A DNA stretch of 64,000 nt from Acinetobacter sp. ANC 4558 (lineage in GTDB: Bacteria > Pseudomonadota > Gammaproteobacteria > Pseudomonadales > Moraxellaceae), in contig NZ_NEGH01000003.1 in assembly GCF_002135375.1 (NCBI RefSeq), forward strand, positions 62,001-126,000, in the 5' to 3' direction. A model generated the notes under the pieces. That model did no database searches. It was not told where the DNA came from and saw only the letters and a program-made list of their open reading frames with translations. A program made the translations under genes and the position numbers. This document shows positions 1-64,000 of this stretch, one piece after another (positions within the stretch are counted from its first letter, which is position 1; each line of letters starts with the position of its first letter).

Positions 1-147
1 TTTTTGTATTTCATGATGTTCTAATATAGGCAGGTTGATTCTTTTAATTTCACCATCCACTCGTATGAGTGGTGGCATTCCTGCAGATAAATGTAGATCT
101 GATGCATTATTTTTTGTTGCAAACGTTAATAGTTCTATAATATCCAT
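1..147 (-). CDS. pilT: Type IV pilus retraction ATPase PilT, N-terminal part (cut by the window edge)
   Basis: Reading the complement from the ATG at 147 gives MDIIELLTFATKNNASDLHL followed by a stretch with PPLIRVDGEIKRI. This is the start of PilT, the hexameric ATPase that powers type IV pilus retraction and twitching motility; the ASDLHL and R-x-DGE signatures belong to its N-terminal PAS-like domain. Only about 49 codons are in view; the Walker motifs lie outside. The gene is divergent from yggS, an arrangement common in gamma-proteobacteria, with the promoters of both in the 137-base gap at 148-284. Identification is from the N-terminus alone but the motif is distinctive. Confidence 0.85.
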   Translation of the reverse strand, partial: MDIIELLTFATKNNASDLHLSAGMPPLIRVDGEIKRINLPILEHHEIQK

Positions 148-284
148 TTAAGTCCCCAAGCATGAATATAGTTTTTTTGAGTGAATATAGTTTTAATTAT
201 TTTGATAGAATAAGGCTTTCTGCGAACTTAACCAACAGTTTGTTGAAATTAAAAGTAAAAAATTTCTGAAAAGAGAATATCTTA

Positions 285-971
285 ATGGCTAGCCTTCAAA
301 TATTACATCGTTCAGTTTTAGAACAAATTCATCAAGCTTGTCTTTTAGCCAAGAGAATGCCAGAAGAAGTACGGTTGTTAGCAGTGTCTAAAACGCATCC
401 TAGTGCGGCATTACGAGAGATGTACGACGCTGGACAGCGGGCATTTGGAGAAAACTACTTACAAGAAGCATTGGCTAAAATTGATGAATTAAAGGACTTA
501 AATATTGAGTGGCATTTTATTGGTCATGTGCAAAGAAATAAAACCAAACTATTAGCAGAAAAATTTACATGGGTACATGGGGTAGATCGGTTAATTATTG
601 CAGAGCGTTTATCTAATCAGCGTGAGAGTTCACAAGAACCATTAAATATCTGTTTACAAGTCAACATTGATGCTCAAGACAGTAAAGATGGTTGTCAACC
701 TAAAGAGGTTGCATTGTTAGTTCGTGAAATAAGCCAACTTCCTCATTTAAAACTACGCGGTCTAATGGTAATCCCTGCACCGAATAATGTGCATGCATTT
801 ATGGATGCACATGAATTATTTGAAAAGGTAAAGACTGAGCATTTACATCCAGAAGATTGGGATACACTTAGTATGGGAATGTCTGGAGATATGTTAGAGG
901 CGATTCAAGCAGGTTCAACAATGGTACGTGTGGGGACAGCGTTGTTTGGAGCACGAGATTACTCGAAATAA
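285..971 (+). CDS. yggS: YggS family pyridoxal phosphate homeostasis protein
   Basis: The 228-aa protein is a single-domain, TIM-barrel PLP-binding protein of the YggS/PROSC (PLPBP) family, cytosolic and involved in vitamin B6 and amino-acid homeostasis rather than a dedicated reaction. The PLP lysine is K36 in LLAVSKTHPS. The family motifs FGENYLQEA, WHFIGHVQRNK (usually HFIGxLQ.NK), the GLMVIP strand and the C-terminal phosphate-binding LSMGMSGDMLEAI and VRVGTALFG are all present in order. Length is normal for the family. It stands next to pilT, its usual neighbour, and converges on sbcC. A weak hairpin at 1043-1071 separates the two. Confidence 0.95.
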   Translation: MASLQILHRSVLEQIHQACLLAKRMPEEVRLLAVSKTHPSAALREMYDAGQRAFGENYLQEALAKIDELKDLNIEWHFIGHVQRNKTKLLAEKFTWVHGVDRLIIAERLSNQRESSQEPLNICLQVNIDAQDSKDGCQPKEVALLVREISQLPHLKLRGLMVIPAPNNVHAFMDAHELFEKVKTEHLHPEDWDTLSMGMSGDMLEAIQAGSTMVRVGTALFGARDYSK

Positions 972-1042
972 TCAGCATTTGCTATAATAAAGAATAGAGA
1001 GTTTTTGTATTTATAAAATTCTATTGATCTGATTTTTCTAAA

Positions 1043-1071
1043 ATGCCTATGACTAATTGAGCCATAGGCAT
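1043..1071. terminator. Hairpin between yggS and sbcC
   Basis: ATGCCTATG and CATAGGCAT form a perfect 9-bp inverted repeat with an 11-base loop, between two convergent genes. On the minus strand the stem is followed by a short T run, so it best serves the sbcDC transcript. The T tract is weak. Confidence 0.5.
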
Positions 1072-1080
1072 AATCAAAAA

Positions 1081-4000
1081 TTAACTGGCAATCTCGATTG
1101 TACTTGCACCAGCACCAATAGCTTTCACTTGAATCTGTACCGGTATTCTTTCATGCATTTCTTGAATATGTGAAATAAGCACCACTTTACGACCTTGGCT
1201 TTGGAGTTGATCTAGTGCGTTCATAACCAAGTGTAAAGAAGAGGCATCGAGGGTTCCAAAACCTTCATCAATAAATAAAGATTCAATTTTCATGGAGCCA
1301 GAAGCCATATTGGCAATCGCTAAAGATAAGGCGAGTGCTGTTAAGAATGACTCACCACCAGAAAGTGATGACACAGAACGTGTTTCTCCATCCATATCAT
1401 GATCGACAATTGCCAAACTTAATGAATGATCTAAACGTTTTAAGGTATAACGCTGAGAAAGTATTGCCAATTGTTGGTTGGCATATTCAATGAGAATATC
1501 TAAGTTATATTGCTGAGCATAATCACGAAATTTTTTACCATTCGCATCGCCCATTAAGCCAGAAATTTTATTCCATCGATGTTCTTCTTGTTGAATCTGT
1601 TGAATTTGATCATAAAACTTTTTTTGTTTATCTAAATTGTTTTGATGAAGTTTAAGTTTGAGTTGAACACTGTCACGAACCTCTTGTATTTGTAGCATAT
1701 GTTCTTGAACTTCACTCAGCTGAGTTTGTAGTGGGATACGTTCAATGGCAGGTTGTAATAGAAGATGTTGCTGATATTGCTCTTGAATGGTTTTAAAAGC
1801 AGTTTTAGCATCATTAAGTGCACGTTCTAGCTGTTGCACAGATATACGTATTTGCTGTGCTTGTTCAGTTTGAATGTTCAGTAGTTGGTTTAATTGCGCA
1901 CAGTCAAACTCAGGATGACGAGTGAGCCAATTTTGTACTTCGGACAAAATATTCTGTAGTTGTGCTTTCAGTTGCTGATTTTGTATTTGCAGTTGATCGA
2001 GTTGGCGCTGCTGATTTTCAAAATTTTGGCGAACTTGATCATAGTTGCTACGAATGATATTGAATTGCTGTTGTAATTGTTGACGTTGTTGATCGAATTG
2101 AATTAACCAGTCATGTGGTTTTTCAACTTTTTCTTTGGCTATATCAAAAATTAATTGAATGGCAGACTCTGTGTTTTCCTTACCTTTTTTGGCATATTCG
2201 TTTTTTTGTATTTCTGTAGACTTGATCTGTTCATTTGAAAACTCAATACGTTGTTCAAGCTGATTTAAATACTGATTTTTAGAATTTAATTGCAGATGAA
2301 AGCTTTCAGTCTGTTTTAATTGTTCTATGCGGTTTTGAAGTTGTTGATTGAACTGACTAGCAGTTTCCAAAGTTTGTTTTTTCCACTTTTCATGTTGCTC
2401 GGTATTTAAACAGCTTAAAATATCTTGAATATTTTGTTCACATTGTTGTACAGCAAAAAGCTGGTGATTAACTTCGTGAATATACTGTTTAAGTTGTTTT
2501 TGTTGTTCTTGAACATTTTTAAGATGAATAAGCGTTTGGTCAATACTTTCATTTTCTCGTTGGTGCTGGTGAATTGTACAAGTGATCGTCTGCTCAATGA
2601 TTTCTTGTGTATCAGATAGGTTAATCGATAAATCAATTTGTTTAAGTAATGTGGAAAGTTGTTGTTCAATATATTGAAATTTAAAAATAAGTTCAGTTTT
2701 TTGTTGTATGTTGATCTCGAGTGAGGCTGTGTTTTTTATACAATACTGTTGAGATTGTTGCCAAGTTTTAAAATATTCTTTTTCTACATGTATTGCATGT
2801 TGTTCTTGTTGTTGCTGTAAATCAACAAGTTCACGCGAAAAAATGACATGGTTATGCGCATAAGGATGTTCTGTACTTCCACAGACTAAACAAGGTTCAT
2901 CATTAATTAATTGCTCACGTAATTTTTCAATATTTTCGCTATGCAATAATCGTTGTTGCTGTAATAGTCGTTGTAATTGCTCACGTTCTTGTTTTTGGTT
3001 GAGATATTGTTGCTCTGTCAGTTGTAATTGATGTTGCAGTCGTTCAGCATCTTGTTGTAATTCATTGTGTTGAGTTTGATTTTTTTTTTGCTCTATCTGA
3101 ACTTGAAAATAATGCTGTAAATGGTTTTGTATGACGTTTAATTGATGTAATTGTTGTATATGATTATCCCGTTGCTGCTGTTTTAAATTGATATTCTGAG
3201 TAATGGTTTCATCGAGTCCATCTTGTGTTTGTGAAACTTGCAGCTGTTGTTGCTTTGTTTTTAAACTTTTTATGGCAACTGACATGTCACCATATTGCTG
3301 TTCAAATTGTTGGTAACGTTGTAAGAAGCGTTGTAATTGGTTTACATGTGTTGGTAAATTGGGGTCTAAACTTTGAAACTGCTGAGTACTGAGTAGGGAC
3401 TCAGTCGACCGTTGATATTGGGATGTAAGTTGCTCAATCTCAAGTTTAAGTTGTTGATGTTCGCGTTGCAGAGGTTGCTGTTTCTCTTGAAGTGCTATTA
3501 AGTTGGTTTTTGTTTTATTAAATTGCTGAAGAATAAAATCACGTTCTTGAATGCGTACTCTGATTTGTTCAAGGACTTTTTGATGATCCTGTTCAAAGCG
3601 TTGTTGTGTTTTAAGTTGGTCATCAATTGTTTGAAATGCTAATTTGTCAGCATCAAATGCAACTCGAATCGTATTAAATTGTTGTTCACTATTTTGAATT
3701 TGAGGTTGTAAATAAGATAATTCAGCTTCAGTTTTCTTTTGTTGAAGAAGGCTTGGGCGAATTGAAGAAAAAACCTCAAGTTGTACCAATTGTTGACGCT
3801 GATCAGCGCGTTGATCAAATTGTAGTTGTTGTTCCGTCAGATAAGCTTGACGAGATTGTAACTCAAGTTCAAATTTATGCTGTTGTTCAAACCATTGCTG
3901 TTGTTTATTGAGTTGCTGTTTTTCAGTTTCCAATAATTGTAGTTGCACATTACTTTGCTTTAATTCTTCTGAATATCGAGTGACATCTTCATCAGATAAG

Positions 4001-4677
4001 ATTTCGATATGTCCAAGTAGATTTTCAAGTTCTTTGCGTTGATTCGCAATTTGTTTTGTTTTTTCATAGGCCAATTGACCAATTTTTTCAAAAATATCAG
4101 AATTTGTAAGATATTGTAGTAGCTCACCACGTTCATTATCACGTGCTTTTAAAAATGCAGTAACTTCAGATTGAGCCAATAAAACGGCTCGCGTAAATTG
4201 TTCAAAACTGAGTTGAGTAATTTTTTGAATTGCAGTTTCTACTGCTTTGGTTTTATCGGCAACAATAACGCCATCACTTAAACATTTGAGAGAGCGTTGT
4301 ACACTTTGTAACTTACCATTCGGGTTTTCCCGTGCACGCTTAATTTCCCAACGTGCTAGATATGTTTTCTGATCTTGTGCAATAAAACTCAACTCAGCAA
4401 AGCCATGACCTGTACCGCGACGTAATACCGTTAAGGGGGAGTTGGTAAGAAGTTCAGTACCATCAACATCAACTAATTTCCCATCACTATCTTTTAAGCG
4501 AGGAATACGGTTAAATAATGCCAAACACATGGCATCTAAAATGGTTGATTTACCTGCACCAGTCTTTCCAATAATTGCAATTAATCCGGCACTGGCTAAA
4601 GGCTCACTTTCAAAATCAATAAAATGCTCACCTGATAAAGATGCTAAATTTTTAATACGAATAGATAAGATTTTCAT
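1081..4677 (-). CDS. sbcC: SbcC, ATPase subunit of the SbcCD DNA exo/endonuclease
   Basis: This 1198-aa SMC/Rad50-like ATPase works with SbcD to cut hairpins and DNA ends at stalled or palindromic sites. The N-terminal Walker A reads IIGKTGAGKSTILDAM (about residues 35-50). Two very long Gln-rich coiled-coil arms flank a zinc hook CLVC near residue 595. The C-terminal ABC signature SLSGGESFLTALALSLA and Walker B LFIDEGFGTLD follow. It is longer than E. coli SbcC (about 1048 aa), the excess being in the coiled coil. It starts 9 bases after the sbcD stop, so the two form an operon. Several open frames inside this gene on both strands are shadows of its repetitive coiled-coil codons. Confidence 0.95.
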   Translation of the reverse strand: MKILSIRIKNLASLSGEHFIDFESEPLASAGLIAIIGKTGAGKSTILDAMCLALFNRIPRLKDSDGKLVDVDGTELLTNSPLTVLRRGTGHGFAELSFIAQDQKTYLARWEIKRARENPNGKLQSVQRSLKCLSDGVIVADKTKAVETAIQKITQLSFEQFTRAVLLAQSEVTAFLKARDNERGELLQYLTNSDIFEKIGQLAYEKTKQIANQRKELENLLGHIEILSDEDVTRYSEELKQSNVQLQLLETEKQQLNKQQQWFEQQHKFELELQSRQAYLTEQQLQFDQRADQRQQLVQLEVFSSIRPSLLQQKKTEAELSYLQPQIQNSEQQFNTIRVAFDADKLAFQTIDDQLKTQQRFEQDHQKVLEQIRVRIQERDFILQQFNKTKTNLIALQEKQQPLQREHQQLKLEIEQLTSQYQRSTESLLSTQQFQSLDPNLPTHVNQLQRFLQRYQQFEQQYGDMSVAIKSLKTKQQQLQVSQTQDGLDETITQNINLKQQQRDNHIQQLHQLNVIQNHLQHYFQVQIEQKKNQTQHNELQQDAERLQHQLQLTEQQYLNQKQEREQLQRLLQQQRLLHSENIEKLREQLINDEPCLVCGSTEHPYAHNHVIFSRELVDLQQQQEQHAIHVEKEYFKTWQQSQQYCIKNTASLEINIQQKTELIFKFQYIEQQLSTLLKQIDLSINLSDTQEIIEQTITCTIHQHQRENESIDQTLIHLKNVQEQQKQLKQYIHEVNHQLFAVQQCEQNIQDILSCLNTEQHEKWKKQTLETASQFNQQLQNRIEQLKQTESFHLQLNSKNQYLNQLEQRIEFSNEQIKSTEIQKNEYAKKGKENTESAIQLIFDIAKEKVEKPHDWLIQFDQQRQQLQQQFNIIRSNYDQVRQNFENQQRQLDQLQIQNQQLKAQLQNILSEVQNWLTRHPEFDCAQLNQLLNIQTEQAQQIRISVQQLERALNDAKTAFKTIQEQYQQHLLLQPAIERIPLQTQLSEVQEHMLQIQEVRDSVQLKLKLHQNNLDKQKKFYDQIQQIQQEEHRWNKISGLMGDANGKKFRDYAQQYNLDILIEYANQQLAILSQRYTLKRLDHSLSLAIVDHDMDGETRSVSSLSGGESFLTALALSLAIANMASGSMKIESLFIDEGFGTLDASSLHLVMNALDQLQSQGRKVVLISHIQEMHERIPVQIQVKAIGAGASTIEIAS

Positions 4678-4686
4678 AATAGTTCT

Positions 4687-5940
4687 CTAGCGACTCTCAT
4701 CTTGCTCAAGTGATTTTTGTGCTTCTTCAACTAAGCTTAAAAAATCTGATAATACGCTATCATCTGCTTTATAACCTTGCTTTTCCCATATTTGCTGAAA
4801 GAGTTTTTCAGGCGTAGGTGGTTCTAAATGGATTGTAGTTTGCGAATTTTGAGTTGAGTTTGGGGGGATATATTGTCGTGAAATTCGCACTAAACGATAA
4901 CGATTTGGTGCTAAAGCATCTTCAAATTGTTGACGTAAATTAGGCTGTGGAGGGGTATCTGTGTGGTATTCAATATCGATATATTCACGTTGATCAATCG
5001 ATTCAATTTCGCCGTCAGGTAACGCTTTTAATTGTTCAAAAACATCAGTCAAATGACCTTTAATTTTATGTAATTGTACGCTTCTTGGAATGGTTAAAAT
5101 GTTGAAATGAACACGCGACTCATCATTTTTAAGTGGGTCGATTTCGACCTCTATAACTTGGTGTTTGTAGTTTAACTCACTAAATGATAAGGGAATAGGG
5201 GAGCCACTATAACGAATATGTGGTTGACCTACTTTTTGAGGTTTGTGTAAGTGACCCAGTGCAACATAGTCAATAACATCATCAAATAATTGTGTTGAAA
5301 GCGCTTCTTCATTCCCAATAATAATTGGACGCTCGGAGTCAGAAGTTTCACCGCCTTGCATATGTGCATGTGACATTAAAATAAGTGCTTGATCTACAGT
5401 GGTTCTTTTTTTGGCTTCAGTAATGAGTTGCTGGTGTAAATATGCAATTGCATTTTGACTATTGGTGGTCTGATCATTATATCCCGTAATTTCAGCTGCA
5501 CGTAAAAATGGAAGCGTTAAACACCAAGCAACAATAGTTTGATTTTCATTAAAAATAGGTTGTAAAAGTCGATCTAAATTTAATGTTTTATCTTGATTCC
5601 AAGCAATTACACCAACTGCTTTTGCATTATATTTTTCAAGTAATGGTTCAACTTGCTCAATGCGATAACCTGAATCGTGGTTACCCGCGATCATTAAGGT
5701 TTGCATATGTGGTGCAATCGCATGAGCATCGGCTAGAAATTGATAGAGTTGTTTTTGTGCCGCAGAAGCAGGATTGATCACATCAAAAATATCACCTGCA
5801 ATGAGTAAAGCATGCGGTTGCCTATCTTTAATTTGCTGAATCAGCCATGACAGAAATTGTTCATGTTCATATTGACGTGAATGATTATAGAAAAACTGTC
5901 CTAAATGCCAATCTGAAGTATGAAAAAAACGAACCGTCAT
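4687..5940 (-). CDS. sbcD: SbcD, nuclease subunit of SbcCD
   Basis: This is the 417-aa Mre11-like metallophosphoesterase that supplies the Mn-dependent nuclease of SbcCD. All phosphoesterase motifs are in order: SDWHLGQ (near residue 9), AGDIFDVINPAS, MIAGNHDSG, SHAHMQG and GHLHKPQ. The C-terminal capping region (about residues 270-400) is more divergent, as usual. It is the first gene of the sbcDC operon. A perfect 9-bp inverted repeat lies 9 bases upstream of the ATG, overlapping the leader or promoter, and may control the operon. Confidence 0.95.
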   Translation of the reverse strand: MTVRFFHTSDWHLGQFFYNHSRQYEHEQFLSWLIQQIKDRQPHALLIAGDIFDVINPASAAQKQLYQFLADAHAIAPHMQTLMIAGNHDSGYRIEQVEPLLEKYNAKAVGVIAWNQDKTLNLDRLLQPIFNENQTIVAWCLTLPFLRAAEITGYNDQTTNSQNAIAYLHQQLITEAKKRTTVDQALILMSHAHMQGGETSDSERPIIIGNEEALSTQLFDDVIDYVALGHLHKPQKVGQPHIRYSGSPIPLSFSELNYKHQVIEVEIDPLKNDESRVHFNILTIPRSVQLHKIKGHLTDVFEQLKALPDGEIESIDQREYIDIEYHTDTPPQPNLRQQFEDALAPNRYRLVRISRQYIPPNSTQNSQTTIHLEPPTPEKLFQQIWEKQGYKADDSVLSDFLSLVEEAQKSLEQDESR

Positions 5941-5949
5941 AATTTTACC

Positions 5950-5969
5950 CTATGTTCAGATGAACATAG
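5950..5969. promoter_or_regulatory. Perfect palindrome directly upstream of sbcD
   Basis: CTATGTTCA-GA-TGAACATAG is an exact 9-bp inverted repeat with a 2-base centre. It begins 9 bases before the sbcD start codon, too close to be only a promoter element. It could be an operator or, in RNA, a hairpin at the ribosome binding site. It does not match the E. coli LexA box or the Acinetobacter UmuDAb box as I know them. Confidence 0.45.
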
Positions 5970-6323
5970 TAGCGAAATTTAGAAGTGAAATTCTAGTTTT
6001 ATCGGTTTTTAACAAGAAGAAGTGTTGAAAACATAAAATATGATGTTAAAAAATAAAGACCGACGATTCGAGTGATGATGAAATCGTCGGTCAAGGATGC
6101 TTATAACAAAAATTTTGGCTACTATTTCAAAATTCATGTTCAAGCGATGAACTTATTGCTCTTAGGGATGTCGCCGAAAATATTGTGGATGCCAGTACAA
6201 TTTCACGGTTGCGACAAACCTTATACTTATATAACGCTATGGGATGTAGAATGGTTGACAATAAAATGAAAAAAAAATCATTTTTTTTTATACTGAGTTA
6301 TTCAAATTGTTTGAGTTAATGTC
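5970..6323. other. Non-coding stretch with an 11-bp inverted repeat and a possible gene relic
   Basis: No convincing gene is present. GACCGACGATT (6058-6068) and AATCGTCGGTC (6082-6092) form a perfect 11-bp inverted repeat. Downstream, the frame through 6127-6258 reads protein-like (SDELIALRDVAENIVDASTI and on) but has no start and is preceded by stops, so it may be the worn tail of a lost gene. A run of nine A and nine T around 6268-6290 precedes the next gene. Confidence 0.35.
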
Positions 6324-6773
6324 ATGGTCGTATTAACCCGTTATTTTATTTGGTTTTTTTTTCTACTTTTTATTTTTACCTGTATTTGTGGTGTGATTGC
6401 TGCGTTATTACCACAGGGCGTAGGTGGCATTTTAACAGTGATTCCTTTTCTTATTGCAATGGTATGGGTTTTATTTAAATTTATAAAGCGAGAAAAAAGA
6501 GCACCTAACACAACCGAAAGAAAAAAATTAGTTTGGGGGATTAATAGTATTTTTTGGTGCTTTAATTTATTGTTTGTATTTTTAGGTATTTTTCTTTTCT
6601 CTAGAAATAGTCCAGAAATTTGGGAAATCTTTACACTTTACTTGCAACAACCAAAATTTATGCTGACCATTGCGATTTTATTTTTATTGATTGCAATTCC
6701 GTTATGGGTATTAACTTATTGGTTTTATGGTCCTCAAGCCATTCGTATGGCCAATAAATTGCATCATTCATAA
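6324..6773 (+). CDS. Small four-helix membrane protein, ABZJ_00895-type
   Basis: The 149-aa product is almost entirely hydrophobic with four predicted membrane helices (about residues 7-28, 33-52, 70-93 and 108-128) and a basic loop KFIKREKRAPNTTERKK between helices 2 and 3. I recognise it as resembling the ABZJ_00895 family, a set of uncharacterised inner-membrane proteins seen mainly in Acinetobacter. No catalytic motif is visible and no function should be assigned. It is a lone gene between the sbcDC and thiO-hemB transcription units. The start is the first ATG after a purine-poor leader, so it is only moderately certain. Confidence 0.75.
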   Translation: MVVLTRYFIWFFFLLFIFTCICGVIAALLPQGVGGILTVIPFLIAMVWVLFKFIKREKRAPNTTERKKLVWGINSIFWCFNLLFVFLGIFLFSRNSPEIWEIFTLYLQQPKFMLTIAILFLLIAIPLWVLTYWFYGPQAIRMANKLHHS

Positions 6774-6919
6774 AATATGAGTGAATATATGTGCACAAAG
6801 AGTAAGTATGATTGGTATCGATATTTTTGAAAGTATGCTTATGATTAAATTAGATTCATACGATAGATAAATAACGCAATAAATAAGATGTAATAAATGA
6901 ATAATTTGAGTTCGATGAT

Positions 6920-6954
6920 ATGCATAGCCTATTGATTGAAAGTCGGCTATGCAT
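6920..6954 (-). terminator. Hairpin after thiO
   Basis: ATGCATAGCC and GGCTATGCAT form a perfect 10-bp inverted repeat with a 15-base loop about 40 bases past the thiO stop. It lacks a clear T run, so termination is plausible rather than certain. Confidence 0.45.
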
Positions 6955-6991
6955 TGGATAGATCATGTTGAAAAGCTAAGTTTGTGTACAT

Positions 6992-8116
6992 TTAACTGAT
7001 AATTGCATCAGCTTGATGAATTAAACGAGTAGGGGCGTAGACTGCTGCATTTTCAATGGTGGGTAAATTAAACATTAATTGTTTTAGGAGTTTAGCAGAT
7101 GCTGGTGCCATACATAGTCCATTACGAAAATGTCCAAAGTTTGCCCAAAGGTTATGAGTTTGTTCAATTTTGCCAATATAGGGAACACCTGAAGGTGAGC
7201 TTGGTCTTAAACCAGCCCATTCCTGTACTATTGGAAATTTTTTAAGCTCAGGAATCATATCAAAACAAGCACTTAAAATATCTTGTTTGATTTTAGCATC
7301 AGGTTCAGTGTTAAAACCGACTTCTCGCATACTAGAACCACAGACAATATGACCATCCAAACGTGGAATAAGATACATCACCTTATTCATACACATGGTC
7401 GGTAGCCAGTTTTCAGGGGTTTTAAAGAGTACCATTTGTCCCTGTACGGGCTGAACAGGTATTTCTTTTTGTAATTGCTGCGCCCATTGTTCGGACCAAG
7501 CACCAGTGGTCAGTACAAAATGATCGGCTTGAAATATAGTTCCTTGATGATTGCTAATAGAATGAACGATGCCGTGTTTTATATTTAACTTTTTAATTGG
7601 GCAATATTCATGGAATGTTACTTTAGGGTGCTGTTTTAAATAGGTGGTAATTGATTTTAATAAACGTGGATTTCTGACATTCGCAAGATGCGGGAAATAA
7701 ATTGCCTGTCGGTATTTAGGATGCAGATGTGGATTGAGTTGTTCAAGTTGTTCGTGTTGTAAGTATTCAGCATGTTGAACAGGATTTTGATGTACATGTG
7801 CATAATTCAGTCCGATCTCAAAATCATCTTCATCTAAAATAAGCATGCCTGTTTCATGAATTTGGAAATCAATTTTTGTGATTGGTTGAAGCTTTTGATT
7901 CCACTCTTGATATAAAGGCATGGCATGTTTAGCAAGATCATTCACAGCTTGTGAATAACGCCATGGATACATTGGTGAAAGAATTCCGCCACCCGCCCAA
8001 GATGCTGCTTTGGCTACTTGTCGTTGATCAAAAATACTCACGGTACAATCTTGTTCTAAGAACTCTAAAGCAGACATTAAGCCATTAATGCCTGCTCCTA
8101 GAATGGCGATATGCAT
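6992..8116 (-). CDS. thiO: FAD-dependent amino-acid/glycine oxidase (ThiO-like)
   Basis: This is a D-amino-acid-oxidase-fold flavoenzyme of about 374 aa. The N-terminal dinucleotide motif is IAILGAGINGLMSALEFLE, followed by an acidic strand end SIFDQRQ and AASWAGGGILSPMYPWRY, typical of ThiO (glycine to iminoglycine plus peroxide for thiazole synthesis). The C-terminal WAGLRPSSPSGVPYIG and FGHFRNGLCMAPASAKLL complete the FAD site. I take the ATG at 8116, which has AAGGAT upstream, rather than the GTG two codons earlier. It lies 19 bases after hemB on the same strand, so probably in one transcript. The exact substrate (glycine or another amine) is inferred. Confidence 0.8.
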   Translation of the reverse strand: MHIAILGAGINGLMSALEFLEQDCTVSIFDQRQVAKAASWAGGGILSPMYPWRYSQAVNDLAKHAMPLYQEWNQKLQPITKIDFQIHETGMLILDEDDFEIGLNYAHVHQNPVQHAEYLQHEQLEQLNPHLHPKYRQAIYFPHLANVRNPRLLKSITTYLKQHPKVTFHEYCPIKKLNIKHGIVHSISNHQGTIFQADHFVLTTGAWSEQWAQQLQKEIPVQPVQGQMVLFKTPENWLPTMCMNKVMYLIPRLDGHIVCGSSMREVGFNTEPDAKIKQDILSACFDMIPELKKFPIVQEWAGLRPSSPSGVPYIGKIEQTHNLWANFGHFRNGLCMAPASAKLLKQLMFNLPTIENAAVYAPTRLIHQADAIIS

Positions 8117-8135
8117 GTGCACCGAAATCCTTTTC

Positions 8136-9194
<1,059 letters not shown>

Positions 9195-9260
9195 TTATCT
9201 GTGCTTTAGGGCAATACAATTCATTTTTTTATTCAATCAATATTATTTAAGTAGTCAATC

Positions 9261-9755
9261 ATGTCATTAAAGAAAAGTTGGACAGGTAATATTCAATTTG
9301 ATTCAAATGCTGATTTAAATGTTATTTTGCAACAGCTTTGTCATGCATTTAATCAGTCTCCCTTTTATTCTTTTTGTGGAATGAGTATGCGGGTAATTGA
9401 TGGTGAAATTGAAGCTTATGTCGAAATGCAAAAGAGTTTAATTGGCAATACCGCATTTCAAATATTGCATGGAGGCGTTGCTGCGACCATTCTTGATAGC
9501 ATTGGAGGAATTGCAGCAATGGGGGAGCTATATAAAAATGCATCCTCTGAAGACTTTGTAGACATTAGTCAAAAAGTATCGAAACTTGCCACCGTAGATA
9601 TTCGTGTAGATTATTTAGCACCAGGGCGTGGTCAATATTTTATTGCGCGTGCGGAGACATTACGTTTAGGACGTAAAGGATGTACCATGCGCATGACGAT
9701 GGTAAATGATGAAGAAAAACCGATTGCTACGGCTATTGCTTCTTATGCATATTGA
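9261..9755 (+). CDS. Hotdog-fold acyl-CoA thioesterase (YigI/PaaI-like)
   Basis: The 164-aa protein has the hotdog helix motif ILHGGVAATILDSIGGIAAMG (about residues 74-94) and the strand TVDIRVDYLAPGRGQYFIAR, typical of PaaI/YigI-type acyl-CoA thioesterases, which hydrolyse medium or long-chain acyl-CoAs in the cytosol. Length fits the family. It is a single gene, divergent from hemB and 226 bases ahead of emrA. The natural acyl substrate cannot be read from the sequence. Confidence 0.8.
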   Translation: MSLKKSWTGNIQFDSNADLNVILQQLCHAFNQSPFYSFCGMSMRVIDGEIEAYVEMQKSLIGNTAFQILHGGVAATILDSIGGIAAMGELYKNASSEDFVDISQKVSKLATVDIRVDYLAPGRGQYFIARAETLRLGRKGCTMRMTMVNDEEKPIATAIASYAY

Positions 9756-9909
9756 GTTTATAAATGTGATATGTGTAATATAAAATTAAAATAAATAGAG
9801 ATTAGACTGCATCTAGACCAATCAGTTACATTATATGTTTTAGAAAAATAATTTTTTATATTTACAATACCTCACGGTTAAATATAAAAGCTTTCTCATC
9901 GACACCAAA

Positions 9910-9939
9910 TGGACATATGTCCACCCTTGTTGAACAAGG
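9910..9939 (+). promoter_or_regulatory. Two adjacent palindromes in the emrA leader
   Basis: TGGACATATGTCCA (9910-9923) is a perfect palindrome. It is followed at once by CCTTGTT-G-AACAAGG (9925-9939), a second perfect inverted repeat. They lie 43-72 bases ahead of the emrA ATG. They may be operators for a local regulator or two short hairpins in the leader RNA controlling the efflux genes. Confidence 0.5.
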
Positions 9940-9981
9940 TGATGCCTGATGACCAAGTGAATTGGATTTTAGGAAACTTCG

Positions 9982-11118
9982 ATGACAGATGTTCAAAATA
10001 CACCGCCAGATCAAATTGATGATACGCAATTAAAAGCAAAAAGAAAAAAAGCTTTGAGTTTTATTGCACTATTGATTGTAATCGCAGTGATTATTTTTTT
10101 GATTTGGAAAAACTTTTTCAATAATACTGTTTCTACTGACAATGCTTATGTGGGTGCAGAGACTGCATCCATCACGTCAATGGTGACTGGACAAGTTGCT
10201 CAAGTTTTAGTGAGTGATACGCAGCATGTAAAACAAGGGCAGTTATTAGTTGAGATCGATCCTAGAGATGCTGAAATTGCAGTACAACAAGCGCAAGCAG
10301 AGCTGTTAAAAGCACAACGTCAATTCAAGCAAACACAAGCAAATAGTAGCTCATTGAATGCACAAATTTATGTCAGTGATGATGCCATTCATAGTGCAAC
10401 TGCCCAAGTAGCAAAAGCACAAGCAGATTTAACGAAAGTGCAGGAAGAATATAATCGACGTGTTCAATTACGTTCGTCTGGTGCTATTTCGCAAGAAGAG
10501 TTGAGTACTTCTAAAAATGCAGTGAATACTGCACAAGCGGCTTTGGAGGTTGCAAATGCGGGTTTGGCACAAGCGAAATCGAGTCAAAAAGCCGCGCAAA
10601 GTAATTTAGATGCAAACCAAGCACTGATTCAAGGTGCAAATGAACATTCCACACCAGATGTGTTGGTTGCTCAAGCACGTTTAAAACAAGCATTACTTGA
10701 TCTTGAACGGACTAAAATTAAAGCACCTGTTGATGGTGTTGTGACTCGCCGTAATATTCAAGTCGGACAACGTGTTTCTCCGGGAGCAGTGTTAATGTCT
10801 GTGGTGCCAGAAAAACAAGTTTATGTTGATGCAAATTTTAAAGAAAGCCAATTGGAACGTGTGCGTGCTGGACAAAAGGTAACACTTACCTCAGATTATT
10901 ATGGTAGTTCAGTTGAATATACGGGTACGGTTGTTGGTTTTTCAGGTGGAACAGGGGCAGCATTCGCATTGATTCCAGCGCAAAATGCAACAGGGAATTG
11001 GATTAAAGTCGTTCAACGTTTACCTGTAAGAATTCAATTAGATCCAAAGGAATTAGTCGAACATCCACTTCGTGTTGGCTTGTCGATGGATGCAACGATT
11101 GATCTCAATTCGAAGTAA
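9982..11118 (+). CDS. emrA: EmrA-type HlyD membrane fusion subunit of a multidrug efflux pump
   Basis: This is the 378-aa periplasmic adaptor that links an inner-membrane MFS exporter to an outer-membrane channel. There is one N-terminal membrane helix (about residues 27-46), then STDNAYVGAETASITSMVTG (the biotinyl-lipoyl half motif), a long alpha-helical hairpin with heptads (about 95-230), and the second lipoyl half LERTKIKAPVDGVVTRRNIQ. The C-terminal beta-barrel contains YVDANFKESQLERVRAGQ. An AGGAAAC box precedes the ATG. emrB follows 6 bases after the stop. Confidence 0.93.
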   Translation: MTDVQNTPPDQIDDTQLKAKRKKALSFIALLIVIAVIIFLIWKNFFNNTVSTDNAYVGAETASITSMVTGQVAQVLVSDTQHVKQGQLLVEIDPRDAEIAVQQAQAELLKAQRQFKQTQANSSSLNAQIYVSDDAIHSATAQVAKAQADLTKVQEEYNRRVQLRSSGAISQEELSTSKNAVNTAQAALEVANAGLAQAKSSQKAAQSNLDANQALIQGANEHSTPDVLVAQARLKQALLDLERTKIKAPVDGVVTRRNIQVGQRVSPGAVLMSVVPEKQVYVDANFKESQLERVRAGQKVTLTSDYYGSSVEYTGTVVGFSGGTGAAFALIPAQNATGNWIKVVQRLPVRIQLDPKELVEHPLRVGLSMDATIDLNSK

Positions 11119-11124
11119 TTCGCC

Positions 11125-12654
11125 ATGAATCAAACTACTGTATTTAGTGATCTAAAGGGTGGTCGCTTAATGCTAGCGGCTTTTGTACTTGCATTGGCAA
11201 ACTTTATGGTTGTGCTTGATATGACCATTGCCAATGTTTCAGTACCTCATATTGCGGGCAGTCTTGCGGTATCCTCCTCACAAGGAACTTGGGTAATTAC
11301 GTCATATGCCGTTGCAGAGGCAATTTGTGTTCCATTAACAGGATGGTTAGCTGGACGCTTTGGTGCGGTTCAAACGTTTGGCGTGAGTTTACTTGGATTC
11401 ACCATATTTTCTATTTTGTGCGGATTATCGACTAGTCTAGAAATGTTAGTGATGTGCCGAATTGGGCAAGGGCTTTTTGGTGGGCCTATTATGCCCCTAA
11501 GCCAAATGCTATTAATGCGCATTTTTCCAGTAGAAAAGCAATCTCAGGCCATGGGTATGTGGGCAATGACCACCGTATTAGGACCTATACTTGGGCCAAT
11601 TTTGGGTGGAACCATTAGTGATAATTGGTCTTGGCATTGGATTTTCTTTATTAATATTCCAGTTGGTTTAGCTTGTGCTTTTGCGGTGATGAGATTATTA
11701 AAATCGGCGGAAACCCCAACCAATAAATTGAAAATAGATTTAGGTGGATTACTACTTTTAGTTTTATGGATTGCAGCATTACAGCTCATGCTTGATTTAG
11801 GGCATGAACGAGATTGGTTTAATAACCCATTCATTGTAATTCTGGCAATTACAGCATTTGTAGGATTAATTATCTTTACAATTTGGGAGCTGACAGACAA
11901 ATATCCAATTGTGAATCTTAAAATTTTTAGATACCGCGAATTTACTATCTCAGTATTGGCTCTTGCTTTTGGTTTTGGTGCATTTTTTGGCAGTATTGTT
12001 CTGATTCCGCAGTGGTTACAAATTAATTTAGGTTATACCGCAACATGGGCTGGCTTACTTACCGCAACCATGGGGTTTGGTAGTTTAACCATGTCACCTG
12101 TTGTTGCTAAACTTGCAACTAAATGTGATCAACGTGCATTGGCAAGTTTTGGCTTATGTTTGCTTGGTGGTGTGACGTTAATGCGTGCATTTTGGACGAC
12201 CGACGCAGATTTTATGAGTTTAGCATGGCCACAAATTATTCAAGGCTTCGCTATTCCATTCTTTTTCATCCCATTATCCAATATGGCATTGTCGGCAGTA
12301 CGACCAGATGAAATGGCCTCTGCTGCAGGTCTTATGAATTTTTTAAGAACTATGGCAGGTGCAATCGGAGCTTCTATCGCTGTAACGATCTGGGATGATC
12401 ATGCGAAAGTTTCAAGAGCGGAACTTGCTGGTTCACTGAATATTGATGAGACTAAAAATACATTAATGGGTATCGGCTTAAATGATCAAGGTGCGATTGC
12501 ATATATCATTAGTTTATTAGATAAAGAATCTTATACCGTTTCAGCCGATTATGTTTTTTTTACCATGTCTTTAGTCTTCTTTTTTGCAGGTTTGATTATT
12601 TGGCTTTGTCCAAAACCGAAAAAAGGTGTTTCTGCTGGGGAGCATATGCATTAA
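11125..12654 (+). CDS. emrB: EmrB-type DHA2 multidrug:H+ antiporter
   Basis: This 509-aa MFS transporter has 14 predicted helices (DHA2 family). Helix 1 carries ANFMVVLDMTIANVSVPHIA with the typical D and TIAN motif. The MFS antiporter motif C appears as MTTVLGPILGPILGGTISD, followed by WSWHWIFFINIPVG. It pumps hydrophobic drugs or toxic acids across the inner membrane in exchange for protons, with EmrA and probably a TolC-like channel encoded elsewhere. A strong hairpin at 12679-12705 ends the operon. No regulator gene lies nearby; two palindromes in the emrA leader are the only regulatory clue. Confidence 0.93.
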   Translation: MNQTTVFSDLKGGRLMLAAFVLALANFMVVLDMTIANVSVPHIAGSLAVSSSQGTWVITSYAVAEAICVPLTGWLAGRFGAVQTFGVSLLGFTIFSILCGLSTSLEMLVMCRIGQGLFGGPIMPLSQMLLMRIFPVEKQSQAMGMWAMTTVLGPILGPILGGTISDNWSWHWIFFINIPVGLACAFAVMRLLKSAETPTNKLKIDLGGLLLLVLWIAALQLMLDLGHERDWFNNPFIVILAITAFVGLIIFTIWELTDKYPIVNLKIFRYREFTISVLALAFGFGAFFGSIVLIPQWLQINLGYTATWAGLLTATMGFGSLTMSPVVAKLATKCDQRALASFGLCLLGGVTLMRAFWTTDADFMSLAWPQIIQGFAIPFFFIPLSNMALSAVRPDEMASAAGLMNFLRTMAGAIGASIAVTIWDDHAKVSRAELAGSLNIDETKNTLMGIGLNDQGAIAYIISLLDKESYTVSADYVFFTMSLVFFFAGLIIWLCPKPKKGVSAGEHMH

Positions 12655-12678
12655 AGTAAATAATGGAAAATATAAATT

Positions 12679-12705
12679 AAAAAACCGCAGGAATTGCGGT
12701 TTTTT
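12679..12705. terminator. Bidirectional terminator between emrB and glpK
   Basis: AAAAAACCGCA-GGAAT-TGCGGTTTTTT is a perfect 11-bp inverted repeat with T runs on both strands, between convergent emrB and glpK. Confidence 0.9.
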
Positions 12706-12732
12706 ACTGAATTGAAGATAGATATTTTGTAT

Positions 12733-14217
12733 TTAAATATTTGATTTAGCCCTTTTTAAGCCATCTTTCCATTGGGCTAAATGAGTCTGGCGTTGATCCT
12801 CACTCATACGTGGTTCAAATGCTTGATCCAGTTGCCATGATGAAGATATGTCGGATAATTGCTTAAAAACACCTGCTTTTAATCCAGCAATTGCAGCAGC
12901 CCCCCAAGCTGTAGACTCAAGCATCTTGGGGCGTAAAACAGGAACATTTAACAGATCTGCTTGAAATTGCATCAACATATTATTTTGACTGGCACCACCA
13001 TCGACCCGAAGTTCTTTTAAAGGGTGAGAGAGATCAGATTGCATTGCAGTTAAAACATCTGAAACTTGAAATGCAATAGATTCTAAAGCTGCACGTGCAA
13101 TATGTTCTTTTGTTGTGCCTCGTGACATGCCACAAAGTAAAGCGCGTGCTTCACTATCCCAATGAGGGGCACCTAATCCTGTAAATGCTGGTATAAGTAT
13201 CACACCATCGGTATGTGCAACTTTTGTAGCAAGTTTCTCGATATCGCTACTTTTTTGAATAATGCCTAGACCATCTCTTAACCATTGTACGACAGCACCA
13301 GCCATAAACACACTTCCCTCAAGGGCATATGTTGGTTGGTTATTTATCTGCCAAGCGAGCGTGGATAAAAGTTTATTTTTACTGTATTGAACTTGGTTCC
13401 CTGTATTAAAAAGCATAAAGCAGCCGGTGCCATAGGTATTTTTTACCATGCCAGTTTCAAAACAAGATTGTCCAAATAATGCCGCTTGTTGATCTCCTAA
13501 AATGCCAGTAATAGGAATATTTGCTCCTAATAACCCTGTAGCAGTATCTGCAATGTGGCAATCTGATTGAACAATTTTAGGCAGTACTGAACTTGGAATA
13601 TTAAATAAATTAAGTAATTCATCATCCCATGTTTGGGTTTCTAAATTCATGAGCATGGTTCGGGAGGCATTACTGGCTTCGATAATATGCGTGGCACCTT
13701 GTGTCAAATTCCAGACGAGCCAACTATCAACCGTTCCAAAAGCGACATAACCTTGCCGTGCAAGTTCAGCTAATCCCGCTACATTTTTGAGTAACCAAAC
13801 AAGCTTTCCAGCACTAAAATAGGGGTCTATACGTAAGCCCGTTTTATGTTGTACTTTTTCATTTAAATTTTGTTGAATAAGTTGATTACACCACTCAGTT
13901 GCACGACGATCTTGCCAAATAATCGCAGGTGCTAAAGGTCGACCAGTCCGCTTATCCCAAACAATCGTTGTTTCTCGTTGATTCGTTAATCCAATCGCTT
14001 TAATGTCTTTTGCTAAAATACGTGCCGATGCAAGGGCTTGTTGTATAACTGCGATTTGAGATGCCCAAATTTCTTGAGCATCTTGCTCAACCCAACCAGA
14101 GTGAGGGGTGTAAATTTGTGTTTCGTATTGTGCACTGGCTTGAACTATTCCATGTTCATTAAAAATAATGGCACGACTTGAGGTTGTGCCTTGATCAAGT
14201 GCTAGTAAATAACCCAT
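12733..14217 (-). CDS. glpK: Glycerol kinase
   Basis: The enzyme phosphorylates glycerol to sn-glycerol 3-phosphate with ATP. At 494 aa it has the FGGY-kinase layout: N-terminal phosphate loop LLALDQGTTSSRAIIFNEHG, the glycerol-site region GLTNQRETTIVWDKRTGRP, the first FGGY signature YFSAGKLVWLL, the phosphate-2 motif GILGDQQAALFGQ, and the ATP-site loop RVDGGASQNNMLMQFQ with STAWGAAAIAGL. No glpF or glpD is adjacent, so it appears monocistronic. It is divergent from ssrA, which starts 131 bases away. Confidence 0.97.
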   Translation of the reverse strand: MGYLLALDQGTTSSRAIIFNEHGIVQASAQYETQIYTPHSGWVEQDAQEIWASQIAVIQQALASARILAKDIKAIGLTNQRETTIVWDKRTGRPLAPAIIWQDRRATEWCNQLIQQNLNEKVQHKTGLRIDPYFSAGKLVWLLKNVAGLAELARQGYVAFGTVDSWLVWNLTQGATHIIEASNASRTMLMNLETQTWDDELLNLFNIPSSVLPKIVQSDCHIADTATGLLGANIPITGILGDQQAALFGQSCFETGMVKNTYGTGCFMLFNTGNQVQYSKNKLLSTLAWQINNQPTYALEGSVFMAGAVVQWLRDGLGIIQKSSDIEKLATKVAHTDGVILIPAFTGLGAPHWDSEARALLCGMSRGTTKEHIARAALESIAFQVSDVLTAMQSDLSHPLKELRVDGGASQNNMLMQFQADLLNVPVLRPKMLESTAWGAAAIAGLKAGVFKQLSDISSSWQLDQAFEPRMSEDQRQTHLAQWKDGLKRAKSNI

Positions 14218-14348
14218 AGTGTATAAATTTTGTGATTTTGCCTGATGAAATCTTAACGTAAATATTTTAATTATCGTATGTGTTTATGCAAGTGAGTGAA
14301 AAATAAGCTATGGATATTTTTAGTTGTGTTATACTTAACCCATACTTT

Positions 14349-14707
14349 GGGGATGTTCTTGGCTTCGACGCTGGTGATGAAACTCATAGATGCATGTCGA
14401 GAGCGCATTTTCTCTCGTAAATCAAATTTGCATTTTTTAGTCGCAAACGACGAATCATACGCTCTAGCTGCCTAAGGGCAGCTTGTCCGAATCTCTGAAT
14501 ACTTGTGGTTAGAGAGTCCGACTGAAGCGCACGCACACAAGTCCGTATAAAATCAAGCCTTGGGATTTTGTACTAAATTAAGAGGATCGCGATTTGTATC
14601 CTGTTCGTCGGGTCACAAAGAGTTAAAATAATAGACGATATCTAAGCATGTAGTATTCTCGAGCGTAGTGCTGGCGGACGCGGGTTCAACTCCCGCCATC
14701 TCCACCA
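14349..14707 (+). ncRNA. ssrA: Transfer-messenger RNA (tmRNA)
   Basis: The RNA starts GGGGATGTTCTTGGCTTCGA and ends in the T-arm GGTTCAACTCCCGCC and CTCCACCA, forming the tRNA-like domain; its length of about 359 bases is normal. The tag reading frame at 14443-14475 encodes ANDESYALAA and stops at TAA. A TATACT -10 box sits at 14330-14335. tmRNA rescues stalled ribosomes and tags their products for degradation. The 3' end is the attachment site of the island that follows, and the integration restores the full CCA end. Confidence 0.97.
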
Positions 14708-14708
14708 A
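14694..14708 (+). other. attL core at the ssrA 3' end
   Basis: CGCCATCTCCACCAA, the last 14 bases of ssrA plus one, is repeated exactly at 47143-47157. Integrase genes of this type commonly use the tmRNA 3' end, and int begins 184 bases downstream. Confidence 0.85.
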
Positions 14709-14738
14709 AATTCAATTCAGAGATGTTCGACTGAATGT

Positions 14739-14775
14739 AAAAAAGCCTTTAAACTCAATGTTTAAGGGCTTTTTT
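14739..14775 (+). terminator. Terminator just inside the island after ssrA
   Basis: AAAAAAGCCTTTAAAC and GTTTAAGGGCTTTTTT pair over 16 positions with one G-U, with a 5-base loop and a T run. It would stop ssrA read-through into int. It is carried by the island, so it replaces the native ssrA terminator. Confidence 0.85.
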
Positions 14776-14813
14776 ATTGGCTGTATTATCCGATACTGTC
14801 CTAAGCTGTGTGA

Positions 14814-14887
14814 CCCAATATTTGCTCTTGGTGGGTAAATATTGGGAAAATTTACCCAATAATTTTTAAACTTATTAAAGGGTAAAT
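14814..14887. repeat. Candidate integrase arm-type sites, left end
   Basis: Four related short motifs cluster here: CCCAATATTT (14814), GGGTAAATATTGGG (14833-14846), TTTACCCAAT (14851-14860) and GGGTAAAT (14880-14887). Similar motifs sit inside the right end (46991-47080). Their position between the core site and int fits arm-binding sites for the integrase or its AlpA-like excision factor, and they could also autoregulate int. Confidence 0.5.
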
Positions 14888-14891
14888 ATAG

Positions 14892-16028
14892 ATGAAGCTC
14901 ACAGATACCGAATGTAGAAAAGCACAGCCTCAAGATAAGCGTTATCGTCTTTCAGATGAAAATGGCCTGTCATTATTAGTCACACCAGCTGGGCAAAAAT
15001 ACTGGAATGTACGTTATACAGTTCATGGTGAGCGTAAGTCGGAGTCACTTGGTCCATACCCTGAACTAAGTTTAAAGAAAGCAAGAGAGCTTGCACTTGA
15101 ACTGAAATACAAACACTCTAAATCTGTTTTGCACCAAGATATAAAACCATTTTTTAAAGAGGTTGCAGAGGATTGGTTTGAGAACCAAAGAGAAACTTGG
15201 TCATCTAAACATATTAGTAATGTGCGAGCATCGTTAGATGAGCTTTATATTTCTCTAGCAAACAAGCGCATTAATCAAATTCAAGCACCAGAAATTTTAC
15301 AGATTATTAAAAAGATTGAAGCTAGAGGCTCATTAGAGGTGGCAAAGCGTACTTTGTCACGTTGTGGCATGGTGATGAAGTATGCAATTGCACATGGCTA
15401 TCGATATGATAATCCTGCAAGTGATTTGGTTTATGCACTTAAGAATAAAAAAGTGAAGAATTTGGCTTCACTACCTGAAAGTGAAATGCCTGAGTTTCTT
15501 AGACGGATTAAAGCCTATCCAGCAGATGCTCAGACTCACCATGCAATCATTCTGATTATGTTGACTGGCGTTCGAGTAAGTGAGTTATTGCAAGCACGTT
15601 GGGATGAATTTGATCTAGAAGAGCGTAAGTGGGATATTCCTGCTGAACGGATGAAGAATGGTTTACCCCATCGTGTACCCTTAACGAATATGATGATTGA
15701 TGAACTTCAAGCATTACGTTTAACACATAATCAAGATTTGTTATTTCCACACCGTTTAAATAATAAAGAGTCTATGCGTAGTGAATCAATTTTAGCTGTA
15801 ATTAAACGTTCTGGTTATACAGGTCGAATGACGACACATGGTTTCAGATCACTCTTCAGTACAGTGCTGAATGAGTCAAATTTATTTAATCCTGATGCGA
15901 TTGAACGTCAGCTTGCCCATGTGCCACAGAACCGCATTCGTTCCGCATATAACCGAGCACAGTATTGGGATGAGCGTGTAAAGATCATGGAGTGGTACGG
16001 TAAAAAAATAAAAGAATGGCTCGTTTAA
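14892..16028 (+). CDS. int: Tyrosine integrase, P4-like
   Basis: This 378-aa site-specific recombinase catalyses integration of the island at ssrA. The N-terminal DUF4102-type arm-binding domain (MKLTDTECRKAQPQDKRYRL and GLSLLVTPAG-KYW) is followed by a core-binding helical domain (about 85-180). The catalytic domain has R228 in TGVRVSELLQARWDEF, H316 and R319 in THGFRSLFST, a second H in LAHVPQNRI, and the nucleophile Y353 in RSAYNRAQYWDERVKIMEWY. The R-H-R-Y set is complete, so the enzyme should be active. The start ATG follows a GGGTAAATATAG leader. A small terminator overlaps the stop codon. Confidence 0.95.
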   Translation: MKLTDTECRKAQPQDKRYRLSDENGLSLLVTPAGQKYWNVRYTVHGERKSESLGPYPELSLKKARELALELKYKHSKSVLHQDIKPFFKEVAEDWFENQRETWSSKHISNVRASLDELYISLANKRINQIQAPEILQIIKKIEARGSLEVAKRTLSRCGMVMKYAIAHGYRYDNPASDLVYALKNKKVKNLASLPESEMPEFLRRIKAYPADAQTHHAIILIMLTGVRVSELLQARWDEFDLEERKWDIPAERMKNGLPHRVPLTNMMIDELQALRLTHNQDLLFPHRLNNKESMRSESILAVIKRSGYTGRMTTHGFRSLFSTVLNESNLFNPDAIERQLAHVPQNRIRSAYNRAQYWDERVKIMEWYGKKIKEWLV

Positions 16029-16042
16029 TTACGAGCTTTTTA
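16019..16042 (+). terminator. Terminator of int
   Basis: GCTCGT-TTAATT-ACGAGC followed by TTTTTA; the stem includes the last codons and stop of int. It separates int from the convergent gene at 16207-16941. Confidence 0.75.
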
Positions 16043-16206
16043 TTTCTAAGTTTTAAAATGAATTTTTATCAAATAAAATTTAATAGAAAAAAGGATTTAT
16101 ATATTTTAGTTATAGCTAAATCATATCCTACAGCTACAACACTCGTAAATTAAAGTATTTAATATCAATATGTTAAATATTTTAAAATGTAGCCTAAAAC
16201 CTCAAT

Positions 16207-16941
16207 CTAGCTATATATACTCACTTTTAAGTTTTCTTTTATTTCCATGATTTTATTTTGAATTTTTTCTTCATCAATTTTTGATATTGATGTCTCTATT
16301 TTGTTTTCATCTAAAAGATATTTATAGTGATCAGACTTTAAATATTCTACAGCCAATAATTTCTCCATTTCTTTTATTTTTTTTGATAAATATTCATTTT
16401 TATTATTAAGATCATAAATATCTTTATTTAGCTTATCAATTGCTTGATTAAGAATATTGGCCTTTATAAGTTTTGTGTTGAGTTGGATTTTTGTTTGTTC
16501 TATCTCTTTTCTATTTAAATGAGAATTTATTAAATTTTCAATCACATTTTCTTCTCTAGAAAGTGACCAATAATTTTTTAATTTTTTAATGTTACTAGCA
16601 GTTTGTTGTGAAAACTTATACTGTTTTTTTAATAAGCCCGATTCATTTTTTTTTCTATCAAATCGTCTATATTTTGCTCTTAATTTATTATATTGGTCGA
16701 AGGATAAAACTACATAGGATATAAAATATTGTTGTCCATTGTTATAGTTAAAAAGACCACTTAGTTCTAGATTTTGAGTGTTATTTCGGAATGTTATATG
16801 GATCCTGTTTTCCTGCTGATTTGGAATGTATTGCAGTATGCCATCCGCATTTTTTGGATCCATCTCTATTTGAAGAAACTTCATTTTTTGATCCACATCA
16901 GTATTTAACCATTCCTGCAAACTGATCTCCGGTCTTGACAT
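16207..16941 (-). CDS. Hypothetical island protein with a C-terminal coiled coil
   Basis: I do not recognise this 244-aa protein. The first ~90 residues look globular, with beta-rich segments (ILQYIP..ENRIHITFRNN..LELSGLFNY..QYFISYVVLSFDQYN). A basic segment RAKYRRFDRKK is followed by a long coiled coil at about 140-200 (heptads in IKANILNQAIDKLNKDIYDL). Base composition is very AT-rich. It is divergent from the winged-helix protein at 17048, and the 97-base gap holds three 11-bp tandem repeats that probably control one or both. A KfrA-like DNA-binding coiled-coil role is possible but not shown. AAAGGA precedes the ATG. Confidence 0.7.
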   Translation of the reverse strand: MSRPEISLQEWLNTDVDQKMKFLQIEMDPKNADGILQYIPNQQENRIHITFRNNTQNLELSGLFNYNNGQQYFISYVVLSFDQYNKLRAKYRRFDRKKNESGLLKKQYKFSQQTASNIKKLKNYWSLSREENVIENLINSHLNRKEIEQTKIQLNTKLIKANILNQAIDKLNKDIYDLNNKNEYLSKKIKEMEKLLAVEYLKSDHYKYLLDENKIETSISKIDEEKIQNKIMEIKENLKVSIYS

Positions 16942-16995
16942 ATGGGAATCCTTTTGTTTGTTGAAAAATTAATATTATATGTTACATTAACATGT

Positions 16996-17028
16996 ATATT
17001 AACTTAATATTAACTTAATATTAACTAT
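16996..17028. repeat. Three 11-bp tandem repeats between divergent island genes
   Basis: ATATTAACTTA occurs at 16996-17006 and 17007-17017, then ATATTAACTAT at 17018-17028. A related CATTAACATGTA precedes them. The 11-bp period is close to one helical turn, as in iterons or a tandem operator. They lie between two divergent, uncharacterised genes, one with winged-helix-like segments. Confidence 0.65.
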
Positions 17029-17047
17029 TTTTTTAATAGTGCTCTTT

Positions 17048-18472
17048 ATGTCAAATCAACAAAAAATTAAAGAATTCAATAAAATTTTCTTAGGTATTGA
17101 TCACTCATTAGATTCATTTGATAGATTCATCTTTTTTAGGCTTTGGCTGCTGGATCAAGAAATTGAAAAGTTAGATCAGTTAAAGCTAATTGATTTGGTT
17201 GAAAGGTTAAAAGTAGGCCGAGAAAAGTTAAAAAAAACTTTAGTAGTTTTATCAAAAAAAGGATTGGTTTATTTACAAGAAGATGATCGAATAATTATCA
17301 ATAATCTCTTTCATTCACCGTTGAGAACGAAGTGTCAATTATTCGAGTTTGATAGATTTCTTATCTCTAATATTGATAGGTGTAGATATCACCATAAACA
17401 AAAATCTATCGAAAATTATTGGAATTTAGATTATAAAGCATGGTTGGTTTTATTTAGCTTAGTCTTATATAGTGATCGACATGGAATTGTCGTTAAACTA
17501 GGAATGCACGAGTTAAATATTTTTACAGGGATGGATCGATATTCAATACAAAGAACACTAAAAAAACTATTTGAATTTGGGATCGTTCGCTCGAAAATAA
17601 ATGGAACGCTTGATAATCAATATCTAAATTTCACATCCGCAATTTACTTTTTGAATTTGTCCCATCCATTATGGGGTGAAAATATAAAATATCAGAATTT
17701 TAAATTCACTTATTTCCCAATGGAATTAGATTTACTTGAACAAGGATTGTCAGCCATAAAATATATTACTGATAATTTTAATGGGGATATAGAGAAACCG
17801 ATATTTGAGACTCTTTTTAAAGACCCAAAAACAAGTAATTATCATTTTAAAAATTTTGATAACTTTGATTTTTTATTAGATTTTTATCCGCAGCATATTT
17901 TAGAGAGAGTTAGTATTTTAAAAGCGAAAGAGTGGAAAGAGATTGATTTAAAAAGCACTAATAATAAGAAAAATAATAGTCATCGTTTAAAGTTTGTTTT
18001 TAAGTATATTGCTCAATTTTTATCAATGAGAAATAATGGAATAGAACAGCTTTATATAGGCCATATTCAACAAAATATGATGATGTTTAAGAACTATTTT
18101 AGAGTCGATAAATTTGAATTGTCTGAAAATATAAAAAATATATTGCCTGAGATACGGCAAACTTTGGAAGTGGGTCAATTTCAAATTTATGCATTTATAA
18201 GTCAATTTTTAATGTGTAATGAAATACTGTCTATCGTACAGCGTACACATATTCATTCTCAAATTTCAATTATACCGATACCTATGCTTGATGACGGATT
18301 AAATGGCTATATCTTTCCATCTAAGGATTTAAAAGAAAATGAACTTTATAAAATCTCATTCATCGAAGATGATCGACTCTATAAGCGTATTGAAGAGAAA
18401 CTTGAGATGACTATTGAAAACCAAAAGAAGTATGGATTGTTGCATCCAACGTGTGAAGAGTTGGTTTTTTAA
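17048..18472 (+). CDS. Hypothetical protein with two winged-helix-like segments
   Basis: This protein of about 474 aa is not one I can name. Two segments look like winged helix-turn-helix units: about residues 40-80 (LVERLKVGREKLKKTLVVLS then KKGLVYLQEDDRIIINN) and about 155-195 (LNIFTGMDRYSIQRTLKKL then FEFGIVRSKINGT). The rest is rich in aromatic residues and lysine with no catalytic motif. It starts just downstream of three 11-bp direct repeats, so it may be a regulator or a replication-initiator-like protein that binds them; this is inference. The ATG at 17048 is chosen over an in-frame GTG at 17039; neither has a good ribosome site. AT-rich composition marks it as foreign. Confidence 0.65.
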   Translation: MSNQQKIKEFNKIFLGIDHSLDSFDRFIFFRLWLLDQEIEKLDQLKLIDLVERLKVGREKLKKTLVVLSKKGLVYLQEDDRIIINNLFHSPLRTKCQLFEFDRFLISNIDRCRYHHKQKSIENYWNLDYKAWLVLFSLVLYSDRHGIVVKLGMHELNIFTGMDRYSIQRTLKKLFEFGIVRSKINGTLDNQYLNFTSAIYFLNLSHPLWGENIKYQNFKFTYFPMELDLLEQGLSAIKYITDNFNGDIEKPIFETLFKDPKTSNYHFKNFDNFDFLLDFYPQHILERVSILKAKEWKEIDLKSTNNKKNNSHRLKFVFKYIAQFLSMRNNGIEQLYIGHIQQNMMMFKNYFRVDKFELSENIKNILPEIRQTLEVGQFQIYAFISQFLMCNEILSIVQRTHIHSQISIIPIPMLDDGLNGYIFPSKDLKENELYKISFIEDDRLYKRIEEKLEMTIENQKKYGLLHPTCEELVF

Positions 18473-18805
18473 ATTAACTTTAGCTCAGGCATAATTTTAG
18501 AATTTTACAGGAATTATAGGATTTTTTAATAAGGATAGATTAAAGAATCTATGGAATAGTCAAGCATTACGGAGTTTTGGCTTAGCAGGTTATTAATATT
18601 ATTAATAAATTAATAATAATACTCTACCAATACCTATACATTCTATGATCTATAACTAACTATACGATACATGCTAGTACATGAATCAATGAATACTCTA
18701 TATGTGTATAGTGTAAGTATTAGACTGATAACTACAAGAAGATCTAATCACTAAAAAAATACATCATTTGTGTTTGGTATGAAATAAACCAAACACGAGT
18801 TAATC
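18473..18805. other. AT-rich gap ahead of the HUH protein gene
   Basis: This 333-base stretch has no gene. It contains runs of TTAATA repeats (about 18590-18625) and many TATA-like words. It ends with the inverted repeat GTGTTTGGT (18770-18778) and ACCAAACAC (18788-18796), 9 bases before the next start codon. An origin or operator for the HUH protein would fit, but nothing proves it. Confidence 0.4.
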
Positions 18806-19714
18806 ATGTTAAATCATAAACAATACCGTTCTATTGATCAGTTTGTTCGTAACCTAGCAACAGGTTCCAAGAGCCAACAGCTTAACCCTACCGATTTACT
18901 TCCTGAATTTATGCTTGATTCTAGATACAAATATAGTGAAGCAATTGAGATTTATGCTGAAGTGATGCAGTTGCTTAAATCGAAAAAGGAATATGTATCT
19001 CAACATGGCATGAAGGAATATGTATTTGAGTACATTCAAAGCCAAGCGAAAAGAATTACTGATCAAGATGCTGGCTACAGACGTTGTGAAATAAAAAATC
19101 AAAATAAGTTACGAGATTATCTGACCAATCTTTTGAATCATTATGCGCGGTTGCTCTTTGTGCGTGTGGATTTTGCGATTAAGAAACAATATCAGCATGA
19201 AGTTGATATTGAAAAATTCCAAGGCTATTTACAGGTGATGTCGAATCGCTACTCCAATCAAGATGGCTATTTTTCTGGTTTACAGGGCTATGCATGGGCA
19301 ATAGAGGAAGGTATGGATAAGGGATTACATTGCCATACTTTGTTGATATTTGATGGAAATAAGCATCAACATGATTTTGGTCTTGGATTACAGATTGGGC
19401 AGTATTGGACTCAATTAACACAAGACAAGGGATGTTGTTTTATTTCTAATGATCCTGAGTATAAAAAGAAATTTATTCAGAGTGATACATTGGGTATAGG
19501 CATGATTCATCGAGATAATCCAAAAGAAGTACACAATGCCTTAAGTGCTGCTCAATATCTGGTAAACCCTGAAAAAGAGCTTCAACACCTTCGTGTTCGT
19601 CTGCCTCGAATGCGGACCTTTGGTACTGGGCAATATGTCACCAAAAATCGTAGAGGAATTGATCAGAAAAAGAACGAGTATTTGCATGGTTTTTCAGCAC
19701 AGAGCTATCTCTAA
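18806..19714 (+). CDS. YfjJ/YagK-type (inovirus Gp2-like) HUH replication-related protein
   Basis: The 302-aa protein resembles the YagK/YfjJ C-terminal domain family, common in P4-like islands and inoviruses and related to rolling-circle Rep proteins. The HUH metal motif is H175-C-H177 in GMDKGLHCHTLLIF. An upstream conserved segment LLFVRVDFAIKK and a downstream NALSAAQYLVNPEK carry other family signatures. Such proteins are thought to nick or bind a replication origin, but activity is rarely shown. The gene is preceded by a 9-bp inverted repeat and followed by a 413-base structured gap, either of which might be its target. Confidence 0.75.
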   Translation: MLNHKQYRSIDQFVRNLATGSKSQQLNPTDLLPEFMLDSRYKYSEAIEIYAEVMQLLKSKKEYVSQHGMKEYVFEYIQSQAKRITDQDAGYRRCEIKNQNKLRDYLTNLLNHYARLLFVRVDFAIKKQYQHEVDIEKFQGYLQVMSNRYSNQDGYFSGLQGYAWAIEEGMDKGLHCHTLLIFDGNKHQHDFGLGLQIGQYWTQLTQDKGCCFISNDPEYKKKFIQSDTLGIGMIHRDNPKEVHNALSAAQYLVNPEKELQHLRVRLPRMRTFGTGQYVTKNRRGIDQKKNEYLHGFSAQSYL

Positions 19715-19775
19715 GCTTGACGATATTCCTTTAGCTGATTATTCTTGCCCTACTGACCTACATTGTCAGTCGGTT

Positions 19776-19969
19776 TTGACAGACCGCTATCCTAAGTGCA
19801 CTAAAAGATCTCTTCTTTTGGTGTGTGCCCTCGTGCTCCCTCTGCGGTAGAACGGGAGGGGGACACCTTCGGGTGTGCTGATTCTTAGGTTCAGTCTGTC
19901 AACCCTCTTTCGTTCTGCCACCATAATCAATTGACAGTGATTTGGTAGAACTTCTTGATACCTAAGGAG
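19776..19969 (+). ncRNA. Structured segment with two mutually exclusive pairings (candidate regulatory RNA)
   Basis: The segment is clearly more GC-rich than its surroundings. Arm 1 (19776-19796, TTGACAGAC..CCTAAG) can pair with arm 2 (19884-19902, CTTAGG..GTCTGTCAA). Arm 2 can instead pair with arm 3 (TTGACAG at 19931-19937 and ACCTAAG at 19960-19966). Inside the first pairing lie CTCCC/GGGAG (19836-19858) and ACACC-TTCG-GGTGT (19863-19876), a stable UUCG tetraloop hairpin. GTTCTGCCA/TGGTAGAAC (19912-19951) adds another stem. Arm 3 overlaps AAGGAG (19964-19969), the ribosome site of a 21-codon frame. This is the layout of a translational switch. A DNA origin of the HUH protein is the main alternative. 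Confidence 0.5.
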
Positions 19970-19975
19970 TCCGCC

Positions 19976-20041
19976 ATGCGAACTTATTTTAAAAATAATT
20001 TTCTATTCTCTTTATTTTCATCCATTCCCATCTTGATTTAG
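19976..20041 (+). CDS. Possible 21-aa hydrophobic peptide
   Basis: ATG at 19976 follows an excellent AAGGAG ribosome site with 6-base spacing and encodes MRTYFKNNFLFSLFSSIPIL plus Ile, then TAG. The peptide is short, basic at the N-terminus and hydrophobic after. It may be a leader peptide of the structured segment upstream, a small membrane toxin, or the left-over start of a lost gene. The strong ribosome site is the only real support. Confidence 0.35.
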   Translation: MRTYFKNNFLFSLFSSIPILI

Positions 20042-20127
20042 TCAGGTATTGGCACATTGTTGTGAATAGCTTTTTAAGTACTTCACAATAATCAAAATTG
20101 AATGATGAATAATTAGAGGGAAATCCC

Positions 20128-20430
20128 GTGTCCTATTTTAATTTGGCTACTGCACCAAAATATCCTTATTTTTCTATTTTTAAGATTCTATGCGTTGCAA
20201 TACTAACGATGCTATTGAGTGCTTGTGCCCCTAAAGTTGAACGCCAGTTCAAACAAGGTTGTAAAGAAGCAGGAGGTAATAATGCCTTCTGTTCATGTGT
20301 CTACGATAAATTAGAAGCACATTACGGTACTCAGACACTCAAAGATATTGAAGATATTTATAAAGTCCCTGCTGACTTTAATGAGCGTGGTCAGGCCTAC
20401 ACGCTGAAATGTATCCATAAATTGAAATAA
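20128..20430 (+). CDS. Small island lipoprotein with four cysteines
   Basis: The 100-aa product has a membrane helix (about residues 18-32) ending in a lipobox LLSAC, so it is a probable lipoprotein with mature Cys33. The mature part has three more cysteines (FKQGCKEAGGNNAFCSCVYDKL) and resembles short periplasmic proteins with paired CxxxC-type helices. No function is known to me. It starts with GTG after AGAGGG. It heads a run of small membrane-associated genes in the island core. Confidence 0.7.
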   Translation: MSYFNLATAPKYPYFSIFKILCVAILTMLLSACAPKVERQFKQGCKEAGGNNAFCSCVYDKLEAHYGTQTLKDIEDIYKVPADFNERGQAYTLKCIHKLK

Positions 20431-20462
20431 AAAAATAATTCAAGTATTTAGGATTTTAAACA

Positions 20463-20609
20463 ATGAGAAATTTTATTGGTTTCTATGTCATCGTATTGCT
20501 GGGTTATTGGCTTTATTTGATTTATAGCTATCCAGATTTGTATTCTAAAGCCTACCTGTTCGGTAAGGCATTAACGTGGCCTTTTCAGTTGTTGGGTTGG
20601 ATTTTTTAA
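20463..20609 (+). CDS. 48-aa membrane protein
   Basis: A short frame encodes MRNFIGFYVIVLLGYWLYLI and on to 48 residues, ending LLGWIF. It has one clear membrane helix (about 5-22) and a second hydrophobic tail. It lies in the 207-base gap between the lipoprotein and the J-domain gene, on the same strand, and fills most of that gap. Such tiny proteins are typical of this island core type, and no function can be given. Confidence 0.5.
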   Translation: MRNFIGFYVIVLLGYWLYLIYSYPDLYSKAYLFGKALTWPFQLLGWIF

Positions 20610-20637
20610 AGCTCAACACTGACGATCAGGATCAATT

Positions 20638-21309
20638 ATGGCCCAAATTACTTTTCAACATTTTTTACAACAGACTGTTTTGAGGCATCATCTCAAAGCA
20701 CAACTCGGTATTTATATTACACCGGATATCCCTTATAAAAAGCGCTTAGGTGCACAATATTATCTACCAGAGCAGATCAATCACTCAGCTATACTTTTAC
20801 TAGTTGATGACACGGTATTCGGTAGTGCTAAGGCTGGATTAGTTGTAACTGACACAGGATTATATTATCGAGCAGATTTTGAATCGATGTCTCATTACCC
20901 TTTTCAAATGTTACAGTCTATTGAAGCTAAGCTGGGCTTAATCAATCATGATCTTATTTTGAATCATCAAATACAGTTAAATTTCACACAGCTTTCAAGC
21001 TCATCCATACAGATACTTGCTCAAGTACTCGATGCTTTTCTACAGCAATTACATCATCACGATGAGCACAAGCAATACGTTGATCGTGATGCAATGTCTG
21101 TTGTACACGCCTGTAAATTATTCGAATTACAGCCAGAGCAATTGAATAGCCTAACCCTTAAACAGGCATATCGAAAAAAGATAGCAATATTTCATCCTGA
21201 TCAGTATCACAATTTACCCTTGGCAGTACAGGAGCTCATTGCTGATCATGCTCAACAGCTCAATCAAGCACGTGAAGTATTACAAGAGTGGATTCGATAT
21301 TCAGAATAA
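20638..21309 (+). CDS. J-domain protein
   Basis: This 223-aa protein ends in a DnaJ-like domain (about 168-220): LTLKQAYRKKIAIFHPDQYH with the HPD tripeptide at 186-188, followed by a helix III with QLNQAREVLQEW. J-domains stimulate the ATPase of a DnaK chaperone. The N-terminal two thirds has no recognised domain and may select the client. Similar genes occur in island and plasmid cores beside YqaJ and DUF932 genes, suggesting a role in element replication or recombination. That link is inference. Confidence 0.75.
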   Translation: MAQITFQHFLQQTVLRHHLKAQLGIYITPDIPYKKRLGAQYYLPEQINHSAILLLVDDTVFGSAKAGLVVTDTGLYYRADFESMSHYPFQMLQSIEAKLGLINHDLILNHQIQLNFTQLSSSSIQILAQVLDAFLQQLHHHDEHKQYVDRDAMSVVHACKLFELQPEQLNSLTLKQAYRKKIAIFHPDQYHNLPLAVQELIADHAQQLNQAREVLQEWIRYSE

Positions 21310-21447
21310 ATAAATTTCAGATACATATTACCCAGATGAAGACCGGAAATTTATTTATCGGTCGTACTTATACATTCACAACATGATGATGTTTATTCTA
21401 TTGCGTTTGGAAAAAACGATTCATTATTTCCATAGTGGGAACAAAAA

Positions 21448-21810
21448 ATGAAAATATTCATTTGGACATTTTTAATTCTTCTTATATCCATATCGACATT
21501 AACTGCATGTGGCTCTTCTTCTTTAGATCCAGATACATTTAGTGTAGAAATTTCAGTACAAGATAATAGTAATTGGTGGTCTGGTGCTCAGACTGTTTCA
21601 GTATTGATGATCCGTTCTAATGTCGCTGAACAAATAGAGGTCACCAATGTTACGGTCAATAATGGCCAATGTGGTTATCAAAATATAAATTTCCCACGCT
21701 ATTTTCAAATGGGACAAATCTTAAAATTACAATTGAAATGTCATGTCAATAACGTAGTACAAGTCGATGTAGAAACCACTCAAGGCCAGCTTAGCTACCA
21801 GTTTAATTAA
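21448..21810 (+). CDS. Small island lipoprotein
   Basis: The 120-aa product begins with a type II signal peptide MKIFIWTFLILLISISTLTA and then Cys21, with the lipobox LTAC. The mature part is beta-rich (SVEISVQDNSNWWSGAQTVS, then VEVTNVTVNNGQCGYQ) with two further cysteines that could form a disulphide. No family is recognised. It ends 24 bases before a strong terminator at 21835-21869, which closes this small group of genes. Confidence 0.65.
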   Translation: MKIFIWTFLILLISISTLTACGSSSLDPDTFSVEISVQDNSNWWSGAQTVSVLMIRSNVAEQIEVTNVTVNNGQCGYQNINFPRYFQMGQILKLQLKCHVNNVVQVDVETTQGQLSYQFN

Positions 21811-21834
21811 TAGCTAACAACAGAGAAAGAATTT

Positions 21835-21869
21835 AAAAGCCATGTCCTGCAAAGGGCATGGCTTTTTTT
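21835..21869 (+). terminator. Terminator after the second lipoprotein gene
   Basis: AAAAGCCATG and CATGGCTTTT flank a 12-base loop, followed by more T. It is a strong intrinsic terminator. Confidence 0.85.
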
Positions 21870-21892
21870 ATGACTGTTTAGAGGAAAAAATA

Positions 21893-22219
21893 ATGAAATT
21901 TTGTCCATATTGTGGATCAGAGCAATTAATCCGTATTGATCGTATATCAACAGAAAGTACTGGCACATCTGGTGCTTTCTTTTCTTCAGCCAATATTACT
22001 GCCATCTGTACTCAATTAGCACGAGGCATGAAAGTACCTCCATTACTAGGTACAGCAGTAGGTATTGTAGTTAGTGGTGTTGCTTTGGTGATTCAAGAGC
22101 ATTTTACGCCTAAAAAACTTTCATCCTTCATATCGATGATGTTTTGTACTAGTTGTCAACAAAGCTTTGATTGTCCAAATCATCATGCTCAATCATCACA
22201 TTCAGATAATAGACTTTAA
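21893..22219 (+). CDS. Small zinc-ribbon membrane protein
   Basis: The 108-aa product starts MKFCPYCGSEQLIRIDRIST, a CxxC zinc-ribbon half, and ends with a second CTSCQQSFDCPNHH containing CxxC, so the two ends likely share one zinc ion. A hydrophobic, glycine-rich segment (LGTAVGIVVSGVALVIQ, about residues 48-70) lies between. The ATG at 21893 follows GAGGAAAAAA; the longer upstream frame would start inside the preceding terminator and is rejected. Function is unknown. It precedes the DUF932 gene by 13 bases. Confidence 0.65.
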   Translation: MKFCPYCGSEQLIRIDRISTESTGTSGAFFSSANITAICTQLARGMKVPPLLGTAVGIVVSGVALVIQEHFTPKKLSSFISMMFCTSCQQSFDCPNHHAQSSHSDNRL

Positions 22220-22232
22220 GGAGATTCTCATC

Positions 22233-23270
22233 ATGGCACATCAAATTGAACAAATGGCTTACGTTGGTGAAACACCTTGGCATGGTTTAGGAAATCAATT
22301 GACTGAACATCAACCCATTGAAGTCTGGGCTAAACAGGCAGGTATGGATTGGCGAATTGAATCTTCAGATGTCAGCTATATGGCAAAGAATGAACGTGGT
22401 CAAAGCATTATTATGCCTTTTGAAGAGCAACGTGTGCTGTATCGCTCTGATACGCATGCACCTTTATCCGTTGTGAGCCAACGCTATCAAGAGGTTCAAC
22501 CTATCGAAATTCTAGAGTTTTATCGGGATTTGACTGAACAATCCGGCTTTGAACTCGAAACTGCTGGAGTATTGAAAGGTGGTAAGAAACTGTGGGCTTT
22601 AGCACGTACAGGGCAATCTACAGCGTTAAAAGGCAAAGATGTCAGTCATGGTTATATTCTGCTGGCAACCGCTTGTGATGGCAGTTTGGCGACCACAGCT
22701 CAATTTACCTCAATTCGTGTAGTCTGTAATAACACCTTAGCCATTGCCCTTAAGGGGGCAAATGCCAGTGCCGGTGTAGTCAAAGTTCCACATAGCACCA
22801 AGTTTGATGCGGATAAGGTCAAACAACAACTTGGTCTTTCAGTGAATAACTGGCATGAGCATATGTATGAAATGAAACAGCTGACTCAGCGCAAAGTATC
22901 ACAACAAGAAGCGGCTGCTTATTTCGACTCCGTGTTTAACAACAGCACAATGGTGATGATTGACGCTGAAGATAACTTGATTCAGTTCTATCGTCAGGTT
23001 GCCTCAAATGCTCAAAATCAAGCGAATAAGACGGAACCAAATGGTCGTGCAATGACCAAGGCGATGAACATGTTTAATGGTCAAGGACGAGGTGCAGAGC
23101 TTTCGTCAGCCAAAGATACCGCTTATGGCTTACTGTGCGCCATGACTGAGTTTGTGGACCATGAGCGTCGTGCGATGAGTACTGATCATCGTTTAGATTC
23201 CGCATGGTTTGGTGCAGGTGCAGGATTAAAGCAACGTGCCTTAGATAACGCATTACAACTTATAGCCTAA
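22233..23270 (+). CDS. DUF932 domain protein
   Basis: The protein of 345 aa matches the DUF932 family found in phages, plasmids and integrative elements. Typical features are ETPWHGLGNQLTE near the start, PLSVVSQRYQEVQPIEILEF, and CDGSLATTAQFTSIRVVCNN. DUF932 genes are nearly always near recombination genes, and the neighbouring YqaJ exonuclease gene fits, but the biochemical role is unknown. The ATG at 22233 follows AAGGAG at good spacing, which decides the start against an in-frame upstream codon. A terminator at 23317-23347 follows. Confidence 0.85.
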   Translation: MAHQIEQMAYVGETPWHGLGNQLTEHQPIEVWAKQAGMDWRIESSDVSYMAKNERGQSIIMPFEEQRVLYRSDTHAPLSVVSQRYQEVQPIEILEFYRDLTEQSGFELETAGVLKGGKKLWALARTGQSTALKGKDVSHGYILLATACDGSLATTAQFTSIRVVCNNTLAIALKGANASAGVVKVPHSTKFDADKVKQQLGLSVNNWHEHMYEMKQLTQRKVSQQEAAAYFDSVFNNSTMVMIDAEDNLIQFYRQVASNAQNQANKTEPNGRAMTKAMNMFNGQGRGAELSSAKDTAYGLLCAMTEFVDHERRAMSTDHRLDSAWFGAGAGLKQRALDNALQLIA

Positions 23271-23316
23271 GTTATTTGAAAATTACGCCTAAACATTAAG
23301 GCGATCTCATAATGAT

Positions 23317-23347
23317 CTGTCTGACATTCGTCAGACAGGTTTTTTTT
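23317..23347 (+). terminator. Terminator between DUF932 and yqaJ genes
   Basis: CTGTCTGAC-ATTC-GTCAGACAG, then G and eight T. It is a perfect 9-bp stem with a T tract. Confidence 0.88.
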
Positions 23348-23389
23348 ATGTCGTTTATTTGCATCGCATTCAACGATGAGGAAAAAATC

Positions 23390-24448
23390 ATGAATCCAAA
23401 TAATATATCAACTCAATCACAGCCAGTACTTTCATCGGGTGCTGTTCTTTCAGAATTGATCACGCATAAAAAAGCGAATTCAGCCAAACGTTTAGTCAAT
23501 ACTAAAAATATGGCTTATCAAGAGTGGCTTGAAGTTAGAAAACAGGGTATTGGCAGTAGTGATGCCGCAACCGCCTGTGGTTTGAACCCTTATATGTCGA
23601 TGCTTGAACTTTGGATGATCAAAACAGGACGGCAAACACAGTCGATTGAAGATGAAAGTTCTGGTGTTGCTCCACTGTATTGGGGCAAACAACTCGAACC
23701 ATTGGTCGCTGAGTATTACAGCATGCATACCAATAATAAGGTACGCCGAGTTAATGCGGTGTTACAGCATCCTGATCCTGATAAACATTTTATGCTGGCT
23801 AATCTCGATTATGCCGTTGTTGGAACTGATGAGGTGCAAATTCTCGAGTGTAAGACAGCAGGGCAACATGGTATCAAGCTTTGGCGTGATGGTGTGCCCT
23901 TGTATGTACTGTGTCAGGTACAACATCAGCTGGCAGTTACAGGGAAACAAGCAGCGCATGTTTGTGTATTACTGTGTAGTCACGAAACCAAGATCTTTAA
24001 GGTCTCTCGTGATGAAGCGGTCATTGAACAGATGATTCAGGCAGAGCGTTATTTTTGGGACTGTGTGATAAGCGATACGCCACCTTCTGTCGATGCCAGT
24101 ACTTCTGCTGCAAAAGTGATTCAGCAATTGTATCCAGCACATATCCCACTTTCAGTTGAGGATTTATCCGAGCTTCCTGAAGCCAATCAATTGTTTGAGC
24201 AGTTGATTCAAAGTAAGCAACAGATTGAAGTTCATCAAGAGATTTTTGATCAAAGTAAACATCAGATTCAAATGTTGATGAAAGATGCAGAGCGTGCGCT
24301 ATTCAAAGCTGGCTCAGTGATTTGGAAACGATCTCAAGACAGTATAAGTTTAGATACGAAAGCTTTATTGAAAGCTCAGCCTGAATTACTCAGCCAGTAT
24401 CCCTTACATAGAGCAGGGAGCCGTCGCTTCAATATCTATACGGAGTAA
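23390..24448 (+). CDS. YqaJ-type (lambda exonuclease-like) viral recombinase
   Basis: This 352-aa protein has the YqaJ nuclease domain in its first two thirds. YQEWLEVRKQGIGSSDAATA gives the conserved R and GGSD-like motif, followed by LYWGKQLEPLVAEYY, then MLANLDYAV with the first acidic residue and VQILECKTA with the E-x-K pair of the PD-(D/E)xK fold. It would degrade one DNA strand to make single-stranded tails for recombination, with a RecT-like partner; none was recognised here. The C-terminal third is helical. The ATG at 23390 follows GAGGAAAAAATC; the longer frame would start inside the terminator. Confidence 0.88.
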   Translation: MNPNNISTQSQPVLSSGAVLSELITHKKANSAKRLVNTKNMAYQEWLEVRKQGIGSSDAATACGLNPYMSMLELWMIKTGRQTQSIEDESSGVAPLYWGKQLEPLVAEYYSMHTNNKVRRVNAVLQHPDPDKHFMLANLDYAVVGTDEVQILECKTAGQHGIKLWRDGVPLYVLCQVQHQLAVTGKQAAHVCVLLCSHETKIFKVSRDEAVIEQMIQAERYFWDCVISDTPPSVDASTSAAKVIQQLYPAHIPLSVEDLSELPEANQLFEQLIQSKQQIEVHQEIFDQSKHQIQMLMKDAERALFKAGSVIWKRSQDSISLDTKALLKAQPELLSQYPLHRAGSRRFNIYTE

Positions 24449-24496
24449 TTCATCTCCATATTGCTCCAATCCAAAAACAGCAAAGCCGTCCCGTTT

Positions 24497-24523
24497 GCCC
24501 TTCCTCCATCATGGAGGAAGGGC
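24497..24523 (+). promoter_or_regulatory. 11-bp hairpin holding GGAGGAAGGG
   Basis: GCCCTTCCTCC-ATCAT-GGAGGAAGGGC is a perfect inverted repeat without a T run. The right arm is itself a strong ribosome-site-like sequence that the left arm would mask. It lies between yqaJ and a small, frame-disrupted gene. Confidence 0.55.
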
Positions 24524-24549
24524 GTGAGAACAGCTTTGCTTCTTCAACA

Positions 24550-24699
24550 TGCCTAAAAAAGAAAGAAATGCGGAACTTTTTCGTCTTTTTGGAGTTACCT
24601 CCTAAAAAGAAACGATCTGGTCCCAAGGCAAAAGAGTCATGTAGTCAAAACATATCTGAAATCGATAAAAAATTAATTCAAGGAAATCACCATGATTAA
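24550..24699 (+). pseudogene. Small basic gene split by a +1 frame change
   Basis: From ATG 24550 the frame reads MPKKERNAELFRLFGVTS then stops at TAA. Shifting +1 just before the stop continues PPKKKRSGPKAKESCSQNIS and on to the end at 24699, which overlaps the next gene by 8 bases. The two halves together make a plausible ~48-aa basic protein. An alternative frame in phase with the second half can start at 24511 inside the hairpin. It could be a mutated gene, a programmed frameshift, or a sequencing error. Confidence 0.35.
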
Positions 24700-25567
24700 A
24701 GGTTTAGCTATTACCCCACCGATTCTAGGGCGAATCAGCATTGGTCGAGTGGTTGAGAAAAATGGTAAACGTGTACCTGAAAAAGATGACCAATTTACCA
24801 TTACCAGTCAGATCCAAAATAAAGAAGGTTGGGTGAAACATCCTTTAGATGAACAACTACGAGCACAAGCTCCAAACCAAAAACTACGCAGTATTCCTGT
24901 ACGCATGCTATTTAATGATCCTGATTTGAATCTGCGAGCTGAATACAGTTTATTTGATCGTCAGACAGGACGGCCTGTTTGTGTTGGAAATGGAGAAACC
25001 TGTCAACGGATGACAGCACAAGGAGTAGAGCAACATTCCTGTCCATCACCTGATCTGTGTGCTTTAGCGCAAGGTGGGCACTGTAAACCCTATGGGCGTT
25101 TGTATGCCAATTTAGATCAGTCAGATGAAATGGGCAGTTTTATTTTTAGAACCACTGGATTTAACAGTATTCGAACTCTCGCAGCTCGATTGCGTTACTA
25201 CCATGCAGCTTCCAATGGTTTGCTTTCATGCCTGCCACTGCAATTGACCTTACGTGGAAAGAGTACGACTCAAAGCTATCGTCAACCTGTTTACTACGTG
25301 GATCTCACCTTACGTGATGGTACAGATTTACAGTCAGCGATTCAAACTGCTCAAGAAATTCATCAACACAGTCAGCAAGCAGGTTTTAATCAGCAAGCTT
25401 TGGATCAGGTCGCAAGTGAGGGGTTAAGGAATGCACAGTTTATACAAGAGCCAATGGAGATATTAGATGAGTTTTATCACATTGGGCAGCATGACCAACC
25501 TACGATGGAAACAGTAAATGTAGGTTTATCACAACAACTGAAACAATCGGTTCAGCAAGTTAGTTAA
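24692..25567 (+). CDS. Cysteine-rich phage-type protein (often labelled hydrolase or metal-binding)
   Basis: This 291-aa protein resembles a family in integrative elements and phages that looks like Gp3-type recombination directionality factors. The middle has a cysteine cluster with probable metal ligands: CVGNGETCQRM, HSCPSPDLCALAQGGHCKPYG. It is followed by a conserved FRTTGFNSIRTLAARLRYY segment. Its place after yqaJ and before alpA fits a recombination or excision role; this is inference. The start ATG at 24692 follows AAGGAAATCACC. It overlaps the end of the preceding small gene by 8 bases. Confidence 0.7.
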   Translation: MIKGLAITPPILGRISIGRVVEKNGKRVPEKDDQFTITSQIQNKEGWVKHPLDEQLRAQAPNQKLRSIPVRMLFNDPDLNLRAEYSLFDRQTGRPVCVGNGETCQRMTAQGVEQHSCPSPDLCALAQGGHCKPYGRLYANLDQSDEMGSFIFRTTGFNSIRTLAARLRYYHAASNGLLSCLPLQLTLRGKSTTQSYRQPVYYVDLTLRDGTDLQSAIQTAQEIHQHSQQAGFNQQALDQVASEGLRNAQFIQEPMEILDEFYHIGQHDQPTMETVNVGLSQQLKQSVQQVS

Positions 25568-25643
25568 GAGAGTTAATTTTTTACGGAAGTCCTTATTCAT
25601 TTGAGCGAACAACCGCTCGCATCAATGATTAGGAGTAAAGCTC

Positions 25644-25871
25644 ATGAATGCGTTTATCGGTCAAACATTTCAAATGAATCAACTCATCAACATTAAGCAG
25701 GTTGTAGAATTTGTAGGAGTAGCACGTTCTACCATCTATGAAATGATGGATGAGAACTCACCTTACTACGACCCTACTTTTCCAAAGAAAGTCAAAATTA
25801 GCCAAAATCGTATCGGTTGGTCAGCTTATGAGATTAATCAATGGATTGAAAAAAAGCTTGCTGAGCGTTAA
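25644..25871 (+). CDS. AlpA family regulator / excisionase
   Basis: The 75-aa protein is a MerR-like winged helix of the AlpA type: LINIKQVVEFVGVARSTIYE is the recognition unit, FPKKVKISQNRIGW the wing, and AYEINQWIEKKLAER the last helix. In P4-like elements AlpA controls int expression and excision. TTAGGAG precedes the ATG. It is the last gene of the element core: a strong terminator follows at once, and the cargo begins beyond it. Confidence 0.9.
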   Translation: MNAFIGQTFQMNQLINIKQVVEFVGVARSTIYEMMDENSPYYDPTFPKKVKISQNRIGWSAYEINQWIEKKLAER

Positions 25872-25876
25872 TAACC

Positions 25877-25907
25877 AGGGAGCTTTTGCTCCCTTATTTT
25901 TTTGTTT
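25877..25907 (+). terminator. Terminator separating island core from cargo
   Basis: AGGGAGC-TTTT-GCTCCCT followed by TATTTTTTT. It is a strong intrinsic terminator six bases after the alpA stop. Confidence 0.9.
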
Positions 25908-25947
25908 TTTAGTAGACTGAGATCAACCTTTAGCCTAAGTCCTCAAT

Positions 25948-26532
25948 ATGAAAACAATAGATTATTACAACAAATATGCAGATGAATTTACACAAGCAAC
26001 ATTAAATGTAGATATGGAAAGCCTGTATCAGCTTTTTTTAGCTGAGTTGCCTGAGTATGTTCACATCCTTGATGTTGGTTGTGGATCTGGGCGTGACACT
26101 TTAGCTTTTAAAAATAAAGGCTATAAAGTCGATGCAATAGATTACTCAGTAGGGCTTGTAGAAAGAGCAACCTTACTTACGGGTATTCAAGTGAAGTTGC
26201 AGAGCTTTTATGAGATTGATGAGCAAGAGATTTATGAAGGTGTGTGGGCATGTGCCTCTTTATTGCATTGTGAACGTAATCGATTGGTTGAGGTCGTAGG
26301 GAAGCTGGTAAATGCATTGAAACCAAATGGCGTGCTATATATGTCATTTAAATATGGTGATAGTGATCGAGACAAGGATGGTCGAGTATTTACTGATTTA
26401 AACGAAGAACAAGCGGAGGCTTTACGAGAGCAGTTTGATTATGTTCAAAAAATTAATCAGTGGACCACAATAGATCAGCGACCTGATAGACAAGAAAAAT
26501 GGCTCAATTTGCTTTGGAAAAAATATGCCTGA
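25948..26532 (+). CDS. Class I SAM-dependent methyltransferase (TehB-like)
   Basis: This 194-aa Rossmann methyltransferase has motif I VHILDVGCGSGRDTLAF (about residues 35-51), the acidic end of strand 2 in VDAIDYSVGLV, and motif IV/post-IV WACASLLHCERN. The layout fits small-molecule methyltransferases such as TehB better than DNA methylases: there is no DPPY or PC motif. It overlaps the HNH gene by 8 bases (ATGCCTGA), so the two are translationally coupled. It is the first gene of the cargo behind the alpA terminator. A role in the defence locus is suggested only by position. Confidence 0.82.
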   Translation: MKTIDYYNKYADEFTQATLNVDMESLYQLFLAELPEYVHILDVGCGSGRDTLAFKNKGYKVDAIDYSVGLVERATLLTGIQVKLQSFYEIDEQEIYEGVWACASLLHCERNRLVEVVGKLVNALKPNGVLYMSFKYGDSDRDKDGRVFTDLNEEQAEALREQFDYVQKINQWTTIDQRPDRQEKWLNLLWKKYA

Positions 26533-27532
26533 CTTTATTCCTACGGCACAGGAACAGCTTAAGTTCCTTAAAAACATTCAGCTGATTTTACAATCGGGTA
26601 GTTTTAGCAGTACCTATAAGTTTGCTTTACTGATTAGCCTGAGTCGATTGGCAATCGAGAAGGGTGATGACTCAGGTGGTAGTCTATCACTTGAATATAC
26701 GGATATCGCTGAAAAATTTATTGAGCTGTATTGGAAGCAAGCGGTGCCATATGTGTTTAATGATGAAGGTCAACTGATCTTAAATCAGAACAATGGTAAG
26801 CAAGCAGCTATTGTAAATCGGATTATTGATCTTCGGCAGAGTTACTCATCTCTTGGGCTATTAAGACGAGACGCTCTGATATGGTTAAAGTTAGTTAAAG
26901 ATGTTGCCCGAACTGTCAAAGAGATGCCGGTCCGTTACTTGCAAAACATAAATGGTCAAAATTTTGAGTTTTTATATCAACTTGATCCGTGTAGAAAGCA
27001 ACTTATTCTTTTACCTCAAGTGATGTATTGCTTAAGACAATTCAGCGAGATCATTGAAGAACTATGTCAGAAACGTTGGATTGATTACATTCGTAAAAAC
27101 AGTAGCAATGTGCCAATTTTGAATAAATTACCGAACCTTGAACAATTCATGTTTGAGCCGAGTCGAAATCAGTTAAATGCAGTAGCAGATGTATTGATTG
27201 AGTTACAGGACTATAAATGTTTCTACTGTAATAAGCCGATGCGAAAAGGTAATTATGCAGTCGATCATTTTATCCCTTGGTCGATGTACCCATCGGACAC
27301 AGGGCATAACTTTGTGTTGGCAGATTCAAGTTGTAATTCTAAGAAAAGTAATCTACTAGCATCACATGGGTTTTTGCATAAGTGGCAGGAGCGGAATGAA
27401 GAACATGATTTGATTATCGTTGATCAAATTTCTGTGCTTGGATTTCTAACAGATAAAGAGCGGTCGCATAAGGTAGCGGAGTGGGCATATGCTCAGGGGC
27501 AAGAGAGTAATTATTTCTTTTGGCAAATTTAA
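26525..27532 (+). CDS. HNH endonuclease domain protein
   Basis: The 335-aa protein has an HNH nuclease at about residues 230-285: CFYCNKPMRKGNYAVDHFIPW gives the first CxxC and the DH pair, and NFVLADSSCNSKKSNLLA the N and K residues with another cysteine. The N-terminal ~220 residues are helical, with no named domain but resembling HNH proteins common in defence islands. It is coupled to the methyltransferase by an 8-base overlap and lies 90 bases ahead of the SNF2 gene on the same strand, so all three may be co-transcribed. Confidence 0.82.
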   Translation: MPDFIPTAQEQLKFLKNIQLILQSGSFSSTYKFALLISLSRLAIEKGDDSGGSLSLEYTDIAEKFIELYWKQAVPYVFNDEGQLILNQNNGKQAAIVNRIIDLRQSYSSLGLLRRDALIWLKLVKDVARTVKEMPVRYLQNINGQNFEFLYQLDPCRKQLILLPQVMYCLRQFSEIIEELCQKRWIDYIRKNSSNVPILNKLPNLEQFMFEPSRNQLNAVADVLIELQDYKCFYCNKPMRKGNYAVDHFIPWSMYPSDTGHNFVLADSSCNSKKSNLLASHGFLHKWQERNEEHDLIIVDQISVLGFLTDKERSHKVAEWAYAQGQESNYFFWQI

Positions 27533-27622
27533 TTTTTGTTATTGATGTTGTAAAAAGTGTTTAAATTGGATTTGCATTTACAGTATAGTGGATGGTTTTT
27601 TATAAATAATTTAAAAATTTCA

Positions 27623-30460
27623 ATGAAATATACTGACCACCAAATAAAGTATTTCGCATGGGAAATAACAAAAAAACGTTCAGCAAGTGATGTTGATCGT
27701 TTATCTCAGTCATTATTTGATGCGCAAGTAGATGTGAATCCTCATCAAATTGAAGCAGCACTTTTTGCTTTGAATAATCCACTGAGCAAAGGTGTTGTTC
27801 TTGCAGATGAAGTTGGCTTGGGTAAAACGATTGAAGCAGCACTAGTGCTTTGCCAATATTGGGCAGAGCGACGTCGAAACTTATTGATTATTTGTCCTGC
27901 ATCTTTACGAAAGCAATGGGCGCAAGAACTACAAGATAAATTTAACTTGCCTACGCAAGTTTTAGATTTAAAAACTTGGAATATGGCTCGTAAAGATGGT
28001 GTTTATGATCCATTTAAAAATGGGAAGATTTCTATAATCTCTTATCCTTTTGCCAATCGAATGGAACATGCTTTGGCACAAATTCCCTGGGATTTGGTGG
28101 TGATAGACGAAGCACATAAATTACGGAATGCACACCGCTCAAGTAATAAAATTGGGAATAGTCTTAAACGCTCCTTGATAGGTAAGAAAAAGTTGTTATT
28201 AACAGCAACACCATTACAGAATACCTTAATGGAGCTTTATGGTTTAAGTACGATTATAGATGAGCATTTATTTGGGGATGAGAAGGCATTTCGTTCTAGA
28301 TATGTGGTTGATGGTGATATTCAATCTTTAAAAAAAAGAATCCAACAATTTATGCAAAGAACTTTGCGTAAAGATGTTCTGGAATATGTCCCTTACACTG
28401 ACCGCCATGCTTTAACCGTACCATTTACACCTACGGATGATGAGCAAAGTCTATACAACTCAATCAGTGAGTATTTGCAACGAGAGGTTAGCTATGCGTT
28501 TCCTCAACAACAAAAACATTTAATTTCAATTGTTTTAAGAAAGCTTTTAGCATCATCAACTCCTGCTGTAATTGCAACTTTAGAAGCTATCCAACAGCGA
28601 CTGAAAAAATTGCTTGAACAGCAGAGTTTAGATGAAGATTGGCTCAGTAATTTTATTGTTGATGAGGATATGGATGAAGAGTTATTGGATGAATTTGATG
28701 AGGAAGTAAGTCATGGACAAATAGATGTTAATTTAATTAAATCTGAAATAGCTGAAATTGAACGTTATATACAGCAGGCTTATAAAATTACAGATGATAG
28801 TAAGACTTTCGCTTTACTTTCTGCTATTGAACAAGGTTTTGCTCGTATGTTTGAAATGGGAGCGAAACGAAAGGCTGTTATTTTTACTGAATCTAAGCGT
28901 ACTCAGGAATACTTGATCGCATTCTTGGAAGCACGAGGACACAACGGAAAAGTAATAGGATTTAATGGCAGTAATACATCTGCAACAAATACAGGTATTT
29001 ATCAAAAGTGGTTGGGTAAATATTTAGGGACTCCACATGTCACGGGCTCACCAGCAATTGATCGACGCACGGCTTTAATCGATTTCTTTAAAAATGATGC
29101 AGAAATATTAATTGCGACAGAAGCAGCAGCAGAAGGTGTCAATTTACAGTTTTGCTCCTTGGTCATTAACTATGATTTACCATGGAATCCGCAACGTGTG
29201 GAACAACGGATAGGTCGTTGCCATCGTTATGGTCAAGAATTTGATGTTGTTGTGGTTAATTTCTTAAATGAAAGAAATGAAGCGGATCAGCGAGTTTTGG
29301 AGTTACTTAAAGATAAATTTCAATTGTTTGATGGTGTCTTTGGTGCATCGAATGATATTTTAGGAACAGTCGAAAGTGGTATAAATTTTGAAAAACGGAT
29401 TTCTGAAATTTATGATCAGTGTCGTAGTCCAGAAGAAATCGAACAAAGCTTTAAGCAATTGAGAGAGGAACTTGAAGAGCAAATCAACGATAAAATGAAA
29501 AGGACTCAAGAGCTGTTACTTGAGCATTTTGATGCAGATATACATGACTTGTTAAAAGTACAAAAAGAACGAGCTGAACTACAGCTAGATAAAATTAGTC
29601 GTTTGTTTTGGCAATCTACAAAATTTATTCTAGAAAAATTCGCTCATTTTCACGACCATAATCTAAGTTTTGATTTAACTAAGTCACCTATATTAACTGC
29701 ACCATCAGGGAAATATCAGCTTATACGAAAAGGTGAGCGAATTCCTGAAAATACTTTTATCTATCGTTTGACTCATCCGCTTGGTGAATTTGTTTTGGAT
29801 AATGCCAAAGGATTACCTACACCAAAACAATTCATTCAGTTCGATTATATCCAGTACGGTCAAAAGGTAACGCTACTAGAAGGGTTAAAAGGGCAAAAGG
29901 GTTGGCTATCTATTACGGTCTTGAGTTTGGATTCTTTTCAAGAAGAAGAACATATTGTGATCACAGCAATGACTGATGATGGTAAGGTTTTAGATGTAGA
30001 TTTGTGTGAGCGTTTGCTTCAAGTCAATGCAACTGTATTGTCTGATGTAGCAGACCCGATTCCTGAAATTTTTCAGGCAAATATTGATAAGCAATATCAA
30101 GTTGCTTTGAACCATGCTTTGGAGCTTAATGATGAATTTTTCAAAAAGGAACGGGATAAGCTAGAACAGTGGGCGGAGGATAGTTTGCTTGCCGTGGAAA
30201 AAATGCTTGAAGATATAAAGTTAAAAATATCCAGTCTTAAACGAGAATCTCGCAAAGCACCTGATATTGAGACAGAAAAGAAATTGCAAGAAGAAATACA
30301 AAAAACTGAAAAAGAAAAACGACGCATGCGACAGCAGGTTTTTGATGTTGAAGATGAAATTGCAGATAAGCGTGATGCAATGATTGATGCATTGGAGCAA
30401 AGACTACATCGCTCAAGTAAAGCCGAGAATTTATTTGTCGTGAGATGGCAGTTGGTTTAA
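27623..30460 (+). CDS. SNF2-family helicase (DrmD/HmaA-like defence translocase)
   Basis: This is a SWI2/SNF2 ATPase of about 945 aa. Motif I is VVLADEVGLGKTIEAALVLC (near residues 58-77), motif II VVIDEAHKLRNAHR, motif III LLLTATPLQNTLMELYG. Motifs V and VI are ATEAAAEGVNLQFCSLVINY and QRVEQRIGRCHRYGQ. A long C-terminal coiled coil (about 800-930) follows. I choose the ATG at 27623; the frame also runs upstream to 27557 without better support. SNF2 proteins with this compact layout occur in class 1 DISARM (drmD) and related systems, where they move along DNA for the restriction complex. It sits just before the methylase and Res-like genes. Confidence 0.85.
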   Translation: MKYTDHQIKYFAWEITKKRSASDVDRLSQSLFDAQVDVNPHQIEAALFALNNPLSKGVVLADEVGLGKTIEAALVLCQYWAERRRNLLIICPASLRKQWAQELQDKFNLPTQVLDLKTWNMARKDGVYDPFKNGKISIISYPFANRMEHALAQIPWDLVVIDEAHKLRNAHRSSNKIGNSLKRSLIGKKKLLLTATPLQNTLMELYGLSTIIDEHLFGDEKAFRSRYVVDGDIQSLKKRIQQFMQRTLRKDVLEYVPYTDRHALTVPFTPTDDEQSLYNSISEYLQREVSYAFPQQQKHLISIVLRKLLASSTPAVIATLEAIQQRLKKLLEQQSLDEDWLSNFIVDEDMDEELLDEFDEEVSHGQIDVNLIKSEIAEIERYIQQAYKITDDSKTFALLSAIEQGFARMFEMGAKRKAVIFTESKRTQEYLIAFLEARGHNGKVIGFNGSNTSATNTGIYQKWLGKYLGTPHVTGSPAIDRRTALIDFFKNDAEILIATEAAAEGVNLQFCSLVINYDLPWNPQRVEQRIGRCHRYGQEFDVVVVNFLNERNEADQRVLELLKDKFQLFDGVFGASNDILGTVESGINFEKRISEIYDQCRSPEEIEQSFKQLREELEEQINDKMKRTQELLLEHFDADIHDLLKVQKERAELQLDKISRLFWQSTKFILEKFAHFHDHNLSFDLTKSPILTAPSGKYQLIRKGERIPENTFIYRLTHPLGEFVLDNAKGLPTPKQFIQFDYIQYGQKVTLLEGLKGQKGWLSITVLSLDSFQEEEHIVITAMTDDGKVLDVDLCERLLQVNATVLSDVADPIPEIFQANIDKQYQVALNHALELNDEFFKKERDKLEQWAEDSLLAVEKMLEDIKLKISSLKRESRKAPDIETEKKLQEEIQKTEKEKRRMRQQVFDVEDEIADKRDAMIDALEQRLHRSSKAENLFVVRWQLV

Positions 30461-30603
30461 TACCAATTGCTATTTTTTTCTACAAATTTTTTTTATATTC
30501 AAAGTTATTTCTAGTATCCTTATCAGTTAATTTTGCCTAAGCAATTTTAATTCGTTTCACCAGAACCTATTTATCATAAGGTTTTGAAAAATAGGAAATA
30601 TTC

Positions 30604-33600
30604 ATGAGTACTCAGTTTTCTGCACTTGTTTCTAAACTCAAAGAGATTTTTCAAATCAATCGTCCTGATTTGGATTTTGGAGTTTATCGTATTTTAAATG
30701 CACGTAGTGCAGAAATTTCAGAGTTTTTGGATAAGCGTTTAAAAACCAAAGTAGAACAATATCTTGGTGAAGCAAAGTCAGGTCTGGATGAAAATGCCAT
30801 AAAAGAATTAGAGGCTGAGCTGAAAGCAGAATTTGGTAAACGTGCGTTTAATGAGCAAGGGCAACTTATTGATGCTGAAGCAATTGAAAGCGCATTAGGT
30901 CAAAAATATATTGCTCTAACCCAAGCTGATGCACATCAAATGACAGATCAGTCACAAGTGTATAGCCATTTGTTGACATTCTTTAGTCGTTATTATGATG
31001 ATGGAGATTTTATTAGCCAACGTCGTTATAAGGGTGATACCTATGCTATTCCTTACTCTGGTGAGGAAGTCATGTTGCATTGGGCAAACAAAGACCAGTA
31101 CTACACCAAGTCTGGTGAGATGTTTAGCAACTATCGTTTTAAGTTGAATGATGAGCGTTCAGTTTTATTCCGTTTGGTGAGCGCAGATACAGCGCGTGAA
31201 AACCGTAAAGATAACGACAAAGACCGTCGTTTTATTATTGTGACAGAACCAAAGACTTTCATTCGTGTAGATGAAGAAGGTGAAGAGTTTGAGGAAACAA
31301 TCGTTCCGTTCTCTATTCAAAATAATGAACTGACTATTCTTTTTGAATATGCAACCTTACCTAAAGGCTCTAAGCAAGAAACACTAAATACGGAATCGTA
31401 TAACAAAATTGTGAGTGCAGATGTTTTAACTGCTGACTGGCTAAATGATTTAGTACAACTTGCACCGACAGAAAAAGAACCAAAGCGTACAGTGTTGCAA
31501 AAGCACTTGAGTACCTATACGCAAAAAAATACAGCAGATTATTTTATTCATAAAGACTTAGGTAGATTTTTGCGTCATGAGCTTGATTTTTATATTAAAA
31601 ATGAAGTAATGCATTTAGATGATGTGGTGAGTACTGATCAATTTATTCAGATTGAACGCCAACTCAGTATTATCAAGTGTTTACGTCAAATTGGTTTAGA
31701 AATCATTAGCTTTTTAGCGTCGCTTGAAGATTTTCAGAAAAAGTTGTGGCTAAAGAAAAAGTTTGTCGTTAGTGCTGAGTATTGTATTACTTTAGACCGA
31801 GTGGATGAGTCCTTGTATGCTGAAATTGCAGAAAATACAGCGCAGTGGCAACAATGGGATGATTTAGGTTTTAAAGGCACAGATGCAGTTTGGGGAACGA
31901 TTGATTATTTAAAACAGCACCAAGCTTTGATGGTGGATACGTCATTATTCAGTATTGAGTTTAAAGCGAAGCTTTTACAAAAAATTGATGATTTGGATGC
32001 CCAAACAGATGGGTTGATCATTAATAGCGATAATTTTCAAGGAATCAATTTACTAGCAGAGAAATACTATTCTCGATTAAATAGTATTTATATTGATCCA
32101 CCTTATAATACTGATGCATCTGCTATTTTATATAAAAATGGTTTCAAGAAAAGTTCTTGGGCAACTTTAATGCATAACAGAGTTGAAAAAGCTAAGGACT
32201 TATTAAATCAAACAGGTATTATTTGTTTAGCAATTGATGATGAGCAAGTCAGTGAATTGCGCTCTATTGCAGAAGAATTTTTTATAAAGCAGATAGGAGT
32301 GGCACCAGTTCGATCTAATCCAGCAGGACGAAAGACGAAAGGTAAATTTGCACCAGCACATGAATATGCTTTGTTTTATGCTAAATCAGAAAATACTGTG
32401 CCACTTAGTTTAGATAAAAGTGAGAAATCTTTAGCACGATATCCGAAAGAAGATAGCAAAGGACGTTTCTCGTGGGCAAACTTTATTAGATCTGGAAATA
32501 ATGATAAAAGAGAAGATCGTCCTAAACTTTATTACCCAATTTTTGTTAGTGATAATGATCAAATTAGAGTTCCTAAAATGGAATGGTCTGATTTGGAGGG
32601 GCAATACGTATTACTTGAGCAACCCCTACCAAACGAAACTATTGTTTTTCCTGATGTTAATAAGGATGGAAAAATTATACAAAAAAATTGGCAAAGAGGT
32701 AACCAACGAGTTGGAACAGAACTTGAAGAATATAGAATTCGCAGAGATCAGGATAATAAGATTTCAATAGATTTTAAAATTAGAATGGATGTAACAGCAT
32801 TACCAATAACTTGGTGGGATAAATCTACTTACGCATCTTCTAATTATGGAGCGTTAGAACTCAAAAATTTATTTGGTGAGAAATCTTTTGATTTTGCTAA
32901 AGCCCATGACTTAGTTTTAGATTGTTTAAGAACAAGCGGAGCTAAGTTAGAAAATAGTAATATTCTGGACTTCTTTGCTGGTTCAGGTACAACAGCTCAT
33001 GCCACTATTGCCTTAAATCGTGAAGACCGAGGTAGTCGTAAATATATCCTTGTGGAACAAGGCGAATATTTTGATACCGTCATTAAGCCACGTATTCAAA
33101 AAGTAGTGTATTCAGCAGACTGGAAAGATGGTAATCCAACCAATCCTGAGTCTGGTATCAGCCATTGCTTAAAAGTGATGAAACTCGAAAGTTATGAAGA
33201 TACGCTCAATAACTTAGAGTTGGTGCGTAAAGGTGCTCAACAGACACTTTTAGCCGAGCAACAAACATCAACCAAGCCTGAAGATCAAAATGCTTACAGT
33301 GACTATCTCATGCACTATATGCTTGAGCTAGAAAGCAAAGATTCATTACTGAATGTTAAAGACTTCCTCAAACCATTTAGCTATCAAATGAATATCACCA
33401 CGGATAGCGCTGGTGCGTTTGAACGTAAAAATATTGACTTGGTTGAAACCTTTAACTATCTCATTGGAATGAATGTTCAAGAAGCAGATTATCAGTTAGA
33501 CAAAGGATATGTACAAATCACAGGTAAATTACGTACAGGTGAGTACACGACTGTTCTATGGCGTGATTGCGACAAAATTGGCTATGCAGAACTCGATCAA

Positions 33601-33768
33601 TTACTGGCAAAACTTAAAATTAATCCAAACGATGGTGAGTACCAATTGATTTATATCAATGGCGATCACAATGTTGCAAGTAAATACATCAGTAAAGAGG
33701 GTGAGGAAAAGCAACTCAAAGTCCGTTCAATTGAACAAACCTTCTTAAAGAATATGTTTGAGGAGTAA
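30604..33768 (+). CDS. Large adenine DNA methyltransferase (type III Mod / DISARM MI-like)
   Basis: This 1054-aa N6-adenine methylase is of the beta arrangement: catalytic motif IV DPPYNTDASA at about residues 498-507 comes before the SAM-binding motif I DFFAGSGTTAHATIALNRED near 790. About 480 residues of N-terminal extension and ~200 C-terminal residues make it much longer than ordinary Mod subunits (~600-700 aa), as in DISARM drmMI and Hma methylases. It should mark host DNA so that the helicase/nuclease partner spares it. It has its own 143-base leader after the SNF2 gene and a Res-like gene 6 bases downstream. Confidence 0.85.
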   Translation: MSTQFSALVSKLKEIFQINRPDLDFGVYRILNARSAEISEFLDKRLKTKVEQYLGEAKSGLDENAIKELEAELKAEFGKRAFNEQGQLIDAEAIESALGQKYIALTQADAHQMTDQSQVYSHLLTFFSRYYDDGDFISQRRYKGDTYAIPYSGEEVMLHWANKDQYYTKSGEMFSNYRFKLNDERSVLFRLVSADTARENRKDNDKDRRFIIVTEPKTFIRVDEEGEEFEETIVPFSIQNNELTILFEYATLPKGSKQETLNTESYNKIVSADVLTADWLNDLVQLAPTEKEPKRTVLQKHLSTYTQKNTADYFIHKDLGRFLRHELDFYIKNEVMHLDDVVSTDQFIQIERQLSIIKCLRQIGLEIISFLASLEDFQKKLWLKKKFVVSAEYCITLDRVDESLYAEIAENTAQWQQWDDLGFKGTDAVWGTIDYLKQHQALMVDTSLFSIEFKAKLLQKIDDLDAQTDGLIINSDNFQGINLLAEKYYSRLNSIYIDPPYNTDASAILYKNGFKKSSWATLMHNRVEKAKDLLNQTGIICLAIDDEQVSELRSIAEEFFIKQIGVAPVRSNPAGRKTKGKFAPAHEYALFYAKSENTVPLSLDKSEKSLARYPKEDSKGRFSWANFIRSGNNDKREDRPKLYYPIFVSDNDQIRVPKMEWSDLEGQYVLLEQPLPNETIVFPDVNKDGKIIQKNWQRGNQRVGTELEEYRIRRDQDNKISIDFKIRMDVTALPITWWDKSTYASSNYGALELKNLFGEKSFDFAKAHDLVLDCLRTSGAKLENSNILDFFAGSGTTAHATIALNREDRGSRKYILVEQGEYFDTVIKPRIQKVVYSADWKDGNPTNPESGISHCLKVMKLESYEDTLNNLELVRKGAQQTLLAEQQTSTKPEDQNAYSDYLMHYMLELESKDSLLNVKDFLKPFSYQMNITTDSAGAFERKNIDLVETFNYLIGMNVQEADYQLDKGYVQITGKLRTGEYTTVLWRDCDKIGYAELDQLLAKLKINPNDGEYQLIYINGDHNVASKYISKEGEEKQLKVRSIEQTFLKNMFEE

Positions 33769-33774
33769 TGTACT

Positions 33775-36700
33775 GTGGCAAAAGCTCCTCAAGCAAAAAC
33801 GAAAGCGGTTAAAGTCAATTTCCACGAGCAATTGATTTTAAATAAATGGTTGTGGTCGAAGTTTAATCCGAATCGTTTGGAAGGCATGAAACAACAGCTT
33901 GATTATCCTCAGTTTGAGGGGATCGAGTATGAAGGTGATAATGCAGGGCAAACGAAATTCTTTAGTGTGATCAGCAATACCTTGTTTAATAAGCAAGTTG
34001 TAGATATCGATGTTCTACGTCGCTATGACTTAAACATTGTGAAGCACTGGCAAAAAATCACGGAACAACGTAATGAAATAGAAGGGCATGTTTTAAACCT
34101 AAAATATTTTCAATACCTTTCATTGCTTTTTACAGAACTGTATTTAGATCAATATTTTAATCATCAAGCTGTCATGCTCAATGAGCTGAATGTTGAACTT
34201 GAACAATATAATGATGATCAGAAAATTGATGCAGATCAATTTCAGCAATATTTACCTGAAGACCTAAATAAAATTGGTTATTGGAATGCAACGGGCAGTG
34301 GTAAAACACTGCTTATGCATGTCAATATTTTGCAGTATTTGGATTATTTCCAAAATCAAAATGGCGATAGCACTTATCCAGACCAAATCATTTTACTTAC
34401 ACCGAATGAAGGTTTGAGTGAACAGCATTTGCGAGAACTCACTGACTCAGGTTTTCAAGCAACTTTGTTCGATAAACAAAAGAGTCGTAATAGCTTGTAT
34501 CGTGATGAAATTCAAATCATCGATATGAATAAACTGAGTGATACCGACGGTGATAAAACCGTTGCGACCATGAGCTTGGAAGGAAAGAATCTTGTTCTGA
34601 TCGATGAAGGACACCGTGGTACGAGTAGTAGTGCAGGTGCTTGGATGGAACGTCGAGATATTCTCACTAAAGATGGCTTTAGTTTTGAATACTCGGCTAC
34701 CTTTGGTCAAGCCGTGAGTAAGGCAGACAACGTCTATAAACGCTTTGAAGATGCCAAAAAACAGAAAGCCAAAATGCTGTATGGTGTGGCTATTAATAAG
34801 CTAACCGAAGAACAGAAAAAAAATATTCAGCTTGATGATTTGGAACAGCAAAAATATCGTCGGGAAGCGCTTCGAGAGGTATATGCTAAAAGTATTTTAT
34901 TCGATTATTCGTACAAATATTTCTATGCAGATGGCTATGGTAAAGAAGTCAATATTCTGAACATGAAAGAATATCATGAAGATGATGAGCGTAATCTTTA
35001 TCTTACAGCTTGTTTACTATCTTTCTATCAACAGCAATATCTATTTAAAAAGAATCAGGCAAAGCTGGCTAAATTTAATATTGAAAAACCACTGTGGGTA
35101 TTTGTTGGAAATAAAGTCAATGATGATGATTCTGATATTTTAGCCATTGTGAAATTCTTGGCTGACTTTTTAGATGCTTCTCGTAAGAGCAAGGTGATTG
35201 GTTGGCTCAATGATTTGATTACCAATACATCTCGTTTGGTCGATACCAAAGGTATCAATATTTTTGCAAATCGATTTGCACCTTTACACGGTCAAAATGT
35301 AACTGATCTTTATCAAGATATTTTAAAAAGTTTTTTTAACGCTACAACCAATCAACGTTTGAATGTAGTACGTATTACGGCGAATAAAGGTGAGTTGCGT
35401 TTACAGGTGGGGGAAAGTACGCCTTTTGCTGTTATTAATGTGGGTGATGAAAAAGGCTTATACGATAATTGTGAAGAATCTAGTAAAACGCATTATCTAA
35501 ATGCACGTACTGATGATTTTGCGGAGTCATTATTTCCGACATTAAATAATGATGATAGTGAAACACATCTTCTCATTGGTTCTCGTAAGTTTACCGAGGG
35601 GTGGAGTAGTTGGCGTGTCTCTACCATGGGATTATTGAACATGGGGACAGGTGAAGGTGCACAGATTATTCAGCTCTTTGGTCGTGGTGTGCGATTAAAA
35701 GGTGAGAATTTTTCTTTAAAAAGAACACCGAGAGAAATCTATAGTAAGGCTGAATATAAAGGTATGCATTTAGACTTAATGCAAACTATTAATATTTTTG
35801 GTTTACGTGCTGACTATATGGAAAAATTCCGTGACTACTTGAATGATGAAGGCATTATTCTGAATCAGGATTTAGTCACTTTAGATTTTCCAACAAATAA
35901 AATTAAAGCGCCTCGTTTAAAAACGCTGACCTTGAAAGATGGCTATAAAGATAATCAAGCCAATGGTTTTAAGGCTCAGTTAAAGCTCTCGATGTTTAAA
36001 ATTCCAAAACAATACGAAGGTAAAATCAAAAAACCTTTTGTCGTTTTGGATTTGTATCCTCGCTTGCAAGCCTTTCATACCGATAAGTCAAAGCGTCAAA
36101 CAGATGTTAAAGACAAGCGTCAAGAGCATGAGATTTCACCTAAAATCATGTGTATGTTTGATTTTGATGAAATTTATTTGAAACTTCAGCAATATAAGTT
36201 CCAGCGTGGATATAGCAACCTACAATTGAATGTTGATGATTTACAGGAGTTTTGTTTAAGACGTATCAAATCATCTATGGAAGACTGGTATAAGCTTTTG
36301 ATTGATAGATCAGAATTATCTAGTGATGTAGGTGGAATTAAAAAACAGCAAGCTATTCTAACGGAGCTTTTACAATCTTATATGGATAAGTTCTATCATG
36401 CGATTAAAAATGCCTATGAAGGGCAGTTTTATGAAGTGACGGAATTTAGCTTAGATGATAAAGATTTACCTGTGCAAATTTGTGAGCAATATACGCTTAC
36501 AGCGAAAGAAGGTAAAAATAATGAAGCTCAAGAAGTATTTGACCGATTAGAAACATTGAAAGAATTGGTTAGTAAAGGTGATGTTGAAAAATTGGTGCCT
36601 TGGAAGGAAGATGGAAGTTTCAGAGCAATTACATTCGATCGTCACCTGTTTTATCCATTATTGGATAAAAAGGATGAAAGTCTTCCGTTTACATGGTCGC

Positions 36701-37197
36701 CAATGTTGTTTGACTATACGAGTCATACACAAAGTAGTGAAGTAAAGTTTGTTTTAGATTTACAAGCTTTTATCAATACACCAGATGCTAATGATGTTTT
36801 GAAAGATTATGAACTCTATTTGTTGCGTAATGCTGATAATAAGTATCGTGGATTGGGTTTTGCTTTAGCTGGTAATTTTTACCCTGACTTTTTATTGTGG
36901 TTAGTGAATAAACAAACAGGGCAACAATATTTAACTTTAGTTGATCCTAAAGGCATCAGAAATATGAATCATGACGATGCTAAAATTGAGTTCTATAAAG
37001 AGATCAAAAATATTGAGGTTAAGCTTGAACATTCTGACTTAACATTAAATAGTTTTATTTTATCTATTACACCAATGAGAGATATTCTGAATAATACTCT
37101 TTCTGAGGAAGAATTTGCTGAAAAGAATGTCTTATTTATGGTAGGCAATGGTACAGTTTATCTTGGACAGATGTTGAAAAAAATACTCCAGCTTTAA
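33775..37197 (+). CDS. Res-like DEAD/DEAH helicase with a C-terminal nuclease-like domain
   Basis: This 1140-aa SF2 ATPase resembles type III restriction Res subunits. Motif I is GYWNATGSGKTLLMH (about 167-181), motif II LVLIDEGHRGTSS (DEGH rather than DEAH, near 276), motif V/VI-like segment ENLFGRGVRLKG appears as QIIQLFGRGVRLKG. Near the C-terminus FYPDFLLWL and YLTLVDPKG (about 1035-1060) fit the D and D-x-K of a PD-(D/E)xK nuclease. It starts with GTG 6 bases after the methylase stop. Its own stop codon lies in the loop of the terminator hairpin at 37181-37212. With the Mod-like neighbour it should form the restriction pair. Confidence 0.85.
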   Translation: MAKAPQAKTKAVKVNFHEQLILNKWLWSKFNPNRLEGMKQQLDYPQFEGIEYEGDNAGQTKFFSVISNTLFNKQVVDIDVLRRYDLNIVKHWQKITEQRNEIEGHVLNLKYFQYLSLLFTELYLDQYFNHQAVMLNELNVELEQYNDDQKIDADQFQQYLPEDLNKIGYWNATGSGKTLLMHVNILQYLDYFQNQNGDSTYPDQIILLTPNEGLSEQHLRELTDSGFQATLFDKQKSRNSLYRDEIQIIDMNKLSDTDGDKTVATMSLEGKNLVLIDEGHRGTSSSAGAWMERRDILTKDGFSFEYSATFGQAVSKADNVYKRFEDAKKQKAKMLYGVAINKLTEEQKKNIQLDDLEQQKYRREALREVYAKSILFDYSYKYFYADGYGKEVNILNMKEYHEDDERNLYLTACLLSFYQQQYLFKKNQAKLAKFNIEKPLWVFVGNKVNDDDSDILAIVKFLADFLDASRKSKVIGWLNDLITNTSRLVDTKGINIFANRFAPLHGQNVTDLYQDILKSFFNATTNQRLNVVRITANKGELRLQVGESTPFAVINVGDEKGLYDNCEESSKTHYLNARTDDFAESLFPTLNNDDSETHLLIGSRKFTEGWSSWRVSTMGLLNMGTGEGAQIIQLFGRGVRLKGENFSLKRTPREIYSKAEYKGMHLDLMQTINIFGLRADYMEKFRDYLNDEGIILNQDLVTLDFPTNKIKAPRLKTLTLKDGYKDNQANGFKAQLKLSMFKIPKQYEGKIKKPFVVLDLYPRLQAFHTDKSKRQTDVKDKRQEHEISPKIMCMFDFDEIYLKLQQYKFQRGYSNLQLNVDDLQEFCLRRIKSSMEDWYKLLIDRSELSSDVGGIKKQQAILTELLQSYMDKFYHAIKNAYEGQFYEVTEFSLDDKDLPVQICEQYTLTAKEGKNNEAQEVFDRLETLKELVSKGDVEKLVPWKEDGSFRAITFDRHLFYPLLDKKDESLPFTWSPMLFDYTSHTQSSEVKFVLDLQAFINTPDANDVLKDYELYLLRNADNKYRGLGFALAGNFYPDFLLWLVNKQTGQQYLTLVDPKGIRNMNHDDAKIEFYKEIKNIEVKLEHSDLTLNSFILSITPMRDILNNTLSEEEFAEKNVLFMVGNGTVYLGQMLKKILQL

Positions 37198-37212
37198 GCT
37201 GGAGTATTTTTT
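37181..37212 (+). terminator. Terminator enclosing the res stop codon
   Basis: AAATACTCCAGCTT and AAGCTGGAGTATTT form a 14-bp stem followed by T. The TAA of the upstream gene (37195-37197) is in the tip of the hairpin. The next gene therefore needs its own promoter. Confidence 0.9.
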
Positions 37213-37263
37213 ATGATTATTTTTTTAATTAAATTCGTTAATTGGATGCTATATTTAGGGGTA

Positions 37264-39150
37264 ATGATGTCAGGACTATATGAAAAGCCATTAACAATAA
37301 AAGAAGCTGTAAATGCTATTCAAACGAATGATTTTTTATTGCCAGCGATTCAAAGAAAATTTGTTTGGACAAGTAATCAAATTTGTCAGTTATTTGATTC
37401 AATCCTTAGAGGATATCCAATAAACTCATTTATGATGTGGGAAATTACTGATGAAGATATTAAGAAAAACTATAAATTTTATGAGTTTTTAACAAGATAT
37501 TGTCAAAGATTTAATGAGGAAAATCCTCACATCGAAATTAATGCGAGCAGTAAGAATTTTAAGGCAATTATTGATGGTCAGCAAAGATTGACATCATTGT
37601 ATATTGGTCTATGTAGTACTTATGCTTATAAGCAACCTAGAGTTTGGTGGCCAACAGCTTATGATGAAACTATATTGCCATCTCGTAAATTATATTTAGA
37701 TTTATCTCAGCCTTTAGATAATGAAGAATCTATGATGTATTATAATTTTAAGTTTTTAACTGATGTTCAATTTAAGCAATTGGATCAGGCACATATAAAA
37801 AAATGGTTATGTCTACATGATGTATTAAATATGCCAAATGTAGATTTGGCTGATGCAATATTAAAAGTTGTTTTTCCTGAGTTAGCACGTAGAAATTTAT
37901 CGACAAATAGTTTTGCTTCGGAAACTCTTTTGAAGTTATATATGGCCATTCATAAAGAGCAATTAATTCATTATTTTAATGAAAAAAGTCAAGAGGTTGA
38001 TCATGTGTTAGATGTTTTTATTCGGACAAATAGTGGTGGTACAAAACTAGCTTTTTCTGATTTATTAATGTCTATTGCTGTGGCAAATTGGAATGGTGAT
38101 TTTAGAAAAGAAATAGAAAATCTCACAAACTGGATTTATCAGTCCCAAGATTTGGGGTTTTATATCGAACGGGACTGGATATTAAAAACAGCATTAATGC
38201 TCATTGATGAAGATGTCCGCTTTAAAGTAAAAAATTTTACTGCTGAAAGAGTTCAAGAAATACAAACTCAATGGGATAATATTAAAGATTGTATAAAAGA
38301 AACATTTAAGTTAGTTAGAAAATTTGGAGTAAACTCACAATCTTTAACATCTAAAAATGCTGTGATACCAATTTGTTATTACTTATACCATAAGCATGAT
38401 CAAAATGGGAATCCATTATATTTAACAATTAATGATTTATCGAAACAAACTGAGCAAAGAGAAAAAATTAGTCAATGGTTTTATATGGTATTGCTCAAAG
38501 GCATCTTCGGCGGGCAAGCTGATTCTATTATTTCAAGTATGCGAAAAGTTATAAAATCTAATATGTCAGAGCCTTTGTTTCCTCTCAGTCAAATTATAAA
38601 AGCTTATGAAGCAACAAATAAAGATTTAAGATTTGATGATGTATATATAGAAAATATATTAAATATCCAATATGGAGAAGCTCGTTGTAGAACAGTTTTA
38701 CATCTATTATTTCCTGAGCTAAAAGCAACAGAAAATTTTCATATTGACCACTTACATCCAAAAGCAAATTTCACTAAAAAAAATATAGGAAATTTAATAA
38801 ATCATACAGATGAGCAGAGGAAATTCTACTTGAATCCTAATCATTGGAACTCTATTTCAAACTTGCATTTGCTAAATGATTCATTAAATCTTTCAAAAAG
38901 TGATCAGTCTTTAGATGTGTGGATTAATAATAATACATGTGGTTTTACAAGTAGAGATTTACTCATTGATGATTCTGTCTCTCTAAGTTTTACATGTTTT
39001 GAGGATTTTTATAATGCTAGAAGAAAAGTATTAAAGCAAAGATTTAAAGAGAGAGTATTTGTATTAGAGGATCAAAGTGGATTGTCTTCAGTTATTTTAA
39101 GTGAAGATGAGCTAGATGATTTAGAAGTTGAAGATAGTAGTATGGTTTGA
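37264..39150 (+). CDS. GmrSD-type DUF262 defence protein with C-terminal HNH-like domain
   Basis: This 628-aa protein has the DUF262 (GmrS) ParB-like nucleotide-hydrolase part: LPAIQRKFVWTSNQICQLFD, FKAIIDGQQRLTSLYIGL (DGQQR-TS) and VFIRTNSGGTKLAFSDLL. The C-terminal DUF1524-like (GmrD) part has HIDHLHPKANFT and WNSISNLHLLNDSLNLSKS, a His-Me finger nuclease layout. GmrSD proteins cut phage DNA carrying modified bases. A longer frame begins at 37213 inside the T run of the terminator, so I take ATG 37264, which follows TTAGGGGTA. Strong terminators lie on both sides, making it a free-standing unit in the cargo. Confidence 0.85.
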   Translation: MMSGLYEKPLTIKEAVNAIQTNDFLLPAIQRKFVWTSNQICQLFDSILRGYPINSFMMWEITDEDIKKNYKFYEFLTRYCQRFNEENPHIEINASSKNFKAIIDGQQRLTSLYIGLCSTYAYKQPRVWWPTAYDETILPSRKLYLDLSQPLDNEESMMYYNFKFLTDVQFKQLDQAHIKKWLCLHDVLNMPNVDLADAILKVVFPELARRNLSTNSFASETLLKLYMAIHKEQLIHYFNEKSQEVDHVLDVFIRTNSGGTKLAFSDLLMSIAVANWNGDFRKEIENLTNWIYQSQDLGFYIERDWILKTALMLIDEDVRFKVKNFTAERVQEIQTQWDNIKDCIKETFKLVRKFGVNSQSLTSKNAVIPICYYLYHKHDQNGNPLYLTINDLSKQTEQREKISQWFYMVLLKGIFGGQADSIISSMRKVIKSNMSEPLFPLSQIIKAYEATNKDLRFDDVYIENILNIQYGEARCRTVLHLLFPELKATENFHIDHLHPKANFTKKNIGNLINHTDEQRKFYLNPNHWNSISNLHLLNDSLNLSKSDQSLDVWINNNTCGFTSRDLLIDDSVSLSFTCFEDFYNARRKVLKQRFKERVFVLEDQSGLSSVILSEDELDDLEVEDSSMV

Positions 39151-39162
39151 AGTATGTGAAAT

Positions 39163-39193
39163 AAAAGGCAGTGATATTAGCCACTGCCTTTTT
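39163..39193 (+). terminator. Terminator after the GmrSD-type gene
   Basis: AAAAGGCAGTG-ATATTAGC-CACTGCCTTTTT; a perfect 11-bp stem with a T run. Confidence 0.9.
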
Positions 39194-39451
39194 AACACGG
39201 GGTAAATTGGGGTTAAAATCTAGTACTTCAATTTTTATAATGGCTAGATTGCATTAGGTATTTGGGGTGAGTTCAATTGCCACCACCTCAGAATCCCCAC
39301 CTACACTAGTCTCTAAAAATATAAGTAAATAGATTATTTGTATTAAGAATAACAATAACTTATGATTATTAATTAGTTATTAGTAAATTTTAATTATTAT
39401 AAATTAAATATTTATTAAAAATCAATATTTTAATATTTTTGAAATGATAGG
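39194..39451 (+). promoter_or_regulatory. AT-rich promoter region of the DUF4011 helicase gene
   Basis: No gene is present. The second half (39310-39445) is almost pure A/T with many TTATTA words, a typical foreign promoter region that H-NS-like proteins silence. GATAGGGTGG precedes a cluster of GTG codons (39452, 39458, 39461) that could each start the next gene. No precise -35/-10 pair can be assigned. Confidence 0.4.
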
Positions 39452-42400
39452 GTGGTAGTGGTGGAAAAAGAAGCACAACAGGATATTAAAAAATATTCCA
39501 TGCAGATCGATTCTACTTCAGCGTTGAACCTAGTTTTACAGCAGAATTCGGTTGCTCTGATTCGAGAAATTCTCGTATCTTCGAAAGAGGTACTCTCTAG
39601 CTCCCGCATTATTATTAGGTCGAATCCTGAATATTTTAAAGAACATGTGATTAATATTGCTTATTTGGATGCGGATCAAACATTAGCACTAGAAAAGCCG
39701 AAACTTGTTTTTGATATTCAGTTTTTACAAGAACTACCTGAGAATTTAAAAGGGCAAATCGAAATTATCTGGTTGACAGATCAAGATCAAATTTTGGATG
39801 ATAAAGTGATTGAGATTGATTTGCTGACAGTTGACACATGGGGCGGTGAACGCCAGCCTATTGAGCTCCTTGCCAGTTTCTCACAGCCAAATGCTACTGC
39901 TCTCAGCCCTGTTTTAGTCAGTGCAAGTGAAATATTAAAAAGTAATAATGCAGGATCATTAAATGGATATCAGGATCGTGACAGAGATTCTGTTGTATCG
40001 CAGTTACAGGCTATATGGGAAGCTCTACTTCAGCAAAACCTTCATTACATCGTAAACCCAGCAAGTTTTATTAAATCAGGACAGCGCATACGCCTACCAA
40101 AACAAATTTTTGATGAGAAATTGGCGTGCTGTTTAGATACCACATTATTGTTTAGTGCATTAGCTGAGCAAGTTGGTCTTGATACATTAATTGTGGTTGA
40201 AGAAGGACATTCTTACCTAGGGGTATGGTTGAATGAAACTCCTAATGTAGATCTCATCATAGATGATATCCAATCATTAAGAAAAAGATACGATCTTGGC
40301 GAGGTGGTCTTCATAGAGACCACATTGCTCACCCAACAAGCTAAATTTACTGCTGCACTCGAAACTGCTAAACAATATATTAAAGATGAAACCCGTCAAC
40401 ATAAATTTTATCTTGCAATTGATGTGCGGCAATCTCGCTTACGTGGTATTAAACCGCTCTCTATTCACCACGAAAAGAAAAACCATTTGGATCACTCTGA
40501 GATCGAATGGAGTGCAGCATCAATTCCTGTATATGAAGTTGATCAACCTGTTGAAACAAAAACGACACGTGTTGATCGCTGGTTGAGAAGGTTGTTAGAT
40601 TTAAGTCTTCGTAATAAGTTATTAAATTTTAAAGATAATCGCTATAGCATACCTTTGCACTGTTCAGAAATGACGTTAGCAAACTTAGAAGATGCATTAG
40701 CAAACCAAGAAGGGTTTCTGTTTAAAAGTGTAGATAGTATTTCACTGAAAGATGTTCAACGAGATAATGAAAAAAAGCATATCAATCAGTATGTAGATGA
40801 GAATCTATCTAGAAAGTTATTATTTAGCCCACTTGAGACCCAAGTATTAGAAAAACGTTTAATCGAAGTATATCGAGCGTCACGAACAGCATTAGAAGAA
40901 GGTGGAGCGAATACTTTATTTCTTGCAATTGGTTTTCTTGAATGGAAAGAGTCGGAGCGCTCTAAAAAAACTTACAGAGCACCATTATTATTGATACCTG
41001 TGCAAATTACGCGTGAAACTGCAAAAACTGGGTATCGGTTATTTATGTATGATGATGAGCCTCGTTTTAATGCCACGCTGTTACAGCTATTAAGACAGGA
41101 TTTTGAGCTCGATATAGCAGGGCTAAATCCATTGCCAACGGATGATGCTGGTCTAGATGTAAATAAAATTTTGCATATTGTACGTAAAGCTATTGTCAAT
41201 ATTGCAGGGTGGGAAGTAAAAGCTGAGGCTGCTATAGGGCAATTCTCATTTTCAAAATACTTAATGTGGCTAGATCTAAATACACGTCTAGAAGAATTAA
41301 AAAATCAGCCAGTCGTCAATCATCTGATTGAAACGCCAAGAGAGCCTTTCATTAAGCAAGATGAGTTTCCTCAGTCAGAGAAACTTGATCAAGCTTATCA
41401 ACCTCAACAGTTATTTACTCCTCTGTCATCCGACTCATCTCAGCTGTCTGCAGTGATGTCAGCAGCTTTAGGTAGAACTTTTGTCTTATCAGGGCCACCG
41501 GGAACAGGTAAATCTCAGACCATTACCAACATGATTTCTCAATGTTTAGCGGATGGGAAGTCTGTACTTTTTGTATCGGAAAAAATGGCTGCTTTAGATG
41601 TAGTATATAGACGACTAACTCAGGTTGGGCTTAGTGAGCTTTGTTTGCAGTTGCACTCATCAAAAGCTCAAAAGATGGAAGTTTTAGATCAGTTAAGAGA
41701 ACGTGCTCAAAAAAATAACGATCCGTACTTTCTCACCAATCAAGCTAAAAATACAGACTGGAAAAAACTTTCTGATCGATTAGTCCAAACCCGTGATGAA
41801 TTAAACCTACATGTAAAAAATTTACATAGCCAGCATCAGATAGGCTGGAGTCTATATACTGCGATGAGTGATGAGTTGCGTTATCGTGAAACGCTAACCT
41901 TACGCTTGCCTGATATTGATATTGCCAATTTAACAGCTGAAAAGCGTGAAGAGTTAAATCAAATTGTTGTACAGGCTGTGAATCAACGTCAATTAGTGTC
42001 TTCAAATATGGTCGAAGAGCTAGAAGGCTTTGGTGAGGGTTTATCTGAACAAGTCTGGACATTAGCATGGCAAGAAGAGTATCAGCATGTACAAGATCAG
42101 ATTGGGATTCAAGTCAACAATGTAAATAACTTAATACATGAATGGAATGAAGCTTTTGGCTTCACTCAAAAAGCAAACTTAAATGAAATCAAAAAATATT
42201 TTAAGGTGTTTCATTCAATTGTAGGTTTAGTTCAGCGCACTGATCTAAAACTGCTTGGGTATATTAAGGAGGTTGATCTTAATACCATTCGTCGTTGTAA
42301 GAATTTAGTTGAAGACCTGAATGGGCAACGTTCTAAACTTGTAGGGCAATATAATGATGAAATATATAAGGTAGAATTAGATCAGCTGATGTTTAAATGG

Positions 42401-44611
42401 CGTGAAGCTGAGTCTAAGATTTTTCCATTTTCATGGTTTGCTAAGTTTCAGCTTAGAAACCTGATGAAAATATATCAAGTCAATTCGAATCGCCTTACAG
42501 CACTTGCAGTTGCTCATGATCTGCCAATTTTACAGCAGATTCAAAAGCAACAAAGAGAATTCTCTGAAATAGAAAATCAATGCTCGAATCAATTCGGGGA
42601 GTATTGGCAAGGTGAAAATACACCTTGGCAAACATTTGAAGATGCTTTCAATCAGTGGCAAGAATTTAAAAGAATTATTGCTAGTAATCTAGAGGATAAA
42701 GCAACTTTATTCAAAGCGCTGGAATTTAGTAAAACCCATAGTTTGGATGAGCTATCTTCTCATGTACAACAATTGGAAGTTTTGTTGGATAAGTTGCTTA
42801 ATGATCATCAATTACAGCCTGACAAAGAACGTACCTCATATGGAGATATTGACTTTGAGGATATTCTTTTCAGACAGCAACAGTTGCAACGTTCAAATAA
42901 ATCTTGGCGAAATTGGCTGAATTGGCAAGTTATTAAGAATAGGTTATTTAAAGAAGGCCTCAAGCCTTTGGCTCTTGAATTGTTGAAGGAGGAAAGAGAT
43001 CCTGATACGGCTTTAAAAATGTTAAATATAAACTTAGCTCGACAGTGGATTGTCTATCAATTTAGTAAACATCCTGAGCTTAATCAGTTTAATAGTGATG
43101 AGCATGAGCAAAAAATACAGTCTTTTGCAGAACAAGATAGAGCGCACCAGTTAGCAGCGAGTCAGGAAATCATTCACCGTTGGAATAAGATTTTTAGTGA
43201 GCAAGATAAATATAAGGTGCAATGGACTTTACTAAATAAGGAATTAGGCAAAAAGCGTCGACATTTACCAGTTCGTGAACTGATGAGACAGATTCCAGAT
43301 GTACTTGTTGGACTTAAGCCATGCTTGCTTATGAGTCCTTTATCGGTCGCTCAATATCTTGATACTCAAGCAAAGTTCGATGTAGTAATTTTTGATGAAG
43401 CATCACAAATTCCAGTTTGGGACGCAATTGGGGCACTCGCAAGAGGAAAACAGTCCATTGTTGTAGGTGATAATAAACAAATGCCTCCGACAAGCTTTTT
43501 CGGAAAAGGTGATTCGGATGAGGAAGTTGATGAGGAAATAACTGAGGATTTAGAAAGCATTTTGGATGAATGTCTTGCTGCTCAATTACCAGAGCTAGCT
43601 TTAAATTGGCATTATCGCAGTCGCTATGAAAGTCTGATTCAATTTAGTAATCATAAATACTACAAAGGTGGGTTATTTACATTTCCTGCACCTGTAGCGA
43701 AAGATACAGCGATACAGTTGCATATGGTCGATGGAGTTTATGATAAAGGTGATACGCGTACAAATTTAGGTGAAGCTAAAGCAATTGTAGAGTTTATTAT
43801 TCATCATCTGAAATCACAGCTTGGTCAAAATAGCCCTTTAACTCTTGGTGTTGTCACCTTCAATATGACACAACAGAAGTTAATTGAGGATTTACTCGAT
43901 AATGAATTGGCAAAATATCCTGAATTAGAAGCGCTTAGCAAAGCTGGTATTGAACCGCTCTTTGTGAAAAATTTAGAGAATGTACAAGGTGATGAAAGGG
44001 ATATTATTATCTTCTCAATTACCTATGCCAAAGATCAAGATGGTCGGTTATCAATGAACTTTGGTGCATTGAATCGTCAAGGAGGACAGCGGCGTTTAAA
44101 TGTGGCAATTACTCGTGCTAGGCAGGGTTTGCATGTTTTCTCTGCCTTGAGTCCTGAGGAAATTAATTTAGCACGTACCAATAGTGAAGGCGTTAAAGAT
44201 CTAAAAGACTTCCTCATCTTTGCTCGAAATGGACAACTGCATTTGAGTGAAGTTGATCATAAGAAAAAGCAGATGAAAAAAGAGTTTATACAATATCTTC
44301 AACTTAAGCTTCAAGAGCTTGGTTGGAATGCTGATCTTAGTGTTGGGCATGGTGAAAGTGGTGTCGATCTAGCTATCAGGGATGATCAAAGAGCTGGTAA
44401 TTACTTGGCAGGTATCATTGTTGATGGAGAAGGGTATGCTCAAGCAGCAACAGCAAGAGATCGGGATCAGCTTCGACCAATTGTCTTGAAGGGATTAGGC
44501 TGGGAAACGATTTCAGTTTGGAGTGTAGATTGGTGGTTGAATCCTGAAGATAACTTAAATAAGCTCGACCAAAACATAAAAATTATTGAATCAGAAAAAA
44601 GAGTTGCTTAA
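39452..44611 (+). CDS. Giant DUF4011-type SF1 helicase with terminal Vsr-like nuclease
   Basis: The ~1719-aa protein has several parts: a beta-rich N-terminus; a transglutaminase-like segment CCLDTTLLFSALAEQVGLDT with VEEGHSYLGVWL (about 225-275); the DUF4011 start RWLRRLLDLSLRNKLLNFKD (near 380); SF1 motif I LSGPPGTGKSQTITNM (about 677-692); motif II DVVIFDEASQIPVWDA (near 1312) and motif III IVVGDNKQMPPTSFF; motif VI RRLNVAITRARQGLHV; and a C-terminal REase_MTES_1575/Vsr-like nuclease (about 1615-1705). Such proteins occur in anti-phage loci. The GTG start is uncertain by a few codons. Two tiny overlapping frames follow it by 14 bases. Confidence 0.85.
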   Translation: MVVVEKEAQQDIKKYSMQIDSTSALNLVLQQNSVALIREILVSSKEVLSSSRIIIRSNPEYFKEHVINIAYLDADQTLALEKPKLVFDIQFLQELPENLKGQIEIIWLTDQDQILDDKVIEIDLLTVDTWGGERQPIELLASFSQPNATALSPVLVSASEILKSNNAGSLNGYQDRDRDSVVSQLQAIWEALLQQNLHYIVNPASFIKSGQRIRLPKQIFDEKLACCLDTTLLFSALAEQVGLDTLIVVEEGHSYLGVWLNETPNVDLIIDDIQSLRKRYDLGEVVFIETTLLTQQAKFTAALETAKQYIKDETRQHKFYLAIDVRQSRLRGIKPLSIHHEKKNHLDHSEIEWSAASIPVYEVDQPVETKTTRVDRWLRRLLDLSLRNKLLNFKDNRYSIPLHCSEMTLANLEDALANQEGFLFKSVDSISLKDVQRDNEKKHINQYVDENLSRKLLFSPLETQVLEKRLIEVYRASRTALEEGGANTLFLAIGFLEWKESERSKKTYRAPLLLIPVQITRETAKTGYRLFMYDDEPRFNATLLQLLRQDFELDIAGLNPLPTDDAGLDVNKILHIVRKAIVNIAGWEVKAEAAIGQFSFSKYLMWLDLNTRLEELKNQPVVNHLIETPREPFIKQDEFPQSEKLDQAYQPQQLFTPLSSDSSQLSAVMSAALGRTFVLSGPPGTGKSQTITNMISQCLADGKSVLFVSEKMAALDVVYRRLTQVGLSELCLQLHSSKAQKMEVLDQLRERAQKNNDPYFLTNQAKNTDWKKLSDRLVQTRDELNLHVKNLHSQHQIGWSLYTAMSDELRYRETLTLRLPDIDIANLTAEKREELNQIVVQAVNQRQLVSSNMVEELEGFGEGLSEQVWTLAWQEEYQHVQDQIGIQVNNVNNLIHEWNEAFGFTQKANLNEIKKYFKVFHSIVGLVQRTDLKLLGYIKEVDLNTIRRCKNLVEDLNGQRSKLVGQYNDEIYKVELDQLMFKWREAESKIFPFSWFAKFQLRNLMKIYQVNSNRLTALAVAHDLPILQQIQKQQREFSEIENQCSNQFGEYWQGENTPWQTFEDAFNQWQEFKRIIASNLEDKATLFKALEFSKTHSLDELSSHVQQLEVLLDKLLNDHQLQPDKERTSYGDIDFEDILFRQQQLQRSNKSWRNWLNWQVIKNRLFKEGLKPLALELLKEERDPDTALKMLNINLARQWIVYQFSKHPELNQFNSDEHEQKIQSFAEQDRAHQLAASQEIIHRWNKIFSEQDKYKVQWTLLNKELGKKRRHLPVRELMRQIPDVLVGLKPCLLMSPLSVAQYLDTQAKFDVVIFDEASQIPVWDAIGALARGKQSIVVGDNKQMPPTSFFGKGDSDEEVDEEITEDLESILDECLAAQLPELALNWHYRSRYESLIQFSNHKYYKGGLFTFPAPVAKDTAIQLHMVDGVYDKGDTRTNLGEAKAIVEFIIHHLKSQLGQNSPLTLGVVTFNMTQQKLIEDLLDNELAKYPELEALSKAGIEPLFVKNLENVQGDERDIIIFSITYAKDQDGRLSMNFGALNRQGGQRRLNVAITRARQGLHVFSALSPEEINLARTNSEGVKDLKDFLIFARNGQLHLSEVDHKKKQMKKEFIQYLQLKLQELGWNADLSVGHGESGVDLAIRDDQRAGNYLAGIIVDGEGYAQAATARDRDQLRPIVLKGLGWETISVWSVDWWLNPEDNLNKLDQNIKIIESEKRVA

Positions 44612-44625
44612 CTAAGGAGAATATA

Positions 44626-44741
44626 ATGGGTTTATCTGTTCAAAATATTGCATTCAAGGTATGAAAACGGACGTTGAGGAAAATGAAGTTTCTTTTGCCG
44701 CAAAAGCAGATGTCATAGTAGAAATTCAGTGGGGATGTTGA
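44626..44741 (+). pseudogene. Small gene tail in two overlapping frames
   Basis: ATG 44626 follows a good AAGGAG site and encodes MGLSVQNIAFKV, stopping at 44664. A second frame starts at 44661 within that stop (ATGA overlap) and encodes MKTDVEENEVSFAAKADVIV then EIQWGC, stopping at 44741. A one-base change would fuse them into a single ~38-aa protein. It could be a frameshifted remnant of a longer neighbour or a coupled pair of micro-proteins. It lies 14 bases past the helicase gene and before a large inverted repeat. Confidence 0.35.
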
Positions 44742-44750
44742 AGGTTTGTA

Positions 44751-44800
44751 AGCATCCGCTGAACCCCGTTAAAACTTTGCGATGGGGTTCATCGGATGCT
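44751..44800. repeat. 17-bp near-perfect inverted repeat at the cargo end
   Basis: AGCATCCGCTGAACCCC (44751-44767) pairs with GGGGTTCATCGGATGCT (44784-44800) with one mismatch, loop 16 bases. There is no T run. It lies between the convergent DUF4011 unit and the Fic gene, so a bidirectional terminator or a worn mobile-element end are both possible. Confidence 0.6.
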
Positions 44801-44807
44801 CACCTAT

Positions 44808-45932
44808 TTAATTCAATGAATCATGAATTTGGTATCTAGTATTGCGCCCACCACCTTCTAATTTCACAATACAGCCTTTTTCTAATAAATCAGTAAGGTG
44901 ACGAGTGGCTGTAGCTTTGCTTACTTTCGCAACTTTTTGATATTGTGCTGCACTGATACCATGTTCAAAGCCATTTTCACCACCATCTAGCAGTCTGTTT
45001 AAGACTTTACGTTGTCCTTCGTGGAAGTCAATTTCAGAGTATCTTTTCCAAAAATTACTTTTAAAAAGTGTTCTGTTAATACGTTTTAAAGTCTGCTCTA
45101 GACTTTCATTGAGAGCTTCTAAAAACCAAACTAGCCATTCAGTGATATTAGAATCACCTTTTTGAGTGGCTTCAAGTACCTCGTAATAGCTTTTCCGCTT
45201 ATTCAAAATAACAGGTGACATTGCGTACAGTCGGATACTTTGTTGATCCATTTGCGCTAGGGCAAGGTCGGTTAGTGTTCGTGTTATACGTCCATTACCA
45301 TCGTCAAAAGGATGGAGAGTTACGAACCACAGATGAGTAATACCTGCTCGAATAATTGGATCAAGCAAATGATTGGATTTACTTGCATTAAACCATTCAA
45401 TAAATTCATTCAGTCGCTGCTCTAGCCCAATTCGTGGTGGGGCTTCAAAATGTACAGTTGGATATTCAATACGACCAGAAACCACTTGCATTGGCTCATG
45501 TCCACGTAGTTGACCAACACGAATCCGTTGCATTGTCCAATCAGTTTCATTAAAGAGCCATTGGTGCCATTGTAATAATCTTTCAATCGTCAAACCTTGG
45601 TTAAAGTTATTAAGTGCATCGAACATAATATCTGCCAATCCATCAGAACGTTCAGAGCTTGGATAAGGCTGTTCTAGAGATACACCTAAGCGTTTTGCTA
45701 AAGATGATCGTAAGGAGTAGACATTGAGAGTCTCATTTTCAATAGCAGAAGAGGAAACAAGATTAGCAATTAAGTTATCCAATGCTAAGTGTTCTTTTTC
45801 AGGATTATGTTGACTTTGCCCGAGTAAAATACCGACCTTTTGATGAATGTGTCTCGTTAGAGGAAGGATCTTATGGTCATCCCATGTGAAGGCTGTCCAG
45901 TTAACTTGTTTCCATATCCAATCATCATACAT
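44808..45932 (-). CDS. Fic family protein with DUF4172 domain
   Basis: Fic enzymes transfer AMP (or a related group) to hydroxyls of target proteins. The 374-aa protein has an N-terminal DUF4172 segment, the inhibitory helix motif S-x-x-x-E-N in VSSSAIENETL (about residue 60), the Fic core HPFDDGNGRITRTLTD (near 205) with all catalytic residues, and a C-terminal winged helix (ISAAQYQKVAKVSKATATRH, about 320-345). I take ATG 45932; the 23 codons upstream are unlike the family start. Having its own N-terminal inhibitory motif, it is self-restrained (class II). A second Fic gene lies upstream on the same strand. Confidence 0.9.
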   Translation of the reverse strand: MYDDWIWKQVNWTAFTWDDHKILPLTRHIHQKVGILLGQSQHNPEKEHLALDNLIANLVSSSAIENETLNVYSLRSSLAKRLGVSLEQPYPSSERSDGLADIMFDALNNFNQGLTIERLLQWHQWLFNETDWTMQRIRVGQLRGHEPMQVVSGRIEYPTVHFEAPPRIGLEQRLNEFIEWFNASKSNHLLDPIIRAGITHLWFVTLHPFDDGNGRITRTLTDLALAQMDQQSIRLYAMSPVILNKRKSYYEVLEATQKGDSNITEWLVWFLEALNESLEQTLKRINRTLFKSNFWKRYSEIDFHEGQRKVLNRLLDGGENGFEHGISAAQYQKVAKVSKATATRHLTDLLEKGCIVKLEGGGRNTRYQIHDSLN

Positions 45933-46147
45933 AATGATTACTCTTTTACTTGAATAATGTGATGAGAATATAGTGTATATTCGGCTCAAATGGTGAGTCA
46001 AATAATTATGATAAACAGCTCATTTAGATTTATAATGGATAAACAAAATTTATTCAGTAGATTGGTGACAGTCTAATCTTTCAATTCCGTTAAAAGATTG
46101 GATAAGTTTAATTTATTTATATTTTTCAAATCTGTCGTAAAAGCGGG

Positions 46148-46879
46148 TTATATCCCTAAAACAACCTGATATGGTTTAAACCCTTGTAGTACAGCATCAG
46201 CAACCAAATGAATAATAGGCTCTGTCTTTCCATAAGCCATCCATTGATCTATGGCTCTATAGTAGGCTAAGCGATTTTCGACTGTAATCACGCAAGGAGG
46301 GTATCCAGCTTTGAGCAACTCAAGGTTCATCAAGAGACGCGATATACGTCCATTGCCATCAGTGAATGGATGTATGCCTAAAAAATCTGCGTGTACTTTA
46401 GCTGCACGTTCAATAGGATGTAGCTTATGCGCCTCAGTATTGTACCAATCGACTAGCTGAGCCATTTTGTCATTCAATAATGTATAGTCGGGCGGCGTAG
46501 TTGTGGCACCTGAAATTAATACGTTTTGTTGGCGATAACGCCCTGCATTGTCATCATCAATATTTTTTAAAATGAGTTGATGGATATTGCGAATTTGCCA
46601 TTCAGAAAATGGTTCTTCTTTTCTAATAATATTTTCAACGTAGTAGATAGAATTTCTATGATTGATTGCTTCAAAGTGCGCTCGTAATGTTTTTCCACCA
46701 ACCGTGATACCTTCCAAAACGACTTTGGTCTCTAGCAATGTAAGTGAATTGCCTTCGATTGCATTTGAGTGATATGTCCAACGAACAATAAGATCTTCTT
46801 GTAGATTTTTTACAATTGCAGGGGAAAGAGGACGATGCTGATCTAATTTTGCTTTTAAAGCATCAATATTTTCAAACAT
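46148..46879 (-). CDS. Fic family protein, short class II type
   Basis: The 243-aa protein is mostly a Fic domain: the inhibitory motif S-x-x-x-E-G in YHSNAIEGNSLTLLET (about 37-52) comes first, then NIHQLILKNIDDDNAGRYRQQ (the flap region), and the catalytic HPFTDGNGRISRLLMNLELL near residue 170. It resembles the catalytic part of FICD-like AMPylases. It lacks the winged helix of its neighbour. The two fic genes are in tandem, 146 bases apart near the right end of the island, and may be separate stress or defence effectors. Targets are unknown. Confidence 0.9.
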   Translation of the reverse strand: MFENIDALKAKLDQHRPLSPAIVKNLQEDLIVRWTYHSNAIEGNSLTLLETKVVLEGITVGGKTLRAHFEAINHRNSIYYVENIIRKEEPFSEWQIRNIHQLILKNIDDDNAGRYRQQNVLISGATTTPPDYTLLNDKMAQLVDWYNTEAHKLHPIERAAKVHADFLGIHPFTDGNGRISRLLMNLELLKAGYPPCVITVENRLAYYRAIDQWMAYGKTEPIIHLVADAVLQGFKPYQVVLGI

Positions 46880-46990
46880 AACCTAAACCCTGAAGATGTA
46901 CTTCTGAATGATATATGAAAAAAAAGAAACACATAAAGGTAATGATATAACGTATTAAATTTACATTGAGTTTATACGTGCTACAATCAG

Positions 46991-47080
46991 TACCCAAGTT
47001 CAAATCCTAAAGCTGACTTTGAACAAAATTAGTTTTAGGATTCAATGCATTAAATCTAATTTGGGTAAAAATTGGGTACA
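46991..47080. repeat. Candidate integrase arm-type sites, right end
   Basis: TACCCAAGTT (46991-47000), TTGGGTAAAA (47061-47070) and ATTGGGTACA (47071-47080) match the motif family near attL. Between them AATCCTAAA/TTTAGGATT (47003-47011, 47034-47042) forms a hairpin. Their place inside attR supports a shared integrase function. Confidence 0.5.
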
Positions 47081-47142
47081 GAATTTTATAAATAATATAA
47101 AAGCTTTTTAAAATTAGAGGTTTAGGTTTTGAATTCAATTGA

Positions 47143-47157
47143 CGCCATCTCCACCAA
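47143..47157 (+). other. attR core
   Basis: CGCCATCTCCACCAA is identical to the ssrA 3' end at 14694-14708 and marks the right boundary of the island. It is followed by CCACTCATATTAAGTGG and CTTTTTTA (47178 on), which may be the native ssrA terminator displaced by integration. Confidence 0.85.
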
Positions 47158-47241
47158 GATTCTTGTTATAAATCAACCACTCATATTAAGTGGCTTTTTT
47201 ATTGCCACATATTTGCCACATTTTTCATTCCAAGAGCTTTT

Positions 47242-48095
47242 GATTTCGAAATGTTCAGGCTGGAGCAGGGCGAATTTTCAGAGCAATTACAGAGAGAATT
47301 TCAAGAGAACTTGAAAGTCCAATTGCAAAAGCAATTAATGACAGTATTCAATCAGCTGGATTTAAAAACGACTATCGCAAACTTAGTGAGGATAGAATTG
47401 CAGCCCGTTCAGCAAACCATAATCGAACAGCAATCAGATCTCAGGGCAGCACTCTCGAAAATATTGCAATTTCAACCACCAATAGACTTTTACGAAGATT
47501 TGGAGACGCAAAGCAAGTAGATCAATACGCTTGGGAAAACTGTAGAAGGCTTAATGACCTTAATCAAAAACTTGAACAACTAAAACCTATTGTTGCTCAA
47601 ATGCGATACAAGCCTAAGCCAGCAACAGTCTAGCAGTTAAGATTTGATGGGTTTTATCCTGGTTATGTTAGAGCTTACCAAGAGTTGTCAGCACAGCAAC
47701 AACAGGCTTATCAGAATGAAAAAGCACTATGGCTGATTGAGATCACAGAGCAAAAAATGGAAAAACTCCTAGCCTACATGACTGAAGCCAGAAGAAATAT
47801 TGATCGTAGTGACTATGCAAGGATTGGGGAAATCATCAAGAATGATGAAAGGATGCTGAACTATCTAAAATGTGATTCAGTCTTATCCCATAAAAATGAT
47901 CATCTTGAAGCTCAAAGAGCTTCATATCTTTCGTGCCTAAAAAACTTTGATGAAATCAAGGAACGAATTGAAGCTGTTAGGTCTTCAACTCATCAAAGTT
48001 CTGATGAAGTTCTATCTAAGGTTACGCAGTACAGTTATGAGCCAGAACTAATACCTAAACAAAAGAATGAATCAAATGCCGATTTTGAATTTTAG
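47242..48095 (+). pseudogene. 5'-truncated mobilization-like gene with an in-frame amber codon
   Basis: One frame runs from after the TGA at 47241 to the stop at 48095, broken only by TAG at 47631. The first part reads RAITERISRELESPIAKAIN and on to MRYKPKPATV; after the amber it continues QLRFDGFYPGYVRAYQELSA and ends NADFEF. It has no proper start codon, so the 5' end is lost. The helical, Gln/Lys-rich sequence looks like the C-terminal half of a plasmid relaxase or mobilization protein, but I cannot name it. Annotation tools would probably call only the 3' part, from TTG 47685. It is a remnant of an older element beyond attR. Confidence 0.6.
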
Positions 48096-48123
48096 AAAAT
48101 TCAAATCGTGTAAAAATACTGCA

Positions 48124-48157
48124 CTATTACCAACAACTATATAGTTGTTGGTAATAG
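48124..48157. repeat. Perfect 34-bp palindrome
   Basis: CTATTACCAACAACTAT is followed directly by its exact reverse complement. There is no loop and no T run, so it would form a cruciform rather than a normal terminator. It lies between the mobilization remnant and the AbiEi/DUF6088-like gene. Confidence 0.8.
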
Positions 48158-48256
48158 TAGTAATTGGTACATAATTAGACTTAATGCCTCAACTTAAGGA
48201 AATGATCTTAAACGAGCATTCTTAAACAAATATATAGAAAACAGAGAATATCTTTT

Positions 48257-48853
48257 GTGAAACTGTCTAAAGAAAAAATAGTACGAGAAGAGTATGCAAA
48301 ATTTGAGAAGGGAAGAATATTTTCGATTTCGGATTTTAGTGTTTATATAAATGATAAAAAGCTTCGCTGGATTCTAAGAAATTCTTTCGAAAAAGGTGAA
48401 GTCATTACAGCCTTTCCGACCATTTATTACAAAGTAAAAATGAATAGCTTTTTTCCAGATAAAATCTTATCTCCTAGTATCGTGATTGCACTAAAAGCTT
48501 TAACGAAACGGGCTGGGCAAAAGTTTCAAGATGAGGGTGGAAGGGCAGCTAATCTATTAGGGCTAAGTACACAAGTGCCATTAATCGATGTTTTCTATAC
48601 TGATAAAAATTCTAAAGAATTTCAATTTTTTAGTTATACGGTTCGGTTTATTAAAACCCGTTGTCATGATGTATTTCAGTATCCTTATGAGCGTGTAGGT
48701 TGGGCAATATCAACATTGTATTATCTTGGACCGCTTATTTTAGATCAAGCGTTAATCGTAAAGAAACTTAGGAAAGGATTGACGAAAGAAGAATATCAAT
48801 GCCTTCTTAATGCAAAGAAACCAAGTTGGATGCAAAAAATTTTAGAAAATTAA
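48257..48853 (+). CDS. AbiEi/DUF6088-like antitoxin-type protein
   Basis: The 198-aa protein resembles DUF6088, related to the AbiEi antitoxin of type IV toxin-antitoxin systems: an N-terminal winged helix (GRIFSISDFSVYINDKKLRW with ILRNSFEKGEVI) and the typical GGRAANLLGLSTQVPLIDVFYT in the middle. No AbiEii nucleotidyltransferase toxin is adjacent, so it appears orphaned. The next frame downstream is an hsdM fragment. The start is probably a TTG or GTG-type codon near 48257 and remains uncertain. The location beyond attR points to an older insertion. Confidence 0.6.
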   Translation: MKLSKEKIVREEYAKFEKGRIFSISDFSVYINDKKLRWILRNSFEKGEVITAFPTIYYKVKMNSFFPDKILSPSIVIALKALTKRAGQKFQDEGGRAANLLGLSTQVPLIDVFYTDKNSKEFQFFSYTVRFIKTRCHDVFQYPYERVGWAISTLYYLGPLILDQALIVKKLRKGLTKEEYQCLLNAKKPSWMQKILEN

Positions 48854-49006
48854 TTTTTTATATGAATTGGTTTTATATAAGTCTAAGTAAATATAGAGAG
48901 TTGTTGACTGTACAGGTTTTTTCACAATCTTCTATTCTTTACATGCTATAGCAAATAATTTACTTTGTGTCAGAGTATATGAATGCATGGTTGAGAATTG
49001 AAAGTA

Positions 49007-49402
49007 ATGGCAAAAGCATCTGAAAAAAAGAATGATAAATCATTTGAAGAGGCACTTTGGGATGCTGCGAATAAATTGCGTGGTAGTGTTGAATCGTCTG
49101 AACATAAACACATTGTTCTAAGCCTAATTTTCTTAAAATTCATCAGCGATACTTTTGAAAAGAAAAAACAGAAACTCATTGAAAAAGGTTATGAAAAGCA
49201 TATTGATGTAGTTCAAGCTTATACAAAAGATAATGTGTTCTATTTGCCAGTTGAAAGTCGTTGGAGTTTCATTCAACAAAATGCAAAGCAAGAAGATATT
49301 GCGCTTAAAATTGACACGGCTTTAAGTACTATTGAAAAGACGAACCAATCTCTGAAGGGTGCATTATACTCCATTTATTTGGAAGTAATCTTCAGGTTGT
49401 AA
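49007..49402 (+). pseudogene. hsdM: N-terminal fragment of HsdM (type I restriction methylase)
   Basis: The fragment begins MAKASEKKNDKSFEEALWDA, then ANKLRGSVESSEHKHIVLSLIFLKFISDTFE, the conserved N-terminal helical domain of HsdM. Homology ends at NQSLKGAL near 49362, where the intact protein would continue with PDNYF-type sequence; the remaining ~13 codons are read antisense through another gene's tail. The SAM-binding and NPPF motifs, hsdS and hsdR are all missing. The ATG at 49007 is chosen. It is a dead remnant left by a deletion. Confidence 0.85.
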
Positions 49403-49588
49403 AATACAATCAAACGGCTTTACCGTATTTTCATAAATAGGAAAAGCAAAAGAGATGAAGCGATTATACCAATCGTCCCATTCATCTCGAATTTTAGTCA
49501 TTTGTTCTAATATCCATTTATTCACGTCTTTAGATGAATTAGGCCGATATTGAAAAACATGAAAAACATGAAAAACATGAAAAACATG
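49364..49588 (-). pseudogene. C-terminal tail of an unidentified gene
   Basis: On the minus strand an open frame runs from the 9-bp repeats to TAA at 49364-49366, reading QYRPNSSKDVNKWILEQMTK and then IRDEWDDWYNRFISFAFPIY, ending FQINGV. It looks like true coding sequence, but no start or upstream part exists. It abuts the hsdM break, so the two gene pieces were joined by a rearrangement. I do not recognise the family. Confidence 0.45.
49552..49587. repeat. Four tandem copies of a 9-bp unit
   Basis: GAAAAACAT is repeated four times without gaps. It forms the broken edge of the gene tail on the minus strand, where it keeps frame (His-Val-Phe repeats). It is likely slippage at a rearrangement joint. 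Confidence 0.85.
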
Positions 49589-49741
49589 TATTAATAGGTA
49601 GTCTTATCTTAGGGAACTTTTTATTGATTATAGTTCCCTTAATAATCATAACTATTCAACTATTCCGTCTAGGGCTGGATGGGGAAAGGGAAATGACTTT
49701 GTCTTTAACTAACCACTATAAATAAAATAAATAGCGAAAAT

Positions 49742-49760
49742 AATAATGATAATCACTATT
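49742..49760 (+). promoter_or_regulatory. Fur box upstream of the siderophore receptor
   Basis: AATAATGATAATCACTATT matches the 19-bp Fur consensus GATAATGATAATCATTATC at 16 of 19 positions. It lies 84 bases before the receptor start, so the gene should be repressed by Fur when iron is plentiful. Confidence 0.8.
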
Positions 49761-49843
49761 ATTTGTGATTTTTTATTTGTACTATTGCCTTTATTTTTTG
49801 TTACTTATTTGAAATGAACAAATCACTTTATAAGGGGAAAGTA

Positions 49844-52081
49844 ATGGCTGAATCACTTACATTTATTCAGGAGCCATTAGCTAAAGCGATTAAAACGATA
49901 CTATTTTTAAGTATTTATACCAGTCCAATCATCACTACAGTTGCTTTTGCGAATATTGAAGCGGTACTTCCTACCATTACAACATCAGCAAGCCAAGAAA
50001 ATGAAACTAGTTATAGTGTTAAAAACTCTAAGAGCTCTTCCAAATTAAATTTATCACTAAAAGAAACGCCACAGTCGATAACCGTAATTACTCAGCAACA
50101 GATTGAAGATCAAAATTTAAAAGATATTGATGCTGTTCTAGAACAAATGCCTGGTGTGAGTAAAATCCAATTCGGGAGTAAGGGAATTGCATATACCACT
50201 TATTATTCACGTGGTTTCCCAATTAATAACTATCAAAGAGATGGTATTCCTACTTCGAGTGCTTCTTTTGGTGGAAGTGATTACGTCGGTTTGGAAGATA
50301 CTGCAATTTATGAGCGTGTAGAAGTGATCCGCGGTGCAACAGGACTGACTAATGGGTCAGGAAATCCAAGTGCGAGTCTAAACTATGTGCGTAAAAGACC
50401 AACTTATGAAAAACAAGGGTCTATAAATGTTCAAGCAGGATCATGGGATAATTATCGTAGCCAAGTTGATGTTTCTGCACCATTAAATAATAGTGGTTCT
50501 ATTCGTGGTCGTGCAATTGCTGCTTATGAACAAGGAAATACATGGCAAGATCGTGCAAATTACAATCATGTACTTTTTTATACAGCGTTAGACTTTGATC
50601 TTTCAGAACGAACACAGATTACTACTGCATTAAATCTAGTTCGCAAAAATGCAAATCAGCTAACAGTGCATGGTTTTCCTCGTCTATCCAGTGATAAGCC
50701 AGCAGTCCCTGTTCATTTTGGTCGTAAAGATAATGCTGCGGCAAATTGGACGTATAGTGATACAGATAAATTAAATCTTTTTGCTGGAATTGAGCATCAA
50801 TTTAATTCAGATTGGAAAGCAATATTGAATTATTCTTATACGAAGGTTAAAACTGATCGAGTTTATGGTGTAGCAGGATCATCAGGTATTTTTTATACGA
50901 GTGAATCAACAGGCGTCATTTGGAATGATCCTATTACTGCATACCCTGGTGAAATGACAGTGGTGGGGGGACGTTTCAAAGCAACGCCAGATGTACACTC
51001 TTTAGATGCCTATTTAAATGGCCAATTACATTTATTTGGAAAAGAACATGAAATAGCCGTTGGTTTTAATGGTTATCAAAGTGAAGCAAGCGATCCAAAC
51101 TTCTATAGATTTACAATTAAAACACCAATCAATGGTTGGGATGGTTCTACGGCAATGCAGCCTGTATTTAATATTACAGGGAATACCAAAACAAATGAAA
51201 AATCTTTGGGTATCTTCGCTTCGAGTAAATGGCAAATTTTAGATCCATTGTCTGTATTAATCGGCGGTCGAGTCACTCGATGGGAACGAGATACTCATAC
51301 TTTAACGTATGCAACGCATAAAACAGTGAGTGTTAAACAGAAAGAAAATAATCAATTTACACCTTATATAGGAATATTATTTGATATAAATGATCAAATT
51401 ACAGCATATACAAGTTATACCAGTATATTTTCACCGACATCAAGTAGAGACAAATATGATCAATATTTAAATGCACAAAATGGTAATAGTTATGAGTTAG
51501 GACTAAAGGGAAGTTTCTTTGATCATTCATTAAATAGCTCTATTGCATTATTTAAAACTAAAGTTGATGATTATCCAATGGTCGACTATAAAGCCGATGG
51601 AACCACAGAAAAAACTTCTGATGGCTCAAATGCATATGTCGGTGTAAATAGTGTAAAAATGCAAGGGGTTGAATTAGAGCTGAGTGGAGAGTTACGACCT
51701 AATTGGCAAATTAATGCGGGTTATACATATACCGATACGAAAGCAATCGATAAAAAAGGCGTAGATCTACTGACGACATTGCCTGAACATACATTTAAAT
51801 TATTTACGAGTTATAAATTTGCAGAAAAATATATGATTGGTGGTGGCGTAAACTGGCAGTCAAAAATATTTAACGCAACAGCTACCCCTCAAGTAAAAGC
51901 GGCAACAATGCAAGATAATTATGTATTAGTCAATTTAATGATGCGTTATGAAGTAGATAATAAAACAAGTATAGGATTAAACTTTAATAACTTATTTGAT
52001 AAAACTTATTTTGTAAATGCGAGTGGTTCAAGTTATGGCGCTCCTCGTAATGTGACAGCATCATTAACATATAAGTTCTAA
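49844..52081 (+). CDS. TonB-dependent siderophore receptor (FhuE/FpvA-like)
   Basis: The 745-aa outer-membrane receptor imports an iron-siderophore complex with TonB energy. It has a signal peptide ending near TTVAFANIEA, then a plug domain (SKSSSKLNLSLKETPQSITV, TQQQIEDQNLKDIDAVLEQM, IYERVEVIRGATGLTNGSGN) and a 22-strand barrel with C-terminal LFDKTYFVNASGSSYGAPRN and a final aromatic residue in TYKF. I take ATG 49844 after AGGGGAAAGT; an in-frame ATG 30 bases upstream is less well placed. A Fur box is upstream and a terminator downstream. The ligand cannot be deduced; hydroxamates are usual for this branch. Confidence 0.9.
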   Translation: MAESLTFIQEPLAKAIKTILFLSIYTSPIITTVAFANIEAVLPTITTSASQENETSYSVKNSKSSSKLNLSLKETPQSITVITQQQIEDQNLKDIDAVLEQMPGVSKIQFGSKGIAYTTYYSRGFPINNYQRDGIPTSSASFGGSDYVGLEDTAIYERVEVIRGATGLTNGSGNPSASLNYVRKRPTYEKQGSINVQAGSWDNYRSQVDVSAPLNNSGSIRGRAIAAYEQGNTWQDRANYNHVLFYTALDFDLSERTQITTALNLVRKNANQLTVHGFPRLSSDKPAVPVHFGRKDNAAANWTYSDTDKLNLFAGIEHQFNSDWKAILNYSYTKVKTDRVYGVAGSSGIFYTSESTGVIWNDPITAYPGEMTVVGGRFKATPDVHSLDAYLNGQLHLFGKEHEIAVGFNGYQSEASDPNFYRFTIKTPINGWDGSTAMQPVFNITGNTKTNEKSLGIFASSKWQILDPLSVLIGGRVTRWERDTHTLTYATHKTVSVKQKENNQFTPYIGILFDINDQITAYTSYTSIFSPTSSRDKYDQYLNAQNGNSYELGLKGSFFDHSLNSSIALFKTKVDDYPMVDYKADGTTEKTSDGSNAYVGVNSVKMQGVELELSGELRPNWQINAGYTYTDTKAIDKKGVDLLTTLPEHTFKLFTSYKFAEKYMIGGGVNWQSKIFNATATPQVKAATMQDNYVLVNLMMRYEVDNKTSIGLNFNNLFDKTYFVNASGSSYGAPRNVTASLTYKF

Positions 52082-52099
52082 TCTAAATATGTATATTAG

Positions 52100-52124
52100 G
52101 GCAGTATAATTACAATATACTGCC
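52100..52124 (+). terminator. Terminator of the receptor gene
   Basis: GGCAGTATA-ATTACAA-TATACTGCC followed by TTATCT, 18 bases after the stop codon. Confidence 0.8.
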
Positions 52125-52554
52125 TTATCTAATTTTATAGATGTATGTTAATTCAACTCTTTCTTAGAGAAACTATCAAAATTATAAGATGCTCTATAAA
52201 AGTAAAAATCAATAGAATTTAATATGATAGCTATTCTAAAAATATAGTAAAAATGGGATATTAAAAACCACATTTTTGAATTTGAATAACTTCATTTATA
52301 TTAAATTAACAAATTTTATTCGACTGATTTTGTTACAGCAAAACTATCTTTGAACATTCGAAAACGTGTTATTTCCCCATTTTAAGACTTGAAAATAGAG
52401 TCTGACGTGGGTAAATATTAAAATTATCGATTATACAGCTTAAAATAGAATTGATTATATGGGGTGGAATAAAGCATAGCGAGGAATAAACTTGGTTTGG
52501 TAATTTAATTTTCTCGCTATTTTTTCACTAAAAATATAAATAGATTTTATTGTA
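52125..52554. other. Gene-free stretch with one further hairpin
   Basis: I see no gene in these 430 AT-rich bases. ATAGCGAG (52476-52483) and CTCGCTAT (52513-52520) followed by TTTTTTC look like a plus-strand terminator with no recognisable gene ahead of it, so a gene may have been lost here. Confidence 0.4.
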
Positions 52555-53401
52555 TTAGTAATACCAGTTATGTTTATTTATTTCAGTAGAAATCCATTTA
52601 CATAAATGGGGATGCAGTGAATTATTGCTTCTGTAAACTACAATTTCAATTTTTGGAAATTCAAGAGGCAAGTCAATTATTTTTACTTCTGAATTTAGTT
52701 TTTTTGTTAATGTGTACGGGACTATAGCTATATGATTTTCATTCTCTATCATATACTCAATAGCATTGAAATTTGGCAATTTTAATTTATTTTTTAACTT
52801 ATTAGTCTTAATCCAATCTTCCAATTGTTTATGACCTGCATGAGAGGATATAGAAATAAAAGAATAATCTTTTATTTTATTTTCCTGAAAATCTTGGGAT
52901 GAACTAATAACTCCTATATATTCATCCTTTAAAATGAGTTCATAAAAAAAATCTTTCAATTCTTCTATCTTATTTCCTATACAAAGATCAACCTCACCTT
53001 TTAATATACTATTTTTAATATCTTTATAATCGAGTTGAATAACTTCTAAATTTAAATTTGGAGCAATATCTTTAATTTTTTTATATATAAAAGGAATGAA
53101 AAATGAAGCTCCTAAATCGGATACTGCAATTTTGAATACTCCTTTCGAATTACTTAAATCAAACTTTTCTTCTACTAAAATAGAGTCTATCTGTAATAAG
53201 GCACTTTTAAAGACTTTGTAGATGATCTCTGCTTTAATTGTTGGAATCATTTCTGCTTTTTGACGCAAGAATATTTCATCCCCAAATTTTTCTTAATGCA
53301 TAACTAATTGATGGTTGGGTCACATGTAAAATTTTTGCTGCTTCTGAAATACTTTTACATTCATAAATCGTTGTAAATACCCTAATTAGATTTAAATCCA
53401 T
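52555..53401 (-). pseudogene. LysR-type regulator broken by a frameshift
   Basis: From ATG 53401 the complement reads MDLNLIRVFTTIYECKSISE and AAKILHVTQPSISYALRKIW, a complete LysR helix-turn-helix, then hits TGA at about 53277. The next frame carries on at once with DEIFLRQKAEMIPTIKAEII and the whole effector domain (SKGVFKIAVSDLGASFFIPF on) to 52555. The usual spacing between ALxxL and FGDxLF is shortened by about three residues, so a small deletion with a frame change is likelier than a single inserted base. Divergent from the mdlC remnant, it was probably the activator of that aromatic pathway. The long 3' frame alone lacks the DNA-binding part. Confidence 0.85.
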
Positions 53402-53468
53402 TATAAACCTCATTTATAGAAACTAGTTAAAACCTTTATTGGTAATGTTGATTTTTAGGCACCTATAA

Positions 53469-53874
<406 letters not shown>

Positions 53875-54039
53875 TCATTTCTGGGTGTTCCTTTAATTTA
53901 GTATATGAATTTAATCTAGAAACTTTTGAATTATTTGCAGTTTATATTTGTGTATTTTTTCTTATAATTTATGCACCAATTGTTGGGAGCTTAAAAATAT
54001 TAATATATAAGGGATTGATAAAGTCAATTACTTATGAAG

Positions 54040-54722
54040 ATAATGAAATTTATTTAATTAATCCTTATGGGAAGCAAAACTACCAATGCAAAAACTGCAA
54101 GCGTCAGTTTATTGGTGATCATGCTCTTAGTTACCGAGGTTGTCATTCTGGTATAACAAACAAAATACTACACTTGATGGTTAGAGGTGGTGGTGTAAGA
54201 GATATTGCAGAAACAGAACGTATCAGCATAGATAAGGTTTTGCGAACATTGAGTAAATCTGCTTAGCAAATTTGTCCCAAGCAGAATTATTATGAATCTC
54301 TTGAGGTTGATGAGTTTTGGACTTTTGTAGGAAATAAATCGAATAAACAATGGTTTATTTATGCATATCATCGTGAAACAGGGAAAATTGTTGCTTATGT
54401 TTGGTGAAAGCGAGATTTAGTAACAGTCCAACGGCTTAAAGCTACGCTTAAAAAAATTAGTGTGCGCTACACTCGGATTGCGAGTGATCATTAGGATAGT
54501 TTTGTCACTGCTTTTAAAACATATAAGCAAAAAATTGGGAAGTTCTTTACTGTTGGTATAGAAGGTAATAATCGCAGAGTAATACATCGAATTAGGAGTG
54601 GATTTAGGCGAAGTTGTAACTTTTCAAAAAAGCTTGAGAACCATTTTAAAGCTTTCGATTTAACCTTCTTTTATATCAATAATGGCTTCATTTAAGGGCA
54701 GCATATTTTTTGAAACACCACC
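54040..54722 (+). mobile_element. Degraded IS1-family element with three in-frame stops
   Basis: A single frame reads NPYGKQNYQCKNCKRQFIGD (the InsA zinc finger), then RDIAETERISIDKVLRTLSK, LEVDEFWTFVGNKSNKQWFI (the DDE start), VTVQRLKATLKKISVRYTRI, and ends KAFDLTFFYINNGFI at 54695. TAG at 54264, TGA and another TAG interrupt it, so it is inactive. The right terminal repeat GGTGGTGTTTCA on the complement ends at 54722. The left end is not found. Upstream, 53880-54030 reads as part of an unrelated membrane-like frame. Confidence 0.75.
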
Positions 54723-54747
54723 CTAGATTAGTAGGAGATGACATTGA

Positions 54748-55245
54748 ATGAGTGTGAATAATAAGCGTAGAAGAGTGAAGGTTGGTGATATTTATGGAAT
54801 TCAATTGGACGGTAATTCTTTTGGTTACTGTATTGTGCTGGAAGATGGTATAACAGGTTTTTTTGACTTAAAAACATGTGAATTGATTCAAGATGTAGAT
54901 ATAATTTCGTGTAAGAATATTTTATTTAAAGTTTGGATAATGAAATATTCATACAAGAATGGTAACTGGTTTTCTCTAGGAAATATTAAGCTTAGTGAAG
55001 ATATGAAAAAAAGGGTTTTGTTTTTTAAGCAAGATCTTTTTGATTATTCTCAAATTTATATTTATTATGAAGATAGAGAAAAAAATGAGGTTATAGAAAT
55101 ACCAGCAACATATGAGGATATAAGGAATTTAGAAAGAGCTGCTGTATGGGATTTCGAGCATATTGAGGACCGATTGAGAGATTATTTTAACGGTGTTCCA
55201 AATATATCGGTAGAGCAATTAAAACCTAAGTTATTAAAGAGCTAG
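54748..55245 (+). CDS. Imm26-like immunity protein
   Basis: The 165-aa protein resembles immunity protein 26 family members that protect against polymorphic or contact-dependent toxins: VKVGDIYGIQLDGNSFGYCI, then VLEDGITGFFDLKTCELIQD, a beta-rich fold with a following helix. No toxin or two-partner secretion gene is adjacent, so it is an orphan stranded between IS debris. Very AT-rich codon use suggests transfer. Its function is inferred from family resemblance only. Confidence 0.6.
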   Translation: MSVNNKRRRVKVGDIYGIQLDGNSFGYCIVLEDGITGFFDLKTCELIQDVDIISCKNILFKVWIMKYSYKNGNWFSLGNIKLSEDMKKRVLFFKQDLFDYSQIYIYYEDREKNEVIEIPATYEDIRNLERAAVWDFEHIEDRLRDYFNGVPNISVEQLKPKLLKS

Positions 55246-55369
55246 TCTTTTTTAATGATGTTAGTTAGCCTATCTATTTTATTTATGAAAATAGATAGGT
55301 TTTTAAATTATAATTATAATGTGTGATGTGTGTAGAAATAACAGGAGACTTTCACTTGGGAGATTCTAA

Positions 55370-55505
55370 GCAGCAATCTTTAAAAAGTTCATGATTGAAA
55401 CAGCAGAACTTTCCGATCATTTTAGATATGAAAAGCATCAACCTAAGAAAGGCTCAAATAGCCGATGGTTTTAGTTCGAAAACTATTTCAACTCAAGAAT
55501 GGGTA
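55370..55505 (+). pseudogene. Remnant of an IS256 transposase in opposite orientation
   Basis: The plus strand reads AAIFKKFMIETAELSDHFRY and EKHQPKKGSNSR, matching the N-terminal part of the full transposase, with a 9-base gap and a frameshift before GFSSKTISTQ. It ends at the left end of the full IS copy at 55511. Confidence 0.8.
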
Positions 55506-55510
55506 ACTTG

Positions 55511-56828
55511 GAGCCTGTAAATTATTTTGTGTAAGTTCGATTTTTTATAAATGATCTTTTAATCGATCATCGAACTGAATCGTAAACCAATTCATCGCTA
55601 AACGCCAATTTTGAATTGGCATTGTCCATTTCTTAGCAGCATTGGTTGTTGCTAAGTAAATGACTTTCTTTACTGAATCATCAGAAGAGAAGATCTTTCG
55701 CTTCTTGGTTGAATGGCGGATCACGCTATTCAACGATTCAATCGCATTTGTTGTATAAATCGCATGACGTATTTCAGCTGGATAGCTAAATATTGTGCGG
55801 ATATTTTCCCAATTAGCTCGCCAGGATTCTCCAATCTTTGGATATTGATGATTCCACTGATCACAGAAGATATCTAGAGACTTTAAAGCATTTTCCTCTG
55901 TACTCGCTTGATAGATCGCCTTCAGACCTGACGTAACCGCCTTATAGTCCTTCCAACTCACAAAGCGCAGGCTATTGCGTACAACATGCACGATACACAG
56001 TTGAATATCGGTATGCGGATAAACAGAGGCGATGGCATCAGGAAAGCCTTTTAACCCATCTACACAGGCAACAAGAATATCCTGTACCCCTCGATTTTTG
56101 AGCTCCGTCATGACTGACAGCCAGAATTTGGCACCTTCTGTTTGAGCAATCCACATACCCAGCAATTCTTTCTGCCCATCCATATTAATGCCTAAGGCAA
56201 GATATACGGACTTGTTAATGACATTGGAGTGCTGACGGACTTTTACAACGATACAGTCGAGATAGACTACAGGGTAAAGACTGTCCAATGCTCTATTTTG
56301 CCACTCAGTTACTTGTTCAATCACAGCATCTGTAACTTTGCTTATGAGTGACGCTGAGACATCGGCATCGTACATTTCTTTGAAGAATGCGACAATTTCC
56401 CTATTGGTCATTCCTTTTGCATACAGTGAGAGAATTTGGTCATCCATACTGGTGATGCGTGTTTGGTGCTTCTTGATAATTTGTGGCTCAAATGAACCAT
56501 CACGATCACGTGGAATATCTAGAGCCAATTGCCCATCTTGAGTTGAAACAGTTTTAGAACTAAAGCCATTGCGGCTATTTGAGCCTTTCTTAGGTTGATG
56601 CTTTTCATAACCAAGATGATCTGAAAGTTCTGTATTGAGTGCAGTTTCAATCATGAACTTTTTAAAGACTGCTGTCATTTGGTTTAAGTCTTCTGGAGTT
56701 TTTAGACCTTTAGCCAATTCAGCAGCCATACTTCTGATTGTTGCTTCATCCATGTGAAGTACCTTTTGTAATTATCCTCAGAAGGATAAATGAAAATTAA
56801 GTACTTACACAAAATTTAGAACAGTCCC
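55511..56828 (-). mobile_element. Full-length IS256-family element (ISAba26-like)
   Basis: The element is 1318 bp. Its ends, GAGCCTGTAAATTATTTTGT and the complement of the right end GGGACTGTTCTAAATTTTGT, share most positions, including TTTTGTGTAAGT. It carries one intact transposase gene. The flanks (GTAACTTG left, GTTGGAAT right) are not a target duplication, so the copy probably arose by recombination with another copy. The ISAba26 likeness is from memory. Confidence 0.85.
55545..56753 (-). CDS. IS256-family (mutator-type) transposase
   Basis: The 402-aa DDE transposase has VYLDCIVVKVRQHSNVINKS with the first Asp (near residue 165), LVACVDGLKGFPDAIASVYP with the second Asp (near 235), and the C-terminal YTTNAIESLNSVIRHSTKKR with the catalytic Glu (near 345), the classic mutator-type signature. 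The N-terminal part holds a helix-turn-helix (GMTNREIVAFFKEMYDADVS). It is complete and could be active, and it may have caused the deletions in this region. Confidence 0.95.
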   Translation of the reverse strand: MDEATIRSMAAELAKGLKTPEDLNQMTAVFKKFMIETALNTELSDHLGYEKHQPKKGSNSRNGFSSKTVSTQDGQLALDIPRDRDGSFEPQIIKKHQTRITSMDDQILSLYAKGMTNREIVAFFKEMYDADVSASLISKVTDAVIEQVTEWQNRALDSLYPVVYLDCIVVKVRQHSNVINKSVYLALGINMDGQKELLGMWIAQTEGAKFWLSVMTELKNRGVQDILVACVDGLKGFPDAIASVYPHTDIQLCIVHVVRNSLRFVSWKDYKAVTSGLKAIYQASTEENALKSLDIFCDQWNHQYPKIGESWRANWENIRTIFSYPAEIRHAIYTTNAIESLNSVIRHSTKKRKIFSSDDSVKKVIYLATTNAAKKWTMPIQNWRLAMNWFTIQFDDRLKDHL

Positions 56829-56849
56829 GTTGGAATACTTAATTTATTT

Positions 56850-57821
56850 TTATCTCTTTGATCTTATTTGGGGATTTAAAAACCAATGAATAATGGGGTT
56901 ATTTGCAAGATATAGTGCTAGGAAAATGGTCAGAAATGTTAATAAAATTAAGAGAGGCAGTCCTATTTCCAGCTTTAACCAATTGAGCCCTGTGAGTAGT
57001 AAAAAGCAAATAGTTGGGTGAATCAAATAAACGCCTAAAGCATTATTAGATACTTTAACAAATCGTTCAGATGATGATGAAATACAAATGATTGCGATAG
57101 AAATAAACACACTCGTTATAAATGAAAGAATATATATTAAAAGATAACTAATGAATGTATTGATATAAAGTGCTTGTATTAATTCTAGTTTAATTTTTTC
57201 TTGTAAAGCAAGGTACATTGCAACCAAAATAGAAATAATTGGAACAAGATAAAAGGCTTTTTGTCTCATCCATACGATTTTTTTGTCATCAAAAAAATAA
57301 GCCATTACAAAGAATGGAAAATATTGAATAATAGATGAAAATCCAGTTATATCAGACCAATATTCAACAGAGATATAAGCCATAACAATGGAAAAAAATA
57401 AGATCGTGAGAATTCCAATAACTTTATTTTTCATCATTGAAGGCATGAATAAAAAAATAGATTGCCATATTGGTACGGCTAGAAAAAACCAAACACCATT
57501 TTGAGGGAATAGTATATATTCCTTAAGGCTTAAATTATTTGTAAAGTAAAGTGTAATCGCACTTACTGTTTGGAATGTAAAATAAATTATAAATGCTGGG
57601 GCTAAATGTGCACGCCAGTTATTCCATGATATTCCTTTACTGGTATATGCAGCTAGAAAGACAAACATGGGAATTAATACCATATCAAATATTTCAATTA
57701 AAATTGAATAGTTGTATTTAACATCTGAATTAATATTTAAATAGAAGTTAAAAACAATCAAAGAACTCAATATTAATTTTAATGTTTGCCAATGAGGTAA
57801 ATGACTATGATTTACCTGCAT
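56850..57821 (-). CDS. Acyltransferase 3 family membrane protein
   Basis: The 323-aa protein has about ten membrane helices and resembles the acyltransferase 3 (OafA/YrhL, fucose O-acetylase) family, which O-acetylates surface sugars or lipids at the inner membrane. FPQNGVWFFLAVPIWQSIFL and the late NALGVYLIHPTICFLLLTGL with the conserved His-Pro are typical. The usual N-terminal catalytic H near helix 1 is not obvious. Its stop is only 21 bases from the right end of the IS. The partner glycan is unknown. High AT content suggests it was acquired. Confidence 0.8.
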   Translation of the reverse strand: MQVNHSHLPHWQTLKLILSSLIVFNFYLNINSDVKYNYSILIEIFDMVLIPMFVFLAAYTSKGISWNNWRAHLAPAFIIYFTFQTVSAITLYFTNNLSLKEYILFPQNGVWFFLAVPIWQSIFLFMPSMMKNKVIGILTILFFSIVMAYISVEYWSDITGFSSIIQYFPFFVMAYFFDDKKIVWMRQKAFYLVPIISILVAMYLALQEKIKLELIQALYINTFISYLLIYILSFITSVFISIAIICISSSSERFVKVSNNALGVYLIHPTICFLLLTGLNWLKLEIGLPLLILLTFLTIFLALYLANNPIIHWFLNPQIRSKR

Positions 57822-58296
57822 GATGTTAGTTCCAGCATTTTATTTTTTCCTATCTTTTAGCCCTGCGTATAAGGTTGCGTAATGTTAAGTTTAACCGCGA
57901 ATCGCGGATAAGAAATTGACTTGAAAAATAAGAAAGTTGAAGAAGCCATCAGTAGAGTTACCACACAAAATCTAAAGTGCTCGTTCTGATGTTCAATAGT
58001 ACCGAATAATTTTACGTAATTAACGATTTTTTGCTCAAATTTGAAGGAATTTATTAAACAAAATCTTCATGTTCTAAAAGTTTGAACTTCATTACTTATT
58101 ATCTCAGAAATGAGTTTTACCTTCATTTGGTACAAGTGTTCTCACTTCAGCAATTTCAACGCTAAAAGAAATGATGAGGTTTCTTTACTCTTAATAATAA
58201 TTATAAAAATTACATAAAAAACACGATATAATTTTAATAATAATTCAAATTAATTCATGATGATACTTATAAAAAATACAAATGAGAGAAGAATAT
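57822..58296. other. Gene-free stretch between acyltransferase and autotransporter remnant
   Basis: No gene was found in these 475 bases. A small inverted repeat CCGCG-AAT-CGCGG lies at about 57895-57907, and the last 100 bases are very AT-rich and probably hold the promoter of the following broken gene. Confidence 0.4.
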
Positions 58297-59371
58297 ATGG
58301 ACAGAAAAAAGTTAAGTAAATTATCGATTATTGTTAGCTCTATTTTTTGTTCTGGGTATATTTATGCGGATGGATGTACAGTAAGTAACAATAATTTAAG
58401 CTGTGCACCAAATGCAGTTTATAATGCAAGTGATCATAATAATAAATTGATATGGGAATATGATAATGTAACATTATCAACGACGGAAAATAAGAGAAAT
58501 GCTCTTGAAATTTATTCATATAGCGAACACTTTAAAATGTAAACCTAACAACATCAGGAAGCGATTCTGATGGAATACATCAATATAACTGGGACCCTGT
58601 AAATACATTTGAAAATGTTGTCATTAAAGTATCAGGATATAGTTCAGATGGTATCAACTTAGGTCGTGATGCGACAAAATCAGTTTTAGAAGTAAAAGGA
58701 ACATTAGATGTTTTAAGTGAGCAGGGACATGGAATTCGAGTAGCACCATCAGTTCATTCTGATGAGAGTATTGGAGAAGGAATTGAACAGCAAAATAGGT
58801 TAGTCCATTTATTAAAAATTCATGGTAATACCTCAATCGAAACTAAAGAAAAAGGTGATTTTAATCATGGACATGCTGTCTTTGCTGCAACAGATAAATA
58901 TGGTTGTGGACCGAGTTTTTTCCTTATTTATGCATGTAGAAGTGGTGGTTCCGGTACAGTCATAGAACTATTAGGGACGCGTAATGATATCAAACCCAGT
59001 TGATTTATCAAGGTGTCCATGCTGATAATTTTAAAGATACTCAAGGTGTCGCAATTAATCATGGTTCAGATAACCTACAAACCCGTTTAGGTTTTAAAAC
59101 GTATTTAGATATTCTATCTAAGGCAGGTTCAATTTTAACGTATAGCCCATATCTAGCTTTAAATTATATTCATAATACAAATCCATATAGCGTTAATATT
59201 AATAATGTTGAATATACAGATCAAGGGTCAAATAATTTGGGTGAAATTAAGTTGGGCATAGAAGGGCATATCACACAAAAGAACCAACTCTGGATCAGTG
59301 CTTCTTATGTTGCTGGGAGCCATAGTAATCAAAAATATCTAGGTAATTTAGGGTGGAAGTATAATTTCTAA
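58297..59371 (+). pseudogene. Autotransporter with frameshift and internal deletion
   Basis: From ATG 58297 a signal peptide (LSIIVSSIFCSGYIYADG) leads into a passenger. The frame stops at 58542 after EHFKM. Adding one base to the A run at about 58533 restores KNVNLTTSGSDSDGIHQYNW and a passenger with DGINLGRDATKSVLEVKGTL, up to 59000. A third frame then gives LIYQGVHADNFKDTQGVAIN and LGFKTYLDILSKAGSILTYS, ending GWKYNF: the last strands of the autotransporter barrel. Most of the barrel and linker are missing, so an internal deletion joined the two pieces. The product cannot reach the outer membrane. Confidence 0.8.
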
Positions 59372-59489
59372 TGATGATCATTCAATGAAGGCACCATACC
59401 TAAATATCCGATATGAAAAGGCTTGAGAGTATGTTGATTTCTGTTTATGAATAAAAGTCATAAAGAATTTTAATGGTGGAATTGTTAAT

Positions 59490-59520
59490 GACGCTCATCA
59501 TTTTAGATGATGCGTCTTTT
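59490..59520 (+). terminator. Hairpin after the autotransporter remnant
   Basis: GACGC-CATCA paired with TGATG-GCGTC around TTTTA, followed by TTTT. Confidence 0.65.
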
Positions 59521-59555
59521 CTAAACGAACGAAACAAACTGATACGAGGTTATAT

Positions 59556-59732
59556 ATGAATACTATCTTTTATTTACTCCTTATTATTGTTAGTGATACA
59601 GGTTCTTCTATTGAAAAGATACCTCAGAAATCACTACAAGAGTGCCAACAGAACGCACTTAAAATTAATGATGCTAAATTTCCTAATTCACAAGGCGTGA
59701 CGATTTTGTGTCTTTCTGGCATCAAGCAGTAA
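59556..59732 (+). CDS. Small secreted or membrane-anchored protein, 58 aa
   Basis: The frame encodes MNTIFYLLLIIVSDTGSSIE then KIPQKSLQECQQNALKINDA and ends LCLSGIKQ. A short hydrophobic N-terminus may be a signal or anchor, and two cysteines could pair. GAGG sits upstream. It resembles small exported proteins with a Q-x-C spacing that occur in Acinetobacter and related genera; I cannot name it. Confidence 0.5.
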   Translation: MNTIFYLLLIIVSDTGSSIEKIPQKSLQECQQNALKINDAKFPNSQGVTILCLSGIKQ

Positions 59733-59808
59733 TAGTTTATGAGTCGATAACTGTGAGCGAATAATTCCTTATGGATGCTAGTTTTGGATAAGCAGTTTGA
59801 GATTAAAA

Positions 59809-59828
59809 AGCCCCTATATTTAGGGGCT
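59809..59828 (-). terminator. Terminator of the 262-aa gene
   Basis: AGCCCCTA-TATT-TAGGGGCT with TTTTTAATC following on the minus strand, 36 bases past the stop. Confidence 0.8.
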
Positions 59829-59863
59829 AAATTTTGATTTCATATGCGCTGTAGTATTTAATA

Positions 59864-60652
59864 TTATTCTTCTAAATCAAAAACATCTAGAGAGTCTACA
59901 TAAGGTAAGATAATATAATTATGATCTGATAAGTGTTGTTTTAATTTAATACGTGTCTCTTGATTATAAGCATAAATTTTTTCTAAATCTTCAAAAAGCA
60001 TATCCAGCTTATCTGAGGTGAAATTTGGCTTTTTGATAAAAAATAATAAACTTGCACCTAAGCCAACATATTCTAAGTCAAAATTATGATCTAAATATTG
60101 AATTAAACTGAAAGATTCAAAAGGAGAAAGATCACAGCTAAAATATCCATTGAGCTGTGCTGCAAATTTTTCAGTCTCAGTTTCAGTATTCACTAACTTT
60201 AACTGAATAACATCATCTAGGATTTTTTCAGGATGTTCATTAATCTGCATTAAAATAGATAAATCTTGATCGCTGTAATTAAATTTCCCATATATATCAT
60301 GTAGTTTAATTTGATTTTCAGGCTTTAATAATTGTTCAACATGATACTTAAGCTGAAAAGGTAAGGTGTTATAGTGGCTGATATCTTCATCTTCGCATTC
60401 TTCAATGACTTCAGATGTATCAAAATAAAGTCCGTCTCCCATTGAAGCGTGCATAGACGTATATTCGCACTGTCCTATATCTTCTAAAAGCATTAACACT
60501 TTTTTAGGTGTATTTTTTGCTTTAATTTCTAAGTATAAATTCAGAATATCTTGCCATGATTTAGATTCATTGATTGTTGCAAAACACAACAATTCTTGAG
60601 TCTCGTCAGTTAAAAGGGAATTTTCTTTATTTTCAATATTTAGTGTCGTCAT
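59864..60652 (-). CDS. Hypothetical acidic cytosolic protein, 262 aa
   Basis: I do not recognise this protein. It has no signal or membrane segment, is acidic (ECEDEDIS, ENQIKLHDIYGKFNYSDQD, VFDLEE) and looks mostly helical, with one hydrophobic strand VGLGASLLFFIKKP near 200. It stands alone with its own terminator between the autotransporter remnant and the aldehyde dehydrogenase operon. Base composition is close to the chromosome, so it may be native. Confidence 0.7.
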   Translation of the reverse strand: MTTLNIENKENSLLTDETQELLCFATINESKSWQDILNLYLEIKAKNTPKKVLMLLEDIGQCEYTSMHASMGDGLYFDTSEVIEECEDEDISHYNTLPFQLKYHVEQLLKPENQIKLHDIYGKFNYSDQDLSILMQINEHPEKILDDVIQLKLVNTETETEKFAAQLNGYFSCDLSPFESFSLIQYLDHNFDLEYVGLGASLLFFIKKPNFTSDKLDMLFEDLEKIYAYNQETRIKLKQHLSDHNYIILPYVDSLDVFDLEE

Positions 60653-60792
60653 AAGATTTTTTAAAGTGAATTATCCAAAATATTATGTCAGATTTCCTTT
60701 ATTTAACATAACGTTTAGTAAAGCTATGTCAAATAATTGAATGTTTAGGAAATATCATGAAAATAATACATCTTTTTTCAACTATATAGTGC

Positions 60793-60826
60793 ATCAAAAA
60801 ACCTAGCAGTTGCTAAGTTTTTTGAT
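60793..60826. terminator. Bidirectional terminator after the aldehyde dehydrogenase gene
   Basis: ATCAAAAAACCTAGCA and TGCTAAGTTTTTTGAT pair over 16 positions with one mismatch, with A/T runs on both sides. It lies 20 bases past the stop. Confidence 0.88.
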
Positions 60827-60845
60827 CTTGTAGAAATTTTTAACG

Positions 60846-62315
60846 TTATAAAGGATACTGAATTCCTTTATCTAAAATACTGACCCACTGTCGTTGACTG
60901 AATTCATCAAAGTTTGCAGGACCGCCAAAGCGACCACCATAACCTGACTCGCCCATACCACCAAATGGAACATGATATTCATTATTAACTGTTTGGTCAT
61001 TAATATGAATCATTCCACTTTTAATCTCTTTTGCTAATTCAAAGGCCCATGCTGTGCGCTGAGTATGAATTGCAACAGCCAATCCATATTTAGAAGCATT
61101 CACAATCTCAATGGCTTCGGAGATGTCATCAAAAATGAGGACAGGTGCAACTGGACCAAAAATTTCATCGGTGAAAATAGGATCTTCTTTCTGAATATGC
61201 GTGACTACAGCAGGGTGGAAAAATAGGTTTTCTCCACGACCACCACATTCTAAAATAGCACCTTGAGCCACTGCATTTTCAACGATCTGACATACTTTTT
61301 CATGCTGACTTGCATTAATAAGTGGGCCTAATTGAGTTTCTGGATGGGAGGGATCTCCGACTTTAAGTGCTATTGCTTTATCTTTTAATTTTTGAATGTA
61401 TGCATCAGCAACACTGCGGTGTACTAAGTGACGCCCCGTTTGCATACATATTTGACCTTGATGCAGGAATGTTCCCCAAACTGCATTATTCACAGCGATA
61501 TCCAGATCTGCATCTTCACAAATAATCATGGCATTATTGCCACCGAGTTCTAAAGCACATTTCTTTAACTGTTTGGCACAAGTTTCAGCAATTTTTTTAC
61601 CAACACCAGTAGAACCTGTGAAAGAAATCATATTGACTTGAGGATGGCCGACTAAAGCTTCTCCAATTTGACTTTCGCCACTTAACACTTGAAAATTTCC
61701 AGCTGCTAAGCCAGCATTATGGAACAGCCAAGCCAGTAGGGCACCGCCTGTAATATTGCTAAATTCAGATGGTTTTAAAATCACACTATTGCCCATTGCC
61801 AATGCAGGTGCGATTGATCGAATCGAGAGTAAAAGAGGGAAGTTCCAAGGGGAAATAACACCTACGACACCAAGCGGAACACGTTGCCAAACATTTGTTT
61901 TGCCTGGAATTGAGGATGGAAAGATTTCACCAGAGGCAGACATTGGCATAGAAGAAGCCATATACAGTTGTTCAATACATGCATTTGCTTCCCACCCAGC
62001 TTTGAGCAGGGTCGAACCGCATTCTTGAACATTCCAATCAATAAAGGTTTGAATATTTTCTTCAAAAAGTTGTGCGGCTTTTCTCAGTATTTTTGCTCGT
62101 ACTTCAAATGTCGTATTTTTCCAAGTTTTTTGTGCTTCTACGGCAATTTCTACAGAGCGATTGACATCGTCAATGGATGCAAATTGTACGCTTGAAATCG
62201 TTTCGCCAGTTGCAGGATTTTTGATATCTTTAGTGATATTATCTGTTCGAATCCAATCACCCTGAAAAATATGTTCTTTCCATACTTGTTCAATAATATT
62301 GGTTTGCGTATTCAT
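60846..62315 (-). CDS. Benzaldehyde dehydrogenase (NAD+)
   Basis: This 489-aa aldehyde dehydrogenase oxidises benzaldehyde-type substrates to the acid. The NAD-binding PLGVVGVISPWNFPLLLSIR, FTGSTGVGKKIAE (Rossmann), the catalytic Glu in CALELGGNNAMI and the nucleophile Cys in FLHQGQICMQTGRH are present, as are EIFGPVAPVL and PFGGMGESGYGGRFGG. HQGQICMQ with a Met-rich flank is typical of XylC/AreC/MdlD-type enzymes. I take ATG 62315, 4 bases after the transporter stop; the longer frame would overlap that gene. It fits with the mdlC remnant (benzoylformate to benzaldehyde to benzoate). Confidence 0.88.
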   Translation of the reverse strand: MNTQTNIIEQVWKEHIFQGDWIRTDNITKDIKNPATGETISSVQFASIDDVNRSVEIAVEAQKTWKNTTFEVRAKILRKAAQLFEENIQTFIDWNVQECGSTLLKAGWEANACIEQLYMASSMPMSASGEIFPSSIPGKTNVWQRVPLGVVGVISPWNFPLLLSIRSIAPALAMGNSVILKPSEFSNITGGALLAWLFHNAGLAAGNFQVLSGESQIGEALVGHPQVNMISFTGSTGVGKKIAETCAKQLKKCALELGGNNAMIICEDADLDIAVNNAVWGTFLHQGQICMQTGRHLVHRSVADAYIQKLKDKAIALKVGDPSHPETQLGPLINASQHEKVCQIVENAVAQGAILECGGRGENLFFHPAVVTHIQKEDPIFTDEIFGPVAPVLIFDDISEAIEIVNASKYGLAVAIHTQRTAWAFELAKEIKSGMIHINDQTVNNEYHVPFGGMGESGYGGRFGGPANFDEFSQRQWVSILDKGIQYPL

Positions 62316-62319
62316 CGTA

Positions 62320-63648
62320 TTATCCTTTAACGACACGTGGAATTGGAGTAGGTTTAGGTTGATTAAATAAAGCAATGACAAGTGCGCCAATAATGCCAGG
62401 CAATGCAAAGACCATAAAGTTTTGTTCAAATGGGAGGTTCATTGCTAACAATACACCACCAAATAAAGGACCAGCAATTGCGCCAAAGCGACCCATTGCT
62501 GCCGAGAAGCTGACACCTGTTGATCGTATATTTGCTGGGTAAAAATCTGCAGCTAAGGTATGAATAACAGACATTGAACCGACAGTAGCACCGCCTGCAA
62601 TGACCAATAAAAGGCTTAGAATAAATGCAGGAGGATGGAAACCTAAACAACCAATTGATGCAGCAGCAAGAAGATAGCCGAAAATTAAAGTTTTCTTTGT
62701 TCCCCATTTGTCCGCAATGACACCAAAAATTAAAGTACCTAATATTGAACCAATATTTAATGTAACAAGGAAGGTGATACTTGACCCTAATGAATAACCA
62801 CCAACATTCATAAGCTTAGGTAGCCAAGTATTTAAACCAAATACCATGAGCATCACCATTGCAAAGCCAATCCAAATGAGTAATGTCTTTGATGCTTTTC
62901 CTTCGGTAAATAAACCAACCACTGGAATTTTTTGTTTGGCACTGGTTGTTTCTATGACATACATCATATTGGTTTGATGTTGATGTGCTGGATTGAGTTT
63001 TTCTAGTGTTTTAACGACATCATCTTGGCGATTTTTTTGAATCAAATAACTAATAGATTCAGGGAAGGTTTTATACATTAGTGGGATTAAGAAAATACAA
63101 GTTCCTGCAATCCAGAAAGTTGCTTGCCAGCCAAAAGTAGGAATAAGAAATAATCCAGCTAAACCTGAAATAATTGCACCAACACCATAGAATGCCAATA
63201 CAAAATTGATTAATCTATTTCGATAATTACCAGGTGCCATCTCTTTAATAATTGTGACTAAATTTGGAACCGCACCACCTAAGCCAACACCTGTTAATAA
63301 ACGGCAAATGAAAAAAGTATCAGTATCATGAGCGAAACCATTCATTGTGACAGCAACGCTCGATAATATTGTACAAAAAATAATAATGTTTTTACGCCCA
63401 AACTTATCAGCAGCCATTCCCAATGTAACAGCCCCGAGCATCATTCCCATCAATGATGCAGCCCCTAAGAGTCCCGCAGTTTGAGGAGACAATTGCCATT
63501 CGGTCATTAAATGTGGTAAGACGGAACCATAAATGACGAGATCATATCCATCAAAAAGCATAATCACCGCGCACCAAAAGACTAAAATCTTGTGATGTTT
63601 ATTTAATGAAGCCCGATCAATTAATTCTACAGCATTGACATTTTGCAT
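62320..63648 (-). CDS. Aromatic acid:H+ symporter (AAHS family, BenK/PcaK-like MFS)
   Basis: The 442-aa MFS transporter has 12 helices. VIMLFDGYDLVIYGSVLPHL in helix 1 and GMAADKFGRKNIIIFCTIL in loop 2-3 are AAHS signatures (DGYD and the D-x-x-GRK motif), and FGVIADKWGTKKTLIFG repeats it in the second half. The family brings benzoate, hydroxybenzoate, protocatechuate or related aromatic acids into the cell with protons. ATG 63648 follows AAGGAAGG; a TTG one codon earlier is ignored. It is co-transcribed with the benzaldehyde dehydrogenase, so its substrate is probably mandelate, benzoylformate or a similar aromatic acid. Confidence 0.88.
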   Translation of the reverse strand: MQNVNAVELIDRASLNKHHKILVFWCAVIMLFDGYDLVIYGSVLPHLMTEWQLSPQTAGLLGAASLMGMMLGAVTLGMAADKFGRKNIIIFCTILSSVAVTMNGFAHDTDTFFICRLLTGVGLGGAVPNLVTIIKEMAPGNYRNRLINFVLAFYGVGAIISGLAGLFLIPTFGWQATFWIAGTCIFLIPLMYKTFPESISYLIQKNRQDDVVKTLEKLNPAHQHQTNMMYVIETTSAKQKIPVVGLFTEGKASKTLLIWIGFAMVMLMVFGLNTWLPKLMNVGGYSLGSSITFLVTLNIGSILGTLIFGVIADKWGTKKTLIFGYLLAAASIGCLGFHPPAFILSLLLVIAGGATVGSMSVIHTLAADFYPANIRSTGVSFSAAMGRFGAIAGPLFGGVLLAMNLPFEQNFMVFALPGIIGALVIALFNQPKPTPIPRVVKG

Positions 63649-64000
63649 CAATTCCTTCCTTTGAATAATTATTCCTGCAAGTTTTTTAATGATTTAAAAA
63701 GCTTGTGTATATCCTTGAAAATTGAATTTCATAGAACCTATCATTTAGATTAAAATCATTCATAGTATTGATCAAATTAATATTAAATATTATCTAATAT
63801 TCAATGTATCTATAATCATGATTATTTATAGATGAAAAAATGGCGAAAACAAGAATGTATTTCACGGCACAGATGTAACATTTTAGGTTTGAAATGTGTC
63901 AAAAATACACTTTAAAAAAAGGGATTAATCTAATACATTCATAAGTATTAAGGAAGGATATTTATATATCGAATAAAACAATGTTAGATGCGAAAGAATA
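63649..64000. other. Upstream region of the transporter operon
   Basis: No gene is seen in the last 352 bases. The strongly AT-rich part (63700-63830) is a likely promoter region for the transporter operon on the minus strand and perhaps for a divergent gene beyond the window. Confidence 0.4.

Follow-up and report, generated by a model that had tools for sequence, protein, structure and literature searches.

A C4 antisense-RNA cassette, probably a self-silencing switch of the P1/P7/P4 kind, at the head of an operon in an ssrA-integrated island of Acinetobacter

The known members of the C4 family of antisense RNAs act in trans as processed RNAs, and dependence on Rho is an established feature of the P1 and P4 systems. 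In phage P1, the GenBank order of the elements is a1-b1-C4-a2-b2-icd, C4 is annotated as a 77-nt RNA, and both a sites read TTGACAG (TTAGCAG in P7); the gene downstream in P1 and P7 is ant. The Rfam model of C4 (RF01695) also covers the CI RNA of the seqA-seqC immunity system of satellite phage P4, where the guides match both an upstream and a downstream site and the downstream b match includes the AGGA that precedes an ATG. Antisense-driven early termination is the model given for P4 in the available portion of PMC4825925. The same portion describes the isrK-orf45-anrP locus of the Salmonella prophage Gifsy-1, which combines an upstream arm complementary to a downstream segment with a short leader ORF and for which two alternative leader structures were demonstrated by mutants and native gels; in Gifsy-1, a terminated upstream RNA activates translation in trans, an effect not known from the locus described here. 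Another related case is that of the Group 1 sRNAs of Acinetobacter baumannii AB5075, which consist of a C4 motif and an upstream hairpin, Region 1. According to the available text of PMC5320573, the homologous C4 regions are expressed and apparently processed in AB5075 RNA-seq, collect more reads than the part preceding them and, with two exceptions, start at GGW; that text leaves Region 1 unexplained and suggests phage or host targets.

We analyzed a segment (19776-19969) of a 64,000-nucleotide stretch of DNA from Acinetobacter sp. ANC 4558, hereafter the window, that had been read in a first-pass annotation as a switch-like structured segment of a satellite-like island, with three arms whose mutually exclusive pairings could cover a ribosome site. 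The complementarities are exact and lie where described, and a structured leader RNA in a mobile island is supported. The arms were read directly from the sequence and located by script: arm 1 consists of TTGACAG (19776-19782) and CCTAAG (19791-19796), arm 2 of loop b TTCTTAGGT (19882-19890) and segment a CTGTCAA (19896-19902), and arm 3 of TTGACAG (19931-19937) and ACCTAAGGA (19960-19968). When both flanks were dinucleotide-shuffled 2000 times with the guides fixed, an upstream match was obtained 50 times, a downstream match once, and both together never. Arm 3 lies over the ribosome site as proposed, the AAGGA of the Shine-Dalgarno sequence AAGGAG (19964-19969) being part of the downstream b target, ahead of a 21-codon ORF. 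The nested UUCG hairpin was located at 19863-19876, and the GC content, 48.5% for the whole segment and 55.8% for 19846-19922, clearly exceeds that of the 500-nt flanks (38.8% and 33.2%). Arm 2 is the guide of a C4 RNA, arm 1 is an upstream target resembling a1/b1, and arm 3 is the downstream a2/b2 target. The elements of the leader are as follows.

19717-19745, + strand: TTGACG-17-TATTCT, candidate sigma-70 promoter for the C4 leader that agrees with the consensus at 9 of 12 positions
19739-19790, + strand: c4-a1b1-like target domain (RF03163) with a'1 in the hairpin loop, 26.3 bits, E 1.5e-4
19776-19782, + strand: a'1 TTGACAG, pairs with C4 segment a, same letters as a1 of phage P1
19791-19796, + strand: b'1 CCTAAG, partner of C4 loop b by guide-target pairing
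19846-19922, + strand: C4 antisense RNA, predicted 77-nt mature form starting with GGU, from the RF01695 match and the covarying fold
19882-19890, + strand: C4 loop b, anti-Shine-Dalgarno guide, 9 bp with b'2 including one G-U
19896-19902, + strand: C4 segment a, specificity guide CTGTCAA, identical to that of phage P1
19912-19919, + strand: c, the 3' strand of C4 stem P1, with c' as an alternative partner to its own 5' strand
19931-19937, + strand: downstream target a'2 (TTGACAG), enclosed by the c:c' hairpin as its loop, from pairing and covariation
19944-19951, + strand: c' GGTAGAAC, complement of the C4 3' strand within the leader, from pairing and covariation
19960-19968, + strand: b'2, downstream target over the Shine-Dalgarno AAGGA, by guide-target pairing
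19976-20041, + strand: 21-codon leader ORF (MRTYFKNNFLFSLFSSIPILI*), predicted primary target of repression, starting after the b'2 pairing

The identity of the central element follows from the Rfam comparison, where RF01695 matches positions 19840-19925 with 64.3 bits against a gathering score of 45 and is the only family that passes its cut-off over the segment; phages P1, P7 and P4, used as positive controls, match RF01695 as well, and P1 and P7 also match c4-a1b1. The structured RNA anticipated in the first-pass annotation is thus a C4 antisense RNA, and its suggestion of a riboswitch finds no counterpart, given that no riboswitch family was detected in the window at the gathering threshold or over 19600-20150 with E values up to 1. 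The predicted C4 is as long as the C4 annotated in P1, has the same three-stem fold as the C4 of P1 and P7, and starts with GGU, in agreement with the GGW rule in the available text of PMC5320573. The fold of 19845-19922 taken alone is compact, with a predicted energy of -39.2 kcal/mol, and in an alignment of 68 sequences 97.3% of the cells of the three stems are paired and 23 of the 27 pairs show changes on both sides; none of the measures was reached by any of 500 shuffles. The upstream target domain scores 26.3 bits against a gathering score of 46.7 and was found at a permissive threshold, so that, in contrast to P1 and P7, we refer to it only as a1b1-like, even though its pairing with C4 is present and covaries. 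The candidate promoter adjoins the stop of the upstream gene on its 3' side, and is weak on its own because the region contains 3 such sites when 3.3 are expected from shuffling.

Altogether, the window element is well supported as an ordinary new member of the C4 family. It has the gene order of P1, with the 21-codon ORF in the place of icd, and the same letters in both a sites, with an island operon downstream instead of ant. From P4 it differs in the guide letters and in the controlled genes. The similarity to the Group 1 sRNAs extends to the loop motif CUACAUU of Region 1, reported in the available text of PMC5320573 and also present in the window. We read Region 1 of the Group 1 sRNAs as an a1b1 target and many of their copies as leaders of TetR genes.

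We propose, with a probability of roughly 0.9, that the segment is a C4 antisense-RNA cassette that works as a self-silencing switch of the P1/P7/P4 kind at the head of an operon in an island integrated at ssrA. In the most likely scenario, cleavage releases C4 from the leader, and C4 then base-pairs with its targets and shuts off the downstream operon. The leader would be transcribed from just upstream of 19776; C4 would fold within it and be cut out, probably by RNase P at GGU, a step borrowed from the relatives treated in the available text of PMC5320573. The free C4 would then pair through segment a and loop b with a'2 and b'2, cover the Shine-Dalgarno sequence and presumably block translation of the 21-codon ORF, whereupon the untranslated leader, by analogy with P1 and P4, would end early through Rho or polarity and the operon from 20128 onward would stay off. 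The upstream arm a'1b'1 could capture the same guides; this capture would go together with c:c' pairing in the full leader, yielding a second fold without C4 that might serve as the working ON state.

This interpretation is also supported by comparison within the genus. RF01695 is present in 101 of the 119 Acinetobacter genomes searched, with up to 26 matches per genome and two in the genome from which the window comes. In total, 149 distinct C4 loci in 66 genomes were analyzed; they represent the higher-scoring portion of a longer list and were assembled from 120 fetched regions and the loci from genome searches after removal of duplicates (L001, L002 and L003 were dropped for this reason and the window itself was used; the C4 end was fixed at 87 nt for L004-L031). 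The conserved unit is approximately 250 nt long, reaching from some 105 nt ahead of the C4 start to some 140 nt beyond it, and is found in varied surroundings. The main alleles of segment a are CTGCTAA, as in P7 (58 loci), and CTGTCAA, as in P1 and the window (43 loci). The P4 guide, ATTCTCA, is found in L026, L071, L073 and L122, so that three enterobacterial guide alleles, those of P1, P7 and P4, recur in Acinetobacter.

Conservation and covariation of the three arms are present across these loci. An exact complement of the locus's own segment a lies upstream in 128 of the 149 loci and downstream in 116. By fixed criteria that allow G-U pairs, 128 loci have both target sites, 17 only the upstream one, one only the downstream one and three neither; among the 128, at least L043, L060 and L076 appear to have accidental downstream sites, accepted through G-U pairs. 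Where a downstream site is present, the start codon nearly always follows the b'2 pairing by 5-13 nt (125 of 129 loci). In a permutation test on the 83 distinct (b,a) pairs, which treats loci as independent regardless of relatedness, the pairing of guides with the targets of their own locus exceeded the null expectation for segment a upstream (mean 6.83 vs 5.41) and downstream (6.81 vs 5.57) as well as for loop b upstream (8.35 vs 6.66) and downstream (8.94 vs 6.73), none of 2000 permutations reaching the observed value in any of the four comparisons; the counts given above refer to all 149 loci. For column-wise analysis, we used 68 rows, namely the 70 loci with distinct (b,a) pairs minus L043, L052 and L060, in which sites were misassigned, plus the window. 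In this alignment, helix a:a'1 is paired in 93.5% of the cells with 5 of 7 pairs changed on both sides, and helix a:a'2 in 94.7% with 6 of 7. The b helices are low by this measure (61.3% for b:b'1 and 56.4% for b:b'2), at least in part because the loops vary in length; they are backed by the permutation test, which is alignment-free. For the target structures, the percentage of paired cells, the number of cells changed on both sides and the covariation score were reached by none of 500 shuffles, the count of pairs changed on both sides by 150 and 147, and the number of further pair types by 29 and 20. When the partner strand is shifted by 1-3 columns, the percentage paired, the number of cells changed on both sides and the covariation score fall in each of the three structures; two further measures for the downstream targets are matched or surpassed at shifts of +1 to +3 columns.

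Beyond the guide-target helices, a third helix, c:c', emerged from the comparison. It joins 19912-19919 with 19944-19951, between a'2 and b'2, so that a'2 is enclosed in the loop, and in the window runs for 9 bp with one G-U. In 108 distinct cases, the mean pairing of c with its own c' is 8.65 bp, compared to 6.50 +/- 0.13 (maximum 6.95) in 3000 permutations; 94.3% of the cells are paired and 6 of 8 pairs are changed on both sides. In P4, c:c' consists of 9 uninterrupted pairs; P1 and P7 reach at most 5 bp without interruption, and by eye P1 has one mismatch in nine. Formation of c:c' excludes closure of the outer stem of C4. In agreement with the pairing of arm 1 and arm 2 proposed in the first-pass annotation, the predicted lowest-energy fold of the window leader (19739-19990, -83.6 kcal/mol) contains arm 1:arm 2 and c:c' rather than C4. 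Energy predictions of this kind, which carry no kinetics, give a similar picture for 144 distinct leaders: in 113, at least 5 of the 7 bases of segment a are paired with the upstream region, in 111 of these 113 the 3' end of C4 also pairs with the downstream leader, 28 keep the outer stem of C4 in the lowest-energy fold, and three do neither; the P1 leader is predicted in the C4 fold. The mean stabilization by this cross-pairing is -10.4 kcal/mol for a leader's own arms, -4.9 when the upstream arm is foreign and -8.2 when the downstream arm is, and the respective fractions of leaders below -2 kcal/mol are 98%, 82% and 92%; swapped leaders are thus often stabilized too, and what is specific is how large the gain is rather than whether there is one. 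Cofolding of mature C4 with either target yielded no net gain of energy in a nested model, a result that is uninformative because such a model cannot represent kissing contacts, and it was not used as support.

These observations bear on the most serious alternative, a purely cis-acting translational attenuator or ligand-binding riboswitch, in which arm 2 pairs with either arm 1 or arm 3 of the same molecule, thereby exposing or covering the ribosome site, and no separate small RNA takes part. The mutually exclusive pairings that it requires are real and covary, segment a is predicted to pair upstream in the majority of full leaders (the 113 noted above), and the available portion of PMC4825925 documents two alternative structures in the related isrK-orf45 leader of Gifsy-1. 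Against it, the segment contains a full C4 above the Rfam cut-off, the homologues appear to be processed (as far as the available text of PMC5320573 goes), and riboswitch families have no match; we consider this explanation improbable. The earlier two-state idea nevertheless appears reasonable and is partly right, without a ligand, because the predicted fold with arm 1:arm 2 and c:c' excludes C4: two alternative folds are predicted, and the core is an antisense RNA instead of a ligand sensor.

A slightly less probable alternative is that C4 has been redirected to host mRNAs, which the available text of PMC5320573 proposes for the Group 1 sRNAs of A. baumannii. It could draw on the variation of the a and b guides between copies, on the presence of up to 26 matches in one genome, and on the 13 of 43 TetR-linked loci whose own downstream target is unrecognizable. 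Guide variation is, however, mirrored in the flanking targets that each locus carries, and host-mRNA targeting is therefore not needed to explain it; additional targets at a distance may nevertheless exist. In three genomes, all 65 analyzed C4s (25, 20 and 20; the first figure is 25 of 26 because one sub-threshold match in genome G083 was left out) differ in (b,a) within their genome, and in 53 of the 65 segment a pairs over 7 of 7 bases with the own upstream region. Judged by loop b alone, orthogonality within a genome is weak: upstream, the own b is best or tied for best at 8 of 25, 7 of 20 and 6 of 20 sites, and downstream at 4, 6 and 7, respectively; we do not claim that loop b alone insulates the copies within a genome. 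Finally, the suggestion that the segment is a rolling-circle origin, serving the neighboring HUH-like replication protein of the YagK/YfjJ type (18806-19714) as double-strand origin or nick site, is very improbable: the gene, with its YagK_YfjJ_C domain, ends only 61 nt upstream of arm 1, but among the 145 other loci for which 1200 nt or more of upstream sequence could be examined only 9 have a homologue within 3 kb upstream, as does none of the 43 TetR-linked ones, and the covariation is that of RNA pairs, G-U among them, and keeps in step with where an ORF starts.

A downstream ORF of at least 80 aa lies within 1.6 kb in 145 of the 149 loci, and the most common first ORF after C4 encodes a TetR-type regulator (43 loci in 12 genomes), at a distance of 178-321 nt in 41 loci and 642-643 nt in two; all four C4-linked TetRs that were scanned contain the TetR_N domain. 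In 22 loci, including the window, the first ORF is lipoprotein-like. We delineated a TetR subfamily as proteins scoring at least 200 bits with a profile, A1, built from 16 C4-linked TetRs. In six genomes with 130 C4 matches, 88 of the 89 subfamily members are preceded on their own strand by a C4 at a distance of 92-383 nt, compared to none of the 24 lower-scoring TetRs; 11 of the 16 profile members come from these six genomes, and without them the count is 77 of 78. One of the 24 is a broken fragment scoring 138 bits that may be a decayed member of the subfamily. The same arrangement of C4 and TetR, with TetR scores of 318-321 bits, was found in L152 and L153, from records named A. baumannii, and on the contig of L155. 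The latter is labelled Acinetobacter phage MD-2021a and belongs to a phage collection, and carries ordinary bacterial genes; L152 comes from a chromosome-sized record in a plasmid collection. A contig search returned, among the best 80 of 170 relatives, 45 loci that match over most of the length with at least 46% identity, all in Acinetobacter, mostly in named species of the A. calcoaceticus-baumannii complex and none in A. baumannii genomes.

The TetR-linked cassettes are not confined to a separate guide repertoire, 5 of their 18 (b,a) pairs occurring also in loci where TetR is not the first ORF. In the 13 of 43 TetR-linked loci already mentioned, the own downstream target is unrecognizable, which the simple repression model does not explain. 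L033, L035, L036, L042, L056, L059 and similar loci are linked to TetR and have no recognizable downstream target, and in these the upstream target covaries; L035 and L042, for instance, differ by matching changes in loop b and b'1. Such upstream-only loci suggest that the upstream arm has a function of its own. In some cases, C4 copies follow one another closely ahead of TetR, as in L074 (G083:C1:255601-256181) and at G008:C1:2707289-2707979, and some of the clustered copies have no recognizable targets; a similar cluster, ABUWs066-069, exists in AB5075 according to the available text of PMC5320573.

These regulators bring to mind the TTTRs of A. baumannii, described in the available text of PMC9802203 as 11 TetRs and a pseudogene that switch AB5075 between the opaque and translucent states at random. 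Using a single fitted scale factor, we converted the 12 published TTTR tags to map positions and compared them with 18 Group 1 C4 positions, derived from the 21 sRNAs in the available Table 1 of PMC5320573 with a cluster of four merged. Each tag is nearest to a different Group 1 C4, at a mean distance of 10.9 kb, as compared to a mean of 92 kb (minimum 24 in 5000) for random tag sets and 97 kb (minimum 41 in 3000) for random sets of 18 other sRNAs; this is an agreement of positions, not of sequence identity. On these published map positions, the C4-linked TetR subfamily appears to be that of the virulence-switch TTTRs. No paper in the open-access literature that we searched makes this connection; the words 'upstream' and 'antisense' are absent from the available text of PMC9802203, as are 'C4 antisense' and 'TTTR' from that of the A. 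baumannii RNA interactome papers PMC12802169 and PMC11472050. A separate candidate was SrvS, the aadB-leader sRNA that raises TTTR switching (available text of PMC9802203), considered as a decoy for C4. Comparison of the 16 (b,a) pairs from 40 of the 43 TetR-linked loci with the p1AB5075 leader, with no random background, gave runs of 5-9 for b and 5-6 for a, never a full a match, and the idea was dropped as unsupported.

A broader hypothesis, to which we would give even odds, brings these strands together: a mobile-element immunity switch adopted by the host would, as C4 cassettes of the window's kind, lead the genes of a TetR subfamily, the two-fold leader would drive the random switching-on of the TTTRs in single cells, and c:c' would be a helix overlooked throughout the C4 family. 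Each cassette would carry its own guide-target code, the C4 fold would be OFF and the fold with arm 1:arm 2 and c:c' ON; the scope would extend to nearly all members of this one TetR subfamily in the A. baumannii group and, for c:c', to C4/P4-CI switches. In the 13 TetR-linked loci that have no recognizable downstream target, the upstream arm would have to do the work. Taken alone, the window element is one more C4 switch, and the third helix and the TetR link add interest to it. The hypothesis offers a testable answer to two questions in A. baumannii, the role of about 20 C4-like sRNAs and the random switching-on of TTTRs; should every TTTR sit behind a C4 leader, phenotypic switching would turn into a question of RNA switches, open to immediate study with existing RNA-seq. 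In addition, c:c' provides a structural hypothesis for how immunity RNAs of the P1/P7/P4 type might decide whether the repressor RNA is made or the operon is left on.

The genomic context of the window C4 is that of a mobile island, the main features of which are the following.

14694-47157, no strand: mobile island with the 15-bp direct repeat CGCCATCTCCACCAA on either side, one copy in the 3' end of ssrA (14694-14708) and the other at 47143-47157
14892-16028: integrase, within the island
20128-25871, + strand: downstream operon, predicted to be controlled by C4
27557-30460: DrmD-like helicase, island cargo
30604-37197: type III restriction-modification pair, island cargo
37213-39150: GmrSD/HEC-05-like protein, island cargo

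The operon encodes a small lipoprotein-like ORF, two uncharacterized ORFs, a DUF932 protein, a RecE/YqaJ-type exonuclease, a Gp3-like protein and AlpA, and the order C4, small ORFs, DUF932, exonuclease is found also on an A. johnsonii plasmid. The integrase, the AlpA-type regulator and the attachment repeats are traits of P4-type satellites; we class the window island only as a mobile island. It carries defense genes, and its cargo further includes two Fic proteins; a 1719-aa ORF lies at 39452. A C4 located before a TetR gene in another Acinetobacter genome (G007:C1:2347910-2347995) shares both its b and its a guide with the window C4, which makes cross-regulation with an island of the window type conceivable.
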